Positions 1-64,000 of a DNA stretch of 64,000 bases are shown here, one piece after another. The stretch covers positions 546,933-610,932 of the forward strand of contig NZ_JAPVBQ010000002.1 in assembly GCF_026968045.1 (NCBI RefSeq). Reading direction: 5' to 3'. This DNA is from Modestobacter sp. VKM Ac-2977 (GTDB lineage: Bacteria > Actinomycetota > Actinomycetes > Mycobacteriales > Geodermatophilaceae). Position 1 is the first letter of the stretch. Every line of letters starts with the position of its first letter. Both the position numbers and the translations under genes were made by a program. The notes beneath the pieces were generated by a model that was given only the letters and a program-made list of their open reading frames with translations, did no database searches and was not told the origin of the DNA.

Positions 1-1
1 C

Positions 2-169
2 GGCATGGTCGCGAAGTACGGCGTGGCGATCGACACGCTGCTGGCCGACGGCACGATCACCCAGGCGGAGGCCGACCAGTACCTCGCCGACCTCGAGACG
101 GCCTTCGAGTTCCGGGTCACCTGGGACGGCGAGGCGGCGACGCCGACCTACTCCGGCCTCGACGCCTGA
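2..169 (+). CDS. 3' end of an unidentified protein
   Basis: Only the last 55 codons lie in the window, in frame from base 2 to the TGA at 167-169; the gene begins upstream. The visible tail is acidic, with a probable amphipathic helix around TQAEADQYLADLE, and ends GLDA. I recognise no family signature. Signal peptide and N-terminal domains cannot be judged. A 69-bp gap separates it from the broken amidase on the same strand, so the two could have been co-transcribed. Confidence 0.55.
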   Translation, partial: GMVAKYGVAIDTLLADGTITQAEADQYLADLETAFEFRVTWDGEAATPTYSGLDA

Positions 170-238
170 CCCCGGGACCCCGCCGCCCGACCGGCGTACA
201 GGGGCCTGACAGCGGCGGGACGTGCCACGATCCCGTCC

Positions 239-1116
239 GTGGAGTCCTCGTCGCTGGACCAGGTGCGTCAGCAGGTCATCGCGTCCTCGGCCGAGGCGGT
301 GGTCGCGGCCAGCGGGCAGCGGGCCCGGGAGGTCGCGGAGCTCGGCGTCTTCCTCTCCCTCGCCGACCACCCAGAGCCGGGCGAGGGGCTGCTGGCCGGT
401 GTCCCGCTCGCGGTCAAGGACAACCTGGACACCCGCGACCTGCCCACCACCGGCGGGACGCCGGCCCTCCGGGACTCCCGGCCGGGGCGGGACCACCACG
501 CCGTGGCACGACTGCGTGCGGCCGGCGCGGCCGTGCTCGGCAAGACGAACCTGCACGAGCTCGCCTTCGGCATCACCAGCAACAACGCGGCCTTCGGGCC
601 GGTGCGCAACCCGCACGACCCGGCTCGCTCGGCCGGGGGCTCCTCGGGCGGGTCCGCCGTCGCGGTGGCGACCGGGGTCGTGCCGATCGCCCTGGGCACC
701 AACACCGGCGGGTCGCTGCGGGTGCCGGCGGCGCACTGCGGAGTCGTGGGGTGGCGTCCCACGACCGGCCGCTGGGGCACCGGCCGGACCGTCCCGATCT
801 CCCGCACCCGGGACACCGCGGGCGTGCTCGCCACCTCGGTCACCCCACCGTGCCCCTGCCCCCTCCGCCACTCGGGGACGACGACACGACCGAGCTCAAC
901 GGGCGTCAGGTGCCGGTCTTCCTGACCACCATCCGGAACACCGGGCCCGGCTCGACCGCGGGCATGCCCGCCATCTCGCTGCCGGCCGGGACGACGCCCG
1001 CCGGCCTCCCGATCGGGATCTCGCTGGAGGCCCTGCCCGGTGAGGACACCGCCCTGCTGGCGAGCGCCCGGCTCGTCGAGGCCGCCCTGGACCGTGGCCG
1101 GGCTCCGGTCAGCTGA
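239..1116 (+). pseudogene. Amidase-signature hydrolase, internally deleted
   Basis: The first ~200 codons (GTG at 239) carry the amidase-signature core: the catalytic-lysine region VKDNLDT, the serine motif GGSSGGSAVAVATG and GTNTGGSLRVPAA. Near base 840 this frame stops matching. The C-terminal part of the same family (VPLPPPPLG, then IRNTGPGS and LPAGTTPAGLPIGI) continues in another frame to the TGA at 1116. Family members are about 450 residues; here only ~290 codons remain, so roughly 150 codons were lost with a frameshift. The type resembles indoleacetamide or mandelamide hydrolases, which release ammonia from amides. It is very probably inactive, because the substrate-binding middle is gone although both active-site motifs are intact. 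Confidence 0.85.
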
Positions 1117-1128
1117 GCAGCCGCGTGC

Positions 1129-1872
1129 TCACCGCTGCGCCGCCGGGCGGAGGACGATCTCGTTGACGTCGACCTCTGCGGGCTGGGCGAGGGCGTAGGA
1201 GATCGCGCCGGCCACGGCATCGGCCGGGATGGCGTTCGCCCGGTAGGTGCGCATCAGCTCCTGGGCCCCGGGGTCGGAGATGGTCCCCGCGAGCTCGGAC
1301 TCGGTCACCCCCGGGGTGATCGTGGTGACCCGGATGCTCGGGTCGGCCTCCTGGCGCAGCCCCTCGGTGATCGCCCAGGCCGCGTACTTGGTGCCGCAGT
1401 AGACCGCGGCCGTCGGCGACACCGCGTGCGCGCCGATCGAGGCGAGGGTGACGACGTGGCCACTGCCCTGCCGCTGGAAGTGCGGGAGGACTGCGGCGAT
1501 GCCGTACAGCAGGCCGCGGACGTTGACGTCGATCATCCGGTCCCACTCGTCGACGAGCAGCGCGTCGAGCCGGGACAGCGGCATCAGCCCGGCGTTGGCG
1601 ACCAGGACGTCGAGCCGGCCGTGCCGGTCGACGATGCCGGCGACGGCTGCGGCCGTCGCCGCCCGGTCGGTGACGTCGAGCTCCAGCGGCTCGACCCGGC
1701 CGCCGGTCGCGGCGCACTCGGTGGACAGCTGGGTCAGCCGCTCGGTGCGGCGGGCGGCTGCGACGACGAGGTGTCCCTCGGCAGCGAGCCGCCGGGTGGT
1801 CGCCGCGCCGATGCCGCTGCTGGCGCCGGTGACGAGCACGACCCGCGCGGTGACCGGGGTGGTGGTGGTCAT
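1129..1872 (-). CDS. SDR family oxidoreductase
   Basis: A 247-residue classical short-chain dehydrogenase, a cytosolic NAD(P)H-dependent oxidoreductase of unknown substrate. The N terminus has the Rossmann motif TGASSGIG, followed by LVANAG and the catalytic Tyr-x3-Lys in YCGTKYAAW. The ATG at 1872 is preceded by AGGAGG at good spacing, which decides it over longer in-frame alternatives. It is transcribed divergently from the XRE regulator at 1997, its likely controller. Family assignment is secure; the substrate cannot be read from the sequence. Confidence 0.92.
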   Translation of the reverse strand: MTTTTPVTARVVLVTGASSGIGAATTRRLAAEGHLVVAAARRTERLTQLSTECAATGGRVEPLELDVTDRAATAAAVAGIVDRHGRLDVLVANAGLMPLSRLDALLVDEWDRMIDVNVRGLLYGIAAVLPHFQRQGSGHVVTLASIGAHAVSPTAAVYCGTKYAAWAITEGLRQEADPSIRVTTITPGVTESELAGTISDPGAQELMRTYRANAIPADAVAGAISYALAQPAEVDVNEIVLRPAAQR

Positions 1873-1996
1873 GGTGTCCCTCCTGTCTGGGGTGTGGCTC
1901 CACCGTCGTCCGGCGCGATCGGCTGCGGGGTGCCGCCGTCCTCCTGGGTGCGTGGCACCCACCCGGGCGCGTTCCGCGGGCCCTACGGTCGAGGGC

Positions 1997-2836
1997 ATGT
2001 CAGCAGGCGAACTGGGCGAGTTCCTCCGCGCGCACCGCGCGCTGGTCACGCCCGCGCAGGTGGCCCTCGCGCCGGGGCTGAACCGCAGGGTGCCGGGGCT
2101 GCGGCGCGAGGAGGTGGCGCTGCTGGCGGGGGTGAGCGTCGACTACTACGTCCGGCTGGAGCAGGGCCGCGAGCGGCGCCCGTCGGTGCAGGTGCTGGAC
2201 GCGCTCAGCGGCGTGCTGCTGCTCGACGACGACGCCCGGCTGCACCTCTACCGGCTGGCCGACATCGCACCCCGGCCGGTCACCGACCGGTCCCCGGAGC
2301 GCGTCGACCCCGACCTCGTGCAGCTCATGGACGCCTGGCCGGAAAACCCCGCGTTCGTGCTCGGCCGCAGCTACGACGTGCTGGCCCGCAACCGACTGGG
2401 CGCGGTGCTCCTCGCGCCGTTCACCCACTCGGACAACCTGCTGCTCAACGTGTTCCTCGACCCGGCCGCCCGGCGGTTCTACGCCGACTGGTCGCGGGCG
2501 GCGGTCAACACCGTCGCCGGCTTCCGGCTGCAGTCCGGGGCGGTGCCCGGGGACCCGCGCGCCCGGCACCTCGTCCGCCACCTGACCGACCAGAGCCCCG
2601 ACTTCGCCCGCATCTGGGCCCGGCAGGAGGCGCGGGGGAAGAGCGCCGAGGTCAAGACGTTCCTGCACCCCGACGTCGGCCGGCTGACCCTTCGGATGCA
2701 GACCCTCGACGTCCGCAGCTCCCCGGGACAGCAGCTCGTCGTCTACCTCGCCGAACCCGGCTCCACCGACGCGGACGCCGTCCGGCTGCTCGGCACGCTC
2801 GCCGCCGACCGGGAACAGGGAGTGCACGAGCACTGA
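1997..2836 (+). CDS. XRE/MmyB-type transcriptional regulator
   Basis: A 279-residue DNA-binding regulator. Residues ~10-75 form the XRE helix-turn-helix with the hallmark GLRREEVALLAGVSVDYY and RLEQGRERRPS. Residues ~95-265 match the MmyB-like PAS-type ligand domain (VLARNRLGAVL, then NVFLDPAARRFY). Such proteins typically sit divergently beside one SDR gene and repress it until a hydrophobic ligand binds; here the SDR starts 125 bp away on the other strand. A second pair of the same layout lies at 42,070-43,750. The ATG at 1997 begins directly before the helix-turn-helix. Ligand unknown. Confidence 0.9.
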   Translation: MSAGELGEFLRAHRALVTPAQVALAPGLNRRVPGLRREEVALLAGVSVDYYVRLEQGRERRPSVQVLDALSGVLLLDDDARLHLYRLADIAPRPVTDRSPERVDPDLVQLMDAWPENPAFVLGRSYDVLARNRLGAVLLAPFTHSDNLLLNVFLDPAARRFYADWSRAAVNTVAGFRLQSGAVPGDPRARHLVRHLTDQSPDFARIWARQEARGKSAEVKTFLHPDVGRLTLRMQTLDVRSSPGQQLVVYLAEPGSTDADAVRLLGTLAADREQGVHEH

Positions 2837-2856
2837 CACCACCCGTCGGGACGGCG

Positions 2857-3690
2857 ATGCTGTCCCTCGACGCAGCGGTCGACACGTTGCTCCAAACGAT
2901 CGACGAGGTGGTGGGCATGGCCGTGCGCCGGACCCAGACGTTCGAGAGCGCCCGCTGCGCCGTGCTGTACCCGGCGCTCGCCGAGGCGGCGCACCGGGTG
3001 GGCGCGGCCGCGGTCGGGCTGGTCGACGTGGGCTGTTCGCCCGGGCTGGACCTCCAGGTCGATCGGGTGGGCCTCACGTACGGCAACGGCCAGGTGCTGG
3101 GCGACCCGTCGTCCCCCGTGCAGCTGTCGGCGGCGATACGCGGAGACCGGCGGCTCCCGACGCGGGCGATCCCCGACGTCGTCGCCCGGATCGGCATCGG
3201 TCGCGATCCGCTCGACGTCACCGACGCCGATGACGTCCGCCGGCTGCGCGCCTGCCTGACGCGGGGTCAGCCGGAGCGGGCTGCGGAGCTCGACGCGGAG
3301 CTGGCGCTGGCGGCGACGGCCCCACCGCTGCTGCTGCGCGGCGACCCCGTCGAGCTGCTCGCCGAGGCGGTCGCCCGGGTGCCCGGCGACGCCCTGCCGG
3401 TGGTCACCACGACGTGGGCGCTGTCGCAGCTGCCGCTGGAGCAGCGCCTGCGCTTCCTGCACCGGCTCGACGACGCGGCGGCCGGACGCCCGGTGGCGTG
3501 GGTCTCCGCCGAGGGCGTCGGCGTCGCACCGGCGGTTCCGACCCTCGGCGACCGCCGCGCGTCCGGCCACAGCATCATCGGCCTGGCGCTGGTCGAGCAG
3601 TCGACGCTGCGGACCGAGGCCGTCGGTCGCTGCTGGTCCCGCGGCCGCCTGCTGTCCTGGCTGGCCCCTGCGGGGTCGCCGGCACCGTGA
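2857..3690 (+). CDS. DUF2332 family protein, short N terminus
   Basis: A 277-residue protein matching the C-terminal three quarters of DUF2332: RRTQTFESARCAVLYPAL, GLVDVGCSPGLDL with a Rossmann-like glycine motif, GDPSSPVQL and VVTTTWALSQLP. Family members are usually 330-370 residues, with ~60 more residues before the RRTQT segment. Here the upstream gene ends 20 bp before the ATG, so the missing part cannot be present in this frame. The gene is therefore N-terminally truncated or uses a divergent start. The fold suggests a methyltransferase-like domain, but no activity is established for the family. Confidence 0.75.
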   Translation: MLSLDAAVDTLLQTIDEVVGMAVRRTQTFESARCAVLYPALAEAAHRVGAAAVGLVDVGCSPGLDLQVDRVGLTYGNGQVLGDPSSPVQLSAAIRGDRRLPTRAIPDVVARIGIGRDPLDVTDADDVRRLRACLTRGQPERAAELDAELALAATAPPLLLRGDPVELLAEAVARVPGDALPVVTTTWALSQLPLEQRLRFLHRLDDAAAGRPVAWVSAEGVGVAPAVPTLGDRRASGHSIIGLALVEQSTLRTEAVGRCWSRGRLLSWLAPAGSPAP

Positions 3691-3711
3691 CGCGGGGGGT
3701 GCTCGGCCTGG

Positions 3712-4722
3712 TCAGCCGTCCGGCCGGCCACCGGTCCTCGCGCTGCCGGTCGACCTGCGCAGGATGAGCTCGGAGGGCACGACCAGTTCCGGGGCGTGGT
3801 CCCGGGGATGCTCCATCGAGTTCAGCAGGATCTCCACCGCCGCCCGCCCGACGTCAGCGTGCGCACCGCCGAGCGTGGTCAGGGTCGGCGTGCACAGGTC
3901 GGCGGCGAAGATGTCGTCGAACCCGACCACGCTCACGTCCGCCGGCACCTGGACACCTCGGTCGGCCAGCCGCCGCAGCACCCCGATGGCCAGCAGGTCG
4001 TTGTGCGCGATGGCCGCGGTCGCGCCGGTGGTCAGCGCCGCATCGGCGGCCGCGCCCCCGCTGGCGACGGTGGGGGCGAAGGGGCCCATCCGCTGCGCGT
4101 GTAGACCCAGCTCCGCCGCGGCTCCGCGGATGGCCGCCCAGCGGCTCGCCGCCGTCCACGAGTTGCGCGGGCCGGCGAGGTACACGACCGAGCTGTGCCC
4201 GAGGGACGCCAGGTGGGCGACCATCTGCCGGCACCCCTCGGCGTGCTCCAGGACGACGCTGGCCAGACCGGGCACCCGGCGGTTGACCACGACCACCCGG
4301 TGGCCGGCCGCCAACTGCAACAGGTCCTCCTCCGGCTGACGGCTGGCGGCGAGCAGGAAGCCGTCGACCGAGCGGGTCAGCCGGTTGATCTGCTCCAGCT
4401 CGATCCGCGGCGACTCCTCCGCGTTGACCAGGACGAGCGTGTAGCCGGAGGCCTTGGCCCGCATCTCCGCGCCCCGGATGAGCTCGAAGAAGTGCGGGTT
4501 CGTGATGTCCGAGACCACCATCGCCACGGTCCGGGTCCGGCGGGACACCAGCGCCCGGGCGTGCGGGTTGGGCTGATAGCCGAGTCGGCGGGCCACCTCG
4601 AGGACGTGCTCCCGGGTCACCGCCCCGACCCGGTCGGGGTTGCTGAACGCCCGCGACACCGTGGAGGTCGCGACGCCGGCGGCCTGGGCGACGTCGTAGA
4701 TCGTCGAGCTCTTCATGTGCAC
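3712..4722 (-). CDS. LacI family regulator of the TRAP/aro cluster
   Basis: A 336-residue LacI/GalR regulator. Residues 5-60 hold the helix-turn-helix and hinge (TIYDVAQAAGVATSTVSRAF, then LGYQPNPHARAL). Residues ~65-325 are the periplasmic-binding-protein-like sensor (VVSDITNPHFFELIRG, AIAHNDLLAIGVLR, VVGFDDIFAADL). It is divergent from the TRAP transporter operon, and a near-palindrome with a central CG lies between them. It probably represses transport and shikimate/quinate genes until the substrate or an intermediate binds; the effector is inferred from neighbours only. Confidence 0.9.
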   Translation of the reverse strand: MHMKSSTIYDVAQAAGVATSTVSRAFSNPDRVGAVTREHVLEVARRLGYQPNPHARALVSRRTRTVAMVVSDITNPHFFELIRGAEMRAKASGYTLVLVNAEESPRIELEQINRLTRSVDGFLLAASRQPEEDLLQLAAGHRVVVVNRRVPGLASVVLEHAEGCRQMVAHLASLGHSSVVYLAGPRNSWTAASRWAAIRGAAAELGLHAQRMGPFAPTVASGGAAADAALTTGATAAIAHNDLLAIGVLRRLADRGVQVPADVSVVGFDDIFAADLCTPTLTTLGGAHADVGRAAVEILLNSMEHPRDHAPELVVPSELILRRSTGSARTGGRPDG

Positions 4723-4756
4723 ATCACGGTCAGGTTACGAGAACGTGGCAACACGT

Positions 4757-4770
4757 GGCAACCGTTTGCC
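4757..4770. promoter_or_regulatory. LacI-type operator
   Basis: GGCAACCGTTTGCC is a 14-bp imperfect palindrome (12 of 14 positions symmetric) with the central CG step favoured by LacI-family proteins. It lies 35 bp from the lacI-family start and 72 bp before the TRAP small-permease start, so one repressor could control both directions. Confidence 0.65.
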
Positions 4771-4841
4771 GTCTTGAGCGACGGCTTCGTACGGTCCCCC
4801 GGTGCTGTGACGGGCAGCACAGAGGCGGAGAGAGGTTGGCG

Positions 4842-5381
4842 ATGACCGGAGCTCACGGAGGGACCACCGCCCGGCGCAGACCGGCGTGGATCTCGGTGAT
4901 CACGAAGGTGGAGCTCGGGCTGGCCGCGACGGCGCTGGCGGTGCTGTTCGTGCTCGTGCTCGTGCAGGCCGCCCAGCGCTACCTGCCGGTCGGCGGCTGG
5001 TCGTGGACCGGCGAGCTGGCGCGGTTCTGCCTGGTGTGGGTCACGTTCACGGTGGTCGGGGTGCTCGTCACCACCGACTCCCACATCGCGCTGCAGCTGG
5101 TGGACAACGTGAAGAACCCGAAGGTCGTCCGGTTCGTGCGGGTCCTCGCCAGTGCGATCGTGGCCGTGATCGGCGCCGGCTTCGCCGCGGAGGCATGGGA
5201 GCTGATGTCCTCGCAGGGCCAGCTCAAGTCGCCGTCCCTGCGCATGCCGCTGACCTTCCTGTACCTCTTCCCGTTCCTCGGCTTCCTCAGCACGGCCATC
5301 CGGGGTGCCGTGGCCGCGGTGCTCTTCGCCGTCCGCGGTGTGCCGGCTCCGGTCGGGACGACGGAGGTGCGGCCGGCATGA
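4842..5381 (+). CDS. dctQ: TRAP transporter small permease (DctQ)
   Basis: A 179-residue integral membrane protein with four hydrophobic helices (about residues 18-40, 55-78, 100-120 and 135-158) and the family segment WSWTGELARFCLVWVTF. It forms the QM membrane complex that imports an organic acid with a sodium or proton gradient. The ATG at 4842 follows GAGAGGTTGGCG. A GTG upstream at 4755 would run through the operator and is less likely. It overlaps the large-permease gene by ATGA, so translation is coupled. Carboxylate substrate inferred from the aro genes downstream. Confidence 0.92.
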   Translation: MTGAHGGTTARRRPAWISVITKVELGLAATALAVLFVLVLVQAAQRYLPVGGWSWTGELARFCLVWVTFTVVGVLVTTDSHIALQLVDNVKNPKVVRFVRVLASAIVAVIGAGFAAEAWELMSSQGQLKSPSLRMPLTFLYLFPFLGFLSTAIRGAVAAVLFAVRGVPAPVGTTEVRPA

Positions 5382-6652
5382 GCCTCCTGCTGCTGACCAT
5401 CGCGATCGTCGTCCTGCTCTTCGTCCGCGTCCCGGTGGCGTTCGCCTTCCTCGGCCCCTCGCTGGCCTACATGCTGCTCACCGGCCAGTCCCTCGGCCTC
5501 AGCCTCCGGCTGATCGTCAACGCGACGGCGAGCTTCCCACTGCTGGCCGTGCCGCTGTTCATCCTGCTCGGCGTCATCGCCAACCGGGGCGGCATCGCCG
5601 ACCGGCTCTTCGACTTCGCCCTGGCGCTGCTGGGCCGGGTGCGCGGCGGGCTGGGCTACGTGAGCGTCGGCGTGAGCCTCGGCTTCTCCTGGATGAGCGG
5701 CTCGGCGGTCGCCGACGCCGCCGCCCTCGGCAAGATCCAGATCCCGGCCATGGTGCGCAACGGCTACCCGCTCCGCTTCGGGCTGGGCGTCACCGGCGCG
5801 GCCTCGCTGATCGCCCCGGTGATGCCGCCGAGCATCCCCGCGGTCATCTTCGCCGGGCTGGCCGCGGTCTCGACCGGCGGGCTGTTCGCCGCCTCCGTCG
5901 TGCCGGCGCTGCTGATGGCCTTCGGCCTGTGCGTCGTCGTCTTCTTCCTGGTGCGGAAACAGCCGGACATCGTCCGGACCGACTTCTCGATGCGCCAGCT
6001 GGTCGTCACCGGACGACGGGTCATCGGCCCGATCCTCGCCCCGGTGATCATCCTGGGCGGCATCCTGGGCGGCTTCTTCACGCCCACCGAGGCGGCCGCC
6101 GTCGGCGTCGCCTACATGCTGGTGCTCTGCCTGGCCTACCGGAGCCTGAAGGTCCGGGAACTGCCCAAGGTGCTCACCGAGACGGTGACGACGACCGGCG
6201 CGATCATGCTGATCGTCTCCTCCGCGTCCCTGCTCGGCTACATCCTGGCCCGCGAACGCGTCCCTCAGATGCTGGCCGAGAACGTCTTCGGGTTCACCGA
6301 GAACGCCACGGTCTTCCTGCTGATGACGGCGATCCTGATGCTCGTCCTGGGCACGGTGGTGGACCCGACCGCCGTCCTGGTGCTGGTGGTGCCGATCCTG
6401 CTGCCGATCAGCGCGAGCTTCGGCGTCGACCCGATCGTGCTCGGTGTGCTGATGATCGTCGCGCTGATGATCGGGCTGCTCACCCCGCCGGTCGGCACCG
6501 TGCTCTACGTCCTCAGCTCGGTGGCCGAGACGAAGGTCAGCGAGGTCTTCCGCGGCTGCCTGCCGTTCATCGTCCCGCTCGTCGTGATCCTCGGGCTGAT
6601 CATCGCCTTCCCCGACGCCGTCCTCTGGCTGCCGGGGGTGCTGGGCCTGTGA
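5378..6652 (+). CDS. dctM: TRAP transporter large permease (DctM)
   Basis: A 424-residue polytopic membrane protein of the DctM/Siap-QM family, with about 12 hydrophobic segments. Typical motifs are LLAVPLFILLG, SGSAVADAAALG, MPPSIPAVIFAG and FFTPTEAAAVGVAYM. It is the transport channel and pairs with the small permease and the extracytoplasmic binding protein. It starts with ATG overlapping the previous stop and ends overlapping the GTG of aroE, so dctQ-dctM-aroE are one translational unit. That coupling is the strongest local hint that the cargo is shikimate, quinate or dehydroshikimate. Confidence 0.94.
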   Translation: MSLLLLTIAIVVLLFVRVPVAFAFLGPSLAYMLLTGQSLGLSLRLIVNATASFPLLAVPLFILLGVIANRGGIADRLFDFALALLGRVRGGLGYVSVGVSLGFSWMSGSAVADAAALGKIQIPAMVRNGYPLRFGLGVTGAASLIAPVMPPSIPAVIFAGLAAVSTGGLFAASVVPALLMAFGLCVVVFFLVRKQPDIVRTDFSMRQLVVTGRRVIGPILAPVIILGGILGGFFTPTEAAAVGVAYMLVLCLAYRSLKVRELPKVLTETVTTTGAIMLIVSSASLLGYILARERVPQMLAENVFGFTENATVFLLMTAILMLVLGTVVDPTAVLVLVVPILLPISASFGVDPIVLGVLMIVALMIGLLTPPVGTVLYVLSSVAETKVSEVFRGCLPFIVPLVVILGLIIAFPDAVLWLPGVLGL

Positions 6653-7611
6653 CCGGCTCCGCACCGCAGACAGGTACACCCGCTCCGCGCCGGTCCTTCC
6701 TCGCCGGGCTCCTCGGTCAGGGCATCGGGCCGTCGCTCTCCCCCGAGCTGCACGAGCGGGAGGGGGCCCGGCAGGGCCTGCGCTACACCTACAAGACCGT
6801 CGAGCTGCCGGACGACGCACTGCAGCCGGACCACCTGCGGAGCCTGCTGCGCGCGGCGGTGGAGCTGGGCTTCGACGGGCTCAACGTCACCCACCCGGTC
6901 AAGCAGGTGATGGCACCGCTGGTCGACGAGCTGGCTCCGGAGGCCGCCGCCATCGGCGCGATCAACACGATCGTGATCGAGGACGGCCACACCCGGGGTC
7001 ACAACACCGACGTGACCGGCTTCGCCGCCGCCCTGCAGGCCGGGCTGCCCGGGGTCCCGCTCGAGCGGGTCGTCCTGATCGGCGCGGGCGGTGCGGGGGG
7101 CGCCGTCGCGCACGCCCTGGTCAGCCAGGGCGTCCAGCAGCTGTCGGTGGTGGACCGCGACGCGGTGCGCGCCGAGAAGCTGATCGGCGCGCTGGCGGCA
7201 TCCGGCAGCCAGGTCCCAGCGGCGGTCTTCCCGCCGGAGGAGCTGCCCGGCCTGCTCGCCGACGCCGCAGGCCTGGTCAACGCCACCCCGATGGGGATGG
7301 CGGCCCACCCCGGCACCCCGGTGCCCGTCGACCTGCTGCGCGCCGACCTCTGGGTCGCCGACATCGTCTACCGCCCGCTGCTGACCCAGCTCGTGCGGGA
7401 GGCGACCGCCCGCGGGTGCCGGGTGATGACCGGTGCCGGGATGGCCGTCAACCAGGCGGCCGACTCCTTCGAGCTGTTCCTCGGCCGTGCCGCGGCACGA
7501 CCGGCCATGTTCGCCGACTTCGACCAGCTCGTCGCCGCCGAGATCGACGGCGACGCCCCGACGCCCGACCCCGCACGACCGCTCGACCAGACCCACCCGA
7601 CCGAGCACTGA
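6649..7611 (+). CDS. aroE: Shikimate/quinate dehydrogenase (AroE family)
   Basis: A 320-residue NAD(P)-dependent dehydrogenase. The substrate-binding half has GQGIGPSLSPELHE and the catalytic lysine in GLNVTHPVKQ, with the partner Asp in GHNTDVTGF. The nucleotide half has the glycine loop VLIGAGGAGGAVAHAL, then VNATPMGM and the C-terminal GAGMAVNQAADSFELF. It would oxidise shikimate to 3-dehydroshikimate or quinate to 3-dehydroquinate. Its place between TRAP genes and its GTGA overlap with dctM point to a catabolic paralogue rather than the biosynthetic enzyme. After the glycine loop it reads VVDRDAVRA, acidic rather than Arg-rich, which fits NAD use; this is inference. Confidence 0.93.
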   Translation: MTGSAPQTGTPAPRRSFLAGLLGQGIGPSLSPELHEREGARQGLRYTYKTVELPDDALQPDHLRSLLRAAVELGFDGLNVTHPVKQVMAPLVDELAPEAAAIGAINTIVIEDGHTRGHNTDVTGFAAALQAGLPGVPLERVVLIGAGGAGGAVAHALVSQGVQQLSVVDRDAVRAEKLIGALAASGSQVPAAVFPPEELPGLLADAAGLVNATPMGMAAHPGTPVPVDLLRADLWVADIVYRPLLTQLVREATARGCRVMTGAGMAVNQAADSFELFLGRAAARPAMFADFDQLVAAEIDGDAPTPDPARPLDQTHPTEH

Positions 7612-7634
7612 GAATCCCAACGAAGGGAAAGACC

Positions 7635-8666
7635 ATGCCCAACCGTCCCCTCCCCAAGCGCCCGCTCCTCGCGGCCTCCGCCCTGCTCCCGCTCCTGCTC
7701 GCCACCGCCTGCGGCGGCGACGACGCCGGCGGCGGGGACGCCGGCGGTGCCGGCGGCGAGGTGGAGCTGACGCTCGCGCACAGCTACACCGAGGCACAGC
7801 CGCAGCACCGGTGCGGTGCGCAGGTCATCGCCGACGAGCTCGAGGCCGCCGACGTCGGCGTGACCGTGGAGATCTTCCCGAGCAGCCAGCTCGGTGGCGA
7901 CGCCGACCGGATCCAGTCGGTGATCTCCGGCGACATCGACCTCGACATCCAGGGCGCCTCCGCGCTCGGGGCGGTCTACGAGCCGATGAGCGTCGTCGAC
8001 GCGGCCTACGCCTTCGACGACGGCGAGCACCTCGCCCGGTTCTTCGGCAGCGACGCCTCCGACGAGCTGACCCAGGGGTTCGCCGACTCCACCGGCGCCA
8101 GCGTGCTCGGTGCCTGGTCCGCCGGCGCCCGGCACTTCACCGCCGGCCAGGCGATCCGCGAGCCCGCCGACCTGGAAGGCCTGCGGATGCGGTTCCCCAA
8201 CTCGCCGCAGTACCTGATGAACGCCCGCGCCCTCGGCGCGGACCCGACCGAGGTGGCCTACGAGGAGCTGTACCTGGCCCTCCAGCAGGGCATCGTCGAC
8301 GGTCAGGAGAACCCGATCGTCAACATCGACGCGCAGAACCTCGGCGAGGTGCAGGACTACCTGAGCCTGTCCGCCCACCAGGAGAACTCCAACCTGGTCA
8401 TCGCCGGCCCGGGGGTCGAGGAGCTGTCCGACGAGCAGCGGGAGGCGCTCGACGCCGCGGTCGCGGCAGCCGTCGAGCAGGTGCCCGAGTGCGTCGCGGA
8501 GGACGAGCAGCAGGTCCTCGACGAGTGGACCTCCGGCGGCGAGTTCGAGGTCGTGGAGGACGTGGACGTCGACGCCTTCCGCACCCAGGCCGAGGAGTAC
8601 CTGCGGGCCAACCTGAGCGAGGAGCAGCTCAGCGTCTACGAGGCCATCCGCAACTCGGCCGAGTGA
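7635..8666 (+). CDS. dctP: TRAP substrate-binding lipoprotein (DctP)
   Basis: A 343-residue extracytoplasmic solute receptor. The first ~20 residues are a lipoprotein signal ending in the lipobox LLATACGG, followed by a Gly/Asp linker. The mature part has the DctP features [30 protein letters not shown], the carboxylate-binding arginine region GLRMRFPNS and [12 protein letters not shown]. It captures the ligand outside the membrane and hands it to the QM permease. AAGGGAAAG just before the ATG is a plausible ribosome site. A strong hairpin follows its stop codon, so this gene may be transcribed in excess of the genes after it. Confidence 0.94.
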
Positions 8667-8686
8667 CCGACGCTCTCCGCACCCAC

Positions 8687-8720
8687 CCCCGGGGCGACTC
8701 CGCGAAGGAGCGCCCCGGGG
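8687..8720 (+). terminator. Strong hairpin between dctP and hydrolase gene
   Basis: CCCCGGGGCG-A-CTCC pairs with GGAG-CGCCCCGGGG around the loop GCGAA, giving a 14-bp G/C stem with one bulged base. It starts 20 bp after the dctP stop. No T-run follows, so it is more likely an attenuator or an mRNA-stabilising stem than a complete terminator. Confidence 0.6.
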
Positions 8721-8722
8721 CG

Positions 8723-9700
8723 GTGGTGCAGACCTTCCGCGGCCCGGTGCACCCCGACCAGCTCGGGTCGACCCTGGTGCACGAACACGTCTTCGTCGAC
8801 AGCCCGGAGCTCGACCTCAACCACCCGCACCCGGAGTGGGAGCCGGACACCGCCGTCGACCGGGCCGTCACCGCCCTGACCCGGTTGCGCGACCTCGGCG
8901 TCCGCACGGTGATCGACCTGACCGTCCTGGGCCTCGGCCGGGACGTCGCCCGGCTGCTGCCCGTGGCCGAACGCGCCCCGGTGCACCTGATCGCCTCGAC
9001 CGGCTACTACACCGCCGACGTGCTCCCGCCCTTCTTCCGCACCCACGGGCCGGGGCTGCTGGTCGACGGCCCCGACCCGCTGATCGAGTTCTTCCTGCAC
9101 GACATCGAGGAGGGCATCGCCGGCACCGGCGTGCGGGCCGGGATGCTCAAGGTCGTCACCGACGAGGAGGGCATCACCGAGGACGTCGCCCGGGTGATGA
9201 CCGCCGCCGCGGTGGCCGCCCTGCAGACCGGCGTCCCGATCACCACGCACAGCCGCCCGGCGCTGCGCAACGGGCTGGACCAGCAGGCGTTCCTGCGGAA
9301 GCGCGGCGTGCCGCTCGACCGCGTGGTCATCGGCCACTCCGGGGACACCGAGGACCTGACCTACCTCCGGGTGCTCATGGACGCCGGCTCGACCATCGGC
9401 ATGGACCGGTTCGGCATGGAGCACGTCCTGCCCGACGAGCGCCGGGTCGCCACCGTGCTGGCGCTGCTCCGGCTCGGGTACGCCGACCGGATGGTGCTCT
9501 CGCACGACGCGGCCTGCTTCAGCCGCGTCACACCGCCGTCGTGGCGCGCCGCCCACGCACCGCACTGGCGTTTCGAGAACCTCCCGACCCGGGTGGTCCC
9601 GATGCTGCTCGCCGGCGGGGCGACCGAGGACGACGTCCACCAGATGACGGTGGTCAACCCGGCCCGACTGCTCACGCCGCACCCGAGGAGGACGTCATGA
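8723..9700 (+). CDS. Phosphotriesterase-family metal hydrolase
   Basis: A 325-residue amidohydrolase-fold protein of the phosphotriesterase/lactonase group. Metal ligands are visible: HEH in STLVHEHVF, the bridging lysine in [11 protein letters not shown], histidines in TTHSRPA and VIGHSGD, and the aspartate in LSHDAACF. I place the start at GTG 8723 because family proteins begin at this point ([11 protein letters not shown]). The longer frame from GTG 8663 would run through the hairpin. Relatives are lactonases or esterases. Here it may open a lactone or ester form of the hydroaromatic acid, which is inference from context. Its end overlaps aroQ by ATGA. Confidence 0.88.
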
Positions 9701-10155
9701 GCTCGGTGCTCGTGCTCAACGGCCCGAACCTGGACCTGCTCGGCACCCGCAAGCCGGAGGTGTACGGCTCGGCCACGCTGGCCGACGTCGAGCAGCTGTG
9801 CCGGGTGCGGGCGGCCGAGCTGGGGCTGGACGTGGAGTTCCGGCAGTCCAACCACGAGGGCCAGCTCATCGACTGGGTGCACGAGTGGGGCCGGCGCGTC
9901 CGGGACGGCCTGGCGATCGGCGCCGTCTACAACCCCGGTGCGCACGCGCACACCTCCCTCGCCCTGCGGGACGCGATCGAGGGGGTGGAGCTGCCGGTGG
10001 TCGAGGTGCACATCTCGAACGTGCACGCCCGCGAGCCGTTCCGGCACCACTCCTTCATCTCCCCGGTGGCCCGGGGCGTCGTCGTCGGGCTCGGCGTCCT
10101 CGGGTACCCCCTGGCGCTGACCGGCCTCGCTGAGCTGGCCCGCCAGCAGCGCTGA
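9697..10155 (+). CDS. aroQ: 3-dehydroquinate dehydratase, type II
   Basis: A 152-residue type II dehydroquinase, which dehydrates 3-dehydroquinate to 3-dehydroshikimate as a dodecamer. Family motifs are complete: [19 protein letters not shown] with the lid arginine and catalytic tyrosine, [28 protein letters not shown] and [17 protein letters not shown] with the catalytic histidine. The common second Asn of NGPNLN is Asp here, a variation seen in catabolic paralogues. GAGGAG precedes the ATG, which overlaps the previous stop. With aroE and the dehydratase on the other strand it completes quinate to protocatechuate. Confidence 0.95.
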
Positions 10156-10175
10156 CCCCCGGGGCCTGGGGTCAG
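10152..10175. terminator. Bidirectional terminator between aroQ and TIM-barrel gene
   Basis: CTGACCCC and GGGGTCAG form a perfect 8-bp stem with an 8-nt loop, spanning the stop codons of the convergent genes. The symmetric position suits termination from both sides. Confidence 0.6.
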
Positions 10176-10966
10176 CCGGCAGCCAGCCGGCGGGCGCGCG
10201 CCCGGGGGTGTTCGAGCATCTCGTCGACCAGGCCGTGCAGCCGGTGCAGTCGGGCGGTGGGGTCGTCGGTGAGCACGCCGACGGAGTCGTCGCCGCCGAG
10301 CGCCACCGGGACGTGCGGCGGGAGCGTGGCGAGCAGCCCGGCCGTGGCCGCACCCGCCCCTTCGACCTGCCGGGCGCTGAGCCGGACGTAGCCGAGGGAC
10401 TCACCGAGCACGTCGACGGCCGCCTCGACCTCGGCCGGCGTGCAGATGTCCACCGGCACGTCCAGGACGACGCCGCCACCACTGGGCCGCACGACGGCCG
10501 CCGCGCCGGCGAGCAGGTCCGGGCGGTCGACCGGCAGCGGCGCGAGCAGCGGCAGGAGCCGGTACGGGCGGGCCTGCTCGACCAGCCGGCCGAAGACGTC
10601 GACCTGCTCGGCGAGACCCTGCTCGGCGGCGGCGTCCGGACTGAACCGGGCCGTCACGTGGCGGGCCCCGAACCGAGCCCCCAGGTCCAGCACCCGCCCG
10701 TGGGTGGCGTGCACGTGGTCGTCGGGCAGGTTGCCGCCGAGCTGGACCCGGCCGACGTCGAGCACCGTCACCCGGGTCTCGAGCAGCTCGTCGACGAGCC
10801 GCTGCAGGTTCCGTTCCCCCGCCCCGCCCGACCACCAGGGCTCCACCTCGGCCACAGCGCCGACGTGCAGGCCGATCGAGTCCCAGCCGGTGCCGGCCAG
10901 CAGCTCGGTGAGCTCGACGGGACTGCGCGGGTGCACCACGGACTGGTGCACGGCCAACCGGTTCAC
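10172..10966 (-). CDS. TIM-barrel protein, xylose isomerase-like fold
   Basis: A 264-residue protein with the alternating pattern of the sugar phosphate isomerase/epimerase family (WDSIGLHVG, RFGARHVTARF, GGVVLDVPVDI, LGYVRLSARQV). The usual Glu/Asp/His metal ligands are hard to find: the Glu position in the fifth strand reads LLPLLAPL and the LDxxH motif reads LDVPVD. It may be a non-metal or diverged barrel. Its ATG overlaps the stop of the dehydratase gene, so the two are co-translated, and a role near 3-dehydroshikimate is likely. I cannot name the reaction. Confidence 0.7.
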   Translation of the reverse strand: MNRLAVHQSVVHPRSPVELTELLAGTGWDSIGLHVGAVAEVEPWWSGGAGERNLQRLVDELLETRVTVLDVGRVQLGGNLPDDHVHATHGRVLDLGARFGARHVTARFSPDAAAEQGLAEQVDVFGRLVEQARPYRLLPLLAPLPVDRPDLLAGAAAVVRPSGGGVVLDVPVDICTPAEVEAAVDVLGESLGYVRLSARQVEGAGAATAGLLATLPPHVPVALGGDDSVGVLTDDPTARLHRLHGLVDEMLEHPRARARRLAAG

Positions 10967-12897
10967 GACACGTCCGTCCTCTCGATCCTGGCGGAGCCGA
11001 CCGGCGACACCGGCGCCACCGCCGACGCGCGCCGCTGACGGCGGTGGGCGGTCATCCGGACCGGCGCATCGGCGTTCCCGTACCCGTCGTAGCCGCCCAG
11101 CCGCTGCACCACCATGACGAAGAGCCGGTCACCGAGCACCTCCGTCGCCAGGTGCAGGCAGGCGCCGTGCGCGTCCTCCTCGTACATCAGGCCGTGCTCG
11201 CGGACGGCCGCCAGCAGGTCGGCGGGGAGGTCGAACCGGGCCTCGAGGTCGTCGGCGTAGTTCTCCGGCAGCCGCAGCAGCGGGGCGCCGGCGGCCCGCA
11301 GCCGCTCCGCTGTCGCCACGACGTCGTCGGTGCCGAAGGCGAGGTACTGGGGTTCGGGGACCCGGGGAGCCCAGCCGCCGCGGCGCAGTGAGGAGGCGGA
11401 GAGGGTCAGCCGCACCGCCCGGTCGGGCCCGGTCACCGCCCGGGTGCGCACCAGCCCGAAGGGCGCGGCCAGCTCGGTGACCTGCTGCGGCTCCAGGCCG
11501 AGCACTGCCCGGTAGAACAGCCCGGCCTCGTCGAAGGCGTCGAAGGGCTGGGTGAGGGCGACGTGGTCGATGCCGGTGAGGCCGGCGCCCGGCGCGGGCG
11601 GGGCGCCGGTGGGCAGGAAGTCGGCCGGCCAGCCGTCGGGCCCGGTGCGCGTGAAGAACACCTCGGTGCCGTCGGGCGCGGCGACCGCGGACAGCTCGGC
11701 CTCGGCCGCGCCGCGCGTGCGCGGCAGCACCGGCGCGCTCATCGCCTCGGCGCGCACGGCCGAGCGCCCGGGGTCGCTGCTCTCCAGCCCCAGCGCGGAG
11801 ACCGCGGCCTCCCCGGGTGCTCCGGGCCGCACGACGGAGGCGTTGAGCAGCACCCGCGCCGCCCCCTGCTCCCACAGCTGCACCGGCTTGGACCGGTGCT
11901 GACCGGTGTGGGTGAACCCCAGGGCGGTCAGCGCCTGCCCGACCTGCGGCCCGGAGACGCCGTCGACGGCCAGCTCGGTGAACGACCAGCCGGAGAACTC
12001 CGGTGCGGCCGGCGGCGGGCGGAGGCCGGCGGCGGGGTCGACCAGCGCGAGCGCCTCCTCGAGCCACTGCAGCGAGCGCATGGCGTCCACGGCGGTCCGG
12101 GCCGGGTCGGACTGGCGGTACACGTCGTTGAACACCTCCAGCGACAGCGGCCCGCGGTACCCGGTCGCGAGCACGGCACCGAGGAAGCCGGCCAGGTCGA
12201 AGGCGCCCTGCCCGGGGAAGAGCCGGTGGTGCCGGCTCCACTGCAGCACGTCCATGGTCAGCTGCGGGGCGTCGGCCAGCTGGAGGAAGAAGACCTTCTC
12301 CCCCGGCACCGCGGCGAAGCCGCTCGGGTCCCCGCCGCGGGACAGCACGTGGAAGCTGTCCAGGCACAGTCCGAGCGCAGCGGCGTCGGCCCGGCGGACG
12401 GCGTCCCAAGAGGCGTCCCAGGTCGAGACGTGCCGGCCCCAGGCGAGCGCCTCGTAGGCGATCCGCAGGCCGCGCAGCTCGGCCCGGGCCGCGGCCGTCG
12501 AGAGCTGCTCGGCGAGCTGGTCGACGTCGGCGACGGCGTCGGGAGCGACCGAGGAGCAGACCAGCACGGTGTCCACGCCGAGCGCGCCCATCACGTCGAA
12601 CTTCCGCTCGGCACGCCGCAGGTTGGCGGCGAACCGCGCGGGGTCGGTCGAGTCCAGGTCCCGGAAGGGCTGGTACAGGTCGATCGACAGGCCGAGGTCG
12701 GCGCAGCGGGTGGCCAGTTCGGCCGGCGACCACGGGGAGGCGATCAGGTCGGGCTCGAACACCTCGATGCCGTCGAAGCCCGCGGCCGCCGCCGCGGTGA
12801 GCTTGTCCGCCAGGGTCCCGGACAGGCAGACCGTGGCGATCCCCCGGCGCGGCCGCGCGGAGGGGGCGGCGCCATCTGCGGGACGGGCTGGTGGCAT
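10963..12897 (-). CDS. qsuB: 3-Dehydroshikimate dehydratase with HPPD-like C-terminal domain
   Basis: A 644-residue two-domain protein of the QsuB/QuiC1 type, converting 3-dehydroshikimate to protocatechuate. Residues ~20-300 are the metal-dependent TIM barrel with ligands in AYEALAWGRH, LCLDSFHV, FLQLAD and LSLEVFND. Residues ~310-620 are a glyoxalase/4-hydroxyphenylpyruvate dioxygenase-like region. There the first iron histidine is present (GIDHVALTQ), but the second position reads PQYLAF (His to Tyr) and the third reads LFVMVVQR (Glu to Met). The C-terminal half therefore looks structural rather than a working dioxygenase. The ATG at 12897 begins just before the barrel; a TetR gene is divergent. 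Confidence 0.92.
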   Translation of the reverse strand: MPPARPADGAAPSARPRRGIATVCLSGTLADKLTAAAAAGFDGIEVFEPDLIASPWSPAELATRCADLGLSIDLYQPFRDLDSTDPARFAANLRRAERKFDVMGALGVDTVLVCSSVAPDAVADVDQLAEQLSTAAARAELRGLRIAYEALAWGRHVSTWDASWDAVRRADAAALGLCLDSFHVLSRGGDPSGFAAVPGEKVFFLQLADAPQLTMDVLQWSRHHRLFPGQGAFDLAGFLGAVLATGYRGPLSLEVFNDVYRQSDPARTAVDAMRSLQWLEEALALVDPAAGLRPPPAAPEFSGWSFTELAVDGVSGPQVGQALTALGFTHTGQHRSKPVQLWEQGAARVLLNASVVRPGAPGEAAVSALGLESSDPGRSAVRAEAMSAPVLPRTRGAAEAELSAVAAPDGTEVFFTRTGPDGWPADFLPTGAPPAPGAGLTGIDHVALTQPFDAFDEAGLFYRAVLGLEPQQVTELAAPFGLVRTRAVTGPDRAVRLTLSASSLRRGGWAPRVPEPQYLAFGTDDVVATAERLRAAGAPLLRLPENYADDLEARFDLPADLLAAVREHGLMYEEDAHGACLHLATEVLGDRLFVMVVQRLGGYDGYGNADAPVRMTAHRRQRRASAVAPVSPVGSARIERTDVS

Positions 12898-13059
12898 GGA
12901 CCCTGCTCTCCTATGTACCAAGCGGTGAGTTACCGACACCCGACCACATCGGACGGCGGTGCGCCAGTCCCCGCCGACGCCGGGCACCCGGTCGCCGCAG
13001 CCGCTCGGCGCGGGGTGTGCATAGGCTCCGCCGGACGCCCGCCCACGCAGGAGGAGACC

Positions 13060-13740
13060 GTGACCGCGCCCCGCCCGGACAGCGAGCTCGGCACCGACAC
13101 CGACACGGCGCGCCCGGTGGAGCGCACCCGGGACGCCGACCGGACCCGGGCGGAGATCCTCGCCGTGGCCACCGCGGAGTTCGCCGACCGCGGGTACGCC
13201 GGGGCCCGGGTCAACGAGATCGCCGACAAGCTGAGCACGACCAAGCGGATGATCTACTACTACTTCGGCGGCAAGGAACAGCTCTACGTCGCGGTGCTGG
13301 AGCAGGCCTACGGGCGGATCCGTGCGCTGGAGCAGCAGGTGGACGTCGAGCACCTCGAGCCGGTGGCGGCGCTCCGCGAGCTGGCCGGGCTCACCTTCGA
13401 CCACCACGAGGCGCACCCGGAGTTCATCCGGCTGGTGAGCATCGAGAACATCCACCGGGCCGAGCACCTGGCCGGCTCCCCGGCGCTGGCCGGCCTGGCC
13501 GCCCCGGCGGTCGACGTGCTGGGGGCGATCCTGCAGCGCGGCCGGGACGACGGGCTGTTCCGGGACGACGTCGACGCGCTCGACGTGCACCAGGTGATCA
13601 GCGCGTTCTGCGTGTTCCGGACCGCGAACCGGCACACCTTCCGGGCCATCTTCGACCGCGACATGCTCGACCCGGCGAGCCGCGCCCACCAGCGGAAGCT
13701 GCTCGGCGACCTCGTGGTGGCCCACCTCACCACACGCTGA
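13060..13740 (+). CDS. TetR family regulator of the dehydratase operon
   Basis: A 226-residue regulator. Residues ~25-75 are the TetR helix-turn-helix (ILAVATAEFADRGYAGARVN, then STTKRMIYYYFGGKEQLY). The rest is a helical ligand domain of the type seen in regulators of aromatic pathways (PEFIRLVSIENIHRA, FCVFRTANRHTFR). GTG 13060 follows GGAGGAGACC, a good ribosome site. It is divergent from the dehydratase, 162 bp away, and the two probably share control. Protocatechuate or dehydroshikimate is a reasonable effector but unproven. Confidence 0.9.
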   Translation: MTAPRPDSELGTDTDTARPVERTRDADRTRAEILAVATAEFADRGYAGARVNEIADKLSTTKRMIYYYFGGKEQLYVAVLEQAYGRIRALEQQVDVEHLEPVAALRELAGLTFDHHEAHPEFIRLVSIENIHRAEHLAGSPALAGLAAPAVDVLGAILQRGRDDGLFRDDVDALDVHQVISAFCVFRTANRHTFRAIFDRDMLDPASRAHQRKLLGDLVVAHLTTR

Positions 13741-13842
13741 GCCCCGGGCGGTGCGACGCTCGGCGGGACACGTGCACCGGACCCGGCGACTTCTCGCCCG
13801 GCCGTCCGACGGCGTGCACGACCGACAGGGGACACCGAACAC

Positions 13843-14922
13843 GTGACTGCAACAGCCGGACCACGACAGGCCCTCGTCGTGGGCGCCACGGGGATCGTCG
13901 GCCAGAACCTGGCCGAGCGACTGACCGCCCAAGGCTGGGAGGTTCACGGGCTCTCCCGCAGCGGGCGGGCCCCCGGCGCGGGTGTGCACCCCGTGCAGGC
14001 GGACCTGGCCGACCCCGCGGGACTGGCCACCGCGCTGGCGGGCCTGACGCCCGAGCTCGTCGCCATCACCGCCTGGACCCGGCAGGCCACGGAGGCGGAG
14101 AACATCGCGGTCAACGGCGCCGCCGTCCGCAACGTGCTGCAGGCGCTCGAGCCGGCCGGGTCGGTGCGGCACGCCGCGCTGATGACCGGGCTGAAGCACT
14201 ACCTCGGTCCCTTCGAGGCCTACGCGCAGGGCGAGATGCCGGACACGCCCTTCCACGAGGACGAGCCCCGCCTGGACGCGCCGAACTTCTACTACGCGCA
14301 GGAGGACGAGCTCTTCGCCGCCGCCGCCCGCGCCGGGTTCACCTGGAGCGTCCACCGGTCGCACACGGTGTTCGGCTTCGCCGTGGGCAACGCGATGAAC
14401 ATGGTGCTGACGCTGTCGGCGTACGCCGCGATCTGCAAGCAGACGGGGCGGCCGTTCGTCTTCCCGGGGTCGAGCACCCAGTGGAACAGCGTGACCGACG
14501 TGACCGATGCCGACCTGCTGGCCGACCAGATCATCTGGGCCGCCGCCACCGAGGCGGGCCACGACCAGGCCTTCAACACCGTCAACGGCGACGTCTTCCG
14601 CTGGCGCTGGCTGTGGCCGCAGATCGCCGCCCACTTCGGCGTGGAGTGGGAGGGCTACGAGGGACGGGTCCGCCCGCTCACCGAGAGCATGGCCGGCACC
14701 GAGGACGTCTGGGCCGGGATCGCCGCGGAGCACGGGCTGGTCGAGCCCGACCTCGGCCGGATCGCCTCCTGGTGGCACACCGACAGCGACCTCGGCCGGG
14801 AGATCGAGGTGCTGACCGACATGAACAAGAGCCGCAAGGCCGGCTTCACCGAGAGCCGGGACTCCCGCGACAGCTTCTTCCGCTACGTCGAGCGGTACCG
14901 CGCGGCGCGGATCATCCCCTGA
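13843..14922 (+). CDS. PRISE-type SDR (progesterone 5-beta-reductase-like)
   Basis: A 359-residue atypical short-chain dehydrogenase. It has the Rossmann motif ALVVGATGIVGQNLAERL and the PRISE markers MTGLKHYLGPFEAY and NFYYAQEDELF, where lysine and tyrosine stand in for the classical Tyr-x3-Lys, plus SVHRSHTVFGF and QWNSVTDVTDADLLADQI. The family reduces activated C=C bonds of enones with NADPH. It starts at GTG 13843, 103 bp after the TetR gene on the same strand, and ends 11 bp inside the convergent lycopene cyclase gene. Substrate unknown. Confidence 0.88.
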   Translation: MTATAGPRQALVVGATGIVGQNLAERLTAQGWEVHGLSRSGRAPGAGVHPVQADLADPAGLATALAGLTPELVAITAWTRQATEAENIAVNGAAVRNVLQALEPAGSVRHAALMTGLKHYLGPFEAYAQGEMPDTPFHEDEPRLDAPNFYYAQEDELFAAAARAGFTWSVHRSHTVFGFAVGNAMNMVLTLSAYAAICKQTGRPFVFPGSSTQWNSVTDVTDADLLADQIIWAAATEAGHDQAFNTVNGDVFRWRWLWPQIAAHFGVEWEGYEGRVRPLTESMAGTEDVWAGIAAEHGLVEPDLGRIASWWHTDSDLGREIEVLTDMNKSRKAGFTESRDSRDSFFRYVERYRAARIIP

Positions 14923-16147
14923 CGGGTCCGAGGGGCGTGGCGCGCCGGGACGGGAGCCGGGGCAGGGCGACGCGGACGACGGTGGCGACGAGGCGGCGAC
15001 GGGCCGGCGGTGGGAGTGCTCGGGCGACGCGCAGCATCGTGGCCGCGATGGACGTCGGTGCGGACCCGACGTCGAGGTAGGCCACCCACGCCTGCTCCGG
15101 CAGGCTGAAGAAGGCCTGAAAGAAGGCGTCGGTCTCTGCCTCGTCCAGACCGACGAGGACCTCACGCCCCAGGCCGAGCAGGCCGAGGGTCGCGCGTTGC
15201 CGCGCGCTGCGGACCAGTGCCCGCACCGCGGCGGCATCGGCCCCGGCCAGCACGGCGTCGGCGATCGTGCTGCCCGCCCGCAGTGAGGTGGCGACGCTGT
15301 ACCCGGTCGCCGGGTGGACCAGCCCGGCCGCCGCCCCGACGGGCACGCCGTCGGATCGTCGGACGGCGGCGTCCAGGGGGATCGCCACCCGCTCCGGCCG
15401 GTCGGCGATGCGCAGACCGGCCTCCGCGATCAGCCGGTGCAGGCGGTCGCGCAGGTGCGGCAGCGGCACCGGCGGGCGGGCGGCCAGGGAGGTGGCCTCC
15501 AGCAGGGTCGTGCCGTCGTCCAGGCCCATCCCGTACAGGAAGGCGGGCGGCTGTGCGGCGCCGTCCTCCCGGAGCACCGCCCAGTCCATGAGCAGTGCGC
15601 CCCCGTCCGGGACCAGGCCGCCGAGGTCTCCGGTGACCCGCTCCCCCCAGGCCCGCTGGTGGGCGCTGCCGGGACCGCCACCGCGGGCGTCGATGACCAT
15701 CCCGCCGGTGAGGGTGGTGCCGTCAGCGAGCGTCACGACCTGACCAGCCGGGTCCTGGTGGACAGCGGCGACCGACCCGGTGCGGGTCGCACCGCCACCG
15801 GCGCGCAGCTGACCGAGCAGGAGACCGTGCACGACGTCGTTGTGCAGCCGGGCGTAGGAACGACCGATGTCCTGGCTCCCGGCGGTGGTCCGCACCACGG
15901 TGACCGGGTACCGGCGACCCAGCGGCGGAGGTCCCTCCGTCCGGGCCGTGTCGCCGAGCAGCGCCGTGGACACGGCATCGAGCTCGTCGGCCCACATGCC
16001 GTAGGTCTGGTGCCAGGGCCGCAGGTGCGGGGCGACCACGACCACGCCCAGCCCCCGCGCGGCGCAGGCGGCAGCGACCGACAGCCCGGCCGGTCCGGCG
16101 CCGGCGACGACCACGTCCCAACGCTGGTCCGGCGCGACGGAGTTCAC
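14912..16147 (-). CDS. Lycopene cyclase-family FAD protein
   Basis: A 411-residue flavoprotein of the CrtY/CrtL family, which closes the end rings of lycopene at the membrane. It shows the dinucleotide fold VVVAGAGPAGLSVAAACAAR, the TYGMWADEL segment typical of lycopene cyclases, VIDARG, FLYGMGLDDGTTLLEAT and GAAAGLVHPATGYSVATSLR. Length and order fit the family. No other carotenoid gene is within view, so the enzyme is a solitary member of the pathway here; some actinobacterial homologues lie apart in this way. Confidence 0.87.
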   Translation of the reverse strand: MNSVAPDQRWDVVVAGAGPAGLSVAAACAARGLGVVVVAPHLRPWHQTYGMWADELDAVSTALLGDTARTEGPPPLGRRYPVTVVRTTAGSQDIGRSYARLHNDVVHGLLLGQLRAGGGATRTGSVAAVHQDPAGQVVTLADGTTLTGGMVIDARGGGPGSAHQRAWGERVTGDLGGLVPDGGALLMDWAVLREDGAAQPPAFLYGMGLDDGTTLLEATSLAARPPVPLPHLRDRLHRLIAEAGLRIADRPERVAIPLDAAVRRSDGVPVGAAAGLVHPATGYSVATSLRAGSTIADAVLAGADAAAVRALVRSARQRATLGLLGLGREVLVGLDEAETDAFFQAFFSLPEQAWVAYLDVGSAPTSIAATMLRVARALPPPARRRLVATVVRVALPRLPSRRATPLGPVRG

Positions 16148-16412
16148 GGGCGTGCGGCGTGCACGGGCGAGGTGCGCAGGCGGGACTGGGCATGCGTGTC
16201 CCGTCGGGGATGACGGTGGGCGGCACGGCGGGGCAGCCAGCGGGTCACGGGTGCTCTCGTCTCCTCGGTCGGAGACACGCTAGCCGCACCGCACGGGCGC
16301 GTTGGACACGACCATCTGGCGCCCGGGATGCCCCTCGACGGCCCCGTCTGCTCGACATCTTCCGTTCCACCTGGTTGGCGTTACGTACCGATTGGTATGT
16401 AGAGTGCCCGCC
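16148..16412. other. Intergenic region before the MFS exporter
   Basis: About 260 bp without a credible gene between two divergent units. It contains the palindromic operator at 16382-16401 and, just upstream, TTGGCG at 16375, a possible -35 element. Nothing else is recognisable. Confidence 0.5.
16382..16401. promoter_or_regulatory. TetR-type operator of the MFS exporter
   Basis: TACGTACCGATTGGTATGTA is a 20-bp inverted repeat with 16 of 20 symmetric positions. The form TACnTACCnnnnGGTAnGTA is typical of operators bound by TetR-family repressors of drug pumps. It ends 11 bp before the exporter start codon, so a bound repressor would cover the promoter. Confidence 0.75.
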
Positions 16413-17972
16413 GTGGGCTCTCACTCCTCGTCTCAGCCCGACCTCGACCCGTCGCCCGGCACGGGCACACAGCTGCCGACCGTCGGGGCGCGCAGGTGGG
16501 CGGCCCTGGCGGGACTGACCCTGGCCGTCACCCTGCTCGCCGTCGACGGGACCGTCCTCGCGCTCGCCGCCCCGGCCCTCACCGCAGACCTGGCGGTCAC
16601 GTCGACGCAGCTGCTCTGGATCGGCGACGCCTACTCCTTCGCACTGGCCGGCCTGCTGATCAGCATGGGCACGCTGGCCGACCGCATCGGGCGCAAGAAG
16701 CTGCTGCTCATCGGGGTCACCGGCTTCGGCCTGGCCTCGCTCCTCGCGGCCTTCGCCCCCAGCGCCGGCTGGTTGATCGCCGCACGCGTGCTGCTGGGCG
16801 TCGCCGGCGCCACCCTGATGCCCTCGACCCTGTCGCTGGTCCGCAACCTGTTCCCCGACCCCCGCCTGCGCACCCGGGCGATCGCCATCTGGGCGGCCGG
16901 CGGGACCGGCGGAGCCGCGCTGGGGCCCCTGGTCGGCGGACTGCTGCTGGAGCACTTCTGGTGGGGCTCGGTCTTCCTCATCAACATCCCGGTCATGGCC
17001 GCGGTCCTCGTCGTGATCGCCCTGTTCGTGCCCGAGTCACGCAATCCCCGGCCGGGCACGTTCGACCTGGCGGGTGCGCTGATGTCGGTCGTGGGCATCG
17101 TGTCGCTCGTGTGGGCGGTGAAGCACACCGCCCAGGACGGTGTCGACCTCCTCGGCGTCGCCGCGGTGACGCTGGGCGCCGTCGTCATCGCGCTGTTCGT
17201 CCGCAGGCAGCGGCGCATCCCCTCACCACTGGTCGACGTCAGCCTCTTCGCGCGCCCCGCCTTCACCGGCACCGTCGTGTCGAGCCTGCTCGCCGTCCTC
17301 GCGTTCAGCGGCCTGCTGTTCTTCTTCTCCCAGTACCTGCAGCTGGTGAAGGGGTACTCACCCTTGCAGGCCGGCCTGCGCGAGCTCCCGCTGACCTTCG
17401 CCGCACTGGTCGTCGTCGCGATCATCGCGCCACTGGTGAGCCGGCTGGGCCTGGGCCGCACGCTGGGCCTGTCCCTGCTCGTGGCGGCAGTCGGACTCCT
17501 CGTGCTGGCCGTGGCCGAGGGTCGGACGGGCTACGCCGGTCTCGCGTTGGGCCTGGTCATCGTCGGGCTGGGCTTCGGAGTCACCTTCACCACCGCGACC
17601 GACGCCGTCCTCGGCGCCGTGCCGCCCCAGCGCGCCGGGGCGGCATCGGCCATCTCGGAGATGGCCTATGAGCTGGGCATCGCCCTGGGCATCGCCCTGC
17701 TGGGCACGCTCCACACCCTGATGTACCGGGCGTCCCTGCCCGACCTCTCCGCCCTGCCCGTCCGCGCACAGGAGGCGGTCACGGAGTCGCTGGCCTTCGG
17801 CACGACCGCGCTCGGCGCCGACGACGGGACGGTGCTCGCCGCAGCGCGCGACGCCTTCAGCCACTCCATGCAGGTCACCTCCGTCATCGCGGCCGCGCTG
17901 CTCGTGGCCGCCGGGGCGGTGGCGTGGAAGGTGGTCCCCGCGTCCCAGACCCAGCTCAGCGACGACAGCTGA
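16413..17972 (+). CDS. MFS multidrug exporter, DHA2 family (14 TM)
   Basis: A 519-residue transporter with about 14 hydrophobic helices. It carries the DHA2 motifs LLAVDGTVLALAAPALTADL, the loop motif LADRIGRKKLLLIG and RVLLGVAGATLMPSTLSL, and resembles SmvA/QacA antiporters that expel cationic drugs or dyes with protons. GTG 16413 is chosen because GAG lies 8 nt upstream and the sequence before it holds the operator; GTG 16404 is the alternative. Expression is probably controlled through that operator. The TetR gene convergent to it is the obvious candidate regulator but has a different palindrome at its own promoter. Confidence 0.92.
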   Translation: MGSHSSSQPDLDPSPGTGTQLPTVGARRWAALAGLTLAVTLLAVDGTVLALAAPALTADLAVTSTQLLWIGDAYSFALAGLLISMGTLADRIGRKKLLLIGVTGFGLASLLAAFAPSAGWLIAARVLLGVAGATLMPSTLSLVRNLFPDPRLRTRAIAIWAAGGTGGAALGPLVGGLLLEHFWWGSVFLINIPVMAAVLVVIALFVPESRNPRPGTFDLAGALMSVVGIVSLVWAVKHTAQDGVDLLGVAAVTLGAVVIALFVRRQRRIPSPLVDVSLFARPAFTGTVVSSLLAVLAFSGLLFFFSQYLQLVKGYSPLQAGLRELPLTFAALVVVAIIAPLVSRLGLGRTLGLSLLVAAVGLLVLAVAEGRTGYAGLALGLVIVGLGFGVTFTTATDAVLGAVPPQRAGAASAISEMAYELGIALGIALLGTLHTLMYRASLPDLSALPVRAQEAVTESLAFGTTALGADDGTVLAAARDAFSHSMQVTSVIAAALLVAAGAVAWKVVPASQTQLSDDS

Positions 17973-17986
17973 GCCCGAGGCTCAGC
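17968..17986. terminator. Bidirectional terminator, MFS exporter/TetR
   Basis: GCTGAGCC-CGA-GGCTCAGC is a perfect 8-bp stem with a 3-nt loop at the meeting point of the convergent exporter and TetR genes, overlapping both stop codons. Confidence 0.65.
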
Positions 17987-18593
17987 CGCGCGCCGACTCC
18001 CCGACTCCCCCGTCGACCAGTTCCAGCAGCTGAGCCCGGACGCGAGGGGCCATCGCCCGGGCGTGACCAGGGTTCACGACGGCCAGGGCCGCCAGCCCGT
18101 CGACAGCCAGACTGACCAGCGTGACCCGGTCGGGTTCGAGTCCGTCGGCCCGCAGGTTGTCGGTCCACCACTCGGCGTCCTCGGCGAAGATGCGCTCCAC
18201 CGCGGGGGTGCCGTGCAACGCCAGGCTGATGCTCCAGTACTCGTCATGGGCGTCGCCGGCCCCGAGAGGGCTCTCGACGTCGTCGCAGAGGACGTTGACG
18301 TAGGCGCGCAACAGCTTGCCCGGCCGGTTCTCCGACAGGTCGACGCGATCCCGGACCCGCCTGCGGAACCTCTCGACCGAGTCGTCGGCCAGGGCCTCGA
18401 ACAGGGCGTCGCGCGAGGCGAAGTGGTGCGTGAGGGCGCCCTTGGTCACCCCGGCACGCGCGGCGATGGTGGCCAACGAGGTGGCGGTGGCGTCCTCGGC
18501 GAGCACGGCGGCCGCCGCATCGAGCAGACTGCGACGGGTCCGCACGGCATCGCGGCCGCCCCTCGCCTCGTCGGACCTGTGCGACGTCTCCAC
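17982..18593 (-). CDS. TetR family regulator
   Basis: A 203-residue repressor. Residues ~15-65 form the helix-turn-helix (SLLDAAAAVLAEDATATSL, then RAGVTKGALTHHFASRDALF), followed by a helical ligand domain with the C-terminal type of regulators that sense lipophilic compounds. It converges with the MFS exporter. A perfect 12-bp palindrome sits 17 bp upstream of its start, so it is probably autoregulated. Control of the neighbouring exporter is plausible but not shown, because the two operators differ in sequence. Confidence 0.88.
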   Translation of the reverse strand: METSHRSDEARGGRDAVRTRRSLLDAAAAVLAEDATATSLATIAARAGVTKGALTHHFASRDALFEALADDSVERFRRRVRDRVDLSENRPGKLLRAYVNVLCDDVESPLGAGDAHDEYWSISLALHGTPAVERIFAEDAEWWTDNLRADGLEPDRVTLVSLAVDGLAALAVVNPGHARAMAPRVRAQLLELVDGGVGESARG

Positions 18594-18610
18594 GACCGTG
18601 ACCTTACTGT

Positions 18611-18622
18611 CCGACCGGTCGG
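18611..18622. promoter_or_regulatory. Palindromic operator upstream of TetR
   Basis: CCGACCGGTCGG is a perfect 12-bp palindrome, 17 bp before the TetR start codon. The flanks (ACTGT on one side, TTCT on the other) extend the symmetry weakly. It is the likely autoregulatory site. Confidence 0.65.
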
Positions 18623-18714
18623 TTCTGGATACCGAGCGGAATGTGGACCCCGGCGGCCCGGACGCCGGGCACCGACCGCAGAGCGGCCGCGCGGCTGCTC
18701 CCTACGCTGACGAG

Positions 18715-18918
18715 ATGTTCTTCCTCTTCGGCTTCGGCACCAAGCGGCAGCACCTCGGCCCCGGCGAGACCCGTACCTGCCCGAACTGCAACAACACCTC
18801 GCAGTGGGCTCGGGTGGAGCAGTACAAGCAGTTCTCGCTGTTCTTCGTGCCGGTCACCCGGTGGAAGCGCCGCCAGGTCGAGGTCTGTGGCATCTGCGGC
18901 ACCACCGTCGCCGTCTGA
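18715..18918 (+). CDS. Small zinc-ribbon protein
   Basis: A 67-residue protein. It opens with a hydrophobic stretch (MFFLFGFGTK), then one Cys pair in TRTCPNCNN and a second in EVCGICGTT, together a four-cysteine zinc ribbon, with FSLFFVPVTRWKRR between them. Such zinc-ribbon-15 proteins are common, uncharacterised, and may sit at the membrane face. The ATG at 18715 leaves only the domain itself. It is divergent from the TetR gene and has no obvious operon partner. Confidence 0.82.
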   Translation: MFFLFGFGTKRQHLGPGETRTCPNCNNTSQWARVEQYKQFSLFFVPVTRWKRRQVEVCGICGTTVAV

Positions 18919-18944
18919 ACCACGCCCCAGGGAGCGAGGAGCTG

Positions 18945-19301
18945 TCAGCGGGGCGTCCGGACGGTCACGAGGAACTCCTCACCCGTCGACGTGATCACCT
19001 CACCGGTCCACGGGTCCTCCAGGTGCCCGTCGTCGTCCTCGTCGACGCCCCGTAGGGCTCCCCCGCTCGGCAGGCAGAGAACAGGTCGAGCGACTCCTCC
19101 GTGGTGCACCACCTGGACGTCGACCACCCGTCCCCGGACCCGCTCGTCGACGGGGAAGTCGTGGTGGGACTCGACGAGGTGCTCGCGACCGTCCGCTCCC
19201 CTGTGCCGGATGCACTCGAGGTCGACGAGCTGGTCCCGCTCGATGGCCTCCCCACAGCACTGGTGTTCCCAGCCACCCACCTCGACGACGACGTCCGCCA
19301 C
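18945..19301 (-). CDS. DUF6578-like protein
   Basis: A 118-residue hypothetical protein. The N-terminal WEHQCCGEAIERDQLVDLE resembles the DUF6578 pattern of a tryptophan near a Cys-Cys-Gly-Glu motif. The middle contains PVDERVRGRVVDVQVVHH, and the end has a short beta-rich tail. It starts at GTG 19301, preceded by AGGAGGAGG, a strong ribosome site. The paired cysteines could bind metal, which is inference. It faces the zinc-ribbon gene tail to tail. Confidence 0.7.
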   Translation of the reverse strand: MADVVVEVGGWEHQCCGEAIERDQLVDLECIRHRGADGREHLVESHHDFPVDERVRGRVVDVQVVHHGGVARPVLCLPSGGALRGVDEDDDGHLEDPWTGEVITSTGEEFLVTVRTPR

Positions 19302-19560
19302 AGAACAGATCCTCCTCCTGACCCATCACGGACGACATCGAGTTCTGGGACGTCGACGGTGCGCGCGGGCATCGACGCGAGGCAGCTGGTGGCGCACCGC
19401 CTCGCGTCAGGACAGCTCGACCACAGGCGCTTGGAGGGCCGCCCGACGCGAGCACCGGGCCCTCAGCTGAGCAGTAGGGTCCCGCAGGCGCCGGTGATCA
19501 CAGGACGTCGTCCAGCCCAGCCCGGTGCGAACGAGCGGACCAACGAAGGAGCGCGGCAGC

Positions 19561-20169
19561 GTGGAGATCAGCCAGGCACAGCGGGACGTCCGCACCGTGT
19601 ACCGCGGCGGGTCCGTCGGGCAGCTGGTGTCCGGCGTGGTGTGGCTGGTGGCCGCGGGGGTCGGGACGTGGGTCTCCCCGCCCGCGGCGATGACCGCCCT
19701 CTTCCTCGGCGGGACGCTGATCTTCCCGCTGACCACCGCGGTGCTCCGGCTCACCGGCGGGCCGGCCGCCCTGCCGGCGGGCCACCCGATGGCGGCCCTG
19801 GCGACGCAGCTGGCGTTCACCGTCCCCTTCGGTCTGCTGGTGGCACTGGCTGCGGCCGGTCACCGGGAAGACTGGTTCTTCCCTGCCTCCATGGTGATCG
19901 TCGGCGCGCACTACCTGCCCTTCGTCTTCCTCTACGGCACGCGTCTGTTCGCTGTCCTGGCCGGCTGCCTCGTCTTCGGAGGGGTGGGCCTGGCGCAGTG
20001 GGTCCCCGAGCCGTTCAGCGGCGGCGGCTGGCTCACCGGTCTCCTGCTGATCCTGTTCGCCCTCCTGCTGGGGGCGTCGGACAAGGCGCGGCGGACCCCA
20101 CCGGAGGCGACGGCAGGCACCGCACCCGCTACGAGCTCGAGCCCACCGGGGCAGGAGCCCGGACGGTGA
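19561..20169 (+). CDS. Polytopic membrane protein, unknown function
   Basis: A 202-residue protein with about five or six hydrophobic helices (for example VGQLVSGVVWLVAAGVGTWV, AALATQLAFTVPFGLLVAL and LTGLLLILFALLLGAS) and a basic-polar C-terminal tail. The pattern resembles DUF7010-type membrane proteins, but the match is weak. GTG 19561 is chosen because AAGGAG lies 9-10 bases before it. It overlaps the convergent MFS gene by 41 bp. No function can be assigned from context. Confidence 0.78.
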   Translation: MEISQAQRDVRTVYRGGSVGQLVSGVVWLVAAGVGTWVSPPAAMTALFLGGTLIFPLTTAVLRLTGGPAALPAGHPMAALATQLAFTVPFGLLVALAAAGHREDWFFPASMVIVGAHYLPFVFLYGTRLFAVLAGCLVFGGVGLAQWVPEPFSGGGWLTGLLLILFALLLGASDKARRTPPEATAGTAPATSSSPPGQEPGR

Positions 20170-21343
20170 GCACCACGGCGGTGGCCACCGCCCCGATCGC
20201 CACGGCGGCCAGGACGACCGGCAGGTGCTCCCCGGTCGCGCCGATCACCGCGCCCGCGGCAGGGGGTCCGAGCGCGGACCCCAGGGCGGCCGACGTGTAG
20301 AGGACGCCGAGCAGCCCACCGAGTCCCCGCACCCCGAACAGGCTGGCGGCCACCGCCGGGCCGAGCGCGACGAACCCGCCGTACCCGATGCCGAGCAGAA
20401 CGGCGAAGACGACGAGGCGCGGGTAGCCGGGCGCGCCGAGCCAGAGCAGGAAGCTGCCGGCCATCAGCGCGAAGCAGGCCTGGTACGTGCGGAGCACTCC
20501 GGTGCGGGCCGCAGCGGCGCCGAGGGCCAGCCGCCCCACGATGCTGGCCGCACCGATGACCCCGACCAGGGTCGCCGCCGCGACGTCCCCCGCGCCCCGG
20601 CTCGCGGCGTACGCCGGCAGGTGCACGAACGGGATGAACAGCACGATCGAGAGCAGCAGCCCGCTCACGTAGAGGCGCAGGTACGCCGGGGTCCGCAGCC
20701 GGGACAGCAACGGCGCCGGGTCGTCGTGCGTGGTCACCGGGGCAGCGCGGACGAACAGGGCGCACCCGACGAGTGCGATGGTGCTGACGGCGGCGAGGAG
20801 GAGGTAGGCCTCCCGCCAGCCGTGGCGGGCGATGAGGTCGGCGGCCAGCGGGGCGACGAGCAGCGTGCCGAGCCCGATGCCGGACACCGTGATGCCGACC
20901 GCGAGGGTGCGGCGCCGGGTGAACCACCCACCCACCACGGCCACCAACGGCACGTAGCTGCAGGCCACTCCGAGCCCGACGCCGAGGCCGTGTCCCAGGT
21001 ACGCGTGCCACAGTTCCGTCGCGCGGGAGGTGAGCACGAGGCCGAGACCCATCGCGAGGGCCCCCACGAGCACCACCCGGCGGGGACCGAACCGGTCGAC
21101 CGCCGGGCCGGAGAGGGCGCCCAGGCCGAAGATGGCCAAGGTGGTCAGGGAGAAGACGGCGGCGGTGCCCCCGGGCCCGGAGCCGAGCTCAGCGCTCATC
21201 GGGAGCAGGAACGCCCCGAAGCTGTAGGCCACCCCGAAGCTGGTGAACATCGCGACGAAGGCCGCTGCCACGACCGACCAGGCCCGCGGACCGTCCTGCA
21301 GGTCGAGTGCGCCCGGTACCGGCGGCTCCGGTGCGGCGTTCAC
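20129..21343 (-). CDS. MFS transporter, oxalate/formate antiporter-like
   Basis: A 404-residue, 12-helix major facilitator. The N-terminal WSVVAAAFVAMFTSFGVAYS, the loop motif GPAVDRFGPRRVVLVGAL and GGWFTRRRTLAVGI are typical of the OFA/monocarboxylate group. It probably moves a small carboxylate across the membrane; whether inward or outward cannot be told. Its start overlaps the end of the histidine kinase gene by four bases, so it may be co-transcribed with the two-component system upstream. Confidence 0.85.
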   Translation of the reverse strand: MNAAPEPPVPGALDLQDGPRAWSVVAAAFVAMFTSFGVAYSFGAFLLPMSAELGSGPGGTAAVFSLTTLAIFGLGALSGPAVDRFGPRRVVLVGALAMGLGLVLTSRATELWHAYLGHGLGVGLGVACSYVPLVAVVGGWFTRRRTLAVGITVSGIGLGTLLVAPLAADLIARHGWREAYLLLAAVSTIALVGCALFVRAAPVTTHDDPAPLLSRLRTPAYLRLYVSGLLLSIVLFIPFVHLPAYAASRGAGDVAAATLVGVIGAASIVGRLALGAAAARTGVLRTYQACFALMAGSFLLWLGAPGYPRLVVFAVLLGIGYGGFVALGPAVAASLFGVRGLGGLLGVLYTSAALGSALGPPAAGAVIGATGEHLPVVLAAVAIGAVATAVVLTVRAPAPVGSSS

Positions 21344-22467
21344 CCGGACACGCCGGCGAACAGCCCACCGTCGGCCCCGGGCGCGGGGAACCCCACGCGC
21401 ACGTCCAGGCCACCCTCCGGCGCCGCGGACAGCTCCAGGGCCGCGCCGTGCACCTCGGCCACCCGGGCCACGATCGCCAGCCCGAGCCCGCTGCCGGGCT
21501 GCGCGGGGTGGTGGCTCCCGGCGCCGCCGAACGACGTCCGTCCTCCGCCCCGGACGAAGGGCTCGGTGAGCGTGCCCAGCACGTCCGGGGGCACCCGCGG
21601 GCCGGTGTTGGTCACCCGCAGCTCGGCCCGACCCTCGCGCGTGCTGCCCGTCGTCACGTGCACGGTCCCGCCCGGGCCGGTGTTGTGCCGGATGCCGTTG
21701 AGCACCAGGTTGGTCACCAGCTGCCGGACGAGCGGCTCGGCACCGTCGAGGTCGCCCTCGCCGAGATCGGTGTGCACGCCGATGCCCGCCCGGTCGGCCA
21801 GCGGGGCCAGGTCCCGGACGACGCCCCCAGTGACCTCCGCGAGGTCGACCGGGGTGCGCGGCGGCGTGCGCCCCTGGTCCAGGGCCGCGAGGGCGAGCAG
21901 CGCCTCCACGGTCTCGGTGCCCCGGCGGTTGGTCTCGTCCAGCCGGGCGAGCAGCCGGGGCACGTCCACGGTGGCCGGGTCGGCGAGCGCCACGTCGAGC
22001 ATCGCGCGCTCCACGGCATAGGGGGTGCGCAGTTCGTGGGAGGCGTTGGCGGCGAACCGGCGGTGCTCGTCGAAGGACGCCTGCAGCCGGTCGAGCATCG
22101 TGTCGAAGGTGTCAGCGAGCTCACCGAACTCGTCCGGGGTGCCCTGCAGGCGCACCCGGTGTTCCAGCGAGCCGGCCGCCACCTGCCGGGCGACGCCGTG
22201 GATGGAGTGCAGCGGGCGGAGCATCCGGCCGGCCAGGAGCCAGCCCCCGACCAACCCGAGCAGCGCCAGCACGGCGAGCACCACCACCAGCTTCGGCACC
22301 AGCGCGGTCACCAGGTCGCCGCGGTCCGGGACGGGGACGCCATAGGCGTCGCTCAGGTTCCCCTCGGGGACGAAGTGCAGCACGTAGGCCAACAGCGCGA
22401 CCGTGCCGAGGCCGGCGGCGGCGAGGAAGCCGGCGTAGCTCAGGGTCAGCCGCAGCCGGGCACTCAC
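21340..22467 (-). CDS. Sensor histidine kinase (VanS-like)
   Basis: A 375-residue membrane kinase. Two hydrophobic helices (residues ~5-25 and ~55-75) bracket a short ~30-residue external loop. A HAMP linker (LHSIHGVARQVAAGSLEHRV) follows, then the phosphoacceptor box FAANASHELRTPYAVERAML, the N box LVLNGIRHNT and the G boxes SGLGLAIVARVAEVHG. The GTG at 22467 overlaps the response regulator stop as GTGA. A VanZ-VanY fusion lies just beyond the regulator, which suggests sensing of cell-wall stress or glycopeptides. Confidence 0.92.
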   Translation of the reverse strand: MSARLRLTLSYAGFLAAAGLGTVALLAYVLHFVPEGNLSDAYGVPVPDRGDLVTALVPKLVVVLAVLALLGLVGGWLLAGRMLRPLHSIHGVARQVAAGSLEHRVRLQGTPDEFGELADTFDTMLDRLQASFDEHRRFAANASHELRTPYAVERAMLDVALADPATVDVPRLLARLDETNRRGTETVEALLALAALDQGRTPPRTPVDLAEVTGGVVRDLAPLADRAGIGVHTDLGEGDLDGAEPLVRQLVTNLVLNGIRHNTGPGGTVHVTTGSTREGRAELRVTNTGPRVPPDVLGTLTEPFVRGGGRTSFGGAGSHHPAQPGSGLGLAIVARVAEVHGAALELSAAPEGGLDVRVGFPAPGADGGLFAGVSG

Positions 22468-23156
22468 CGGGGGCCGCTCGCGGCGTCGTCGGCCGTCGGC
22501 CCGCCCACCCGGTCGCCGGTGCCGGGCACGGTGTGGATCAGCCACGGGTCGCCGAGGCGCTTGCGCAGCGAGGAGATGGTGATCCGGACGGCGTTGGTGA
22601 ACGGGTCCGCGTTCTCGTCCCACGCCCGCTCGAGCAGCGACTCCGCGCTGACCACCCCGCCGCGGGCGGCCATCAGCACCTCCAGCACCGCGAACTGCTT
22701 GCGGGTCAGCCCCACGTAGCGGCCGTCGCGGTACACCTCCCGCCGGAACGGGTCGAGGGTGAGGCCGGCGAACTCCACCACCGGGGGCGCGCCCTCGAGC
22801 GGACGGCGGCCCAGCGCACGCAACCGCACCACCAGCTCCCGCATGGCGAAGGGCTTGGTGAGGTAGTCGTCGGCACCGAGCTCGAAGCCGGCGACCTTCT
22901 CCTCCAGCCGGTCAGCCGCGGTCAGCATGAGGATGCGGCACGGCAGGCTCTCGGCGACGATCCGCCGGGCGACCTCGTCCCCGGAGGTGCCGGGGAGGTC
23001 CCGGTCGAGCACGACGACGTCGTAGCTGTTGACGGCCAGGTTCTCCAGCGCGCTGTCCCCGTCGTGGACGACGTCGGAGGCGATGGCCTCGAGCCGGAGC
23101 CCGTCCCGGATGGCGTCGGCCAGGTAGGGCTCGTCCTCGGCGATCAGCACGCGCAT
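22464..23156 (-). CDS. OmpR/VanR-type response regulator
   Basis: A 230-residue two-domain regulator. Residues 1-115 are the receiver, with acidic residues in LIAEDEPY, phosphoacceptor Asp in VVVLDRDLPG, and conserved Thr and Lys in LTAADR and DYLTKPF. Residues ~130-220 are the winged-helix DNA-binding domain (LTRKQFAVLEVLMAARGGVV, then NAVRITISSLRKRLG). It is followed by its kinase in the same operon. The likely targets are itself and the VanZ-VanY gene that starts the same transcriptional direction upstream. Confidence 0.93.
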   Translation of the reverse strand: MRVLIAEDEPYLADAIRDGLRLEAIASDVVHDGDSALENLAVNSYDVVVLDRDLPGTSGDEVARRIVAESLPCRILMLTAADRLEEKVAGFELGADDYLTKPFAMRELVVRLRALGRRPLEGAPPVVEFAGLTLDPFRREVYRDGRYVGLTRKQFAVLEVLMAARGGVVSAESLLERAWDENADPFTNAVRITISSLRKRLGDPWLIHTVPGTGDRVGGPTADDAASGPR

Positions 23157-23317
23157 GCGGCGAGGGTAGGGAGCGGGGTGTCTCCTCGACGTATCGGCGC
23201 GCTGGGCGGCGGACGGGGCGACCCGCCGGGTGGGCACCCGCCGACGCGCGTGCGCCTCGGCGGCGAGCTGCCGGGCCGCGACGACACTGGCCGGCTCGCG
23301 GGTGGCCGTCATCCCGG

Positions 23318-24397
23318 TCAGCCGGCGGTGGGGTCGGCGGCCGGGGCGGGGCACTGACCGCCGCGCTCGACGGCGAGCTCGTAGTGCCACATCTCGTTGC
23401 CGTAGGTCTGGCAGAGGCCGTAGTCCGACCCGTACCGGGACAGCCAGTACATGGCGTCCGTGGGGCCGATGTCGACCGCGTCGCCGGTGACGTGGGAGGA
23501 CTCGTCGGGACGGAGCACCCACTCCCGGGCTGCCTCCGGGCTGCCGTACTGCTCCACCGCGGCGTCGAAGAGCGCCTGCTGGTAGGCGGCACTGCGCCAC
23601 CCGCTGGACACGTGGAAGTCCATCCCGTCGGCCGTCGCGTCCCGGGCCGCGTCCTGGACGGCGGTGCGCAGCGCGTCGTCGAGGCCGGTGATGGCCGGGA
23701 CGTCGGCGAAGGCCGACAGCTCCTCGCCGTCAGGGACGTGACCGTTCTCGACGGTCATGGCTCCCCCGCCGGACGCATCCGGGGCCGGTGTGCCGGCGAC
23801 ACCGGCCAACGCGCTGGCCCCCGGGGGGACGGACGGACCGGCCGACGAGCACCCGGCCACGCCCGCGATGAGCAGAGGTGCGGTGACCAGCGCCGCGACG
23901 ATCCCCCGCCGGGCACGGCACGCAGCGCCTCGTCTGGAGCGGCGCGCGACGGCCAGGCAGACGGAGGTGAGCGCGACCCCGACCAGCGTGCCGGCGGTGT
24001 TGGCGGCGACGTCGACGAGGTCGGGGACCCGGCCGGGCAGCGCGGTCTGCGCCAGCTCGATCAGCACCGAGGTCGCGGCGCCGAGGGCCAGCGGCGCAAC
24101 GGGACCTGAGCGCCGCAGGACCAGGGCGGCCAGCGCACCCACCGGGACGAAGAGCAGCGCGTTCGCCACGGCCTCGACCTGGGCCCGGTGCACGGTGCCC
24201 GGCCAGGGCGCGGCGAGGGCCTCGACCCCGGCCACCACCGCCCTGCGGGCATCGGCGACGAACCCGGTCGGACCGAGCGTGATGCCGCCGACCACGACCA
24301 GCACAGCGACCGCGGCCAGCACGAGGAGACCCGTTCGCCGCGAGCCCGACGGTGCGCCGGGCGCCCTGTCGGCGGGCAGGTGGTGGGTGGTCGTCAT
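23318..24397 (-). CDS. VanZ-VanY fusion, D-Ala-D-Ala carboxypeptidase
   Basis: A 359-residue two-part protein. Residues ~22-155 are a VanZ-like four-helix membrane domain (EAVANALLFVPVGALAAL, LIELAQTALPGRVPDLVD, NTAGTLVG). A further hydrophobic segment ending LLIAGVAGCSS is followed by a Gly/Pro linker. Residues ~215-350 are a VanY-type zinc DD-peptidase with SSGWRSAAYQQALFD, SSHVTGDAVDIG (His and Asp ligands) and EMWHYEL (Glu and final His). It would trim the terminal D-Ala of peptidoglycan stems outside the membrane. ATG 24397 has GGAGGAG upstream. Adjacent VanR/VanS-like genes support a role in glycopeptide tolerance or wall recycling. Confidence 0.88.
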   Translation of the reverse strand: MTTTHHLPADRAPGAPSGSRRTGLLVLAAVAVLVVVGGITLGPTGFVADARRAVVAGVEALAAPWPGTVHRAQVEAVANALLFVPVGALAALVLRRSGPVAPLALGAATSVLIELAQTALPGRVPDLVDVAANTAGTLVGVALTSVCLAVARRSRRGAACRARRGIVAALVTAPLLIAGVAGCSSAGPSVPPGASALAGVAGTPAPDASGGGAMTVENGHVPDGEELSAFADVPAITGLDDALRTAVQDAARDATADGMDFHVSSGWRSAAYQQALFDAAVEQYGSPEAAREWVLRPDESSHVTGDAVDIGPTDAMYWLSRYGSDYGLCQTYGNEMWHYELAVERGGQCPAPAADPTAG

Positions 24398-24599
24398 GGG
24401 AGGACTCCTCCCCGCGCGGCAGAGCCGGTGCGGCATCGAGAACTGGTGGACAGCTCCCAGTGCACGCGGGCCGCCGTTGCCCGGGCGTCTCCGATTCCGC
24501 ATACGCCCACGACACCCCTGGGCGTGGTCCGCCAGTGAGCACGGACCAACCGCGCAATCCGGTCGACGCGCTGCGACTGCGCTCCTACCGTTCGGCGGC

Positions 24600-25352
24600 G
24601 TGGACCGCGCCCAGATCTTCGACATCGCTCATCTGCGCCATCCGATCGCGGCGCCGGTGGGGCCCGAGCAGCTGCGCCACCTGGTCGGCTGGCTGAGCCC
24701 ACCCACGGGGGGCCGCGCCGTGGACCTCGGCTGCGGCGAGGGCGAGTGGCTGCAGGAGCTGCTGCTCATCCAGCCCGGGATGACCGGTGTCGGCATCGAC
24801 CACATGCTGCCGGCCTCCGCCGTCGACCGCGCCGCCCAGCGGGGGCTGGGCGATCGGGTGCGCTGGGCCGAGGCCGACGCCGCCACGTGGAGTGACGGGC
24901 GCTTCGACGTGGTGCTGTGCGTCGGCGCGAGCCACGCCTTCGGCCGACTGCCGGACATGCTGGCCGCCGTCCGGACGCACCTGCGCCCCGGCGGCCAGGC
25001 GCTGGTCGGCGACACGATCTGGGAGGACAGTCCGTCCGCGTCTGCCCTGGCGGCGCTCGAGGCCTCTCCCGAGGACTTCCCCGACCTCGCCGGCTTCGTG
25101 CAGGCCACCCGTGAGCACGGGTTCGAGCCGTCGTACGGGCACACCAGCACGCTGGCCGAGTGGGACGACTACGAGTTCAGCTGGACCGGCTCGCTCGTCG
25201 ACTGGGCACTGCGGGAAGCCCCCACGACCGAGGACCGCGATCAGGCGCTGGCCGCCGCCCGCGTACACCGCGACGCCTGGCTGGGCGGCTGGCGCCGCCA
25301 ACTGGGCTTCGCCACCCTCGTCCTGCACGACGTGGCCACCGCGCCCAGCTGA
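24600..25352 (+). CDS. Class I SAM-dependent methyltransferase
   Basis: A 250-residue cytosolic methyltransferase. The SAM site is plain: AVDLGCGEGEWLQEL (motif I), GVGIDHML with the acidic residue at the end of strand 2, WAEADAATW and FDVVLCVGASHAF, then LRPGGQALVGD. The GTG at 24600 sits right before DRAQIFDIAHLRHP, a common start for the group. The C-terminal third (YEFSWTGSLVDWAL) resembles a small-molecule-binding lid. Substrate unknown. It is divergent from the VanZ-VanY gene with 202 bp between them. Confidence 0.88.
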   Translation: MDRAQIFDIAHLRHPIAAPVGPEQLRHLVGWLSPPTGGRAVDLGCGEGEWLQELLLIQPGMTGVGIDHMLPASAVDRAAQRGLGDRVRWAEADAATWSDGRFDVVLCVGASHAFGRLPDMLAAVRTHLRPGGQALVGDTIWEDSPSASALAALEASPEDFPDLAGFVQATREHGFEPSYGHTSTLAEWDDYEFSWTGSLVDWALREAPTTEDRDQALAAARVHRDAWLGGWRRQLGFATLVLHDVATAPS

Positions 25353-25539
25353 TCTGCGAGCGAGTCCTCTCAGGGACGCGCCGTGCAACCGCGCCGGCGC
25401 TCGACCTGGCCAACTTCATGTACGCGGTCCGCCCTGAGGATGTACAGACCCTCGAAGCAGACCTGGCCACCGCGACGGGATCGGGACGCTGTCGCCGCAT
25501 CGTCGTCGAGAGCGGGACACCGGAAAGGCGGAGCTGACT

Positions 25540-25978
25540 TTGCGCGGATGGGAGATCGGGAGCGAGGTCCGGCTCGAGCTCGCTCCCGGCGCGACGCTCG
25601 CCGGACCGTCCCCGCTGGGTGAGGTGAGGCCCGCGATCGAGCTCGATCCCGACTGGACCGCACGATCGAGGTTGTTCCGCCGCGACCACCTGGCGGAGGA
25701 CGAACGCCGTGGCGATCATCCTCGTCCGCTCGCGCACACCACTGCAGGGGTCGAGCACCGTCGTGACCTGGAGAGCCAGGCAACCTACTACTGCGCACAG
25801 CGCGACGGAGAGCTCGCTGGCTTCGTCTGCACCTGGAGCGGCCCAGCGGGCCGCGGCGTGATCGAAAACCTCTTCGTCCACCCCGGCTCTCCACTACGCC
25901 AGGCTCGGCTTCCGGCCACGCCGCCTGGTGCGGTCTCTCGTCCTGCCCGACAAGGGCGACGCCGCCGGGGCGCTGTGA
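25540..25978 (+). pseudogene. GNAT acetyltransferase, degraded
   Basis: From a TTG at 25540 (GGCGGAG upstream) the frame contains a recognisable GNAT strand pair (YYCAQRDGELAGFV, then IENLFVHP) around residues 90-120. The acetyl-CoA loop that should follow is missing. The C-terminal GNAT segment (YARLGFRPRRLVRS) reappears in another frame from 25889 to the TGA at 25976-25978. A deletion of ~30 codons with frameshift explains both. The first 70 residues are atypical and may belong to another disrupted stretch. It is probably not functional. Confidence 0.6.
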
Positions 25979-26147
25979 CGGCGCGAGGACGGCGGTCCCG
26001 CTCTCAAGCCGACCGACGCCGGACGCACCTTCGCCGGCAACACACCCGCTACCTGAGGGCGTCACTCCCCAGACGACTGCCGCCCCAACACCGGGCCCCC
26101 GGGCGCGAGGCCAACTAGCCTCCGGGCAACCCTGACGAGGAGAGATC

Positions 26148-26519
26148 ATGAGTGCATCCGCGCTGCCCGAGGACGCCGTCGGCTTGCGAATGGACGTCTT
26201 CGCCGAAGGCGAGGCAGGAGCCCTGCTGCCCACCGGTGTCGGTGACCTGGCGCTCCTGGTCAACGGCTGGTTCGAGAGCCACTCACCCGAAGGTGGGCGA
26301 GGGGCGCACCTGGCCATCCGGCAGGCTCGGCAGGCCGATGCGGTGCCACTCGTCGTCCACGTCAGTCAGGTTCCGGCACTGGTCGCGGCCCTGACCGAGG
26401 TCTCCCTACGCCTGACCCAGCTCTGGGAGCGCGACGGCCGGAGCGCCTGGGCCGGGCAACCCGCGCCGGGCGGAACGGGTCCACAAGACCCTGGACCGCA
26501 CGCGAGTTCCGCGAACTGA
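26148..26519 (+). CDS. Hypothetical protein
   Basis: A 123-residue protein with no family I recognise. The ATG at 26148 has GAGGAGAG just upstream. The central part alternates hydrophobic strands and helices (DLALLVNGWFESH, HLAIRQARQADAVPLVVHV, LVAALTEVSLRLTQLWER). The last ~25 residues are Gly/Pro-rich and probably disordered. There are no membrane helices or cysteines. It stands alone, so no pathway can be suggested. Confidence 0.6.
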   Translation: MSASALPEDAVGLRMDVFAEGEAGALLPTGVGDLALLVNGWFESHSPEGGRGAHLAIRQARQADAVPLVVHVSQVPALVAALTEVSLRLTQLWERDGRSAWAGQPAPGGTGPQDPGPHASSAN

Positions 26520-26764
26520 CCCGGGCTGCCCGCGCGTCGCACACAGCGCTCTGAACACGGTCGATCACGGGCCCTGCGACAGAGGACGTCAGCTACGGAA
26601 TGCCGGTGTCAAGGCCGCCAGATCTCAGTGAGCGCGGGTCCCTCGCGGAAGGCGACACCGATACGGAACCCCGACAGCTCTGAGCCGGCTGCGTTGTCGA
26701 ACACCGCAGCCACGGTCCGTCCCGGTCGGACGGTGCGTGGACTCGGCCAGGAGTGGGAGCGAGG

Positions 26765-27337
26765 TCAGGTCGCCCGGGTGTACGTGCTGACCCGGGTGCC
26801 GCCACTGATGGTGCGCTCGTCCACGACGTCGAAGGGTCGCGCCTTGGCCGCACCGGCACCGAACAGCGGGATGCCGGCGCCCAGGACGATCGGGTAGCGC
26901 TTGAGCACCAGGACGTCGATCTCGTCCAGGAGCGCACCGGCCAGCGCTCCCCCACCGGCCAGCCACACCCCGTCGCCGGGTTCGCCCTTGAGCCGGCGCA
27001 CGAGCTGGACCGGGTCCCGACTGACGTGCACCGCCGGGTCGACGTCCGCAGGCAGCGTGGTGGAGACGACGTGCTGGTCCAGGTGGGCATAGGGACTGGT
27101 GATCTGGGCCTGCAGGGCCGGTTCGTAGGTGGCCCGTCCCATGACCACGGCGTCGAACCGCGTCCCCGGGTCCGTGATCTGCAGCTGGCCGCGGACGTGC
27201 GTGGGCAGCGTCTCCGGGAACTCCTGGGCGATGAACTCCAACAGCGGCTCCGTGACGGGGAAGAAGTCGTAGGAGCCGTCCGGGGCGGCGATGAACCCGT
27301 CCAGCGTCACCCCCACGTAGTAGGTCAGCGCACGCAC
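26765..27337 (-). CDS. Dihydrofolate reductase-family protein (RibD C-like)
   Basis: A 190-residue reductase-fold protein. The N-terminal strand YYVGVTLDGFIAAPDGS, then FDAVVMGRATYE and the NADPH-binding GDGVWLAGGGALAGALL are characteristic of the RibD C-terminal/DHFR family. Members often act as stress-related reductases; the physiological substrate is not known. Length is normal. It lies ~45 bp downstream of the VOC gene on the same strand and may be a third member of the ArsR-VOC unit. Confidence 0.87.
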   Translation of the reverse strand: MRALTYYVGVTLDGFIAAPDGSYDFFPVTEPLLEFIAQEFPETLPTHVRGQLQITDPGTRFDAVVMGRATYEPALQAQITSPYAHLDQHVVSTTLPADVDPAVHVSRDPVQLVRRLKGEPGDGVWLAGGGALAGALLDEIDVLVLKRYPIVLGAGIPLFGAGAAKARPFDVVDERTISGGTRVSTYTRAT

Positions 27338-27383
27338 GGGCGCGATCCTGTCAGGCGCGCATGACCAGGGACTCCTCCAGCGA

Positions 27384-27773
27384 CTACTTCATGGTGGCGA
27401 GCTGGATCAGGTTGCCGCAGGTGTCGTCGAGGACCGCGGTGACAACCGGCCCGAAGTCGGTCGCGTCCTGGGTGAACTGCACGCCCAGCGCCTTGAGCCG
27501 CTCAACCTCGGCGTACACGTCGTCGACGGCGAACTGGGTGAACGGGATGCCGTCGGCCACCAGCGCCTCCTTGAACGGACCCGCCGCCGGGTGGCCGGTC
27601 GGCTCCAGCAGCAGCTCGACACCGTCCGGGTCGGCGGGCGAGACCACGGTGAGCCAGCGGTGCTCACCGGCGGGGACATCGGTCTTCGCGATGAACCCCA
27701 ACTTCTCGGTGTAGAACGCGAGCGCCTTGGCCTGGTCGTCGACGAACACACTGGTGATGTTGATCCGGATCAC
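27384..27773 (-). CDS. VOC family (glyoxalase-like) protein
   Basis: A 129-residue vicinal-oxygen-chelate protein with the paired repeat INITSVFVDDQAKALAFYTE and FTQFAVDDVYAEVERLKALG, ending CGNLIQLATM. Such proteins bind metal through His/Glu and act as glyoxalases, resistance binders or dioxygenases. Here the first His position is Thr-Ser (NITSVFV), so the metal site looks incomplete. GTG 27773 overlaps the ArsR stop, giving tight translational coupling; the ArsR sensor presumably controls it. Confidence 0.88.
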   Translation of the reverse strand: MIRINITSVFVDDQAKALAFYTEKLGFIAKTDVPAGEHRWLTVVSPADPDGVELLLEPTGHPAAGPFKEALVADGIPFTQFAVDDVYAEVERLKALGVQFTQDATDFGPVVTAVLDDTCGNLIQLATMK

Positions 27774-28066
27774 GGGTTCGGTCCCTCTCGGTCGATGGGC
27801 CACCGCTCGACGATCGAGCGCAGCGGGCTCATGTCGATGTGGTGGAACTTGTAACGGCCCTGTCGCCGGGCGTGCACCAGACCGGCCTGTTCGAGCACCG
27901 CCAGGTGCTGCGAGATCGCCTGGCGCGAAGAGGCCAGGCCGTGCTTCATGGTCAGTCGACCGCAGAGCTCGAACAACGTCTGTCCGTCCCTGTCGGTCAG
28001 CTCGTCCAGGATCGTGCGTCGCGTCGCGTCACCCATGGCCCTGTACAGGTCGGAGTCCGCGTCCAC
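27770..28066 (-). CDS. ArsR family repressor
   Basis: A 98-residue winged-helix repressor (MGDATRRTILDEL, SSRQAISQHLAVLEQAGLV, RRQGRYKFHHID). No cysteine pair for arsenic or metal is present in the recognition region, so it belongs to the non-metal ArsR group commonly paired with VOC or SRPBCC genes. It is first in an operon with the VOC gene. Its promoter is unusually clear and the mRNA probably begins at the start codon itself. Confidence 0.9.
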   Translation of the reverse strand: MDADSDLYRAMGDATRRTILDELTDRDGQTLFELCGRLTMKHGLASSRQAISQHLAVLEQAGLVHARRQGRYKFHHIDMSPLRSIVERWPIDREGPNP

Positions 28067-28072
28067 GCGTCT

Positions 28073-28102
28073 CTTATAGGCAAGTCACTGCTTGCCTGTC
28101 AA
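28073..28102 (-). promoter_or_regulatory. Leaderless promoter with ArsR operator in the spacer
   Basis: Read on the minus strand, TTGACA (28102-28097) and TATAAG (28078-28073) are separated by 18 bp. The spacer is almost filled by the inverted repeat AGGCAAG-TCACAG-like centre-CTTGCCT (28078-28097 on the plus strand, centre TCACTG). The start codon lies 7 bp after the -10 element, so transcription should begin at or next to the ATG, and repressor binding would block polymerase directly. Confidence 0.8.
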
Positions 28103-28286
28103 GGGAGTTGTCGCTGGCCAAGCCGCACGCTGCGCCGCCACGACGACCTGAGAGGAGGCCCCAACCTGATCCACCGGTCCGCCTGTCGCCGGAATCGGCC
28201 GACGTTCGAGGTTGACCATGCAGCTCCTTGCATGACTATGCTGCCGTCATGTCGCGTCTTCCGTCCCCCGGTCTGGCCGTCGCCGC

Positions 28287-29003
28287 GTGCACGCTCGTGT
28301 CGCGACGCCGCCGCGGCCTGAGCTGGAGCGGCTGTCCCGCGACGTCGTGATCGCATCGCCCGATGTGCGGGTGTGCGTCTTCGGGGACTCCTTCACCGCT
28401 GGGGTCGGTGACCGCACCGGAGCGGGCTGGGTAGGCCAGGTCACCGCCGCGGCGCAGGATCCCCGCTGGAGCCTGACGGCCTACAACCTCGGCGTACGCC
28501 GGGACACCTCCGTGGACATCGCCCGGCGTTGGTCCGGCGAGGCCCGCAGCCGGCTGAAGGACGGCGACCGGTTCGGCATCGTCCTGGCCTTCGGCACCAA
28601 CGACGTCGACGAGCAGGAGGGCCGGCGGCGGGTCCCCCGCGAGCGGACCCTGGACCTGCTGGGGCAGATGCTGAACGACGCGCACACCGCCGGCTGGGCG
28701 TCGCTGGTGGTCGGTCCGCCGCCCGTGCTGGACACCGCCCTGAGCGCCCGGGCGGGCGCCCTGGCCGTCGGCATGGCAGCCACGTGCGCCCATCGCGACG
28801 TGCGGTTCGTCGACGTCGGAGCCCTGGCCGAGGACGCGGTGTGGGTGGCGGAGGTCTCCGCCGGAGATGCCTTCCACCCCTCGACCGCCGGCTACGGCCG
28901 GCTGGCGGCGATCGTCGCACCAGTCGTCACCGACTGGCTGGCAGAGCTGGCGAGCCGGGAGGCGGCACAGTGGTCGCCGGCCCGGAACGGGCGCGACCGG
29001 TGA
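28287..29003 (+). CDS. SGNH/GDSL hydrolase
   Basis: A 238-residue esterase-fold protein with the four SGNH blocks: catalytic serine in VFGDSFTAGVGD, glycine in YNLGVRRDTS, asparagine in AFGTNDVDE, and Asp/His in DAFHPSTAGYGR. It probably hydrolyses small esters or acyl groups in the cytosol, as no signal peptide is visible. GTG 28287 gives a short N-terminal tail; GTG 28347 is an alternative. Its stop overlaps the GTG of the GNAT gene, starting a three-gene run with the arginase-like gene. Confidence 0.87.
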   Translation: MHARVATPPRPELERLSRDVVIASPDVRVCVFGDSFTAGVGDRTGAGWVGQVTAAAQDPRWSLTAYNLGVRRDTSVDIARRWSGEARSRLKDGDRFGIVLAFGTNDVDEQEGRRRVPRERTLDLLGQMLNDAHTAGWASLVVGPPPVLDTALSARAGALAVGMAATCAHRDVRFVDVGALAEDAVWVAEVSAGDAFHPSTAGYGRLAAIVAPVVTDWLAELASREAAQWSPARNGRDR

Positions 29004-29554
29004 CCGGGCTGCTCGACGACGCACTGCCGCCGGGCTGGTCGGTACGTCATCCCGACGCCGACGACCACGCGCGAGTGCACGCGGTGCTGGACCAGTGGTG
29101 GGCCGGCTTCGGCGGCGAGGCCGGAAGTCGGGAGCGGGCAGCGCTGCTGCCCCGGTTGTTCTTCGAGCACTTCACCGACACCAGCTACCTGATCGAGCAC
29201 GACGACGGACACCTGGTGGCCTTCCTGATCGGGTTCCTCTCCCCCGCTCGCCCCGACACCGCCTACGTGCACTTCCTGGGCGTGGACCCGGCCGCACAGC
29301 GCGCCGGCCTGGGACGTCGGCTGCACGCGCGCTTCGGTGCCGACGCCGCCGCACGAGGCGCCCGACAGGTCGGCTGCGTCACCAGCCCCGGCAACCGGGA
29401 CTCGATCGCCTTCCACACCCGGTTGGGCTTCCGCGTCGACCCCGGTGACCGGACCGTGGCCGGGACGTCGGTGCACAGCGACCACGACGGCCCCGGGCTG
29501 CACCGCGTGGTCTTCAGCCGCGCCCTCGACGACCGCGGCCCCACCCACCCGTGA
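29000..29554 (+). CDS. GNAT family N-acetyltransferase
   Basis: A 184-residue acetyltransferase. The acetyl-CoA loop lies in FLGVDPAAQRAGLGRRLHAR (residues ~95-115), and the C-terminal substrate strand in GNRDSIAFHTRLGFRVDPGD. The N-terminal VRHPDADDHARVHAVLDQWW is the usual GNAT first strand and helix. It starts at GTG 29000 inside the stop of the SGNH gene and is followed after 17 bp by the arginase-like gene, so the three are probably one operon. Acceptor amine unknown. Confidence 0.89.
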   Translation: MTGLLDDALPPGWSVRHPDADDHARVHAVLDQWWAGFGGEAGSRERAALLPRLFFEHFTDTSYLIEHDDGHLVAFLIGFLSPARPDTAYVHFLGVDPAAQRAGLGRRLHARFGADAAARGARQVGCVTSPGNRDSIAFHTRLGFRVDPGDRTVAGTSVHSDHDGPGLHRVVFSRALDDRGPTHP

Positions 29555-29571
29555 CACCCGGAGGAGCTCCT

Positions 29572-30393
29572 GTGCCTGACCGCCTCGCCCTGACGCTGTT
29601 CAACGGCCGCGCCGGTGACCACAACGACCGCGCGATGACCGGCGGGCCGCTGCTGGCCGCCGAGCTCGCCGCCCGACTGCACCTCGCACCGGCCACCGTG
29701 GGATCGCCGGAACCGGCGTTGGACACCGACTGGCAGACCGAGCTGGACGCCGCGATGCCGGTCCTGCGGCAGATGGCGGCCCGCTACGAGGACATCTTCG
29801 CGGCCGGCCAGGTGCCGGTGACCGCGCTCAGCCGGTGCACCGTGGCCCTGTGCACCGTCCCCGTCGTCGTCCGGCACCACCCCGGAGCACGAGTGGTCTG
29901 GTTCGACGCCCACGCCGACCTCAACACCCCGGCCACCTCCGGTACCGGCTACCTCGGCGGACTCGCCCTGTCCGGCCCGGCCGGGCTGTGGGACTCCGGA
30001 CTCGGTGCCGGGCTGTCGCCGGCCGACATCGTCCTGGTCGGTGCCCGCGACATCGACCCACCCGAGCAGCTGCTGCTCCAGGGCACGCCGATCACCCACA
30101 TCGCGCCCGGCCCGGACCTGGCGACCCGGCTGCAGGAGGCCATCGCCGACCGGCCCGTCTACGTCCACCTCGACTGCGACGTCCTCGAACCCGGCATCGT
30201 GCCCACCGACTACCAGGTACCGGGCGGGCTCTCCCTCGCCGACCTGCACGCCGCCGCCGAGGTCCTGGCCACCCGACCGGTGCTCGGCGTCGAGATCGGC
30301 GAATTGGAAGCAGCCCCGGGCGACACCCCGACCGGTCTCGCCGCGCTCGTCGACGCCCTCGACCCGCTGCTCCGCGCCGCTGCCGGGCGGTGA
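29572..30393 (+). CDS. Arginase/agmatinase-fold protein with altered metal site
   Basis: A 273-residue ureohydrolase-fold protein. Two of the manganese motifs are intact, VVWFDAHADLNTP and VHLDCDVLEPGIVP. The usual GGDHS motif upstream, which supplies the first histidine ligand, is replaced by LSRCTVALCT. C-terminal VLGVEIGELEAAPGD stands where arginases have the conserved glutamate. It may hydrolyse a guanidino or formimino compound with a modified site, or be inactive. GTG 29572 follows GGAGGAGCT. It ends the SGNH-GNAT run. Confidence 0.82.
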   Translation: MPDRLALTLFNGRAGDHNDRAMTGGPLLAAELAARLHLAPATVGSPEPALDTDWQTELDAAMPVLRQMAARYEDIFAAGQVPVTALSRCTVALCTVPVVVRHHPGARVVWFDAHADLNTPATSGTGYLGGLALSGPAGLWDSGLGAGLSPADIVLVGARDIDPPEQLLLQGTPITHIAPGPDLATRLQEAIADRPVYVHLDCDVLEPGIVPTDYQVPGGLSLADLHAAAEVLATRPVLGVEIGELEAAPGDTPTGLAALVDALDPLLRAAAGR

Positions 30394-30523
30394 CCGACGC
30401 TCACCGCCGTCCACCCTTGACAGCACATGGCCGCGTCGTCCGCAGCGGCCCTCGCGGTGATCACCTGGAGCGCTCGCCAGGCCTGGTTGGCGCGTGTCAG
30501 CCAGTTCGCCGCACACTGCCTTG

Positions 30524-30987
30524 ATGGAGATCCGAGCCGCGGAGCGCGCGGATGCCCCTGCTCTCGGGTCGCTGTTCAGACAATGGGGGCACCTCTCGGG
30601 GTCGAGGATCTGACCGTCCGAGTGCAGCGGTGGCGCGACGCCGCCTTCGCCGCAGAGTTCTACGTCGCTTGCGTCGAAGCTGAGCTCGCTGGGATGGCAG
30701 CAGTCGCGGCTGTCCCGCAATTCGGGCGGGTGAGTTGGACCGCGAATCTGATGGGCCCCGCGGTCAGCGATCGCCACCGTCGCAAAGGGGTGGCTCGTGC
30801 GCTCATGGAGCAAGTGACCAGCCGAGCGACGACGTGGGGTTGCGACCAGATCAAACTGACTTCGTCCCGCACTCGCGACGCAGCGCACGCCTTCTACGTC
30901 GCTCTCGGATACCGGGACACATCTGCTGTCCAAGCCCGGTACGTGGGCTCACTACAGGCCGACGGTGAAGGCCGACAGGACGCCTGA
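30524..30987 (+). pseudogene. GNAT acetyltransferase with one-base frameshift
   Basis: ATG 30524 opens a typical GNAT start (MEIRAAERADAPALGSLFRQ) in one frame, which hits a stop 30 codons later. The rest of the domain (LGVEDLTVRVQRW, then GPAVSDRHRRKGVARALMEQ and HAFYVALGYRDTS) runs in the -1 frame to the TGA at 30987. The shift falls within TGGGGGCACCTC near 30,585. One lost base, for example in the G run, would restore a ~155-residue acetyltransferase, so a sequencing slip is possible. A longer reading from 30427 in the second frame has an unrelated N terminus. Confidence 0.8.
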
Positions 30988-31059
30988 TCCGGAAGAGGGG
31001 TGAGACCCACCCTGTCGCGGCAGATCGAATGGCGTCGGTCGACCTGCAAGACTCGCGAA

Positions 31060-31689
31060 ATGGCCGTCCACCATCCCGCGACGATCGTCCCGAGCAAGCT
31101 GGAACTGTTACAGGCTTGGGTACCGCACCAGCCATGGCTCGATGGCGCTGACGCCTCCATACTCACCCGGCTCGGCTCCTACCGCTTCGATGACCCAGCC
31201 GGCGAGGTCGGCATGGAGACGCACCTGCTGGCCACTGCCGACGGGCAAGTCCTCCAGGTGCCCCTGACCTACCGCGGCGCACCACGCTCGTCCGCAGAAG
31301 ACTCATTGATCACGACGATGACGCACACGACGCTCGGCGATCGTTGGATCTATGACGCCTGCCACGACCCCGTCTACGTCAGCACATTGACGACGACGAT
31401 CCTGACTGGCGGCCGTGAGGCGGACCTCTACGAGGCAACCGACGCCGGGTTGATCCAGGAAGTGGTCACCACCCACGTCCGCGGCAGCGGGTCCTTGTCG
31501 ACGGCTCAGGTCCCCGAACTGCAGGCACCCGTGGTCACCCACGACGGAGCCACGACGCGCATCTCTGCAGGTGTCACGCTCACCCTCTTACGGAGGCCGA
31601 CCACTGGTACAGCCGGATCGATGCTCACCGGGACCTGGCCGGGGCAGGAGACGCCTCTGCTCTTGGCGACCGTCAACGGAGAGTTCTGA
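31060..31689 (+). CDS. Maltokinase N-terminal cap-like protein (CG0192 type)
   Basis: A 209-residue protein resembling the stand-alone maltokinase-cap/CG0192 family: AVHHPATIVPSKLELLQAWV, ETHLLATADGQVLQVPLTYR and DRWIYDACHDPVYVSTL. In full-length maltokinases this fold precedes the kinase domain; on its own its role is unknown. ATG 31060 is chosen because the conserved part starts there; an in-frame GTG-free extension upstream is unlike the family. Base composition is slightly lower in GC than its neighbours, and no kinase gene is nearby. Confidence 0.8.
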   Translation: MAVHHPATIVPSKLELLQAWVPHQPWLDGADASILTRLGSYRFDDPAGEVGMETHLLATADGQVLQVPLTYRGAPRSSAEDSLITTMTHTTLGDRWIYDACHDPVYVSTLTTTILTGGREADLYEATDAGLIQEVVTTHVRGSGSLSTAQVPELQAPVVTHDGATTRISAGVTLTLLRRPTTGTAGSMLTGTWPGQETPLLLATVNGEF

Positions 31690-31824
31690 AACGGCTGGGA
31701 CACGCGCGGCGGTGACCGCCCGACTTCCCCGGAACGGTGGCTCACGAGGGGGCTGATCGAGGGGCACGCGAACGCGACGGCCCCATCGAGCCGCAACAGG
31801 AAGACGCCCAGTGAGACGTGAGCG

Positions 31825-32469
31825 TCAGACAGCAGCTGTACGGGACCTGTCGGTGGCCAGCTTCACCGCCAGTGCCCCGAGCACCCCGCCCATGAGGTAG
31901 CGCTGGACCCGCATCCAGGTCGGCCGGGCGGACAGGAACCGGGCGAGCCCACCGGCGAAGACGACGATCAGTCCGTTGACGGTGAGCGCGATCGCGATCT
32001 GCGTGAGGCCCAGAACGAGGCTCTGCAGTGCCACGGGTGCCCCGTCGGGGTCGATGAACTGTGGCAGCAGCGACACGTACAGCACCGCGATCTTGGGATT
32101 GAGCAGGTTCGTGAACAGCCCCATCGCGAACAACCGGCGGGGCCGGTCGACCGGGAGCTCACGCGGCGCGAAGGCGTTCGTGCCGCCGGGCCGGACGGCC
32201 TGCCAGGCCAGGTAGAGCAGATAGGCCGCCCCTGCCAGCTTCAGCGCCGTGTAGGCAGCCGGAACGGCGACGAAGACGGCGGCAAGACCGGCTGCGGCCG
32301 CCGCGAGGTAGACGAAGAAGCCGGCCGCCACCCCCAGCAGCGAGATGAACCCAGCCCGTCGCCCCTGGGTGATCGACCGCGACACCAGGTAGATCATGTT
32401 CGGCCCGGGGGTGAGGACCAGGCCCAGCTCGACCAGAGCGATGCCGAGCAGGGCAGAGCTGGAGACCAC
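31825..32469 (-). CDS. LysE family exporter
   Basis: A 214-residue membrane protein with six hydrophobic helices. The LysE/RhtB signature is clear: ELGLVLTPGPNMIYLVSRSI near the N terminus, LLYLAWQAVRPGG, and GLFTNLLNPKIAVLYVSLLPQF. It probably exports an amino acid or homoserine-like compound with the proton gradient. GTG 32469 is preceded by GGAAGGA at ~9 nt; GTG 32487 is a longer alternative. It lies just downstream of glyA on the same strand, so serine/glycine is a reasonable but unproven cargo. Confidence 0.9.
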   Translation of the reverse strand: MVSSSALLGIALVELGLVLTPGPNMIYLVSRSITQGRRAGFISLLGVAAGFFVYLAAAAAGLAAVFVAVPAAYTALKLAGAAYLLYLAWQAVRPGGTNAFAPRELPVDRPRRLFAMGLFTNLLNPKIAVLYVSLLPQFIDPDGAPVALQSLVLGLTQIAIALTVNGLIVVFAGGLARFLSARPTWMRVQRYLMGGVLGALAVKLATDRSRTAAV

Positions 32470-32556
32470 GGGGGTCCGTCCTTCCACAGTCGATGAGGCA
32501 CCCGACGGCGTCAGCCGTTGGGACGAGAGGACTGGACTCGGCCAGTCCGCCGCGGT

Positions 32557-33999
32557 TCAGCCCTGGGCGGCCAGGTCCAGCTGCACCTCGGGGTACAGCG
32601 GGTGGGCGTCGACCAGCTCCGCCGCCCGGGCCCGCACCCGCTCGGCGACCGCCGGCTCCAGCCGGTACCGGACCTTGGAGTCGCCGTCGGACTGCGTGCT
32701 GGTCAGGACGTCGACGATCAGGTCCCCGACCTCGGCCAGGTCGGCCTCGCCCAGGCCACGAGTGGTCAGCGCCGGGGTGCCCAGCCGGATGCCGCTGGTG
32801 TACCAGGGGCCGTTCGGGTCGGCCGGCACGGAGTTGCGGTTGGTCACCAGGCCGGCGTCCAGCAGCGCGGCCTCGGCCTGCCGCCCGGTCAGCCCGAACC
32901 CACCGACGTCCACGAGCGCGAGGTGGTTGTCGGTGCCGCCGGTGACCAGCCGGGCGCCGCGGCGCAGCAACCGGTCGGCCAGGGCCCCGGCATTGGCCAC
33001 CACCTGCTCGGCGTACGTGGCGAACTCCGGCCGCCGGGCCTCGGCCAGCGCCACGGCCTTGGCGGCCATCACCTGTGGCAGCGGGCCGCCCAGCACCATC
33101 GGGCAGCCGCGGTCGACCGACGGGGCGTACTCCTCGGTGCACAGCACCATGCCGCCGCGCGGGCCACGCAGTGACTTGTGCGTGGTGGTGGTGACGACGT
33201 CGGCGTGCGGCACCGGGTCGAAGTCGCCGGTGAGCACCTTGCCGGCGACCAGCCCGGCGAAGTGCGCCATGTCAACCATCAGCGTGGCACCCACCTCGTC
33301 GGCGATCTCCCGCATCGCGGCGAAGTCGACCCGGCGCGGGTACGCCGAGTAGCCGGCCAGCAGGATCAGCGGCCGGAACTCCCGGGCCCGCGCACGCAGG
33401 GCGGCGTAGTCGATCAGCCCGGTCGCCGGGTCGGTTCCGTAGCTGGACTGCTCGAACATCTTCCCGGAGATGTTCGGCCGGAAGCCGTGGGTGAGATGGC
33501 CGCCGGCGTCCAGCGACATGCCGAGCATCCGCTGGTCGCCCAGGGCCCGGCGCAGCCGCGACCAGTCGGCGTCGGTCAGCGCGTCGACGTTCTTGACCCC
33601 GGCCTCGGCCAGGGCCGGGGACTCCACCCGGTGGGCCAGGATCGACCAGAAGGCGACCAGGTTGGCGTCGATGCCCGAGTGCGGCTGGACGTAGGCGTGG
33701 TCGGCGCCGAACAGCTCGCGGGCGTGCTCGGCGGCCAGCCGCTCGACGGTGTCGACGTTCTGGCAGGCAGCGTAGAAACGCCGTCCCGGGGTGCCCTCGG
33801 CGTACTTGTCGCTGAACCAGTTGCCCATCGCCAGCAGGACGGCGGGCGAGGCGTAGTTCTCGCTGGCGATGAGCTTGAGGCTCGATCGCTGGTCGGCGAG
33901 CTCCTGGCCGATGGCTGCCGCGACCCGCGGCTCGACCTGGGCGATGACGTCCAGGGCGCTGGCGAAGGCGGCGGTCTCGCGGGTGACGGTGCTGGTCAC
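32557..33999 (-). CDS. glyA: Serine hydroxymethyltransferase
   Basis: A 480-residue PLP enzyme interconverting serine plus tetrahydrofolate with glycine plus methylene-tetrahydrofolate. Motifs are complete: [13 protein letters not shown], the substrate tyrosine loop [28 protein letters not shown], and the PLP lysine in [14 protein letters not shown]. It is the long actinobacterial form, about 50 residues more than the E. coli enzyme. GTG 33999 follows GAGGAGAG. The leader carries a ZTP riboswitch, tying expression to the folate-starvation signal ZMP/ZTP. Confidence 0.96.
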
Positions 34000-34018
34000 G
34001 GGCTCTCCTCGATCGACG

Positions 34019-34104
34019 GGAGCCCAGGCGCGCGGCAGGCGTCGAGTCGACGGGGCCGCTCCCCGGTGGTCGATCCCACCTGCGATGCGCCAGTCACGGC
34101 CCGC
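34019..34104 (-). promoter_or_regulatory. ZTP (pfl) riboswitch upstream of glyA
   Basis: On the minus strand the leader contains the ZTP-aptamer signature in order: GGGCCGTGACTGGCG, then GGTGGG and CCACCGGGGAGCGGCC (first subdomain), a variable linker, and CGCCTGGGC (pseudoknot and ligand-binding subdomain). The ribosome site GAGGAGAG begins about 9 nt after the last element, so control of translation initiation is likely. ZMP accumulates when 10-formyl-tetrahydrofolate is short, and glyA replenishes one-carbon units, which fits known placements of this class. Confidence 0.93.
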
Positions 34105-34183
34105 GTCGAAGCTAGCCGGGCCCCCAGCAACACACAAGCGGTCGGCCTGGCGTGGCAGGGCACCCGGTTGGTAGGTCGACCCG

Positions 34184-35006
34184 TCAGTGCTCCCCGTCCG
34201 AGAGGACGGCGACAGGAGCCTGGAGGACGACCCCACCTGCCGCGGTCAGCGTCTGCCGGTACACCCCTTCCGTGCGCAACCGGTGCTGCTCGAGGCGCGC
34301 GTCGAGCGTGATCCAGGCGTCTCCGATGCTGAGCGGTGCGACCTCGTACCGGACCGTCACTGCGCGCGCGGACGGCGGGACGACGATGAGTGCGAGCCCG
34401 GGATGCACCGCCAGGTCGGTGGCGTGCACCCCGGCTGTCACCGAGATCGCCTCCTCGTCCGCCATCCCGTCGTAGGCGAGCACGACCTCATGGTCCTCAC
34501 GCCCGAGCTCGGCCAGCTGAGCGCGCAGTGCACGGGTCAGCTCGTCCACGGCCACACCGATCTGGGATTCGTCGCCCACGGAGGTCTGCAGCGCCGCCAG
34601 CCGCAGACCTGGGAGCGGACCCAGTTCGAGGGAGTTCATCACCGTTCGCCGTCCTGCGTCCAGGGAGTCGAGGCGTCTCCGCACCTCCTGCAGACGCGTC
34701 GTCGCCTCGGAGACCTCCGCCATCAGGTCGACCTCCCGCGCACGGAGCAGCGCCTGGAGGCGAGCCTCGGACAGTTCCGAGCTGAGGAGATCCGCGATGG
34801 CCTCCAGCCCGAAGCCGACAGCACGGAGGGCCGTGATGGCGCGGACCCGTCTGGGTCACGCTGTACTTCCGGTACCCGGTCCGCTCATCCACCTCGGCCG
34901 GCACCAGGAGGCCGATCTCCTCCCAGTGACGCAGCATGCGCCGAGAGGCTCCTGTGCGATGCGCCAGCTCCCCGATGCTCAACATGTCGCCACTGGACCC
35001 ACTCAC
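34184..35006 (-). pseudogene. MerR regulator with GyrI-like domain, frameshifted
   Basis: The N-terminal helix-turn-helix (MLSIGELAHRTGASRRMLRH, then GYRKYSV) reads from GTG 35006 or ATG 34985. Directly after KYSVTQ the frame is lost. The rest continues in the next frame: RVRAITALRAVGFGLEAIAD, a coiled coil, and a GyrI-like effector domain with AVTVRYEVAPLSIGDAW, ending at 34184. One extra base near 34,845 would explain it; the repaired protein is ~270 residues, normal for this MerR type. The HTH alone cannot dimerise, so it is non-functional unless the shift is a sequencing error. Confidence 0.82.
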
Positions 35007-35025
35007 ACAGTGTCAAGGTCAAGCG

Positions 35026-35225
35026 TCGAGCCCGGCTCCGCACGACCTGTGGCTCCCCGACCTCACGATCGACGTCGCGGCCCTGGGTGCGCTCTACCTC
35101 GGCGGCAACTCCGCAGCCCTGTCGACCTCCGCCGGCCAGATCCGGCCACACAGCCCCGACGGCACGCGCCTGCTGTCCGGCTGTTCCGCACCGACCCGGC
35201 GCCACACAACGCGATCGGGTTCTGA
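35026..35225 (+). pseudogene. C-terminal remnant of an Eis-type acetyltransferase
   Basis: The stretch encodes DLTIDVAALGALYLGGNSAA and, in another frame, RLFRTDPAPHNAIGF followed by TGA. Both segments match the end of Eis/GNAT fusion acetyltransferases, whose free C-terminal Phe is catalytic. At most 65 codons remain and one frameshift separates the parts; the catalytic GNAT domains are absent. It sits between the MerR pseudogene and the aminotransferase gene, in a region otherwise without genes. Confidence 0.65.
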
Positions 35226-35287
35226 CCGGGTCCGGATCACTCCTGGTCGCCAGCGCAGCGGTCAGATCGGGGATGGCGACGCCCTCC

Positions 35288-36628
35288 TCAGCGTCCCCGA
35301 CCAGCCGTCGCAGCGGGGCGGCCCAGGACGTCGCCCCTGGAGGCGGTGATGGCGCGCAGGGCTTCGCCCAGCGTGGCGACGTCGGCCAGTGGAGTGGCCG
35401 AGCTGCAGCTCACGCGCACCGCGCCCGGCAGCCGGTCGGCCCGGTTGACCCGCGCGTCGTCGTGGAACTGCTGCACCTCGCTCGGGGTGAGCCCGAACAG
35501 CCGGCTGAGGTAGGGGTGGGCGCAGAAGCACCCGCTGCGGACCCCGATGCCGTGCTCGCGGGACAACCGGTCCGCGACCTCCCCGTGGGGCATCCCGTGG
35601 ATGACGAAGGCGGCCACGGGGAGACGGTCGCCGGACGTGGGGCCCAGGCGACGCAGTCCAGGAACGGTGGCGAGTTCGTCGTCCAGCGCTCGGACGAGCA
35701 GGTCCTCGTGGAGGCGGTTCCGGGCTCCCCCGGCGAGCAGTTCCTCCGCGGCGGCGGCGAGGGCCACGACGCCGACGACGTTGGGCGTGCCCGCGTCGTC
35801 CCGGTCGGGGGTGTCGGCCCAGATGACCTCCTCGTGCGAGACCGCCTTCACCGCCCCGCCCCCGACGAGGAAGGGCTCGCCGTCGGCGAGCAGCCGACGG
35901 TCGACGACCAGGCCGCTCGCGCCGAAGGGCGCGAACATCTTGTGACCGGACCACGCGAGCACGTCGATGCCCAGCGCGGCCATGTCCACCGGGCGGTGCG
36001 GCACCAGCTGCGCCCCGTCGACCACCACCAGGACACCGCGGTCCCGGGCCGCCGCGGCGATCGCGGCGAGATCGGGCATCCAGCCGGTGACATTGGACGC
36101 CCCGGACACCGCCAGCACGCGCGGCGTGGGCCGCTCGTCGAGGGCGGCGACCACGGCGGCGACGTCGTAGGTCCCAGACCGGTCGACGTCGACGACCCGT
36201 ACCTGCGCATGCCGCTGCCAGGGCAGCAGGTTGGCATGGTGCTCGACCGCAGTGGTGACGACGATGTCGTCCCGGGTCAGACCCAGCCGGAAGGCGATCT
36301 GATTGAGCCCCTCGGTGGTGTTCCTCGGGAACAGACCCACGTGCGTCGCCGGGTCGGCGCCCACGAACCGGACGATCGTCTCGCGGGCCTGCTCGTACCG
36401 GGCGCTGGTGTACTGCGATTTGGCGCCGGCTCCCCGGTGGACGCTGGAGTACCACGGCAGGAACTCCTGCACGGCACGGACGACGCCCGCCGAGGCCGAC
36501 GTGGTGGCCGCGGCGTCGAGGTCGATGTACCGACGCTGCTCGCCGCCGACGGAGATCCGCAGGTCGGCGCCGATGAGGGGGTCCAACTGGGCCAGGTCTC
36601 CCGTTCGGAACAAGGACGTCATTGCCAT
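35288..36628 (-). CDS. Class V aminotransferase (cysteine desulfurase-like)
   Basis: A 446-residue PLP enzyme of the SufS/CsdA-like group. It has YIDLDAAATTSAS at the start, NTTEGLNQIAFRLG, TAVEHHANLLPWQ, VVDGAQLVPHRPVD, and the PLP lysine in SGHKMFAPFGASG. A cysteine pair in GVRSGCFCAHPYLSR sits where SufS has its active-site Cys loop. It could release sulfur from cysteine or act on another amino acid; no Fe-S genes are nearby. GGGAG precedes ATG 36628. It is divergent from the SpoIIE-type phosphatase gene. Confidence 0.88.
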   Translation of the reverse strand: MAMTSLFRTGDLAQLDPLIGADLRISVGGEQRRYIDLDAAATTSASAGVVRAVQEFLPWYSSVHRGAGAKSQYTSARYEQARETIVRFVGADPATHVGLFPRNTTEGLNQIAFRLGLTRDDIVVTTAVEHHANLLPWQRHAQVRVVDVDRSGTYDVAAVVAALDERPTPRVLAVSGASNVTGWMPDLAAIAAAARDRGVLVVVDGAQLVPHRPVDMAALGIDVLAWSGHKMFAPFGASGLVVDRRLLADGEPFLVGGGAVKAVSHEEVIWADTPDRDDAGTPNVVGVVALAAAAEELLAGGARNRLHEDLLVRALDDELATVPGLRRLGPTSGDRLPVAAFVIHGMPHGEVADRLSREHGIGVRSGCFCAHPYLSRLFGLTPSEVQQFHDDARVNRADRLPGAVRVSCSSATPLADVATLGEALRAITASRGDVLGRPAATAGRGR

Positions 36629-36836
36629 CGAGCTCCCGTCGTGACCGGTCACCATCCGGGTGACCGCTCGGGAGCCTCCCACCGCAGATCTCCGACGACG
36701 GACAACGACACCGCACATCCGGTCATCCGGCCGCTGGGAGGCCCGACGGGCGGACACGCTCCTCGAACACTCCGCGCCTGAGTGCTCGTTCGGTGTGGCA
36801 GGGGTCGGCACGTCTCCTGCTGGGCAGTGCTCCCCG

Positions 36837-38042
36837 GTGACCTCCTCTGACGGACCGGTGGCCGCGGACCCGCTCCGGTCCCTGCTGCGCGAGATCCACC
36901 TGCTGGCACCGGACCAGCTGTCCGCCGCCGTCGCATCGCACGGACGAGGGCTGGGTTCCCGGGAGACAGTGGTCTACCTCGCGGACTACGAGCAGCTGCT
37001 GCTGCAGCCGCTGCGCGGCGAGGGTGTCCCGGTGCGTCAGGAACTCCGCGTGGACGGCTCGCTGGGTGGGCGGGCGTTCCGCCGCGTGGAGGTCCTGACG
37101 TCGCCGGCGCACACCCGGGCGCACCGCCTCTGGGTGCCGTTGCTCGACGGGGTCGAGCGGCTGGGCGTCGTGGAGTTCGTCGTCGACCAGGTGACCCCGG
37201 AGCTGCAGGAACAGCTGCTGGCCTACGTCGGGCTGATCGCCGAGCTGATCGTGGTCAACGACGCCTACACCGACATCTTCGCCCAGCTGCGCCGGCGCAA
37301 GACCATGAGCCTGGCCGCCGAGATCCAGTGGGACCTCCTGCCACCGCTCACCTTCGCCTCCGATCGGGTGGTGGTCGCCGGCGCCCTGGAGCCCGCCTAC
37401 GACATCGGCGGGGACACCTTCGACTACGCGGTCAACGGGCCCACCGTCGACCTGCTGGTGCTCGACGCCGTCGGTCACGGGTTGCCCGCGGCCCTGCTGG
37501 CCTCGGCCGCCGTCGGCGCCTACCGCCATGCCCGCCGGGACATGCGTGACCTCCCGGACGTCGCCGCCGCGATGAACGAGGTGATCGCCGGCCAGTTCAC
37601 CGACAGCCGCTTCGCCACCGCCGCGATCGCCCGCCTGCACCTGGACACCGGTCAGCTGCGCTGGGTCAACGCCGGGCACCCCGACCCGCTCATCGTGCGC
37701 GACGGCGTCCTGCTGCACCCCGGTCCCTGCAAGCCGCACCCGCCGCTGGGACTGCAGGTGCGGAAGCCGGACGTGTGCGAGGTCCAGCTGCACGTCGGCG
37801 ACCGCGTCGTCCTGTACACCGACGGCATCGTGGAGGCCCGTTCACCCGAGGGTGAGTTCTTCGGTGAGGAACGGCTGGCCGACTTCGTCCACCGTGGCGC
37901 CGCCGAGGGCGACTCCGCGCCGGAGACCCTCCGGCGGCTGGTCCGCCGCGTGCTCGACCACCAGGCCGACCACCTGCAGGACGACGCCAGCATCGTGCTG
38001 TTGGAGTGGCGCACCGGCGCCGAGCGCCGCCTCGTCATCTGA
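36837..38042 (+). CDS. PP2C/SpoIIE-type serine phosphatase (RsbU-like)
   Basis: A 401-residue phosphatase. Residues ~20-165 form a GAF-like sensor region (LGGRAFRRVEVL, LWVPLLDGVERLGVVEFVV). Residues ~180-390 are the SpoIIE/PPM domain, with the metal motifs AYDIGGDTFDY, LDAVGHGLPAALL, YTDGIVEARSP and DDASIVLLEW. It probably dephosphorylates an anti-sigma-factor antagonist in a partner-switching stress pathway. GTG 36837 begins the conserved region. No anti-sigma or STAS gene is adjacent, so its partners lie elsewhere. Confidence 0.9.
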   Translation: MTSSDGPVAADPLRSLLREIHLLAPDQLSAAVASHGRGLGSRETVVYLADYEQLLLQPLRGEGVPVRQELRVDGSLGGRAFRRVEVLTSPAHTRAHRLWVPLLDGVERLGVVEFVVDQVTPELQEQLLAYVGLIAELIVVNDAYTDIFAQLRRRKTMSLAAEIQWDLLPPLTFASDRVVVAGALEPAYDIGGDTFDYAVNGPTVDLLVLDAVGHGLPAALLASAAVGAYRHARRDMRDLPDVAAAMNEVIAGQFTDSRFATAAIARLHLDTGQLRWVNAGHPDPLIVRDGVLLHPGPCKPHPPLGLQVRKPDVCEVQLHVGDRVVLYTDGIVEARSPEGEFFGEERLADFVHRGAAEGDSAPETLRRLVRRVLDHQADHLQDDASIVLLEWRTGAERRLVI

Positions 38043-38132
38043 CCGGCGCCGGGCCCGCGTCGTCCCCGGCGATTCCGGCGGCAGCCACCACCGGCTGTCG
38101 TGCCAGCCACCTCGCCCTGACCCGTCGCCGGC

Positions 38133-38831
38133 TCAGCTCGCGATCAGCACGAAGAAGATGAAGCTCACGAACGACGTGCGGCCTTCGAACCCTGGCGGCA
38201 GCAGCTCCGCTGGGGTGTCCGGCGACCACGGCGGTTCGCTGACGACGGCGACCTGGAAGCCCGCGTCCGAGAAGGCATCCGTCATGGCGTGCAGCGGCCG
38301 GTGCCAGTACGTCAGCACAGCCGGCTGGCCACTGAAGGTGTACTCGTCCGTCCACTCGGTGACGGCGAAGTAGTCGGCCTGGGGGTTCAGCATCTTGTAG
38401 AGCAGCGGATGGTTGACCGACAGCACGAGTCGGCCACCTGGCCGCAGGACTCGATGCAGCTCGGACAGCGGTGCGGACCAGTCACGCAGGTAGTGCAGGA
38501 CGAGCGACGCGGTCACGTCGTCGAAGCCGCCGTCGGCGAAGGGAAGTGGTGCTGCCAGGTCGGCGACGAGCACGTCGGCGTCCGCGCCGAGCCGCTCCTT
38601 CGCCAGCGCGACCATGACCGCGCTCGAGTCGAAGCCGGTCACGACAGCACCCCGGGCACGCAGCTCCGCAGCGAGCGGCCCGGAGCCGCACCCGGCATCG
38701 AGGATGCGGCGACCGCGTACGTCGCCGGCGAGGTCCAGCATCGCCGGTCGCTCGTAGTGGGCGTTGATGAGGTTGACCTCGTTCTCCGCCGAGTACGCCG
38801 CACCGAAACCGTCGTAGTCGTTGACCTGCAC
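38133..38831 (-). CDS. Class I SAM-dependent methyltransferase
   Basis: A 232-residue methyltransferase with motif I ILDAGCGSGPLAAELRARGA, the acidic SAM-binding residue in VTGFDSSAVMV, VADLAAPLPFADGGFDDV, and LRPGGRLVLSVNHP. The N-terminal YDGFGAAYSAENEVNLINAH matches a widespread actinobacterial group with small-molecule substrates. The substrate is unknown. The C-terminal FVSFIFFVL is hydrophobic but too short to anchor it firmly. It converges with the phosphatase gene. Confidence 0.89.
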   Translation of the reverse strand: MQVNDYDGFGAAYSAENEVNLINAHYERPAMLDLAGDVRGRRILDAGCGSGPLAAELRARGAVVTGFDSSAVMVALAKERLGADADVLVADLAAPLPFADGGFDDVTASLVLHYLRDWSAPLSELHRVLRPGGRLVLSVNHPLLYKMLNPQADYFAVTEWTDEYTFSGQPAVLTYWHRPLHAMTDAFSDAGFQVAVVSEPPWSPDTPAELLPPGFEGRTSFVSFIFFVLIAS

Positions 38832-38949
38832 GTGGGGCCTCGTCTCCGGTGACCGATCGAGCGGTCAACCTAGCCGAGACACCCCTGCCACCTGATCTGC
38901 TCGCTCGGTACGAGCGACCCGGTCGGAACGCGCCGCCGGCGCCGCAGCG

Positions 38950-39618
38950 TCAGGGGCGCGGCACGGCCCCCAACAGCATGGTCCCGATCGCCAGCGTGAG
39001 GGAGTCCTCCAGTTCCAGGTGCAGGACGGCGAGCGCCGGTTCGGCCTCGTAGGCGGCGCGGACGCCGGGTGGCGGTGAGCTGTAGGGCGCCAGGGCGCCG
39101 GCCAGGACCAGCGCCTGGAAGCAGAACGTCTCGGCCGCGGCGCCGAGCTCCGGCACGTACCGGCGCAGGAGGTCGGCCGTGGCGGTGAGCCGGGCCAGGG
39201 CCCCGCGCTTGTGGCGCGTGACGACCTCGACGGTGACGTTGCGCTCCAGGACGCCGCCCTGCGCCCCCACCAGGTCGCACAGCACCCGGTTCCCCGCCAG
39301 GGAGCGGGCGAGCACCGCGGACAGCTGCTCGGCCCGCGGCACCAGCGGCAGACCCGTGTCGACCCTGGTCGCCAGGTCGTCGGTGAGCTCGGCGAGCCAG
39401 TCCTCCAGCGCGGCGTCCATCAGCTCGAGGAGCACGCCCTCACGAGAGTCGAAGTACCGCAGCACGTTGGACTTCGCCAGGCCCACGCGGCGGCTGAGCT
39501 CGTTGAGGGTGATGTCGGCCAGCGGCATCTCGTCGAGCATGGCGGCCGCCGTGTCGAGGATCGCCCGGCGCCGGATCTCGCGCTGCTCCTCGCTGCGGGC
39601 CCGATGGAAGCTCACCAC
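38950..39618 (-). CDS. TetR family regulator
   Basis: A 222-residue repressor with the helix-turn-helix at residues ~20-65 (ILDTAAAMLDEMPLADITLN, GLAKSNVLRYFDSREGVLLE) and a helical sensor domain. It is divergent from the SDR gene at 39720. The 101-bp gap holds three copies of one operator, so it almost certainly represses both genes and is induced by an SDR substrate or product. Length is normal and the start ATG/GTG leaves the domain intact. Confidence 0.92.
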   Translation of the reverse strand: MVSFHRARSEEQREIRRRAILDTAAAMLDEMPLADITLNELSRRVGLAKSNVLRYFDSREGVLLELMDAALEDWLAELTDDLATRVDTGLPLVPRAEQLSAVLARSLAGNRVLCDLVGAQGGVLERNVTVEVVTRHKRGALARLTATADLLRRYVPELGAAAETFCFQALVLAGALAPYSSPPPGVRAAYEAEPALAVLHLELEDSLTLAIGTMLLGAVPRP

Positions 39619-39636
39619 GCAACCCTAGCACCTTGC

Positions 39637-39704
39637 AGACCACCGGTCTGTTGACAGGAGACCGGTGGTCTCTTAACGTCCTGAAGGCAACAGACCGCTG
39701 GTCT
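39637..39704. promoter_or_regulatory. Three-site TetR operator array and SDR promoter
   Basis: The inverted repeat AGACC-N3-GGTCT occurs three times: 39637-39649 (ACC centre), 39659-39671 (GGT) and 39692-39704 (GCT). Centres are 22 and 33 bp apart, two and three helical turns, so all sites face the same side of the DNA. TTGACA (39651-39656) lies between the first two sites and TTAACG (39674-39679) follows the second, giving a 17-bp spaced promoter for the SDR gene that bound repressors would cover. Confidence 0.85.
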
Positions 39705-39719
39705 CTTCAGGAGGACGTC

Positions 39720-40622
39720 ATGAGCACACACTGGACAGCACGAGACATCCCCGACCAGCACGGCCGGGTGGCCGTCGTGACCGGCGCCAACACCGGCCTG
39801 GGCTTCGAGACCGCCAAGGCCCTCGCCGAGCGCGGCGCCGCCGTGGTGCTCGCCGTACGGGACGTCGCCAAGGGCCAGCAGGCGGCAGCCCACATGACCG
39901 GCGACGTCACCGTGCAAGAGCTCGACCTGACGTCGCTGGACTCGGTCCACGCGGCCGCGGCCGCGCTGCGCGAGGCGCACCCGCAGATCGACCTTCTCAT
40001 CAACAACGCCGGGGTGATGTACACGCCGAAGCAGACGACCCAGGACGGTTTCGAGCGGCAGTTCGGCACCAACCACCTGGGCCACTTCGCACTCACGCAG
40101 CTGCTGCTCGACCGACTGCTGCCCGTGCCCGGTTCGCGCGTGGTGACCGTCAGCAGCGTGGGCCACCGCATCCGCGCGGCGATCCACTTCGACGACCTGC
40201 AGTGGGAGCGCTCGTACTCCCGAGCCGGCGCGTACGGGCAGTCCAAGCTCGCCAACCTCATGTTCACCTACGAGCTGCAGCGTCGGCTCACGGCCCGCGG
40301 CGCGACCACCGTCGCGGCGGCCGCACACCCGGGAGTGTCGAACACCGAACTCGTGCGCAACTCCCCGACCCTGGTCCGGGCGCCGATGGACCGGCTGGCT
40401 CCGCTCCTCACCCAGCCGGCCGCGATGGGCGCCCTGCCGACGCTGCGGGCCGCGACCGACCCGGCCGTCCTGGGCGGGCAGTACTACGGTCCCGGCGGCC
40501 GCGGCGAGGTGCGCGGACACCCGCGGCTCGTCACGTCCAGCCCGGAGTCCTACGACCTCGCGGTCCAGCAGCGGCTGTGGGCCGTCTCGGAGGACCTCAC
40601 GGGCGTGACGTTCGGTGTCTGA
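39720..40622 (+). CDS. SDR family oxidoreductase (retinol dehydrogenase-like)
   Basis: A 300-residue short-chain dehydrogenase with VAVVTGANTGLGFETAKALA, LLINNAGVM, the catalytic Ser-Tyr-Lys in VSSVGHR and AYGQSKLANLMFTYEL, and HPGVSNTEL. It resembles the extended retinol-dehydrogenase/WWOX-like group acting on lipophilic alcohols or carbonyls. ATG 39720 follows CAGGAGGAC. Expression is controlled by the TetR operator array. The downstream methyltransferase gene starts within its last codons, so both are probably induced together. Confidence 0.92.
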   Translation: MSTHWTARDIPDQHGRVAVVTGANTGLGFETAKALAERGAAVVLAVRDVAKGQQAAAHMTGDVTVQELDLTSLDSVHAAAAALREAHPQIDLLINNAGVMYTPKQTTQDGFERQFGTNHLGHFALTQLLLDRLLPVPGSRVVTVSSVGHRIRAAIHFDDLQWERSYSRAGAYGQSKLANLMFTYELQRRLTARGATTVAAAAHPGVSNTELVRNSPTLVRAPMDRLAPLLTQPAAMGALPTLRAATDPAVLGGQYYGPGGRGEVRGHPRLVTSSPESYDLAVQQRLWAVSEDLTGVTFGV

Positions 40623-41352
40623 GCACCCCTCGTCGACGAGGTGCCTCGACCTGTCGATCCCGCGCGAGTTCCTCCGGGCGCCCATGACGACCGGTGCTGT
40701 CGCGGCCAGCGGGAGAGCGCTGACGCGCACTGCGGTCGCGCCGGTCCCGACGGGCGCGGACGTCGTCGTCGTCGAGCTCGGTCCTGGCACCGGGGTGATG
40801 ACGAGGTCCATCGAGGAGCGGCTGGCTGGACGGGGCCGACAGCTGGCGCTCGAGGTCAACGCACGGCTGGCCTCGTCCCTGTTCGCCCGGCACCCAGCAG
40901 TCGAGGTGGTCCAGGCGGATGCTGCCGACCTCGGCACGGTGCTCTCCGAACGCGGCATCGCGCACGCCGACGTCATCGTCAGTGGCCTGCCGTGGGCCGC
41001 CTTCGGACCGCAGCAGCAGGAGCTGCTGCTCGACGCGGTGCTCACCGGTCTGTCGTCCGATGGCGTGTTCACGACGTTCGCCTACGTCCACAGCCGGTGG
41101 ACGCCGGCCGCCCGACGGTTCCGCCGGGAACTGGAGGCCCGCTTCGACGAGGTCGTCGTCGGCCGCACCGTGTGGCGGAACCTCCCGCCGGCCCTCGTCT
41201 ACCACGCACGTCGGCCCGTCGCTGTGCTCGAGCCCTCGGCTGCGTCGTGGCACCCCAGCTCAGCGCCGTGGTCGGGGCGCGATCAGCCGATGACCCGCTC
41301 GGCGTGCCGTAGGTCCCGGACGAGCTCCTCGCGGCTCTGCCCGTCGACGTGA
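40615..41352 (+). CDS. Phospholipid/rRNA-type SAM methyltransferase
   Basis: A methyltransferase of the PmtA/rRNA-adenine-dimethylase-like group. It has REFLRAPMTTGAVAASGRAL before the SAM site VVELGPGTGVMTRSIEERL, LEVNARLASSLF, and SGLPWAAFGPQQQELLLDAV. It may methylate phosphatidylethanolamine or a related lipid. GTG 40615 overlaps the SDR stop. The recognisable domain ends near 41,235; the last ~40 residues (to 41352) run antisense through the F420-reductase-like gene, look random, and suggest a lost stop codon. Confidence 0.82.
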   Translation: MSEHPSSTRCLDLSIPREFLRAPMTTGAVAASGRALTRTAVAPVPTGADVVVVELGPGTGVMTRSIEERLAGRGRQLALEVNARLASSLFARHPAVEVVQADAADLGTVLSERGIAHADVIVSGLPWAAFGPQQQELLLDAVLTGLSSDGVFTTFAYVHSRWTPAARRFRRELEARFDEVVVGRTVWRNLPPALVYHARRPVAVLEPSAASWHPSSAPWSGRDQPMTRSACRRSRTSSSRLCPST

Positions 41353-41975
41353 TGGCGCCACATCGGCGTTCCCGGGGCGCTGCGCCATGACTCGCTCAGT
41401 GGGCTGTTGTCGACCGCATCGAACCCGAGGTCGTCGTACAAGCGGGTGACGAGCTCGACGGCGTCCGGGAAGTCGCTGGAGACGACCAACGCCTTCCGGT
41501 CGGGCGCACCGGCCGGCCTGGCCAGCCGGAGGAGGCCAGGCAGCCTGTCGCTCGGGACACGGATCGGATGGCGCTCGTGGAACTGGACGTGCGTGAAGGC
41601 CTTCACGACCTTCGACGCGGGCAGTTGCTCCTGGCGCAGCTCGTGGATCGTCCTGCGGCCGAGATCGACCTCCGGGATGTGCCCGTCACGCCAGACCATG
41701 TAGTTGTTGTTGTCGATCACGACCTTCCCCCGGAGCTCCTCGACCGGTAGCCGGGCGCCGGGCGCGTACGGGAACGCGGTGACCGCGAGGTCGGCCGCCG
41801 CCGCGGCCTCCGCTGCGTGCGCAGCCCGTGCTCGTGGGCCCAGCTCGCTGATCAGGTCGGTGAGCGACTCGGGTCCTCGCGAGTTCGCGATCACGACGTC
41901 GTAGCCGGCCGCGATCGACGCGCGGGCGAGGGTGCTCCCTGCCTGCCCGGCGCCGAGGATGCCGATGGTCGTCAT
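41283..41975 (-). CDS. NADPH-dependent F420 reductase-like protein
   Basis: A 230-residue Rossmann-fold protein with TIGILGAGQAGSTLARASIA, the coenzyme segment IANSRGPESL, and KVVIDNNNYMVWRDG, typical of the F420H2:NADP+ oxidoreductase/NAD-binding-2 family. It may transfer hydride between F420 and NADP or act on another carbonyl. Homologues are common next to stress SDRs. ATG 41975 removes a Pro-rich leader present in a longer reading. It lies downstream of another SDR on the same strand. Confidence 0.88.
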   Translation of the reverse strand: MTTIGILGAGQAGSTLARASIAAGYDVVIANSRGPESLTDLISELGPRARAAHAAEAAAAADLAVTAFPYAPGARLPVEELRGKVVIDNNNYMVWRDGHIPEVDLGRRTIHELRQEQLPASKVVKAFTHVQFHERHPIRVPSDRLPGLLRLARPAGAPDRKALVVSSDFPDAVELVTRLYDDLGFDAVDNSPLSESWRSAPGTPMWRHHVDGQSREELVRDLRHAERVIG

Positions 41976-42069
41976 GGTCGGAGCTGCTCGCGTCGTGGGC
42001 GGCCCCGGCCTTGCCACCTCGCGAGGCGCTCGTCGACCTCGGGCATCGCTGGGAGGCCCTCGCAGGTGC

Positions 42070-42753
42070 TCACCAGGGCAGTTCCCCTGCCTCGTCCTGG
42101 AGAGTTCCCGTCGGGCCGTCGGGGCCGAGGGTGGCCAGCCGCACGACGACCCGGGCGCTCTCCTCGACCGGTCGCCCGATCCCGAAGGCCGCGGTCATGT
42201 TGGTCGCGGTGGTGCCCGGCTCGAGGGCGTTGAACGTGATGCCCGGGTGCGCCTTGGCGTACTGGACCGCCAGCATGGTGGCTGCTGCCTTGGACGCCGA
42301 GTACAGCGCGAGCGGCAGACCGAACTCCGGGCGCTCGGGGTTGGTCACCGCCCAGAAGGACCCCGCGCTGCTGGAGATGACGACGACGTTCGGGTTCGAC
42401 GACCTGCGGAGCAGGGGCAGGGCCGCCTCCGTGACGCGCACGATCCCCACCGCATTCGTGTCGAAGGACCGCAGCGCCGCGGGGCCGTCGAGCTCGGTCT
42501 CCAGCACGCCCGCGTTGTGGACCAGGACGTCGAGGCGGCCCTCGGCCCCGTCGATCGCCGCCAGTGCGCCGGCCACCGAGGCGTCGTCGGTGACGTCGAG
42601 CTGCACGGATCGCGCACCGATCTCAGCGGCGGCCTTCCCGCCGCGCTCGACGTCCCGGGCGCCGATGTAGACGGTGTGCCCCAGCTCCACGAGCTGTCTG
42701 GCGGTCTCGAACCCGATGCCCTTGTTGGCGCCGGTGATCAGGGTGACGGTCAT
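42070..42753 (-). CDS. SDR family oxidoreductase
   Basis: A 227-residue classical SDR: TLITGANKGIGFETARQLVE, VLVHNAG, the catalytic ISSSAGSF and YSASKAAATMLAVQY, and ALEPGTTATNM. It resembles carbonyl-reductase-like SDRs of actinobacteria. It is divergent from the XRE regulator at 42893 with a 139-bp gap, the same layout as at 1,129-2,836. Length is short but complete. Substrate unknown; the regulator neighbour suggests induction by a lipophilic electrophile or xenobiotic, which is inference. Confidence 0.92.
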   Translation of the reverse strand: MTVTLITGANKGIGFETARQLVELGHTVYIGARDVERGGKAAAEIGARSVQLDVTDDASVAGALAAIDGAEGRLDVLVHNAGVLETELDGPAALRSFDTNAVGIVRVTEAALPLLRRSSNPNVVVISSSAGSFWAVTNPERPEFGLPLALYSASKAAATMLAVQYAKAHPGITFNALEPGTTATNMTAAFGIGRPVEESARVVVRLATLGPDGPTGTLQDEAGELPW

Positions 42754-42892
42754 GGCGTCCTCTCGAAGTACTCCCCCCCGAAGGGGCCGTTGCGGACGCT
42801 ATGGACCGGGACGGGAGTCACCCAGAGCCCTCTGCAGCCTGGGGTCTGACAGAGCCCCCGCTGATCGCTGCCAGCGGCCTAGGGTCGCGGGC

Positions 42893-43750
42893 GTGGACGA
42901 GTCGGCGAATCCGCTCGGGTCCTTCTTGCGGGCCAGGCGCGAACTGGTGACGCCCCAGCAGGCGGGCATCCCTGACGGCGGGGTCCGGCGGACGCCGGGG
43001 CTGCGGCGGGAGGAGGTCGCCCTGCTCGCCGGCATCAGCGCCGACTACTACCTCCGGCTGGAACGGGGCCGTGACCGGCACCCGTCCCTGCAGGTGCTGG
43101 AGTCGATCGCCCGGGTGCTGCAGCTCGACGACGACCACTTCGCCCACCTGCTGACGCTGGTCGCCGAGGTCCCCCGGCAGCGGAGGCGCAGGCCGCGCAA
43201 GGAGACCCCGCCGGCGGGAGTGCTCAAGCTCCTGGACTCCCTCGTGCAGCCGGCCTTCATCGAGGACCGCTACTTCGACATCCTGGCCGCGAACCGCATG
43301 GCGACCGCCCTCTCCCCCGGCCTCGCCGTCGGTGGCAACCAGCTGCGCGACCTGTTCCTGGACCCCGCCCAGCGGGCGCTGTACCCGGAGTGGGAGCAGG
43401 TCACGGAGTGCTTCGTCGCGAACCTCCGTCAGGCCGTCGGCACCGACGGCGACGACCCCCGGTTCATCGAGCTCACCGGCGAGCTGACGCTGGCGAGCCC
43501 GCGGTTCCGGCAGCTGTGGGCCCGGCACGAGGTACGCCGGCAGTGGGGGACGCCGATCCGGCTCGACCACCCCCAGGTCGGGGAGATGACGCTCAACCGG
43601 GAGCGCCTCGCCATCAGCGGCACCGACCACCTGATGCTGGTCGTGTACCACCCGGACGCCGGTTCCGAGGCCGCGGACAAGCTGTCGCTCCTGGCCTCCG
43701 CCGCCCTGCCCACGTCGGCCACCGAGCCCGACGTCGCGCGGCACGGCTGA
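42893..43750 (+). CDS. XRE/MmyB-type transcriptional regulator
   Basis: A 285-residue regulator built like the one at 1997: helix-turn-helix GLRREEVALLAGISADYYLR with RLERGRDRHPSLQVLES, then the MmyB ligand domain (ILAANRMATALSPGL, LFLDPAQRALYPEW, IRLDHPQVGEMTLNRERLAI). GTG 42893 starts immediately before the conserved N terminus. It is divergent from an SDR gene, its probable target. A basic linker (RQRRRRPRKE) separates the domains. Confidence 0.91.
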   Translation: MDESANPLGSFLRARRELVTPQQAGIPDGGVRRTPGLRREEVALLAGISADYYLRLERGRDRHPSLQVLESIARVLQLDDDHFAHLLTLVAEVPRQRRRRPRKETPPAGVLKLLDSLVQPAFIEDRYFDILAANRMATALSPGLAVGGNQLRDLFLDPAQRALYPEWEQVTECFVANLRQAVGTDGDDPRFIELTGELTLASPRFRQLWARHEVRRQWGTPIRLDHPQVGEMTLNRERLAISGTDHLMLVVYHPDAGSEAADKLSLLASAALPTSATEPDVARHG

Positions 43751-43780
43751 CGACGACGCCCGGACCCCGCCGGGTCCAGG

Positions 43781-44093
43781 TCACGTGTCGCGCACGGCAT
43801 CGTGGCTGCTCCACGACGCTCGCGCGAGGTCCACTCGCACGTCGTCGCCGCGGTGCAGCAACGGGGTGGACTCCTCGAGGAAGTGCACGAGTGCCTCGTG
43901 GGCCGCGCCTCTGACCGGCCGCCCCATCGCATCCACCACCCGCCACCACGGCACGTCATGACCGCCGTTGCGCAGGACCTGACCGACGGCGCGCGCCCGT
44001 ACCAGCCGCCTCCGCGACTTCGCCATAGGTCATCACGCGCCCGCTGGGGATCGAGGACACGACGCTCAGCACCCGCTCGGCCACGTCGTTCAT
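43781..44093 (-). pseudogene. Alkyltransferase-like (ATL) protein, frameshifted
   Basis: ATG 44093 starts an ATL domain (MNDVAERVLSVVSSIPSGRV, MTYGEVAEAAGTGAR) that loses frame after ~35 codons within ACGGGCGCGCGCC. The remainder (AVGQVLRNGGHDVPWWRVVD, ending at 43781) is in the next frame. PWWRVV replaces the PCHRV of true methylguanine methyltransferases, marking a non-enzymatic ATL that flags O6-alkylguanine for excision repair. One inserted base in the GC run is enough to explain the break. It overlaps the AlkC-like gene by ATGA, so repair functions are grouped. Confidence 0.85.
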
Positions 44094-45199
44094 GATCGCC
44101 CCTCCCTGCCCAGGACGAACCCCTCGGGTGGGGAGAGGACCCCGTTCGCCTGCACGGTGACGTGGTGCGGTCCCGGGTAGTGGGTCCGGGTGGTGAGGGG
44201 GCGGAAGGAGTGGGTCTTCGTGACGACGGTGCTGCCGCCGGCGGCGATGCGCCGTGACCCGAGCTTGAAGGTCTTGGCGCTCACGGACCCGTTGGCGCGT
44301 TGGAATCCGATCGAGTAGTCGATCGCCACGGTCGCGTCCGTCTCCCCGTGGTTGGTGACGAGGGCCGTGAACGTGAGATCCCCTCCCCAGGGAACGACAG
44401 CAGCGGGGATGCGCGGCTGGGCCACGTGCAAGCTGTCGCCGGTGAACCCCACGAGTGCCAGCGCGGTGGGATCCGCCCGCTTGATCAGCGTCCTCAGGCC
44501 GTGCCGGAGCACCCAGGGAGTGTTGGCGTCCGGCTCGCCGGCCCACGCGGCGGCGGCTTCCGTGACGACGGAGGGATCGACGCGGCCGAGGTCGTTGAGG
44601 TGGTTCGCGACCGAGCGCCGCACGTACTCGGCCGGGTCGCGATAGGTGGCGTCCAGGATGCCTCGTGTCGCACGAGGATGGGCGAGCAGCCAGGGAACCC
44701 GTTTCGCCCAGGGCAGGTAGGCGCGAGAGCCCTCGGTGGCGAGTCGTCGCACGTGCTCGCTGTCGTGTTCCGTCCAGGCCTCCATGATGCGGAGGCCGCG
44801 CTCGGGTCGGGTGTTGAGGAGCTCGCGGACGGCGAACTCGCCCGTCAGACCGACGGTGAGCCGGGCCAACAACGTCATGGCGGCGTCGAAGTCCCGCGTC
44901 GACGCGGTCTCCAGTGCTCTCGCCGCGATGAACTCCGTGGTGGGCCAGATCATCCACCCGCCGAACCGCGGCTCGTCCAGGACATCGAGCACCACTCGCT
45001 CGGCGGCCGGGAACCCCGCCGGGACGTCGCTGAGGAGAGCGTCGCGAACGATGTCCACCCGCTCCCGGAGGCGAACGCCCCGTACGGCACCCTCCGCCTG
45101 GACCAGCGCGGGGAGATGGCGGGTGGGCGCGACCGCCTCCACCGCAGCCCGTAGCCGGGCGACGACGGCTGGGCTGATCAGTTCGTCCATGGCGCCCAC
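44090..45199 (-). CDS. AlkC/AlkD-like DNA alkylation repair protein
   Basis: A 369-residue protein made mostly of helical HEAT-like repeats (residues ~20-250, for example PWLLAHPRATRGILDATYRD and EYVRRSVANHLNDLGRVDPS), followed by an immunoglobulin-like C-terminal region (LTFTALVTNHGETDATVAID). This layout matches AlkC-type DNA glycosylases that remove N3-alkylated purines. GTG 45199 has AGGAG at ~5 nt, so I prefer it to ATG 45190. Coupling to the ATL gene supports a role against alkylating agents. Confidence 0.86.
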   Translation of the reverse strand: MGAMDELISPAVVARLRAAVEAVAPTRHLPALVQAEGAVRGVRLRERVDIVRDALLSDVPAGFPAAERVVLDVLDEPRFGGWMIWPTTEFIAARALETASTRDFDAAMTLLARLTVGLTGEFAVRELLNTRPERGLRIMEAWTEHDSEHVRRLATEGSRAYLPWAKRVPWLLAHPRATRGILDATYRDPAEYVRRSVANHLNDLGRVDPSVVTEAAAAWAGEPDANTPWVLRHGLRTLIKRADPTALALVGFTGDSLHVAQPRIPAAVVPWGGDLTFTALVTNHGETDATVAIDYSIGFQRANGSVSAKTFKLGSRRIAAGGSTVVTKTHSFRPLTTRTHYPGPHHVTVQANGVLSPPEGFVLGREGRS

Positions 45200-45258
45200 A
45201 GCTGCTCCTCTCGCGCCGAGACACGCGGTCGCTCGCGCCGGCGCCGATGCTCATCGGT

Positions 45259-46044
45259 CTAGGTGGTCGGGACGGTCCCGCCGTCGATCACGTACTCCGC
45301 ACCGACGATCGCCGACGCCTGGTCGGACACCAGGAAGCCCACCAGATCGGCGATCTCCTCCGTCCTCGCGAAGCGGCCGAGAGGCACGCCGCCGAGGGAG
45401 TCGAGGATCTTCTCCTTCGCCCCCTCCCGGCTCAGGCCGTTCCCCTCCGCGATCCGGTCCACGAACCTCTCGTACGCCTCGGTCTCGATCCCGCCAGGAC
45501 TGATCGCGTTGACCCGCACACCGTGCGGCGCGAGCTCGTTCGCCAGGCCCTTGCTGTACGTGCGCAACGCGGCCTTCGCAGCCGCGTACGCGAGAGACGC
45601 GTCGTACTGCGGCATCTGCCGCTGGATGGACGTGAAGTGGAGCACGACACCGTGCCCGGACCGGATCATCCAGGGCAGCAGCGCTCGATCGAGCCGCACG
45701 GCGCCGAGGAAGTTGAGGTTCAGCTCGGTCATCCACTGCTCGTCCGTGATCGCCACGAACCCACCGGACGGCGTGGACGCACCTCCGACGACGTGCACGA
45801 GGACGTCGAGACCGCCGGCCTCCTCGATGCACGACGCGACGCGCACCGTGCCCTGCGCGGTCGAGGTGTCGGCCGCGATGAAGCGGTCCGGGAACTCGTA
45901 CCCGTCGGGCATCGTCCGGGCCGTCACGTACACATCGGCGCCGAGCTCGCGAAGCCGTTCGGCCACGGCCTTGCCCGATCCCTTCGACCCGCCAGTGACC
46001 AGCGCTCGACGCCCGTCCAGGCGCCCGCGATCCACACTCCCCAT
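45259..46044 (-). CDS. SDR family oxidoreductase
   Basis: A 261-residue SDR. The cofactor loop is [15 protein letters not shown], followed by VLVHVVGGA, the active site [20 protein letters not shown] with Tyr and Lys (AAAKAAL), and [13 protein letters not shown]. It resembles GluDH-type SDRs with a C-terminal [11 protein letters not shown] 46044 follows GAAGGAGCAGAG. It is the third gene of a run with the alpha/beta hydrolase and the NTF2-like gene, probably under MerR control from 47,400. Confidence 0.91.
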
Positions 46045-46183
46045 CTCTGCTCCTTCGTCGTCGTTGCGGTCGCTCCGGGCCTGCTCGACGGCCGCCCGCG
46101 CGTCCTCGAAGACCGGATCGGTTCCGGGCCGCTCCGCCCCCTGCGCTGTGCGGAGGGCGGAGCGGCCCGCCGAGCTCCTCGGA

Positions 46184-46930
46184 TCACTCGGTCGTCGCGC
46201 GGGCGGCCTCATCGATCAGCCGGGCGACGGTGTCGGGCCGGGAGACGGTCACGGCGTGCGAGGCGTCCACCTCGACGGCGTGCGACGAGGCGCGCTCGGC
46301 CATGAACCGCTGCGCCTCGGCCGGGACGGCGAGGTCCTGGCGCGTCACGAGAGTCCAGGACGGAATGGTCTTCCAGGCCGCCTTCGTCGCCTTGTCCGCC
46401 AGGGCTCCGGCGAGGATGGGCCGCTGGGTGACGGCCATCAGGTCGGCCACGTCCGCCGGCACGTCCGCGGCGAAGATCGGCTGGAACTTCTCCTGCTCGA
46501 TGTAGAGGTCCTCGACGGTCTGCCCCTGCTGGCCGCGGACGGGCACCGGGCGCAGCGCCGTCCCGAGCTCGTTGCCCGGGAACTTCCCGGCCAGCTCACC
46601 GGTGCTCTCCCCCTCGTCCAGCAGGAAGCTGGCGACGAACACCAGCGCCTTCACCCGCGGGTGCCCGTCGGCGGCCTCGCTCATGACGCTGCCGCCGTAG
46701 GAGTGGCCGGCGAGGACGATCGGCCCGTCCACGCTGTCGAGGACGTCGCGCAGGTGGTCGGCGTCGCCCTGCAGCGAGCGGAGCGGGTTGGCCACCCCGA
46801 TCACCGGATGGCCGTCGTTCCGGAGTCGGGCGATCACGCCGTTCCAGCTCGACGAGTCAGCGAAGGCCCCGTGGACGAGGACCACGGTGGGCGTGGCCCC
46901 GGTGCGGGTCCCGAGCGTGTTGCTGGTCAT
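46184..46930 (-). CDS. Alpha/beta hydrolase
   Basis: A 248-residue alpha/beta hydrolase with [18 protein letters not shown] (oxyanion segment), the nucleophile elbow [15 protein letters not shown] (Ser) and the late His in [14 protein letters not shown]. It belongs to the group near haloperoxidase/esterase-like proteins and is likely cytosolic, as there is no signal peptide. It acts on an ester or lactone of unknown identity. It is the middle gene of a MerR-linked run, with an NTF2-like gene upstream. Confidence 0.92.
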
Positions 46931-47011
46931 CGGTTCTCCCTCTCTGTCAGCGGGCGATCCCTTCGCCCGTCTGGGTGTTCACCAGGTGGAGTGACTTCCG
47001 GGAGCCGGTCG

Positions 47012-47365
47012 TCACGGCGCGATGACGAGCTCCGCGATGGAGTCGCCGTCCATCGCGAAGCGGTAGTGCAGGTCGACGACGCCACCGGGGAAGTCGCCCT
47101 CCAGGTGCTTGGTGGCGATCCAGTGCGCGTCGTCGGAGCGCTCCGCGGCGACGAGGGTGCTGGTGTAGGTGAACTCGGCCCCGGCCTTGGCCAGGAAGCG
47201 CCGGATCTCCTCGGTCCCGCGGTAGGTGAGGCCGTCGTCGACCACCACGGCGGTCGACGTGAAGGCGCGCAGCGCGGTGTCCGCATCGCCGGCGTCGTGC
47301 GCGGCGAGGTAGCCGCGGATCGTTGCGGGGAGCTGGTCGGGCTGGATGCTGGTCGATGAGGTCAT
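47012..47365 (-). CDS. NTF2/SnoaL-like protein
   Basis: A 117-residue protein of the nuclear transport factor 2 fold (IRGYLAAHDAGDADTALRAF, EEIRRFLAKAGAEFTYTSTL, HYRFAMDGDSIAELVIAP). Such cone-shaped proteins bind or isomerise small hydrophobic molecules. It is first in the MerR-linked run, with the classic MerR promoter element just upstream. Start ATG at 47365. Confidence 0.87.
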   Translation of the reverse strand: MTSSTSIQPDQLPATIRGYLAAHDAGDADTALRAFTSTAVVVDDGLTYRGTEEIRRFLAKAGAEFTYTSTLVAAERSDDAHWIATKHLEGDFPGGVVDLHYRFAMDGDSIAELVIAP

Positions 47366-47380
47366 GGCCCCACGGTGCGG

Positions 47381-47402
47381 CCTCCCGATGCGGGAGGGTC
47401 AA
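47381..47402 (-). promoter_or_regulatory. MerR-type promoter of the NTF2-hydrolase-SDR run
   Basis: On the minus strand TTGACC (47402-47397) directly precedes the perfect inverted repeat CCTCCCG-ATG-CGGGAGG (47381-47397). MerR-family activators bind such a repeat between -35 and -10 in over-long spacers. The -10 is weak (CACCGT at ~19 bp), as expected for a promoter that needs DNA untwisting. Confidence 0.7.
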
Positions 47403-47410
47403 GCGCTGGA

Positions 47411-47427
47411 CTCTCCCCCAGGGAGAG
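47411..47427 (+). promoter_or_regulatory. Second MerR operator, before the merR-type gene
   Basis: CTCTCCC-CCA-GGGAGAG is a perfect 7-bp inverted repeat with 3-bp centre, 17 bp before GTG 47444. Its CTCCC/GGGAG core matches the operator of the divergent promoter, so the regulator probably controls its own gene as well. Confidence 0.7.
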
Positions 47428-47443
47428 GGGGCAGAGTGCACAC

Positions 47444-48286
47444 GTGCTTGCGATCGGCGAGTTCTCCCAGCTGACCCACCTCAGCGTGCGCACGCTGCGC
47501 CGCTACCACGACGCCGGCCTGCTCGAGCCCGCCGCGGTGGACGCCACGACCGGGTACCGCTACTACAGCCCGGACCAGATCCCGACCGCCCAGGTCATCC
47601 ACCGGCTGCGGGAGCTCGACGTCCCGCTGTCCGACGTGCAGCGCATCCTGCGCTCCCCCGACCCGAGCACCCGGGCCACCCTCGTGGCCGACCACCTGCA
47701 ACGACTCGAGTCGGAGCTGGATCGGACCCGCGCCGCGGTGGTGTCGCTGCGCCGGCTGCTCCGGCCGGATCCGGCCGCGTTGGACGTCGAGCTCCGCACG
47801 GTCCCGGCGACGACGGTGGCCGCGGTCGAGGACGACGTGGCGCACGAGGACGTGCTCGACTGGTACGCCGGCGCCATGGCCGAGCTGGACGCCGTGGTCC
47901 GCCAGCCGACCGGCGCTCCGGGCGGGCTCTACGACAACGCGCTGTTCGAGAACGGCCGCGGGCACCTCCTCGTGTACCGGCCGACGGCGGAACCGCCACG
48001 CAGCGGCCGGGTGCACCCGGTCACCCTGCCGGCCGTCGAGCTCGCCGTCGCCACCCACGTCGGAGAGCACGACGACATCGACGTCACCTACGGCGAACTC
48101 GGCAGCTGGGTGGTGGCCAACGCACTGGCCGTGGCCGGCCCGGTGCGGGAGACCTACCTCGTCGGGCCACGCGACACCCCCGACCCGGGCGCCTGGCGCA
48201 CCGAGATCGGCTGGCCGGTCTTCCGGATGGCACCGCCGGTTCCCCGTGGTCCCGGAGCCGTCGAGCGACGACCACGCACGTCGTAG
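47444..48286 (+). CDS. MerR regulator with GyrI-like ligand domain
   Basis: A 280-residue regulator. Residues 1-70 are the winged helix (LAIGEFSQLTHLSVRTLRRY, TGYRYYSPDQI), residues ~75-120 the dimer coiled coil, and residues ~125-275 a GyrI-like domain (LDVELRTVPATTVAAVEDDV, HPVTLPAVELAVATHVGEHD) that usually binds cationic hydrophobic compounds. GTG 47444 follows GGCAGAG. It is divergent from the NTF2-hydrolase-SDR run, and both promoters carry matching repeats. Confidence 0.92.
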   Translation: MLAIGEFSQLTHLSVRTLRRYHDAGLLEPAAVDATTGYRYYSPDQIPTAQVIHRLRELDVPLSDVQRILRSPDPSTRATLVADHLQRLESELDRTRAAVVSLRRLLRPDPAALDVELRTVPATTVAAVEDDVAHEDVLDWYAGAMAELDAVVRQPTGAPGGLYDNALFENGRGHLLVYRPTAEPPRSGRVHPVTLPAVELAVATHVGEHDDIDVTYGELGSWVVANALAVAGPVRETYLVGPRDTPDPGAWRTEIGWPVFRMAPPVPRGPGAVERRPRTS

Positions 48287-48417
48287 TCCTCTCCCGGCGG
48301 CTGACGACGGTCAGTGGGTCGCTCGTCCACCGGGTGCGGCGCCGCGCGTGAGGAAACACCGGGACCCGTGGTGGTGTTCACCCGGTGTACATGACGTCCG
48401 AGGGAAGAAGGCACACC

Positions 48418-48933
48418 GTGACCACCGAGACGACGATCCTCGCCGGCGGCTGCTTCTGGGGCGCGCAGGACCTGCTGCGCCAGCGCCCGGGGGTGCTCTC
48501 CAGCCGGGTCGGGTACTCCGGCGGCGACACCCCCAACGCCACGTACCGGAACCACGGCGATCACGCCGAGGCGGTCGAGATCGTCTTCGACCCTGAGGTG
48601 ATCTCGTTCAGGGAGCTGCTGGAGTTCTTCTTCCAGATCCACGACCCGTCGACGAAGGACCGGCAGGGCAACGACGTGGGCCGGAGCTACCGCTCGGCGA
48701 TCTACTACACCAGCGACGAGCAGAAGAGCGTCGCCCTGGACACGATCGCCGACGTCGACGTCTCGGGCATCTGGCCGGGCAAGGTCGTCACCGAGGTCGA
48801 GCCGGCCGGCGCGTTCTGGGAGGCCGAGGCGGAGCACCAGGACTACCTGCAGAGGATCCCCTTCGGCTACACGTGCCACTACGTGCGCCCCGACTGGGTG
48901 CTCCCGCGTCGCGAGGCGCAGGCCACCCGATGA
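48418..48933 (+). CDS. msrA: Peptide methionine sulfoxide reductase A
   Basis: A 171-residue MsrA that reduces methionine-S-sulfoxide with thioredoxin. The catalytic loop [48 protein letters not shown] and [15 protein letters not shown] are intact, and a resolving-type Cys is in [13 protein letters not shown] 48418 has AGAAGG upstream; ATG 48391 is an alternative with a longer leader. It stands alone. Confidence 0.95.
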
Positions 48934-49098
48934 CCTGACGCCCGGTGCGACGACGGCGAGGGGGACGTCCTTTCCGGGGTGTCCCCCTCGACGCGTCTCC
49001 ACCACCCCCGCGCCGGACCCGGACGTGACCGGTGGGACAACGGGGAGTCGTGGGGCGCGGCGCCACCACGGGTGCCGCCGCCGTGCGCACGATGGGGC

Positions 49099-50016
49099 AT
49101 GCCCACCCGCCCGGACGCCGTCGCCGCGCTGCCGGTCGCGCCGGGCGTGTACCGCTTCCGGGACGGCAGCGGCCGCGTGCTGTACGTCGGGCGGGCCGGC
49201 GAGTTGCGCCGCCGGGTCAGCTCCTACTGGGGTGACCTGCGCGACCGCCGCCACCTACGGCGGATGGTGCCGCGGGTCGCCCGGATCGAGGCGCTGGTCT
49301 GCGACTCCGCGCACGAGGCGGCCTGGGCCGAACGAAACCTGCTCGAGCGGTCGCTGCCACCGTGGAACCGGATCGTCGGCGGACTGGAGGTGCCGGTCAG
49401 CATCTGCCTGGACCCCTCGCCGGAGGCGCCGCGCCTCGGCCTCGCTGCGACGCAGCGGCCGACACCGGGTGTCCGCTTCTTCGGGCCGTACCTGGGGGCC
49501 GGCAAGGTGCGGTTGGCCGTGTCCGGGCTCGAACGGCTGTACCCGCTCGGTCACGCCGGCCCGACCCGCACCGCCGGCGAGCGGGAGCTGGCCCGGGTCC
49601 GCGGCGGGCAGGCACTCCCCGTCGCGCAGCTGGCGGGCGCCGTGGCGTCCGTGCTGGACCGCGAGCCGACGGCGGTCGCCGCTGCGCTGGCGGCCCTGAC
49701 CGCCCGGCGCGACGCCGCGGCCGGGCTGCACGCGTTCGAGGCCGCCGCCCGGCTCCAGCAGGAGATCGAGGCGGTCGAGTGGGTGGTCGCGCCGCAGCGG
49801 GTCACCGCGCCCGGCGAGGGAGGCGACCAGGTGGTCACCGCCTGGGGGGACGACGTCCTGGTGCGGCTGCGGATCCGGGACGGCCGGCTGCGCGCCTGGG
49901 AGCAGGAGACCTGCTCCCGCCCGGTTCCCGGCACCCGGGCGCCCGACGGGTGGGCGCCCTTCCTGCGTCGCAACGCAGAACTGGCCGCCCGGCTGGCGGC
50001 GCTGCCCGTCACGTGA
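49099..50016 (+). CDS. GIY-YIG nuclease, UvrC/Cho-like
   Basis: A 305-residue protein. Residues ~10-95 are the GIY-YIG domain with GVYRFRDGSGRVLYVGRAGE, a helix with RRRVSSYWG, and the catalytic Glu in HEAAWAERNLLE. Residues ~210-245 have a UVR-like helix (ALTARRDAAAGLHAF). There is no C-terminal RNase H-type UvrC nuclease, so it is a Cho-like single nuclease rather than full UvrC. It probably makes a single incision in DNA repair. It is the last intact gene before the rearranged region. Confidence 0.87.
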   Translation: MPTRPDAVAALPVAPGVYRFRDGSGRVLYVGRAGELRRRVSSYWGDLRDRRHLRRMVPRVARIEALVCDSAHEAAWAERNLLERSLPPWNRIVGGLEVPVSICLDPSPEAPRLGLAATQRPTPGVRFFGPYLGAGKVRLAVSGLERLYPLGHAGPTRTAGERELARVRGGQALPVAQLAGAVASVLDREPTAVAAALAALTARRDAAAGLHAFEAAARLQQEIEAVEWVVAPQRVTAPGEGGDQVVTAWGDDVLVRLRIRDGRLRAWEQETCSRPVPGTRAPDGWAPFLRRNAELAARLAALPVT

Positions 50017-50090
50017 GCTGCTCAGCTGAGCCGGGGCCCGAGGGCGTCAGTCGCCGTGCGGGTCGAGGTGGTTGAGAGCGTCGTGGCCTG

Positions 50091-50619
50091 GCCCGTTTCC
50101 GCACCGAGCAGCCGCCCTACTCGATCCTCAACCGGGGCAACGAACGCGAGGTGCTCCCGGTCTGCCAGCGATACGGCCTGGGCACCGTCGTCTGGAGCCC
50201 GCTGTCGATGGGGCTGCTCACCGGCCGCTACCGGAAAGGGCAGGAACAGCCATCGTCAGCCGCACGCATGCACTGGTGCCCCGGCACATGACCGACGAGC
50301 GCACACTCGACGCCGTCGAGCGGCTCATCCGGTTGCCGACCAGGCCGGCCTGTCACTGACCCATATGGCGATGGCCTTTGCCGTCGCCTATCCGGGAGTC
50401 ACCTCGGCGGTCATCGCGCCCCGCACGATGAGCCACCTGGAGGACCTGTTGGCCGGCGTCGGCGTGACCCTCGACGACGACGTCCCGGACCAGATCGGCG
50501 CGATCGTGCCGCCCGGGGTCGACCTCGGCCAGCTGGACGTGTCCTACGTGCCGCCACCGCTGCAGCAGGCCGCGCTGCGGCGACGATCGGTGGCCGAGCG
50601 CGCCGCCACCGTGGCATGA
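50091..50619 (+). pseudogene. Aldo/keto reductase, truncated with frameshifts
   Basis: Only the C-terminal half of an aldo/keto reductase remains. One frame gives [20 protein letters not shown] and [19 protein letters not shown]; a short second frame gives [14 protein letters not shown]; a third gives ADQAGLSLTHMAMAFAVAYP and VIAPRTMSHLEDLLAG, ending at the TGA at 50619. The N-terminal TIM-barrel half with the catalytic Tyr is missing. Two frameshifts plus the 5' truncation make it non-functional. It abuts the first qor fragment. Confidence 0.85.
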
Positions 50620-50653
50620 CTCCGGCGCCCGTACGGGCGAGACCTGCGACCCA

Positions 50654-50816
50654 TAGATTGAGGGTCATGCGAGCCGTCCAGATCACCCGCTTCGGCGGTC
50701 CCGAGGTCCTCGACGTCGTCGATCTCCCCAACCCCGTCCCAGGGGACGGCCAGCAGGTCTATGAGGTGTCCGCCGCAGGAGTCAACTTCGCCGACACCCA
50801 CCACCGCGTGTCCTGA
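50654..50816 (+). pseudogene. qor 5' fragment, copy 1
   Basis: ATG 50667 encodes 49 residues of a zinc-independent quinone oxidoreductase N terminus (MRAVQITRFGGPEVLDVVDL, ending NFADTHHRVS, then TGA). TAGATT (50654-50659) ends 7 nt before the ATG, as for a leaderless promoter. Downstream, a few more qor-like codons (YLSKPD) follow in another frame before unrelated sequence. This copy has the most chromosome-like codon use at the break (TTCGCCGACACC), so it may be the original gene start. Confidence 0.88.
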
Positions 50817-50884
50817 GACCTACCTGAGCAAGCCGGACCGGACAACCCCCAGCGCAGTCCCGGGTAGCAGGGTCATGACGAGTC

Positions 50885-51208
50885 CGCCGCCGGATCGACC
50901 ACGTCGACGGGCGGTCGCGCCGGATCGTCGGCTGGCGAGCCTCGGTGGGCAGCAAGGGCGACAGCTACGACAATGCCGCCGCTGAGTCCCTGATCGGCCT
51001 CTACAAGACCGAACTCATCCGCCGACGCGGCCCTTGGCGGGGCCTCGACGACGTCGAACTCGCGACCCTTGAGTACGTCGACTGGTTCAACCACCGACGT
51101 CTGCACGGCGCCTGCGGCGACATCCCGCCAGTCGAGTACGAGGACCGCTACTACCGTTCGATCGCCGGCCTCACCGAGGACTCCCCGGCAGAACCGAGCT
51201 TCCACTGA
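50885..51208 (+). pseudogene. IS3-type transposase (OrfB) remnant
   Basis: The frame reads RRIDHVDGRSRRIVGWR joined directly to ASVGSKGDSYDNAAAESLIG, LYKTELIRRRGPW, YVDWFNHRRLHGACGDIPP, and ends FH-TGA at 51208. This is the end of an IS3-group DDE transposase with its middle part deleted: the catalytic Asp-Asp segment between GWR and ASVGS is gone, while the final Glu region (AESLIGLYK) remains. It fills most of the first qor module and ends 82 bp before the second copy. Confidence 0.82.
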
Positions 51209-51289
51209 ACCCGGGGCGGTTCATTCCACTTTCGCGGCCGGAGCCGGAGGGGGCAGTCGGCCGCGTACCGCTGCGTCGGCGCCGTTCCC

Positions 51290-51614
51290 TAGCGTCCCCT
51301 GCATGCGCGCAGTCCGGATCACCGAGTTCGGTGGACCCGAGGTCCTCAACGTCGTCGACCTGCCCGACCCCACCCCCGGGGACGGTGAGCAGCTGTTCGA
51401 GGTCTCCACCGCGGGCATCAACTATGCGGATGCACACCACCGCCTGTCGTCCGACCGACCTCGGAGCGATCCTCGACCACTGTCGACACCGAGCGCGGGC
51501 GGTACGCCTCAGGGCTCGGCTCGAGCCGTACCGGTGCTGTTCGTCGACGGCTTCCCGGACACCGGCGTATCCGCGATGACCTGCTCCAGGCGATCGCGCG
51601 TGGGGATCGAGTAG
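51290..51614 (+). pseudogene. qor 5' fragment, copy 2
   Basis: ATG 51303 encodes MRAVRITEFGGPEVLNVVDL and on to NYADAHHRLS, where homology stops near 51450. The frame then runs through unrelated residues to a stop at 51614. TAGCGT (51290-51295) lies 7 nt before the ATG. The break region TATGCGGATGCACACC has AT-richer codons than copy 1 and matches copy 4 closely. Confidence 0.87.
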
Positions 51615-51647
51615 GAGACGTCGGAGTCACGGCCTAGCCTATAGGGT

Positions 51648-51663
51648 TTAGGATGTAACCTAA
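51648..51663. promoter_or_regulatory. TetR operator over a leaderless start
   Basis: TTAGG-ATGTAA-CCTAA is an inverted repeat that overlaps the start codon of the TetR-SGNH gene at 51663. TAGGAT within it lies 8 nt before the ATG and could be the -10 element. Binding of the TetR domain would block its own transcription. Confidence 0.55.
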
Positions 51664-53489
51664 TGACCACAGGCATCGGGCGTGAGGGGCGGATGGCACG
51701 CGTCGGACTCACCGCAGAGCGGCTGACCCTGGCCGCCGCCGATCTGGCCGACGAGGTCGGGTTCGCCGAGGTCACCCTCTCGGCACTGGCCCGCCAGTTC
51801 GACGTGAAGGTGGCGAGCCTCTACGCCCACGTGCCGAGCTCCGGTGAGCTGCGCACCCGCGTCGCTCTGCTCGCCCTCGAGGAGATGGCCGACCTCGCCG
51901 CCTCGGCGCTGGCCGGCCGGGCGGGCAGGGACGCCCTGACCGCCTTCGCCGACGTCTACCGCAGCTACGCGCGCGAACACCCCGGCCGATATGCCGCCGC
52001 GCACCTCCGGCTCGACGCGGAGACCGCGACGAACAGCGCCGGTGTCCGGCACGCCGAGATGATGCGAGCGATCCTGCGCGGATACGAGCTCACCGGCGAC
52101 AACCAGACGCACGCCGTCCGGCTGCTGGGCAGCGTCTTCCACGGCTACGTGACCCTGGAGCTGGGTGGGAGCTTCGACCACAGCTCCCCTGACCCACAGG
52201 TGAGCTGGTCGCGCGTCCTCGACTCCCTCGACACGCTGCTGCGCGGCTGGACGGCGACAGCCGGCCCCCCCGCCCCGCAGCTGATCCCCCGCCCCCGCTC
52301 TTTCCCGAGGTCCACCATGTCCCCGCAGTTCCTCAGCAGCACCCCCCTCACCGCATCACTCCTGCGCGGTGCGATCGATCTCGAGCACACCGACCGAGGT
52401 CTCGTCCCGCACCGGCTCCCCGCCTGGGCGCGCGCGCAGTACGCCGACGGGCAGCTCGCGATGGCCGAGTCCCAGCCCTCAGGAGTCCGGCTGGTCTTCC
52501 GGACCGCCGCCACCACGATCGAGCTCGACACGATCGGGACGAAGGTCGCCTACGCGGGCGCTCCGGTGCGTCCCGATGGGCTGTACGACCTGGTGGTCGA
52601 CGGTCAGCTGACCGACCAGGCCACCGTGTCCGGGGGCGACGTCCTGTCGTTCGACCTGACCAGCGGGTCGGTCGAGCACCGCCCCGGGCCCGGAGGGACC
52701 GTCGCCTTCACCGGTCTCCCGGCGCAGGCCAAGGACGTCGAGATCTGGTTGCCGCACAATGAGACCACCGTGCTGGTCGAGCTCCGGACCGACGCACCCG
52801 TCGAGGCCGTCACCGGCGACACCCGTCCGGTGTGGCTGCACCACGGCAGCTCCATCAGCCAGGGCTCGAACGCGGCCAGCCCGTCCACCACGTGGCCCGC
52901 GATCGCCGCTTCGGCCGCCGGCGTGGACCTGGTCAACCTCGGCTTCGGCGGGAGCGCCCTGCTGGACCCGTTCACCGCGCGCACGATGCGCGACCAGCCG
53001 GCCGACCTGATCAGCGTGGCCATCGGGATCAACCTGGTGAACACCGACCTGATGCGCCTCCGGGCGCTCACCCCCGCGGTGCACGGCTTCCTGGACACCA
53101 TCCGGGACGGCCATCCGACGACGCCGCTGCTGGTGGTCTCGGCGATCCACTGCCCGATGCAGGAGGACACGCCCGGCCCGATCACCATTGACCCGGCGAC
53201 CTACGGCACCGCACAGGTCCAGTTCATGGCCACGGGGAATCCGGCGGAGGTGGCGGCGGGGAAGCTGACCCTGCGGGTCATCCGCGAGGAGCTGGCGCGG
53301 ATCGTCGCCAGCCGGGCGGAGGCGGACCTCAACCTGCACTACCTGGACGGGTTGGAGCTCTACGGCGAGGCCGACGGCGGCGCGTTGCCGCTCCCGGACA
53401 AGTTGCACCCCGACGCGGCCACCCACCGACTCATCGCCCGGCGCTTCGCCGAGCACGTCTTCGCGCCCAACGGCCCCTTCGGCGGGTAG
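51663..53489 (+). CDS. TetR regulator fused to SGNH hydrolase
   Basis: One 608-residue frame. Residues ~12-60 are a TetR helix-turn-helix (RLTLAAADLADEVGFAEVTL, QFDVKVASLYAHVPSSGELR), residues ~70-205 the WHG-type sensor domain (MMRAILRGYELTGDN, LLGSVFHGYVTLELGG). From residue ~219 (internal ATG 52317, GAGG at 6 nt) follows an SGNH/GDSL protein with a beta-rich domain, then WLHHGSSISQGS (Ser), LGFGGSALLD, VAIGINLVN and DKLHPDAATHR (Asp-x2-His). These parts are normally separate genes. Lost stop, or a fusion where the internal start also makes free hydrolase, are both possible. It is the only high-GC cargo gene of the island. Confidence 0.85.
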   Translation: MTTGIGREGRMARVGLTAERLTLAAADLADEVGFAEVTLSALARQFDVKVASLYAHVPSSGELRTRVALLALEEMADLAASALAGRAGRDALTAFADVYRSYAREHPGRYAAAHLRLDAETATNSAGVRHAEMMRAILRGYELTGDNQTHAVRLLGSVFHGYVTLELGGSFDHSSPDPQVSWSRVLDSLDTLLRGWTATAGPPAPQLIPRPRSFPRSTMSPQFLSSTPLTASLLRGAIDLEHTDRGLVPHRLPAWARAQYADGQLAMAESQPSGVRLVFRTAATTIELDTIGTKVAYAGAPVRPDGLYDLVVDGQLTDQATVSGGDVLSFDLTSGSVEHRPGPGGTVAFTGLPAQAKDVEIWLPHNETTVLVELRTDAPVEAVTGDTRPVWLHHGSSISQGSNAASPSTTWPAIAASAAGVDLVNLGFGGSALLDPFTARTMRDQPADLISVAIGINLVNTDLMRLRALTPAVHGFLDTIRDGHPTTPLLVVSAIHCPMQEDTPGPITIDPATYGTAQVQFMATGNPAEVAAGKLTLRVIREELARIVASRAEADLNLHYLDGLELYGEADGGALPLPDKLHPDAATHRLIARRFAEHVFAPNGPFGG

Positions 53490-53712
53490 GCGCCACACCC
53501 TCGGCGTACCCGACCGGAGCCTCCCGGCCGGACCGACCGATCCCCGTCGTCCTGGCCGGGCTGTTTTCCCCGGACGTCGTCGACGCCGCACCTGCGGGAG
53601 GGCATCGCCGGCGCGGACCGCACACCCTCCGCCGCCGAGCTGGGCGGGATCGGCCGGCAGTTGGCGTCGTCGAGGACTCGCGCGGGCCGCCACGCGCTCG
53701 CCGTGCACAGGG

Positions 53713-53870
53713 TTCCGCGACGACGTCGTGGACCTCGCCCGCAACCGTGAGCCGGGCCAGCACCTGGAGCAGATCGCGGCCGACTTCGGGATCAGCGAGT
53801 CGGCCTGACGAACCGGATGGAGGTCGCCGACGTCGAAGACGGGGCCGAGCCCGGGACCACGGTGTCGGAC
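53713..53870 (+). pseudogene. IS3-type OrfA remnant
   Basis: FRDDVVDLARNREPGQHLEQ and IAADFGISESA reproduce the OrfA helix-turn-helix, then a stop at 53806. The next OrfA segment (MEVADVEDGAEPGTT) continues one base out of frame. OrfB is absent. The surrounding 53,490-54,006 holds no other recognisable gene. The same OrfA family is complete at 62,278. Confidence 0.75.
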
Positions 53871-54006
53871 GGCCGCCATGGAGTCGTTCTCCGCCCTGCC
53901 GCAGAAGACATGGCGCGACAGGCGGAAGGGCAGCGCCCAGACACGCGGAGGGGCGCCTGCTTGCCCCTCCCCGCGACCTCGGCCGGTGACGGGCTGGGCC
54001 AGGTCA

Positions 54007-54169
54007 TAGCCTCTCCGTCATGCGAGCCGTGCAGATCACCGAGTTCGGTGGCCCCGAGGTCCTCAACGTCGTCGACCTGCCCGACCCCACCCCGGGAGAC
54101 GGCGAGCAGCTCTTCGACGTCTCGACCGCCGGCATCAATTATGCCGACACACATCAGCGGCTGTCGTGA
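54007..54169 (+). pseudogene. qor 5' fragment, copy 3
   Basis: ATG 54020 encodes 49 residues, MRAVQITEFGGPEVLNVVDL to NYADTHQRLS and TGA. TAGCCT (54007-54012) ends 7 nt before the ATG. After the break it shares TGAGACCTACCT with copy 1, so the sequence just right of the junction is conserved between these two copies. Confidence 0.88.
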
Positions 54170-54481
54170 GACCTACCTCAGCTGGCAAGTAACTGGCTGG
54201 ACCGCACGTCGAAGCCCGCTGGATGGGACACCAGGGATGGTCTCGCTTCTGGCGGACGTCACATCTGGGGTGTACGGACAACGCCGGTGCCGCCGACGCC
54301 GCGAAGTTCGCGGCCAGCCACCGGCGCGCGGCCTCGCCGACGATGGACCCAGCCCAAAGGCAAAGAACCCATCCGTCGCCCAACAGTCGATGGCCCGGGC
54401 CGGTTGCCTGCATTGGGTCGGCATCTTGGATGAGCACGTCTCGGCGCTAAAGGGCGCGACTCAACGCGCCGATATCAATCC
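54170..54481. other. Non-coding stretch after qor copy 3
   Basis: About 310 bp. Reading frames on either strand have no family signature and no credible ribosome site. It begins with the short conserved arm right of the qor break. I see nothing else. Confidence 0.5.
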
Positions 54482-54787
54482 GTGTCAAAACAGGCCTGGG
54501 AAGAGACGAAGTACACGGAGTTCAGGAACCTGCTCGCTCAAGATTGGAGGTCGTACGCACTCGCCTTCGACGCCAAGACACATCTCCGGATGGCAACACT
54601 GCTCCACGAGCTTGACATGCGTAGAGACCCCGAGCTATTGAGGGCGTTGGTCGCCGATGCCGCCATGGTCTACGTGTATTTTGACAGGCTCCGCCATTTG
54701 ACAGCCCGGGAACTCCGCGACGCAATCATTCAGGAGTCTCGCGGCCTTGCAACATGGGGAACCAGCCCGTCGGACAGGCCTACCTAA
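54482..54787 (+). CDS. Small helical protein, unknown
   Basis: A 101-residue protein (GTG 54482) predicted mostly helical: YTEFRNLLAQDWRSYALAFD, TLLHELDMRRDPELLRALVA, YFDRLRHLTARELRDAIIQE. No cysteines, membrane segments or known motif. Codon use includes AT-rich codons (ATT, TTT, CTA) unusual in the flanking chromosome, suggesting transfer. No clear ribosome site precedes the GTG, so the start is uncertain. It opens the third module and may work with the nuclease-like gene behind it. Confidence 0.5.
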   Translation: MSKQAWEETKYTEFRNLLAQDWRSYALAFDAKTHLRMATLLHELDMRRDPELLRALVADAAMVYVYFDRLRHLTARELRDAIIQESRGLATWGTSPSDRPT

Positions 54788-55064
54788 CCGAAGAGGTCGG
54801 ACAACTCCTAGGCTGATTTCTCGTTGCCGACGATCGCGCCAAGGTCTACTCGCCTGCGGTGGGGCTTGGTGAGCTAATCGAACATGGCCCGGAACCACGG
54901 GCGATTCGTTCGTTGTGGCAACTCGGTTCCACTGGTCGTGCGCATTCAAGTTGTGCGGTCAACTTAGCAACCGGCCACCTGCATCGGCGAGTCATGGGCC
55001 GCCAGGCGCCAGCAGCGGGCGTCGTCCACGCCCGGTCCAGTAGTGCAGGCCATTGCGAGAGAAC

Positions 55065-55649
55065 GTGACGAAAGGATATTGGGTCTTGGCCAATAAGAAC
55101 AGACTCACATTGGCCGTACGGTTGCCGACCGACCGCAGCGCCCGCAGGAATGAAGCACTTCATGAACTGGCTTGGCGCGATCTGCTCGAATTGGTTCCCG
55201 GCACCCTGTCGAGACTCCTGACTCTTGCGCCACTACCGGCGGGCGCTAGTGCGATCTCATTGGCAACGGGCGTGCGCATCGGATTCGCCGGTGGCTGCGG
55301 TTCCGATCTCTTCGTCACATGCGCGGCGTGTGAACTCGAGCGTGCTGTTATAGAGATCAAGGGGCCGACTGCATCGATGAACCTCGGCATCGACGGGTGG
55401 CAGACGGACGTGTATCGCAGCAAGTATGTCAATGGCATCTCCATGGCGTGCCAGTGCGTGGTCCGCGAGCCGGTCCCACTCCTATTTCTACTTGACGCCC
55501 GGGACCGCAACCGCCACAGCATCGAGCGGACGGAAGGTTGCCACTACCCACTGGACTTGAGCAAGTGGGTCGTCCTTCCATACAGTTCCGTCTTGCAAGT
55601 TGCACCCTTCGCCGGTCATGCCCTGGCGGCCTGGCTGACTGGACGCTAA
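55065..55649 (+). CDS. PD-(D/E)XK nuclease-like protein
   Basis: A 194-residue cargo protein. A helical N terminus (HELAWRDLLELVPGTLSRLL) is followed by a strand with Asp81 in GGCGSDLFVT and then ERAVIEIKG with Glu97 and Lys99. The spacing D-x15-E-x-K and the strand pattern are those of PD-(D/E)XK nucleases. A cysteine pair (CAAC) lies between. GTG 55065 has GAGAGAAC upstream; a TTG 12 bases earlier is an alternative. The next gene, convergent, is a HEPN protein. A defence nuclease is plausible, but the family is not identified. Confidence 0.6.
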   Translation: MTKGYWVLANKNRLTLAVRLPTDRSARRNEALHELAWRDLLELVPGTLSRLLTLAPLPAGASAISLATGVRIGFAGGCGSDLFVTCAACELERAVIEIKGPTASMNLGIDGWQTDVYRSKYVNGISMACQCVVREPVPLLFLLDARDRNRHSIERTEGCHYPLDLSKWVVLPYSSVLQVAPFAGHALAAWLTGR

Positions 55650-55721
55650 GTCATGCGAGATCGTCGCGCCGCACGAGACGCGCCGACTGCAGCAGAGGCC
55701 AGTGCACTTTCGCGACTCCTT

Positions 55722-57368
55722 TCACGCGTCCGGGCCGGTGGTGGTCGTAGGCGCCTGGCCCAGAATGAGCTTTAGACTTCGACCAGTTCCGTCCTTCTCA
55801 GTTAAGAGGTCGGGTCGATCGCCGAAAATTCTCCTCAAAGCCGCGATGGCGAAGTCGAGCGCCTCGTAACAAAGCGCGATTTCAGTCTGCTTGGGCTGAC
55901 TGCTCCCATGGACCGCCTTGCTCCTGAGCGTGTAGATCTTTCCGAGCTTTTCGCGAAGATCAAGACGTTCCGTCGGGTCGGACCTCAGTAGCAGAGCGAG
56001 GCTGGCAGTCACCCGGAGCGTGGGTTCACCCTGACTGCTCCCAAACATATTCTCCCACGCAATCACCGAATCGATAAGAACATCGACGGGATCGCGGCGT
56101 TCAGCAGTGGCGCGGATGATCCGGTTCATCGCTATGGCCAGTCTCTCACTTCCAGGCGACGCAACATAGCCGAACCATGTCTGCCACTCCCCGACTTCCT
56201 CCTCGCTGAGTATTGTCGGCATCAAACCGACGACTTGGCGCGGATCCGACCACCCTTGGCTGGGATACTGGTCCAACGGGTCGTCGATGGACTGCCAGCT
56301 TGGCGCAATTTGCACTCGCTGCTCTCGCCTCACTGCGAGTAACAGACTCACCCTCAGCTGTTCAGTCAGTTCGGCGGTTCGATTTGCCTTGACCAGGTCG
56401 GCCGGCCATTCGGGAAGCGAGTCGTCCGACTCTGCTCTGAATCGAACCAAGTACGGCACCTGGGCTTCTGCGACAACATCACCCGCGTAGTCGATGGCGA
56501 CCACCTCGCCGTCGGGGTTCGTTGTCTGCAGTTGCCCACGGATGCTCTTCGGCACGCGATCACCATCTTGGTCACCCGCCTGGCGAAGCACCAGATCGCC
56601 GAATGTGTACGGACCCCCGGGTAAACGCACTCCGGCGAACGCGAACCACGCTGGCACTGACACTTGACTCTTGGTCGTAAGCAGCCGACGAACTAGCTGC
56701 CATCGATCCAAGGCAAGTTGACAATAGTGAGATATAACCGGGGTGGCGCCGTCCGCTGGCCGCGCGCGCCAAGCCCCCGCCATGATGAGCTCAAGTAAGC
56801 TCCATAGTTGCAGTGAGTTTCCGCGGCCCGTACTCCGATAGATCATGTCAGTCGTGCGCCCGGTGTGGTCGGTTTCGTTCTTGAAAATCTTGGCCAGTTC
56901 CGCGTCCGACACGACCCCTGCCTGGAATTCGGCGGCTAGATGATGCCGGAACAAGAGCGAGGTGGCATTTGTACTCAGACGCCCGGCTGGGAAGTCGGCC
57001 CAGAAGGGATCTGGTGGGAGTAGGAGTGTCGAGTAACACTCCGCAGCCATCCGCACCACCAACCCGTCCAGCCGGTCTGTGGTCTCGGGCAGCGACACGA
57101 CGCCGCCCGCCTGCTTGTGGAGCGTGAGAGCCAAGACCTCGCCGTCCACCTCCTCGCTGAGGCGATATCTAAGGAACTCACCCATGGCCTTCGGGTCTTC
57201 TGCTTCACCTACGACGGTGGCAAGGACACCGTTGATTTGTCTGACTATTGCCGTCGCAGCGCCGCTACCGGCAATTTCCTCTATGGGACGGGCACACACG
57301 AACTCGAGCAGTGCCCGGCCTAGAGCTCCGGCTGCATGGTCGACCTCGGACTGCTGAAGAGGAGGCAC
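55722..57368 (-). CDS. HEPN-domain protein (Apea-like), large
   Basis: A 548-residue cytosolic protein filling most of the third module. The C-terminal ~130 residues look like an Apea-type HEPN domain (DVLIDSVIAWENMFGSSQGE, then LGKIYTLRSKAVHGSSQ), with Arg482 and His487 forming the Rx4H motif of HEPN ribonucleases. The N-terminal ~400 residues have no family I recognise; they are mixed helix and strand (WSLLELIMAGAWRARPAD, VPYLVRFRAESDD). GTG 57368 is the likely start, 48 bp from qor copy 4 on the other strand. HEPN proteins are common effectors of anti-phage systems; that role here is inferred. Confidence 0.75.
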   Translation of the reverse strand: MPPLQQSEVDHAAGALGRALLEFVCARPIEEIAGSGAATAIVRQINGVLATVVGEAEDPKAMGEFLRYRLSEEVDGEVLALTLHKQAGGVVSLPETTDRLDGLVVRMAAECYSTLLLPPDPFWADFPAGRLSTNATSLLFRHHLAAEFQAGVVSDAELAKIFKNETDHTGRTTDMIYRSTGRGNSLQLWSLLELIMAGAWRARPADGATPVISHYCQLALDRWQLVRRLLTTKSQVSVPAWFAFAGVRLPGGPYTFGDLVLRQAGDQDGDRVPKSIRGQLQTTNPDGEVVAIDYAGDVVAEAQVPYLVRFRAESDDSLPEWPADLVKANRTAELTEQLRVSLLLAVRREQRVQIAPSWQSIDDPLDQYPSQGWSDPRQVVGLMPTILSEEEVGEWQTWFGYVASPGSERLAIAMNRIIRATAERRDPVDVLIDSVIAWENMFGSSQGEPTLRVTASLALLLRSDPTERLDLREKLGKIYTLRSKAVHGSSQPKQTEIALCYEALDFAIAALRRIFGDRPDLLTEKDGTGRSLKLILGQAPTTTTGPDA

Positions 57369-57402
57369 CCACCTATCCTCGCAGCGCGAGGGCGGCCCGG
57401 CT

Positions 57403-57571
57403 TAGCCTCACCGTCATGCGCGCTGTGCAGATCACCCGCTTCGGCGGCCCCGAGGTCATGGACGTCGTCGACCTGCCCGACCCGGTCCCCGGGGACGGCG
57501 AGCAGCTCTTCGACATCTCCTCGTCCGGCGTCAATTTTGCGGATACACACCACCGCCTGTCGTGCAACTGA
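57403..57571 (+). pseudogene. qor 5' fragment, copy 4
   Basis: ATG 57416 encodes 51 residues, MRAVQITRFGGPEVMDVVDL to NFADTHHRLSCN and TGA. TAGCCT (57403-57408) ends 7 nt before the ATG. The break region TTTTGCGGATACACACC is shared exactly with copy 5, and both continue with CAACTGACAT. Confidence 0.88.
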
Positions 57572-57672
57572 CATGTTGCGGACCACCAGACGAACCGCTT
57601 GAAGCCCTTGCAGCGGGCGCCCTAAGGATCGGCTTTCGGGCCCTCCGCCGGACGCTTTCAAGGCATTCCGCG

Positions 57673-58848
57673 TTAGTGGAAGTCTGGCTCACCCGCACAC
57701 CAGTCGTCCCGGATGCCGAGCTCGGCCAGGTTCGCGCTCGCGAGCGGGGCTTCCGGCTCCGCGACCGTGACGTCGATCGGTGCGGCCCATGGCATGTGGA
57801 GGTTCACTGTCACCGCCGGGTCGAGCGTGCGCCAAAGCCACGGCACCGCCTTATGAATGTTGTATAGGCTGATTCCGCTCCCCACTACGACGTACGGGTT
57901 GTGCGAGCGGCGCCAGCCATGGATTGTCCGCCAGTGTCCGTCTGTACTCAGTTCCGTGAAGTCCGCGACTTGCGACGGACCCAGCCAGTGCATTCCGTAC
58001 AGCGTCGGCTGGACGTCGTAGGGCCGCGTCGGAGACTCGGTGTTGCTGAGCACCGCTGTGACCAGCGGGTAGGGAAGGTCAGCGCCGTACCTGTTCGACT
58101 TAGCGCCGAGGACACGATTGAGACCTGCCTTGTTGTCCGCCCCCCTGGCTCTGCCCGCTCCGCGGATCGCCACCAGGGGCGCTTGATCCGAGCCCACGGG
58201 CAACGCCGTGAAATCGAGCTTCCAGCCGTCGTCGTCATACGAAAATTTTGGCCGACCGGCGTACTCATCGGTGTCATGAGATCGATCGAGGTCATCCAGC
58301 CATGTAACCAGCCGGTTCCGCAACCGGACAGCTTTCGGCGGTCGCGGTCCAATTCGGTGCCACTCAAAGCTGAGGGTCCAGCCGTCGACCCGAGTGTTGT
58401 CGAGGATCGCCTCGACGTCGCGATGCCGCCGCTCCGAGGTTCGCTTCTCCGGCGCCATGCCGACGCTTACGGCTTCGAGGTAGAACGGTTGAGACGCGTG
58501 TACCAAGAAGTCCGGGTGCTTCGACGTCCCCGGGACGTCTGGATGAGTCTCCACTTCACACCCTGAGCCAGCCAGCAGCTAATGCAGGTAGAGCTCCCAG
58601 AAGGCGCCGTCGAACGCGTCGTCGTCACCACTTCCAAGGTTCCCCACGACGCTAGGGCGATCGTCGACCGGGAAGGCGTCAACCCACCGCTGCAGCAGGT
58701 CCCGCACGGGCACAAAGAAGTCGGATCCGGTTCGACTCGGGAACTCGTAGCTCGACTCGTTCGAGCGGCGAGGCGACCGGTTTCTGCGATCGCTTGGCTC
58801 AAATATTCTCGTGGCAACAAGATACGCACCCCGTGGCGCCGAGGACCC
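57673..58848 (-). pseudogene. Nuclease-like protein interrupted by an amber codon
   Basis: From 58554 down to 57673 an open frame of 293 codons carries GTSKHPDFLVHASQPFYLEA, a restriction-endonuclease-like Asp...Glu-Ala pair without the usual lysine, then WTLSFEWHRIGPRPP and PLVTAVLSNTESPT. The same frame continues upstream through a TAG at 58581-58579 into a convincing extension (RTGSDFFVPVRDLLQRW, DAFDGAFWELYLH), bounded by a stop at 58851 with no start codon. So the original protein was longer and has both a nonsense codon and a lost start. It may be translated only from an internal start. Confidence 0.65.
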
Positions 58849-59037
58849 TCAGCAACCAGTTACTCAGCATGCCGTCTCGGCCAGGGCAGCGAAATCCAGG
58901 ACCCCCTGATCGATGTCGCTGGCGCGGTCATCAACCGTCTAGGCGCGCTTCCCGGCAGCGCAGGCGAGGTCATAGCACTACCTTATCGACCATAAGATGG
59001 CACTGTGTTGTTAGCTGAGCTTGGCGGAGCCGCTACT

Positions 59038-59484
59038 TCAAACTTCCTCGAGCAGGCTTTTCTCGACGGCTGATAGTGAGCTCTCGCCCTCGAGCACGTC
59101 GGGGGCATCGGCCACCTCCTGCAACCAGTCTGGGATCGCCTCACCTCGCCCGCGCAAGATTGCGATCTTCGTCTGCGCAAGACGTTTCTCGGCCGACGTC
59201 ACTTTGTACGGGACCATCAACTTCGTGCGCAAGACAGACTTATTCAAGTTGAGCTGGCGATCCAGCTCGGCCACCGCGGCGGGCTCGGCCTGAATGTCGA
59301 CGATGGCGTAGATGCCCTCGACGTTTCTTTCTAGCTCATAGGACAGTCGGCGGCGGCCCCAAATTTCCGTCTTGACGACTCCACCAGCATCGGTGACGAC
59401 GGATAGGAATCGGTCCAGGCTAGGAGCGATCGACCGATCCTCCAGTTCAGGATCTAGGATGATCATCAACTCGTAGTGACGCAC
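59038..59484 (-). CDS. rpsF: Ribosomal protein bS6 paralogue with C-terminal extension
   Basis: A 148-residue protein whose first ~95 residues are plain bS6: [40 protein letters not shown] and [19 protein letters not shown]. bS6 sits on the 30S platform beside bS18. The last ~50 residues ([20 protein letters not shown] onward, acidic end) are not found in the housekeeping protein. It lacks its usual ssb-rpsR-rplI partners and lies between cargo genes, with lower GC. GTG 59484 has AAAGGGG upstream. It is probably a second copy acquired with the island; function as a spare or altered ribosomal protein is inference. Confidence 0.88.
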
Positions 59485-59542
59485 TTGATCACCACCCCTT
59501 TCGCTGCACGGTCCTGATCGGTCTCGAATGACGGACGGGCCA

Positions 59543-59914
59543 TTACACGTCGCCCTGCAGTTCGCTCAGCGTAACAACTCTCACAAATGTGGTTGCCTCG
59601 CGCTGCTCGCGGGCGTTTCTAGGAGCAGCAAGAAGAGCATCTACGGCAACTTCTATAGCCGCCCGGTCGGACGCACTGACATCGGGGTCGTTCGCCCGAG
59701 ACTGCAAGATGGCCGTACCGGTTTCGGCTAGCTTTGTGTTATCACTAGCCGACCACTCGATAGCTCTGTGAATCTCCGATTGCAGGTGCTTGCGAGTCTC
59801 ACGCTTGTCGAGCTGTTCCGCCGCTGCTGCCGCGTTGTTTGCCCCCAGACGCGTGCCAAGGAATGTGAATAGGGCTGCTACAACCGCACCAGCTAGTAGG
59901 AGCCACGCGTCCAA
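59543..59914 (-). CDS. Single-pass membrane-anchored helical protein
   Basis: A 123-residue protein with one N-terminal hydrophobic helix ([17 protein letters not shown]) followed by a soluble helical region ([37 protein letters not shown]). TTG 59914 is the start: AGGAGG lies five bases before it, and no ATG or GTG is better placed. It lies 58 bp upstream of the bS6 paralogue on the same strand and is probably in one operon with it. Function unknown. Confidence 0.68.
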
Positions 59915-60260
59915 GGTGCCTCCTAGTCCATGTCGGCGGGTCGACTTTAAGTCGGATTGTCACACCTGTCGCCCCCTGTCTCGGCGCAGGGATGACGACG
60001 TGCGCTTCCTGGCTGCGAACCCTCTAGCGGCCTTGGGGTTGGAGTCGGTGTTGAGGTTGGGGTGGATCATGCCGTCAGGAGCCAGTCGCTCAGTACGAGA
60101 TCGCGCTGGCCGGCGTCTTTAGCGGGGGCGCCCGCCTTGGCAAGGCTCAGGTGCCCCTCGTCCGGACGGCGGCCGGGCTAGCACCACCGCCTTGTCATAC
60201 CGCCCCTTCGAGTGTCCACGAGCCTCGGCAGACTCAAGCCGGCCGCTGATGGCGGCCAAC
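59915..60260. other. Non-coding stretch in the fourth module
   Basis: About 345 bp with no supported gene. Short frames on both strands lack ribosome sites and recognisable motifs. Promoters for the membrane-protein/bS6 pair should lie here, but no clear -35/-10 pair stands out. Confidence 0.5.
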
Positions 60261-60878
60261 TCATCGAGACTTGGCCAAGAGCTCGCGGGCCTTCACACGT
60301 CGCTCGAGAAGCTTGGCGTGAGTCGCCCCCACCCAGCGGCGCCGATCGCCCGCATGCGCCTCCCATCGGTCGATGACCGCGATCTCAGACTCGTAGTCCT
60401 TCAGCTTGCGATAGATGATGGCCGCTTCGTTCGTCCATCCTGGCGCGGTTTCTCGAGCGCGGTGCTCCGAGACGGGGCGGCCGAAGTACTGGGCACGCAC
60501 CGGGGCGTTCGCGTTCTCCACGGCCTGCTGTGACTCGGTCGCGGCGATGATCTCGTGCAGGAGGGCCAGAGCCTCGTCGTATCGCTGCTCTCGCTTGAGG
60601 GACGCGACCTCGTGGGACCACTGCGTGTGGTGACGCCCACGGACTAGGCCAGCCTCATGCTCGGCTGCTTCCAGACGATCCATCGGCGGCACCCAACGGC
60701 CGTCTCGGAGCATGCTCCAAGCACGCTCACCCTGACCCATGCCCTCGTACCGGGAGTCATTCTGCCGCTCGTAGTACGAGGCCCGCTGCCGGGAAGTCCC
60801 CTCGCTGGCGCTAGCCATCAACTCACTGTTCGTCGTCGAGGCCTGGGGACTGGAGCGGCGCAGCAGTCGACCGAACAC
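60261..60878 (-). CDS. Helical, TPR-like hypothetical protein
   Basis: A 205-residue soluble protein. A low-complexity Ser/Arg start is followed by WSMLRDGRWVPPMDRLEAAE and helix pairs that look like degenerate tetratricopeptide repeats (EVASLKREQRYDEALALLHE, NEAAIIYRKLKDYESEIAVI), ending in a basic helix. GTG 60878 follows GGAGGTCCC. Similar proteins occur in many actinobacteria without assigned function. It is the first gene of the minus-strand group in this module. Confidence 0.7.
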   Translation of the reverse strand: MFGRLLRRSSPQASTTNSELMASASEGTSRQRASYYERQNDSRYEGMGQGERAWSMLRDGRWVPPMDRLEAAEHEAGLVRGRHHTQWSHEVASLKREQRYDEALALLHEIIAATESQQAVENANAPVRAQYFGRPVSEHRARETAPGWTNEAAIIYRKLKDYESEIAVIDRWEAHAGDRRRWVGATHAKLLERRVKARELLAKSR

Positions 60879-61096
60879 GGGACCTCCTCCGGGCGCTGGG
60901 CCCGAGTCGAATGAGCCCTCACCGTAGGTTCGCTGCGCGCCTGCCTCGGCAAGCGGCTTCGCGTCGGCGCGTCGCTGCTAACGAGCCGTTGTGGTCCCAA
61001 GCCGCGTATGTCTAGGGGGCGCAGACGCTGCTCCCCTCTGGCGAAGGAGCGGCTGTGTGCCAAACAGGAGGCATGTGGCCCTGCCCGCAATGCCCC

Positions 61097-61265
61097 TAAG
61101 TTGAGGTGTATGCGAGCCGTGCAGATCACACGCTTCGGTGGCCCCGAGGTTCTCGACATCGTCGACCTCCCCGACCCGGTCCCTACCGAGGGCCAGACGC
61201 TCTTCGACATCAGCTCGTCGGGCGTCAATTTTGCGGATACACACCTCGCCCTCTCGCCCAACTGA
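61097..61265 (+). pseudogene. qor 5' fragment, copy 5
   Basis: ATG 61110 encodes 51 residues, MRAVQITRFGGPEVLDIVDL to NFADTHLALSPN and TGA. TAAGTT (61097-61102) ends 7 nt before the ATG. It matches copy 4 across the break but differs from all others in PTEGQTLFD, so it is an independently diverged allele rather than a recent duplicate. Confidence 0.88.
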
Positions 61266-61350
61266 CATCAGCAGAGCACAAGCGCAGGACTTTGGGTGCA
61301 CGGCAGGCAACAGTCACCGGCCAGCTCGTCTCCGTGAAACGCTAGCCAGC

Positions 61351-62187
61351 ATGGAAGCGATGGGTGCCTTCACGGCGGAGACTGGTGGTCGGTTGCGCCG
61401 GGTCTTCGAGGATGCTCTTCCAGGGTGGCGAGCGCATGTCGCTCAGCAGCCCAAATTTGAGCCCCACAGTGACCTTGCTGATCAGCGCGAGATATACGAC
61501 CGAGGAAGTGCCCTGACGTGGCATTCCTTGTGTAACGCTGTCGATCACTTGAGCGCGCTGAAGGTGCTCTGGCTGGATGCCAGACGGGTCCACGCACTCG
61601 CCGACGCCACCCTCATCCGTACGGCCCTCCTGTCGGCGTCCACGGCGCTCTACTTGCTTGACGACGCGCCCGATGCCGATCACAGGGAGCGACTTCAACG
61701 CGCGGGGCTCGCTTCGCTTACCGACCACAAGGACTTCGACACACACCTCGCAGGTATCGCCGACCTTGTCCGGACACTGGGGCCCGAGGCGGTCGCTCAG
61801 CACCAGTCCGTACTAACGCAGCTACAGACGTGGATCGTAAAGGCTCGGCAAGTCGCACAAGATCATGGCGCCTCGAGCACCAAGATCAAGAGCCTCACGC
61901 CCCTGGCCGCGTCGACCTGCGTCCGACGCGCGGCCGACTACATCGCGGAAGACGCCCAAGACCCGGACGACGCAGCACGATTGCGTTCCGCTATCATGAC
62001 GACCTGGCGAACCGGAAGTGCCGCTGCCCACGGGCGCATGTGGCCGCTACTGATAGCGCGCCGACGAGACGACCGGGCCTTCGTCCATACGGATCTTGAG
62101 GAGCTAGCCTCAGGGGTGATGGCAACAGCCCTCATCCTCAGCCAGGCATGGCGACTCTGGGATCTCCGCCGAATAGCACGTGCTTGA
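61351..62187 (+). CDS. Helical protein with HEPN-like Rx6H motif
   Basis: A 278-residue protein, almost entirely helical (GSALTWHSLCNAVDHLSALK, LIRTALLSASTALYLLDDAP, IADLVRTLGPEAVAQHQSVL). Near the end MTTWRTGSAAAHGRMW places Arg220 and His227 in a HEPN-like Rx6H arrangement before a final helix. Overall it resembles uncharacterised HEPN-superfamily proteins of phage-defence regions, but the match is by pattern only. ATG 61351 lies 85 bp after qor copy 5. It is followed directly by an IS3-type element. Confidence 0.65.
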   Translation: MEAMGAFTAETGGRLRRVFEDALPGWRAHVAQQPKFEPHSDLADQREIYDRGSALTWHSLCNAVDHLSALKVLWLDARRVHALADATLIRTALLSASTALYLLDDAPDADHRERLQRAGLASLTDHKDFDTHLAGIADLVRTLGPEAVAQHQSVLTQLQTWIVKARQVAQDHGASSTKIKSLTPLAASTCVRRAADYIAEDAQDPDDAARLRSAIMTTWRTGSAAAHGRMWPLLIARRRDDRAFVHTDLEELASGVMATALILSQAWRLWDLRRIARA

Positions 62188-62277
62188 CCCGACTCGCCGG
62201 CTCGACCGGGCTGGGGACTGCTCCCGGTTCGGTTGACTCCTTGCCTGTGAGGCTGCGGCCTCGCTGGAAGGATCAGC

Positions 62278-62586
62278 ATCGCCCCCAAGCCGTTCCCGCC
62301 GGAGTTCCGGCGTGACGTGATCGCCGTGGCCCGCAAGGGCGAGGCGTCGGTCTCCCAAGTCGCGCGCGACTTCGGGATCTCGGAGTCCTGTCTGCAGCGC
62401 TGGCTGAAAGTCGCCGACCGGGAGGACGGCCTCGCACCACCGGCCAGCGGTGACCGGGGCGGCGGTGGCCAGGACGAGTCTGCCGAGCTGCGGGAGCTGC
62501 GCCGGCGCAACAAGCTGCTGGAGCAGGAGAACGAGATTTTGCGGCGGGCGACGGCCTACTTTGCCCGCGACGTCCTCCCAAAATGA
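62278..62586 (+). CDS. IS3-family OrfA
   Basis: OrfA of an IS3-type element, a helix-turn-helix plus leucine-zipper protein that binds the terminal repeats. It has PPEFRRDVIAVARKGEASVS, QVARDFGISESCLQRWLKVA and the zipper ELRRRNKLLEQENEILRR. Homology reaches back to about 62278, where only ATC follows GGAAGGA at start distance; the first standard start is GTG 62317, inside the helix-turn-helix. It overlaps OrfB by ATGA in CCCAAAATGA, which may serve translational coupling or frameshifting. Confidence 0.88.
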   Translation: MAPKPFPPEFRRDVIAVARKGEASVSQVARDFGISESCLQRWLKVADREDGLAPPASGDRGGGGQDESAELRELRRRNKLLEQENEILRRATAYFARDVLPK

Positions 62587-63164
62587 TCTACCCGCTGGTC
62601 CAAGAGCTCGCCGCCGAGAAGATTCCTGTCGCGGTGACCTGCCGGGTGCTCGGCTTCTCCAAGCAGGCGTTCTACAAGTGGCAGGCCAACCCGATCAGCC
62701 AGCGCGACTGGGACGATGCCCACCTGATCAACGCCGCCTACGACGTCCACGGCGACGACCCCGCGTTCGGCTACCGGTTCATCGCCGACGAGCTCCGCGA
62801 GCAGGGCATCGCCGCAGGTGAGAACCGTGTCGCCCGGTTGTGCTCGCAGCAGCGAATCTGGTCGATCTTCGCCAAGAAGCGAGGCCTGAACCGCAAGGCC
62901 GGCCCGCCTGTGCACGACGACCTGGTCGACCGGAAGTTCACCGCGACCGCGCCGAACGTCATCTGGCTCACCGACATCACCGAGCACAACACCGCCGAGG
63001 GCAAGCTCTACCTCTGCGCGATCAAGCACGTCTACTCCGGCCGAATCGTCGGCTACTCCATCGACTCGCGGGTGAGAGCCTCCCTGGCGGTGGCGGCACT
63101 GCGCAACGCCATCATCCGGCGCAGCCCGGTAGGCACAACGGTGCACTCCGACCGCGGCAGCCAG
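62583..63164 (+). pseudogene. IS3-family OrfB transposase, cut by an IS30 insertion
   Basis: The DDE transposase runs from ATG 62583 with VTCRVLGFSKQAFYKWQANP, the HTH_21 region DDPAFGYRFIADELR, and the catalytic Asp in VIWLTDITEHNTAEGKLYL and the second Asp in TVHSDRGSQ. At 63164, right after HSDRGSQ, the sequence changes to the IS30-type element; the frame continues as unrelated codons. The third catalytic residue (Glu) is lost, so this copy cannot transpose itself. Confidence 0.9.
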
Positions 63165-64000
63165 GGCGAATTCCACCGGTCGTCGCAACACCTTGATCGT
63201 GGAGGTGTGGGTCGTGGCGACAGTGGACTGGACCAAGAAGGCCAGCGATGTAGCCGAGGGCGCGCGTCGGCAGTGGCGTGCTGATCGTGCGCTCCGGCCG
63301 GCGATGCGTTCGCCTGGCCGGCCGGAGCCCTCGCGGGTGGTGCAGCGTCAGTTCTGGCGGCTGATCGCCACGGGGGTCACCACCGTCGAGGCCTCGTTGG
63401 CGGTCGGCGTGTCCTGGCCGGTGGGCACCCGGTGGTTTCGACACGCTGGCGGCATGCCGCCCATCTCGCTGGCCGAGCCCACGGGCCGCTACCTGACGTT
63501 CGAGGAGCGCGAGGAGATCGCGATACTGCGTGCCAAGGGCGCCGGGGTGCGCCAGATCGCCCGCACCCTGCACCGCGATCCCTCGACGATCTCTCGCGAG
63601 CTGCGCCGCAACGCCGCCACGCGTGGCGGTCGGCCCGAGTACCGCGCGACGGTGGCCCAGTGGAAGGCCCAGCAGGCCGCGAAGCGCCCGAAGGCCGCCA
63701 AGCTCGTCACCAACGAGCACCTGCGCGACTACGTCCAGGAACGCTTGGACGGCACCGTGCGACGGGGTGATGGCACGGTCGTGGCCGGGCCGGCCGCGGC
63801 CGGGTGGCAGGGGCGCAAGATGAAGCCCCATCGGGCAGATCGGCGCTGGGCCACATCCTGGAGCCCGCAGCAGATCAGCAACCGCATTCGGCTGGACTTC
63901 CCCGAGGATGAGTCCATGCGGATCAGCCACGAGGCGATCTACCAGGCGTTGTTCATCCAGGGCCGTGGTGCGCTCAAGCGTGAGCTCGTCGCCTGCCTGC
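63165..64000 (+). mobile_element. IS30-family element, left part
   Basis: The element begins within about three bases of 63165 (GGCGAATTCCACCGG), inside OrfB of the IS3-type element, and continues past the window. Its transposase starts at 63214. The other end and the target duplication cannot be seen here. Confidence 0.75.
63214..64000 (+). CDS. IS30-family transposase, 5' part
   Basis: GTG 63214 (GGAGGTG upstream) opens a frame that is still open at the end of the window, 262 codons. It contains the IS30 N-terminal helix-turn-helix (YLTFEEREEIAILRAKGAGV, RQIARTLHRDPSTISRELRR) and SWSPQQISNRIRLDFP, MRISHEAIYQALFIQGRG. The DDE catalytic core lies beyond base 64,000. It catalyses insertion with little target specificity; here the target was another insertion sequence. 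Confidence 0.92.
   Translation, partial: MATVDWTKKASDVAEGARRQWRADRALRPAMRSPGRPEPSRVVQRQFWRLIATGVTTVEASLAVGVSWPVGTRWFRHAGGMPPISLAEPTGRYLTFEEREEIAILRAKGAGVRQIARTLHRDPSTISRELRRNAATRGGRPEYRATVAQWKAQQAAKRPKAAKLVTNEHLRDYVQERLDGTVRRGDGTVVAGPAAAGWQGRKMKPHRADRRWATSWSPQQISNRIRLDFPEDESMRISHEAIYQALFIQGRGALKRELVACL

Follow-up and report, generated by a model that had tools for sequence, protein, structure and literature searches.

Elements of the SXT/R391 family insert in the 5' end of prfC and bring a substitute start for that gene, each being a single large conjugative element with its own integrase. In integrons, many small and unrelated cassettes are added successively at a fixed end. Farrugia et al. 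(2015; PMC4482086) have described islands and prophages whose integration always hits a single position in the 5' end of the protein-coding gene dusA. The island substitutes its own sequence for this end and retains the original on its other side; promoter-like regions precede and follow the exchange, and a dedicated integrase is encoded. The word tandem does not occur in the text. McMurdie et al. (2011; PMC3146451) have reported, in the sections available, Dehalococcoides islands that lie in tandem at one gene, ssrA, with repeats of it between them, the repeat being 20 bp of the 3' end of the RNA gene. These islands carry strain-specific cargo within about 100 kb; 16 of 31 contain a module with serine recombinases, and the other 15, without an integration module, may be cis-mobilizable. 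In the excerpts available of further sources, wrbA is the insertion site of Stx prophage, a mycobacteriophage mutant uses MSMEG_3106 as a secondary attB, and phage Jorvik inserts beside a gene annotated as quinone oxidoreductase (PMC10589892). Literature searches found no description of cassette arrays at qor, the quinone oxidoreductase gene considered here.

The stretch of DNA that was analysed (the window) comprises 64,000 nt from Modestobacter sp. VKM Ac-2977. The first-pass annotation had noticed five + strand qor starts in it, with ATGs at 50667, 51303, 54020, 57416 and 61110, and these were confirmed as colinear copies, free of gaps over 138 nt. Over the first 144 nt the five copies are 72–87% identical in DNA to one another and 73–88% to the intact gene. 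An att-site profile built from the fragments of the family, those of the window among them, scores the five copies at 145–182 bits and has a single match elsewhere in the window, of 15.7 bits at 8472. The full-length qor sought to the right of base 64,000 was found at C9:613779 (window coordinate 66847), starting 2.8 kb past the right end of the window. In M. caceresii an intact qor occupies the same locus, uninterrupted and directly after the same left neighbour gene (49100..50016, + strand, in the window; GIY-YIG/UvrC-like by eye), and relative to this empty site the genome of the window has about 16.2 kb extra at that point. Of the two outcomes named beforehand as refuting the first reading, neither occurred: no simple duplication of these five fragments is seen in relatives, and the breaks coincide, as described below. 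The left-most copy (copy 1; 50667..50803, +), which ends at the crossover, is the most native-like allele, with one difference from the intact qor of M. caceresii in the last 35 nt before the break.

The five copies had been said to stop matching together at about codon 48. A shared break was borne out for copies that reach codon 46: in an alignment of 51 such fragment rows with 19 intact genes the breakpoint coincides. It lies after CACCA, at the second base of codon 46, and not at codon 48, so the core differs slightly from the one first proposed. Where intact qor encodes THQ-TEDSYL, most fragments have THH-RLS, and the residues RLS, once assigned to qor, come from the left end that the element brings with it. 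To the right of copies 1 and 3 stands TGAGACCTACCT, and to the right of copies 4 and 5 stands CAACTGACAT, as described earlier. The repeated unit consists of a left end of about 24 nt, of two main types, followed by unrelated cargo, a promoter-like box and 136 nt of qor.

Five such cassettes, all read on the + strand, follow copy 1. Cassette 1 (50804..51439; 0.64 kb) has a type II left end at 50804-50827 that carries TGAGACCTACCT, an interior that looks like a putative transposase-like remnant, and qor copy 2 as its right end (51303-51439, +). Cassette 2 (51440..54156; 2.7 kb) begins with a degenerate type I left end (51440-51463), carries an ORF for a TetR-GDSL hydrolase fusion (51663-53489) and ends in copy 3 (54020-54156, +). 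Cassette 3 (54157..57552; 3.4 kb) combines a type II left end (54157-54180), two ORFs that both lack a Pfam match (55053-55649, +; 55722-57368, -) and copy 4 (57416-57552, +); just 5' of the copy 4 ATG, the -10-like TAGCCT at 57403..57408 (+) is an example of the promoter-like box. Cassette 4 (57553..61246; 3.7 kb) has a type I left end (57553-57576), an ORF at 57673-58554 (-), a ribosomal protein S6 paralogue at 59038-59484 (-) and copy 5 (61110-61246, +). Cassette 5 (5.7 kb) runs from 61247 to 66983, with 61247..64000 in the window; its type I left end (61247-61270) is followed by an ORF that extends to 62187 and has no clear Pfam match, transposase genes and a 545-aa ORF past the window, and its right end is the 5' end of the intact qor. 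PADLOC gave no match among 10 proteins of the window and its flanks.

In an extended set, 78 of 91 fragments adjoin one of the two left ends of about 24 nt, where conservation ends, and 13 match neither type. The frame of the fragments stops at codon 52 in 41 of the 91 and at codon 50 in 28, and 86 of the 91 contain no stop within 46 codons; the breakpoint, left-end and dN/dS sets hold only copies that match up to codon 46, and since truncated and frameshifted copies were left out, the open-frame counts are biased upwards. Calculated on open frames alone, median dN/dS is 0.31 for 67 open fragments and 0.22 for 57 of the 'full' class (59 members), which is defined by a length rule and includes at least two read-through fragments (L103, L130). 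Across the junction the frame runs open in 19 of 19 intact genes, including that of the outgroup G023. The promoter-like box has the consensus CCTAGCCT in 67 fragments and may act as a leaderless promoter.

In the search of other genomes suggested by the first-pass annotation, 15 of 23 Modestobacter genomes proved to contain qor 5' fragments, as did other genera of the Geodermatophilaceae, with up to 11 fragments within one genome; G010, G013, G016 and G020 were searched and their sequences were not fetched. Of 397 genomes from the order, 19 contain a strict junction pattern, and every one of these belongs to the Geodermatophilaceae; a control pattern occurs in 1 of the 397. The qor att profile was found at 18 of 18 loci with the junction pattern (17 distinct sites). 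In the outgroup, qor adjoins fabG-fabI, and among the contigs examined of one fragmented assembly (G002) there was no intact qor.

These observations are very probably those of an accretion array, in which cassettes recombine site-specifically at codon 46 of qor and carry a replacement gene start. Repeated integration into the 5' end of qor with a substitute start, as first suggested, fits the empty site and a 5.7-kb cassette shared by two species at 96.4% identity, which keeps exact borders left and right although its neighbours differ on either side. Mobile cassettes would recombine with one point of the host quinone oxidoreductase gene; the position of the break, one empty site and the cassette exact at both ends establish that point at codon 46. 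The left end would serve as a short recombinase site, and the right end would bring the promoter-like box and 136 nt of a qor allele, a make-up that the anatomy establishes. Insertion would strand the old 5' end as a fragment, mostly closed by a stop at codon 50 or 52, and the cassette would give a new start in frame with the remaining qor; the anatomy demonstrates both outcomes, and qor would presumably still function after insertion. Since the target core is found once more at the close of the new 5' end, the site would be regenerated, further cassettes could enter, and the newest cassette should adjoin qor. This order is partly supported by the decay of the copies and by which cassettes are shared. 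Within genomes the copies decay leftwards (permutation p 0.0024, 8 genomes); decay against distance pooled over genomes is not significant (rho -0.25, p 0.07, n=51), and the window's own array has no decay with distance (rho -0.1). None of 16 cassette pairs common to species joins two last cassettes (rank is unknown in two pairs), and the newest cassettes thus differ between species.

A recombinase gene had been expected nearby; searches with PF00589 and PF00239 found none in the arrays of 12 genomes, the coordinates of matches and arrays being compared by eye and the PF00589 set leaving out the array-bearing G002, G004 and G022. PF00239 had no match anywhere in genomes G001, G005 and G015. 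The PF00589 search in other genera covered 13 genomes (14 loci, L110 left out) and informs on genome content, not on array position. Home-made recombinase HMMs run on 93 sequences (1.70 Mb, overlapping duplicates included) gave best E-values of 0.005 and 0.03, and are weak evidence because hold-out sensitivity was low (32/76 for tyrosine and 19/36 for serine recombinases); their two best matches are, by Pfam, a TetR regulator and a Sir2-family protein, and were rejected as recombinases. Clustering of called genes found no family common to the cassettes. A survey of Pfam families in 119 proteins from the cassettes (134 genes of at least 90 aa reduced to 130 references, from which 11, mostly homologues of listed ones, were removed by hand) gave 133 families, with no recombinase among the 25 most frequent. 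A helper with a matching integrase was not found in arrays, viral contigs, phages or plasmids, the 49-aa qor piece has no relative in viral contigs, plasmids or phages, and the att core is absent from the recombinase loci examined. The type I left-end pattern occurs in six viral contigs without an adjoining qor; the type II pattern occurs in none. Since the arrays of the 12 genomes searched have no tyrosine or serine recombinase, the enzyme has probably either been lost or acts in trans, encoded by a helper or at another place.

The arrays might also be relics, left by an integrase that once lay beside the site and was deleted from the copies, with nothing mobile today. The arrays of 12 genomes without an integrase and the truncation of several copies agree with this. 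Loss of an integrase from dozens of cassettes is less simple than action in trans, the newest cassettes differ between species, and one cassette is 96.4% identical in two species with different surroundings, which makes relics unlikely.

Many qor pieces are mosaic or have been exchanged, which accretion as first proposed did not foresee. Two comparisons favour accretion. All 11 pairs with related DNA right of the left end and unrelated left neighbours have qor pieces below 0.90 identity (mean 0.78 versus a background of 0.76), and among four pairs at least 95% identical upstream of the piece, three have qor pieces of 0.88–0.99 identity and the fourth includes a truncated copy. Other results speak against a simple form of it. 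The left-end types differ in at least three of the 11 pairs (G001/G014, G008/L117, G008/L116). In 25 pairs related upstream of the piece and not right of it, mean identity is 0.77 versus a background of 0.76 (sd 0.07), only two reach 0.90, and five agree for about 60 nt and then diverge; the qor piece thus does not simply stay with its cargo. The comparison was run without gaps and repeated with gaps. Also in favour of accretion, among 13 of the 18 intact Modestobacter genes (78 pairs; the remainder apparently dropped because they duplicate named loci), the first 120 nt diverge independently of the rest of the gene (rho 0.16, p 0.15), and the following 120 nt diverge in step with it (rho 0.53, p 7e-7). 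Against it, the first of these two segments shows no clear excess of divergence over the second (40/78 pairs, p 0.09). As most pairs with related right ends have qor pieces at background likeness, homologous exchange among qor pieces also occurs, and would run alongside insertion. Homologous recombination alone, in which DNA ending in a qor piece pairs with the 5' region of the chromosomal qor and fragments stay behind, would account for these exchanged pieces, with identities at background and switches near nt 60, but not for the common breakpoint of copies that reach codon 46, the two conserved non-qor left ends or the cassette exact at both ends, and is quite improbable.

The attP of large serine integrases is about 50 bp long, an imperfect inverted repeat round a central dinucleotide. 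At the qor break, the CA centre ranks second in site symmetry and conservation ends about 24 nt to the right. The site is short and its symmetry weak, and the CA at its centre lies one base ahead of the divergence; the chances are about even that it is that of a large serine integrase. The host XerC/XerD might instead insert the cassettes, as with integrase-less elements at dif-like sites. PF00589 gives two strong matches each in fragment-bearing G018 and G434, which we read as XerC/XerD, PF00239 gives a partial match in G018 and none in G434, and, in the available text, phage Jorvik has no integrase and att sites that resemble dif (PMC10589892). With dif located in four genomes, the att site resembles it no better than shuffles do (13–14/28, p 0.24 and 0.14; attB p 0.90), and insertion by XerC/XerD is very improbable. 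The retained -10-like box and the frame open to codon 52 or 50 might suggest that the qor 5' piece serves the cargo to its right, as a mobile promoter or as a gene for a small peptide. This is exceedingly improbable, for in 30 of 43 cases the first right-hand gene runs on the other strand (p 0.014; 49 fragments after removal of partial copies and intact genes, 43 with a gene within 1.5 kb) and the same segment has its normal role in the intact gene.

Site-specific accretion at qor accounts for a variable region in many members of the Geodermatophilaceae, with cassette borders that can be read straight from the sequence. An insert that brings the coding sequence of its own landing site indicates how a protein gene may stay reusable as a target. 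The question raised is which enzyme moves dozens of cassettes that show no recognised recombinase. Tentatively, the system could be integron-like and family-wide, with a working metabolic gene as the fixed site and a shared recombinase that adds recombinase-free cassettes in trans. This enzyme might belong to a family not yet described, or be a host protein with a novel function, and each addition would then give the host quinone oxidoreductase another promoter and another N-terminus.

Among the described systems, insertions of single phages at wrbA, MSMEG_3106 and beside the Jorvik site concern other genes annotated as quinone oxidoreductase, and in the excerpts available they come without fragment arrays or substitute gene starts. 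Integrons and qor arrays both grow by successive small cassettes at a fixed end; the qor arrays of 12 genomes contain no IntI-like gene, and they have as their fixed end a host gene that receives a new start. The ssrA islands, like the qor arrays, are tandem and bounded by repeats of the target, and recombination genes are lacking in some of the former and in the arrays of the 12 genomes searched. The qor repeat is a promoter-like box with 136 nt taken from the 5' end of a protein-coding gene, whereas that of ssrA is 20 bp from the 3' end of an RNA gene, and serine-recombinase modules are present in 16 of 31 ssrA islands but in none of the arrays of the 12 genomes searched. The dusA islands and the qor cassettes alike enter a gene at a single position close to its 5' end and replace that end; dusA islands have a dedicated integrase, whereas qor arrays reach 11 fragments per genome with no integrase in the arrays searched. 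As at dusA and prfC, the cassettes supply N-terminal codons in frame and, by consensus, an upstream promoter-like box. The SXT/R391 elements share with them insertion in a 5' end and the substitute start, but the qor array is a stack of small cassettes.

The five quinone oxidoreductase (qor) 5' copies on the + strand of the window (G000:C9:546933-610932, in a genome of 4.31 Mb) start at 50667, 51303, 54020, 57416 and 61110 as first described, and each consists of the first 138 nt of the gene. The copies align without gaps up to codon 46. The first-pass annotation had placed their common end at codon 48, after RLS; this is corrected here, the shared part running only through CACCA, whose final A is the second base of codon 46. 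Past this codon, CGG CTG TCG or a similar sequence follows in four of the fragments, GCC CTC TCG in copy 5 and ACC GAG GAC in the intact gene; on this alignment the residues RLS are part of the inserted DNA, outside the qor repeat. The intact qor sought right of base 64,000 is present, with its start at C9:613779 (window coordinate 66847). Cassettes 1-5, the DNA between successive breaks, measure 0.64, 2.7, 3.4, 3.7 and 5.7 kb as computed from the break positions. In Modestobacter caceresii (G021) an intact qor lies directly 3' of the counterpart of window gene 49100-50016, which precedes copy 1. The final 35 nt up to the break differ at one position between this qor and copy 1, and copy 1 diverges past the break. 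The G000 gene matching the M. caceresii qor is found about 16.2 kb rightward, with 95% identity over 1536 bp including the 5' piece. A + strand remnant of an aldo/keto reductase, about 0.5 kb long (50056-50619) and absent in M. caceresii, separates copy 1 from the left neighbour gene.

The anatomy of a cassette was derived from a non-redundant set of 91 fragments and 59 sites classed as 'full' by rule. Right of the break, conservation among the 91 fragments ends after about 24 nt. This left end is of type I (consensus CGGCTGTCGTCCAACTGACCTGA) in 44 fragments and of type II (consensus CGGCTGTCGTGAGAGGTACATCAG) in 34, and 13 fit neither type. The reading frame ends at codon 52 in 41/91 fragments and at codon 50 in 28/91. 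Ahead of the ATG, conservation is confined to about 15 nt, with CCTAGCCT close before the start, a box that looks like the -10 box of a leaderless message. The 57 intervals between copies in Modestobacter arrays, some of them divided by decayed copies, are 0.18 to 25 kb long, with a median of 3.7 kb.

The cargo is varied, and no gene family common across cassettes was found among the called cassette genes. In the window, a 608-aa ORF (51663-53489, + strand) joins a TetR-type regulator (TetR_C_33) and an SsfX3_N/GDSL hydrolase in a single frame, and a ribosomal protein S6 paralogue (59038-59484, - strand; PF01250, E 1e-24) is also carried. Cassette 5 holds two transposase-type genes (window 62583-63284 and L010:126-1589; rve domain with HTH_21, and HTH_38), read as IS3- and IS30-like. 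A 578-aa DUF429-RelA_SpoT fusion recurs (L054:11007-12743, with relatives in G005, G008, G014 and G018), and cassettes with this gene share 94-95% identity in aligned DNA among G001, G008 and G014. The last cassette of G008 (L051:14908-17318) encodes an AAA ATPase and two small proteins, of which one has a SHOCT domain.

Cassettes shared between genomes bear on how the arrays arose. A five-gene 5.7-kb unit is common to M. altitudinis (G006) and M. excelsi (G011) at 96.4% identity. At the right boundary both genomes have an identical qor piece through CACCAC, followed by a type II neighbour in G006 and a type I neighbour in G011; at the left boundary the two match right of the break, and the left neighbours' qor pieces show differences as near as 12 nt to that break. 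For 11 pairs that are related right of the left end but whose left neighbours are unrelated, identity of the left qor pieces averages 0.78 against a background of 0.76, and none reaches 0.90, which agrees with the expectation of the cassette model. Left-end types differ in at least three of these 11 pairs, so that cargo and left end do not always stay together. For the 25 pairs whose relatedness lies upstream of the qor piece only, mean identity of the piece is 0.77 (background 0.76, sd 0.07), with two pairs at 0.90 or above. Where upstream identity is at least 95% (four pairs), the pieces show 0.99, 0.91 and 0.88 in three, and the fourth involves a G011 copy without its first 100 nt. In five of the 25 pairs the pieces are alike for about 60 nt and then diverge. 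Judged from these comparisons, the 25-pair result counts against a simple model and qor pieces are frequently swapped, presumably through homologous recombination between the numerous copies. That homologous recombination alone made the arrays is improbable; the background identity of qor pieces in upstream-related pairs speaks for it, and the recount of the 25 pairs raised its weight and lowered that of accretion. Site-specific accretion of cassettes at qor codon 46 is very probably the best explanation.

Within genomes, copies decay with distance from qor (permutation p 0.0024, eight genomes with at least three fragments). The decay is not significant when pooled over genomes (rho -0.25, p 0.07, n=51) and is not seen in the window's own array (rho -0.1). 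In none of the 16 shared cassette pairs are both members last cassettes (rank assigned in all but two pairs). No stop occurs within 46 codons in 86/91 fragments. Median dN/dS comes to 0.31 in the open fragments (n=67) and to 0.22 in the open 5' ends classed as 'full' (n=57), both the open-frame and dN/dS rows being chosen in a way that favours open frames; such values would follow if the pieces had at one time encoded the working enzyme. Among 13 intact genes, divergence of the first 120 nt does not track that of the remainder and divergence of the next 120 nt does; mean identity of the 5' part is not clearly lower (lower in 40/78 pairs, p 0.09).

The recombinase gene that had been proposed beside the array was not found: when 12 Modestobacter genomes with arrays were searched in full, matches to the tyrosine (PF00589) and serine (PF00239) recombinase families lay outside the arrays. 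G018 has two PF00589 matches, read as XerC and XerD, and a partial resolvase; Blastococcus haudaquaticus (G434, locus L103) has two PF00589 matches and no PF00239 match. Xer recombinases as the inserting enzyme are unsupported by sequence comparison of the site. A dif-like site occurs at G000:C9:103345-103366 as the single match in the genome, and G006, G018 and G434 each have a single match. We infer that the recombinase acts in trans or was lost. For each of the two types of left end, a centre of two-fold symmetry at the CA just before divergence ranks second (z about 2.5 and 2.2), and the short site with its CA centre may suggest a serine integrase.

A 49-residue composite query against 39 relatives recovered clusters of qor fragments, mostly beside one intact qor. 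With an att-site profile at >40 bits, at least one fragment was found in 15 of 23 genomes of Modestobacter (Geodermatophilaceae), with 11 in G006; G010, G013, G016 and G020 were counted by the 49-residue query only, with no close copy in three and a doubtful one in G016. An intact qor stands alone, within the stretch examined, in G007, G009, G012 and G019. Comparable fragments also occur at Blastococcus, Geodermatophilus, Trujillonella, Goekera and Klenkia loci. The junction pattern was detected in 19/397 genomes sampled from the order, every one of them in Geodermatophilaceae (reversed-pattern control 1/397), and the exact type I left end in 7/112 Geodermatophilaceae genomes (control 0); these strict patterns miss many known fragments and gauge specificity, not frequency. 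The qor att profile was present at 18/18 junction-pattern loci tested (17 distinct sites). In outgroups of the same order (G023, G030, G038), qor adjoins fabG-fabI. The fabI-qor distance on one contig is 9.6 kb in G004 and 78-206 kb in G000, G001, G007, G009, G015, G017, G018 and G021; it is 1.55 Mb in G008, and the genes are on separate contigs in G003, G005, G006, G011 and G014. The interval in the eight genomes, against a very short one in the outgroups, marks a big variable region beyond the recognisable array. Much of it may have been gained by accretion; the att-site profile gave no clear qor fragment in the window's leftmost 50 kb.

Searches of open-licence papers brought up no description of these qor arrays. 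Published phage sites in genes annotated as quinone oxidoreductase include wrbA for an Stx prophage and MSMEG_3106 as a secondary attB. Islands at dusA substitute their own sequence for the 5' end of the target gene, as qor cassettes do, and leave promoter-like regions, but encode their own integrase (PMC4482086), whereas the qor arrays searched have no recombinase. The Dehalococcoides ssrA islands form tandem arrays like those of qor, and 15 of 31 lack an integration module while the other 16 carry serine recombinases; what is repeated there is a 20-bp stretch from the 3' end of an RNA gene (PMC3146451), in contrast to the substitute gene start of qor. The qor system, without a recombinase in the arrays searched, combines a substitute gene start with long arrays.
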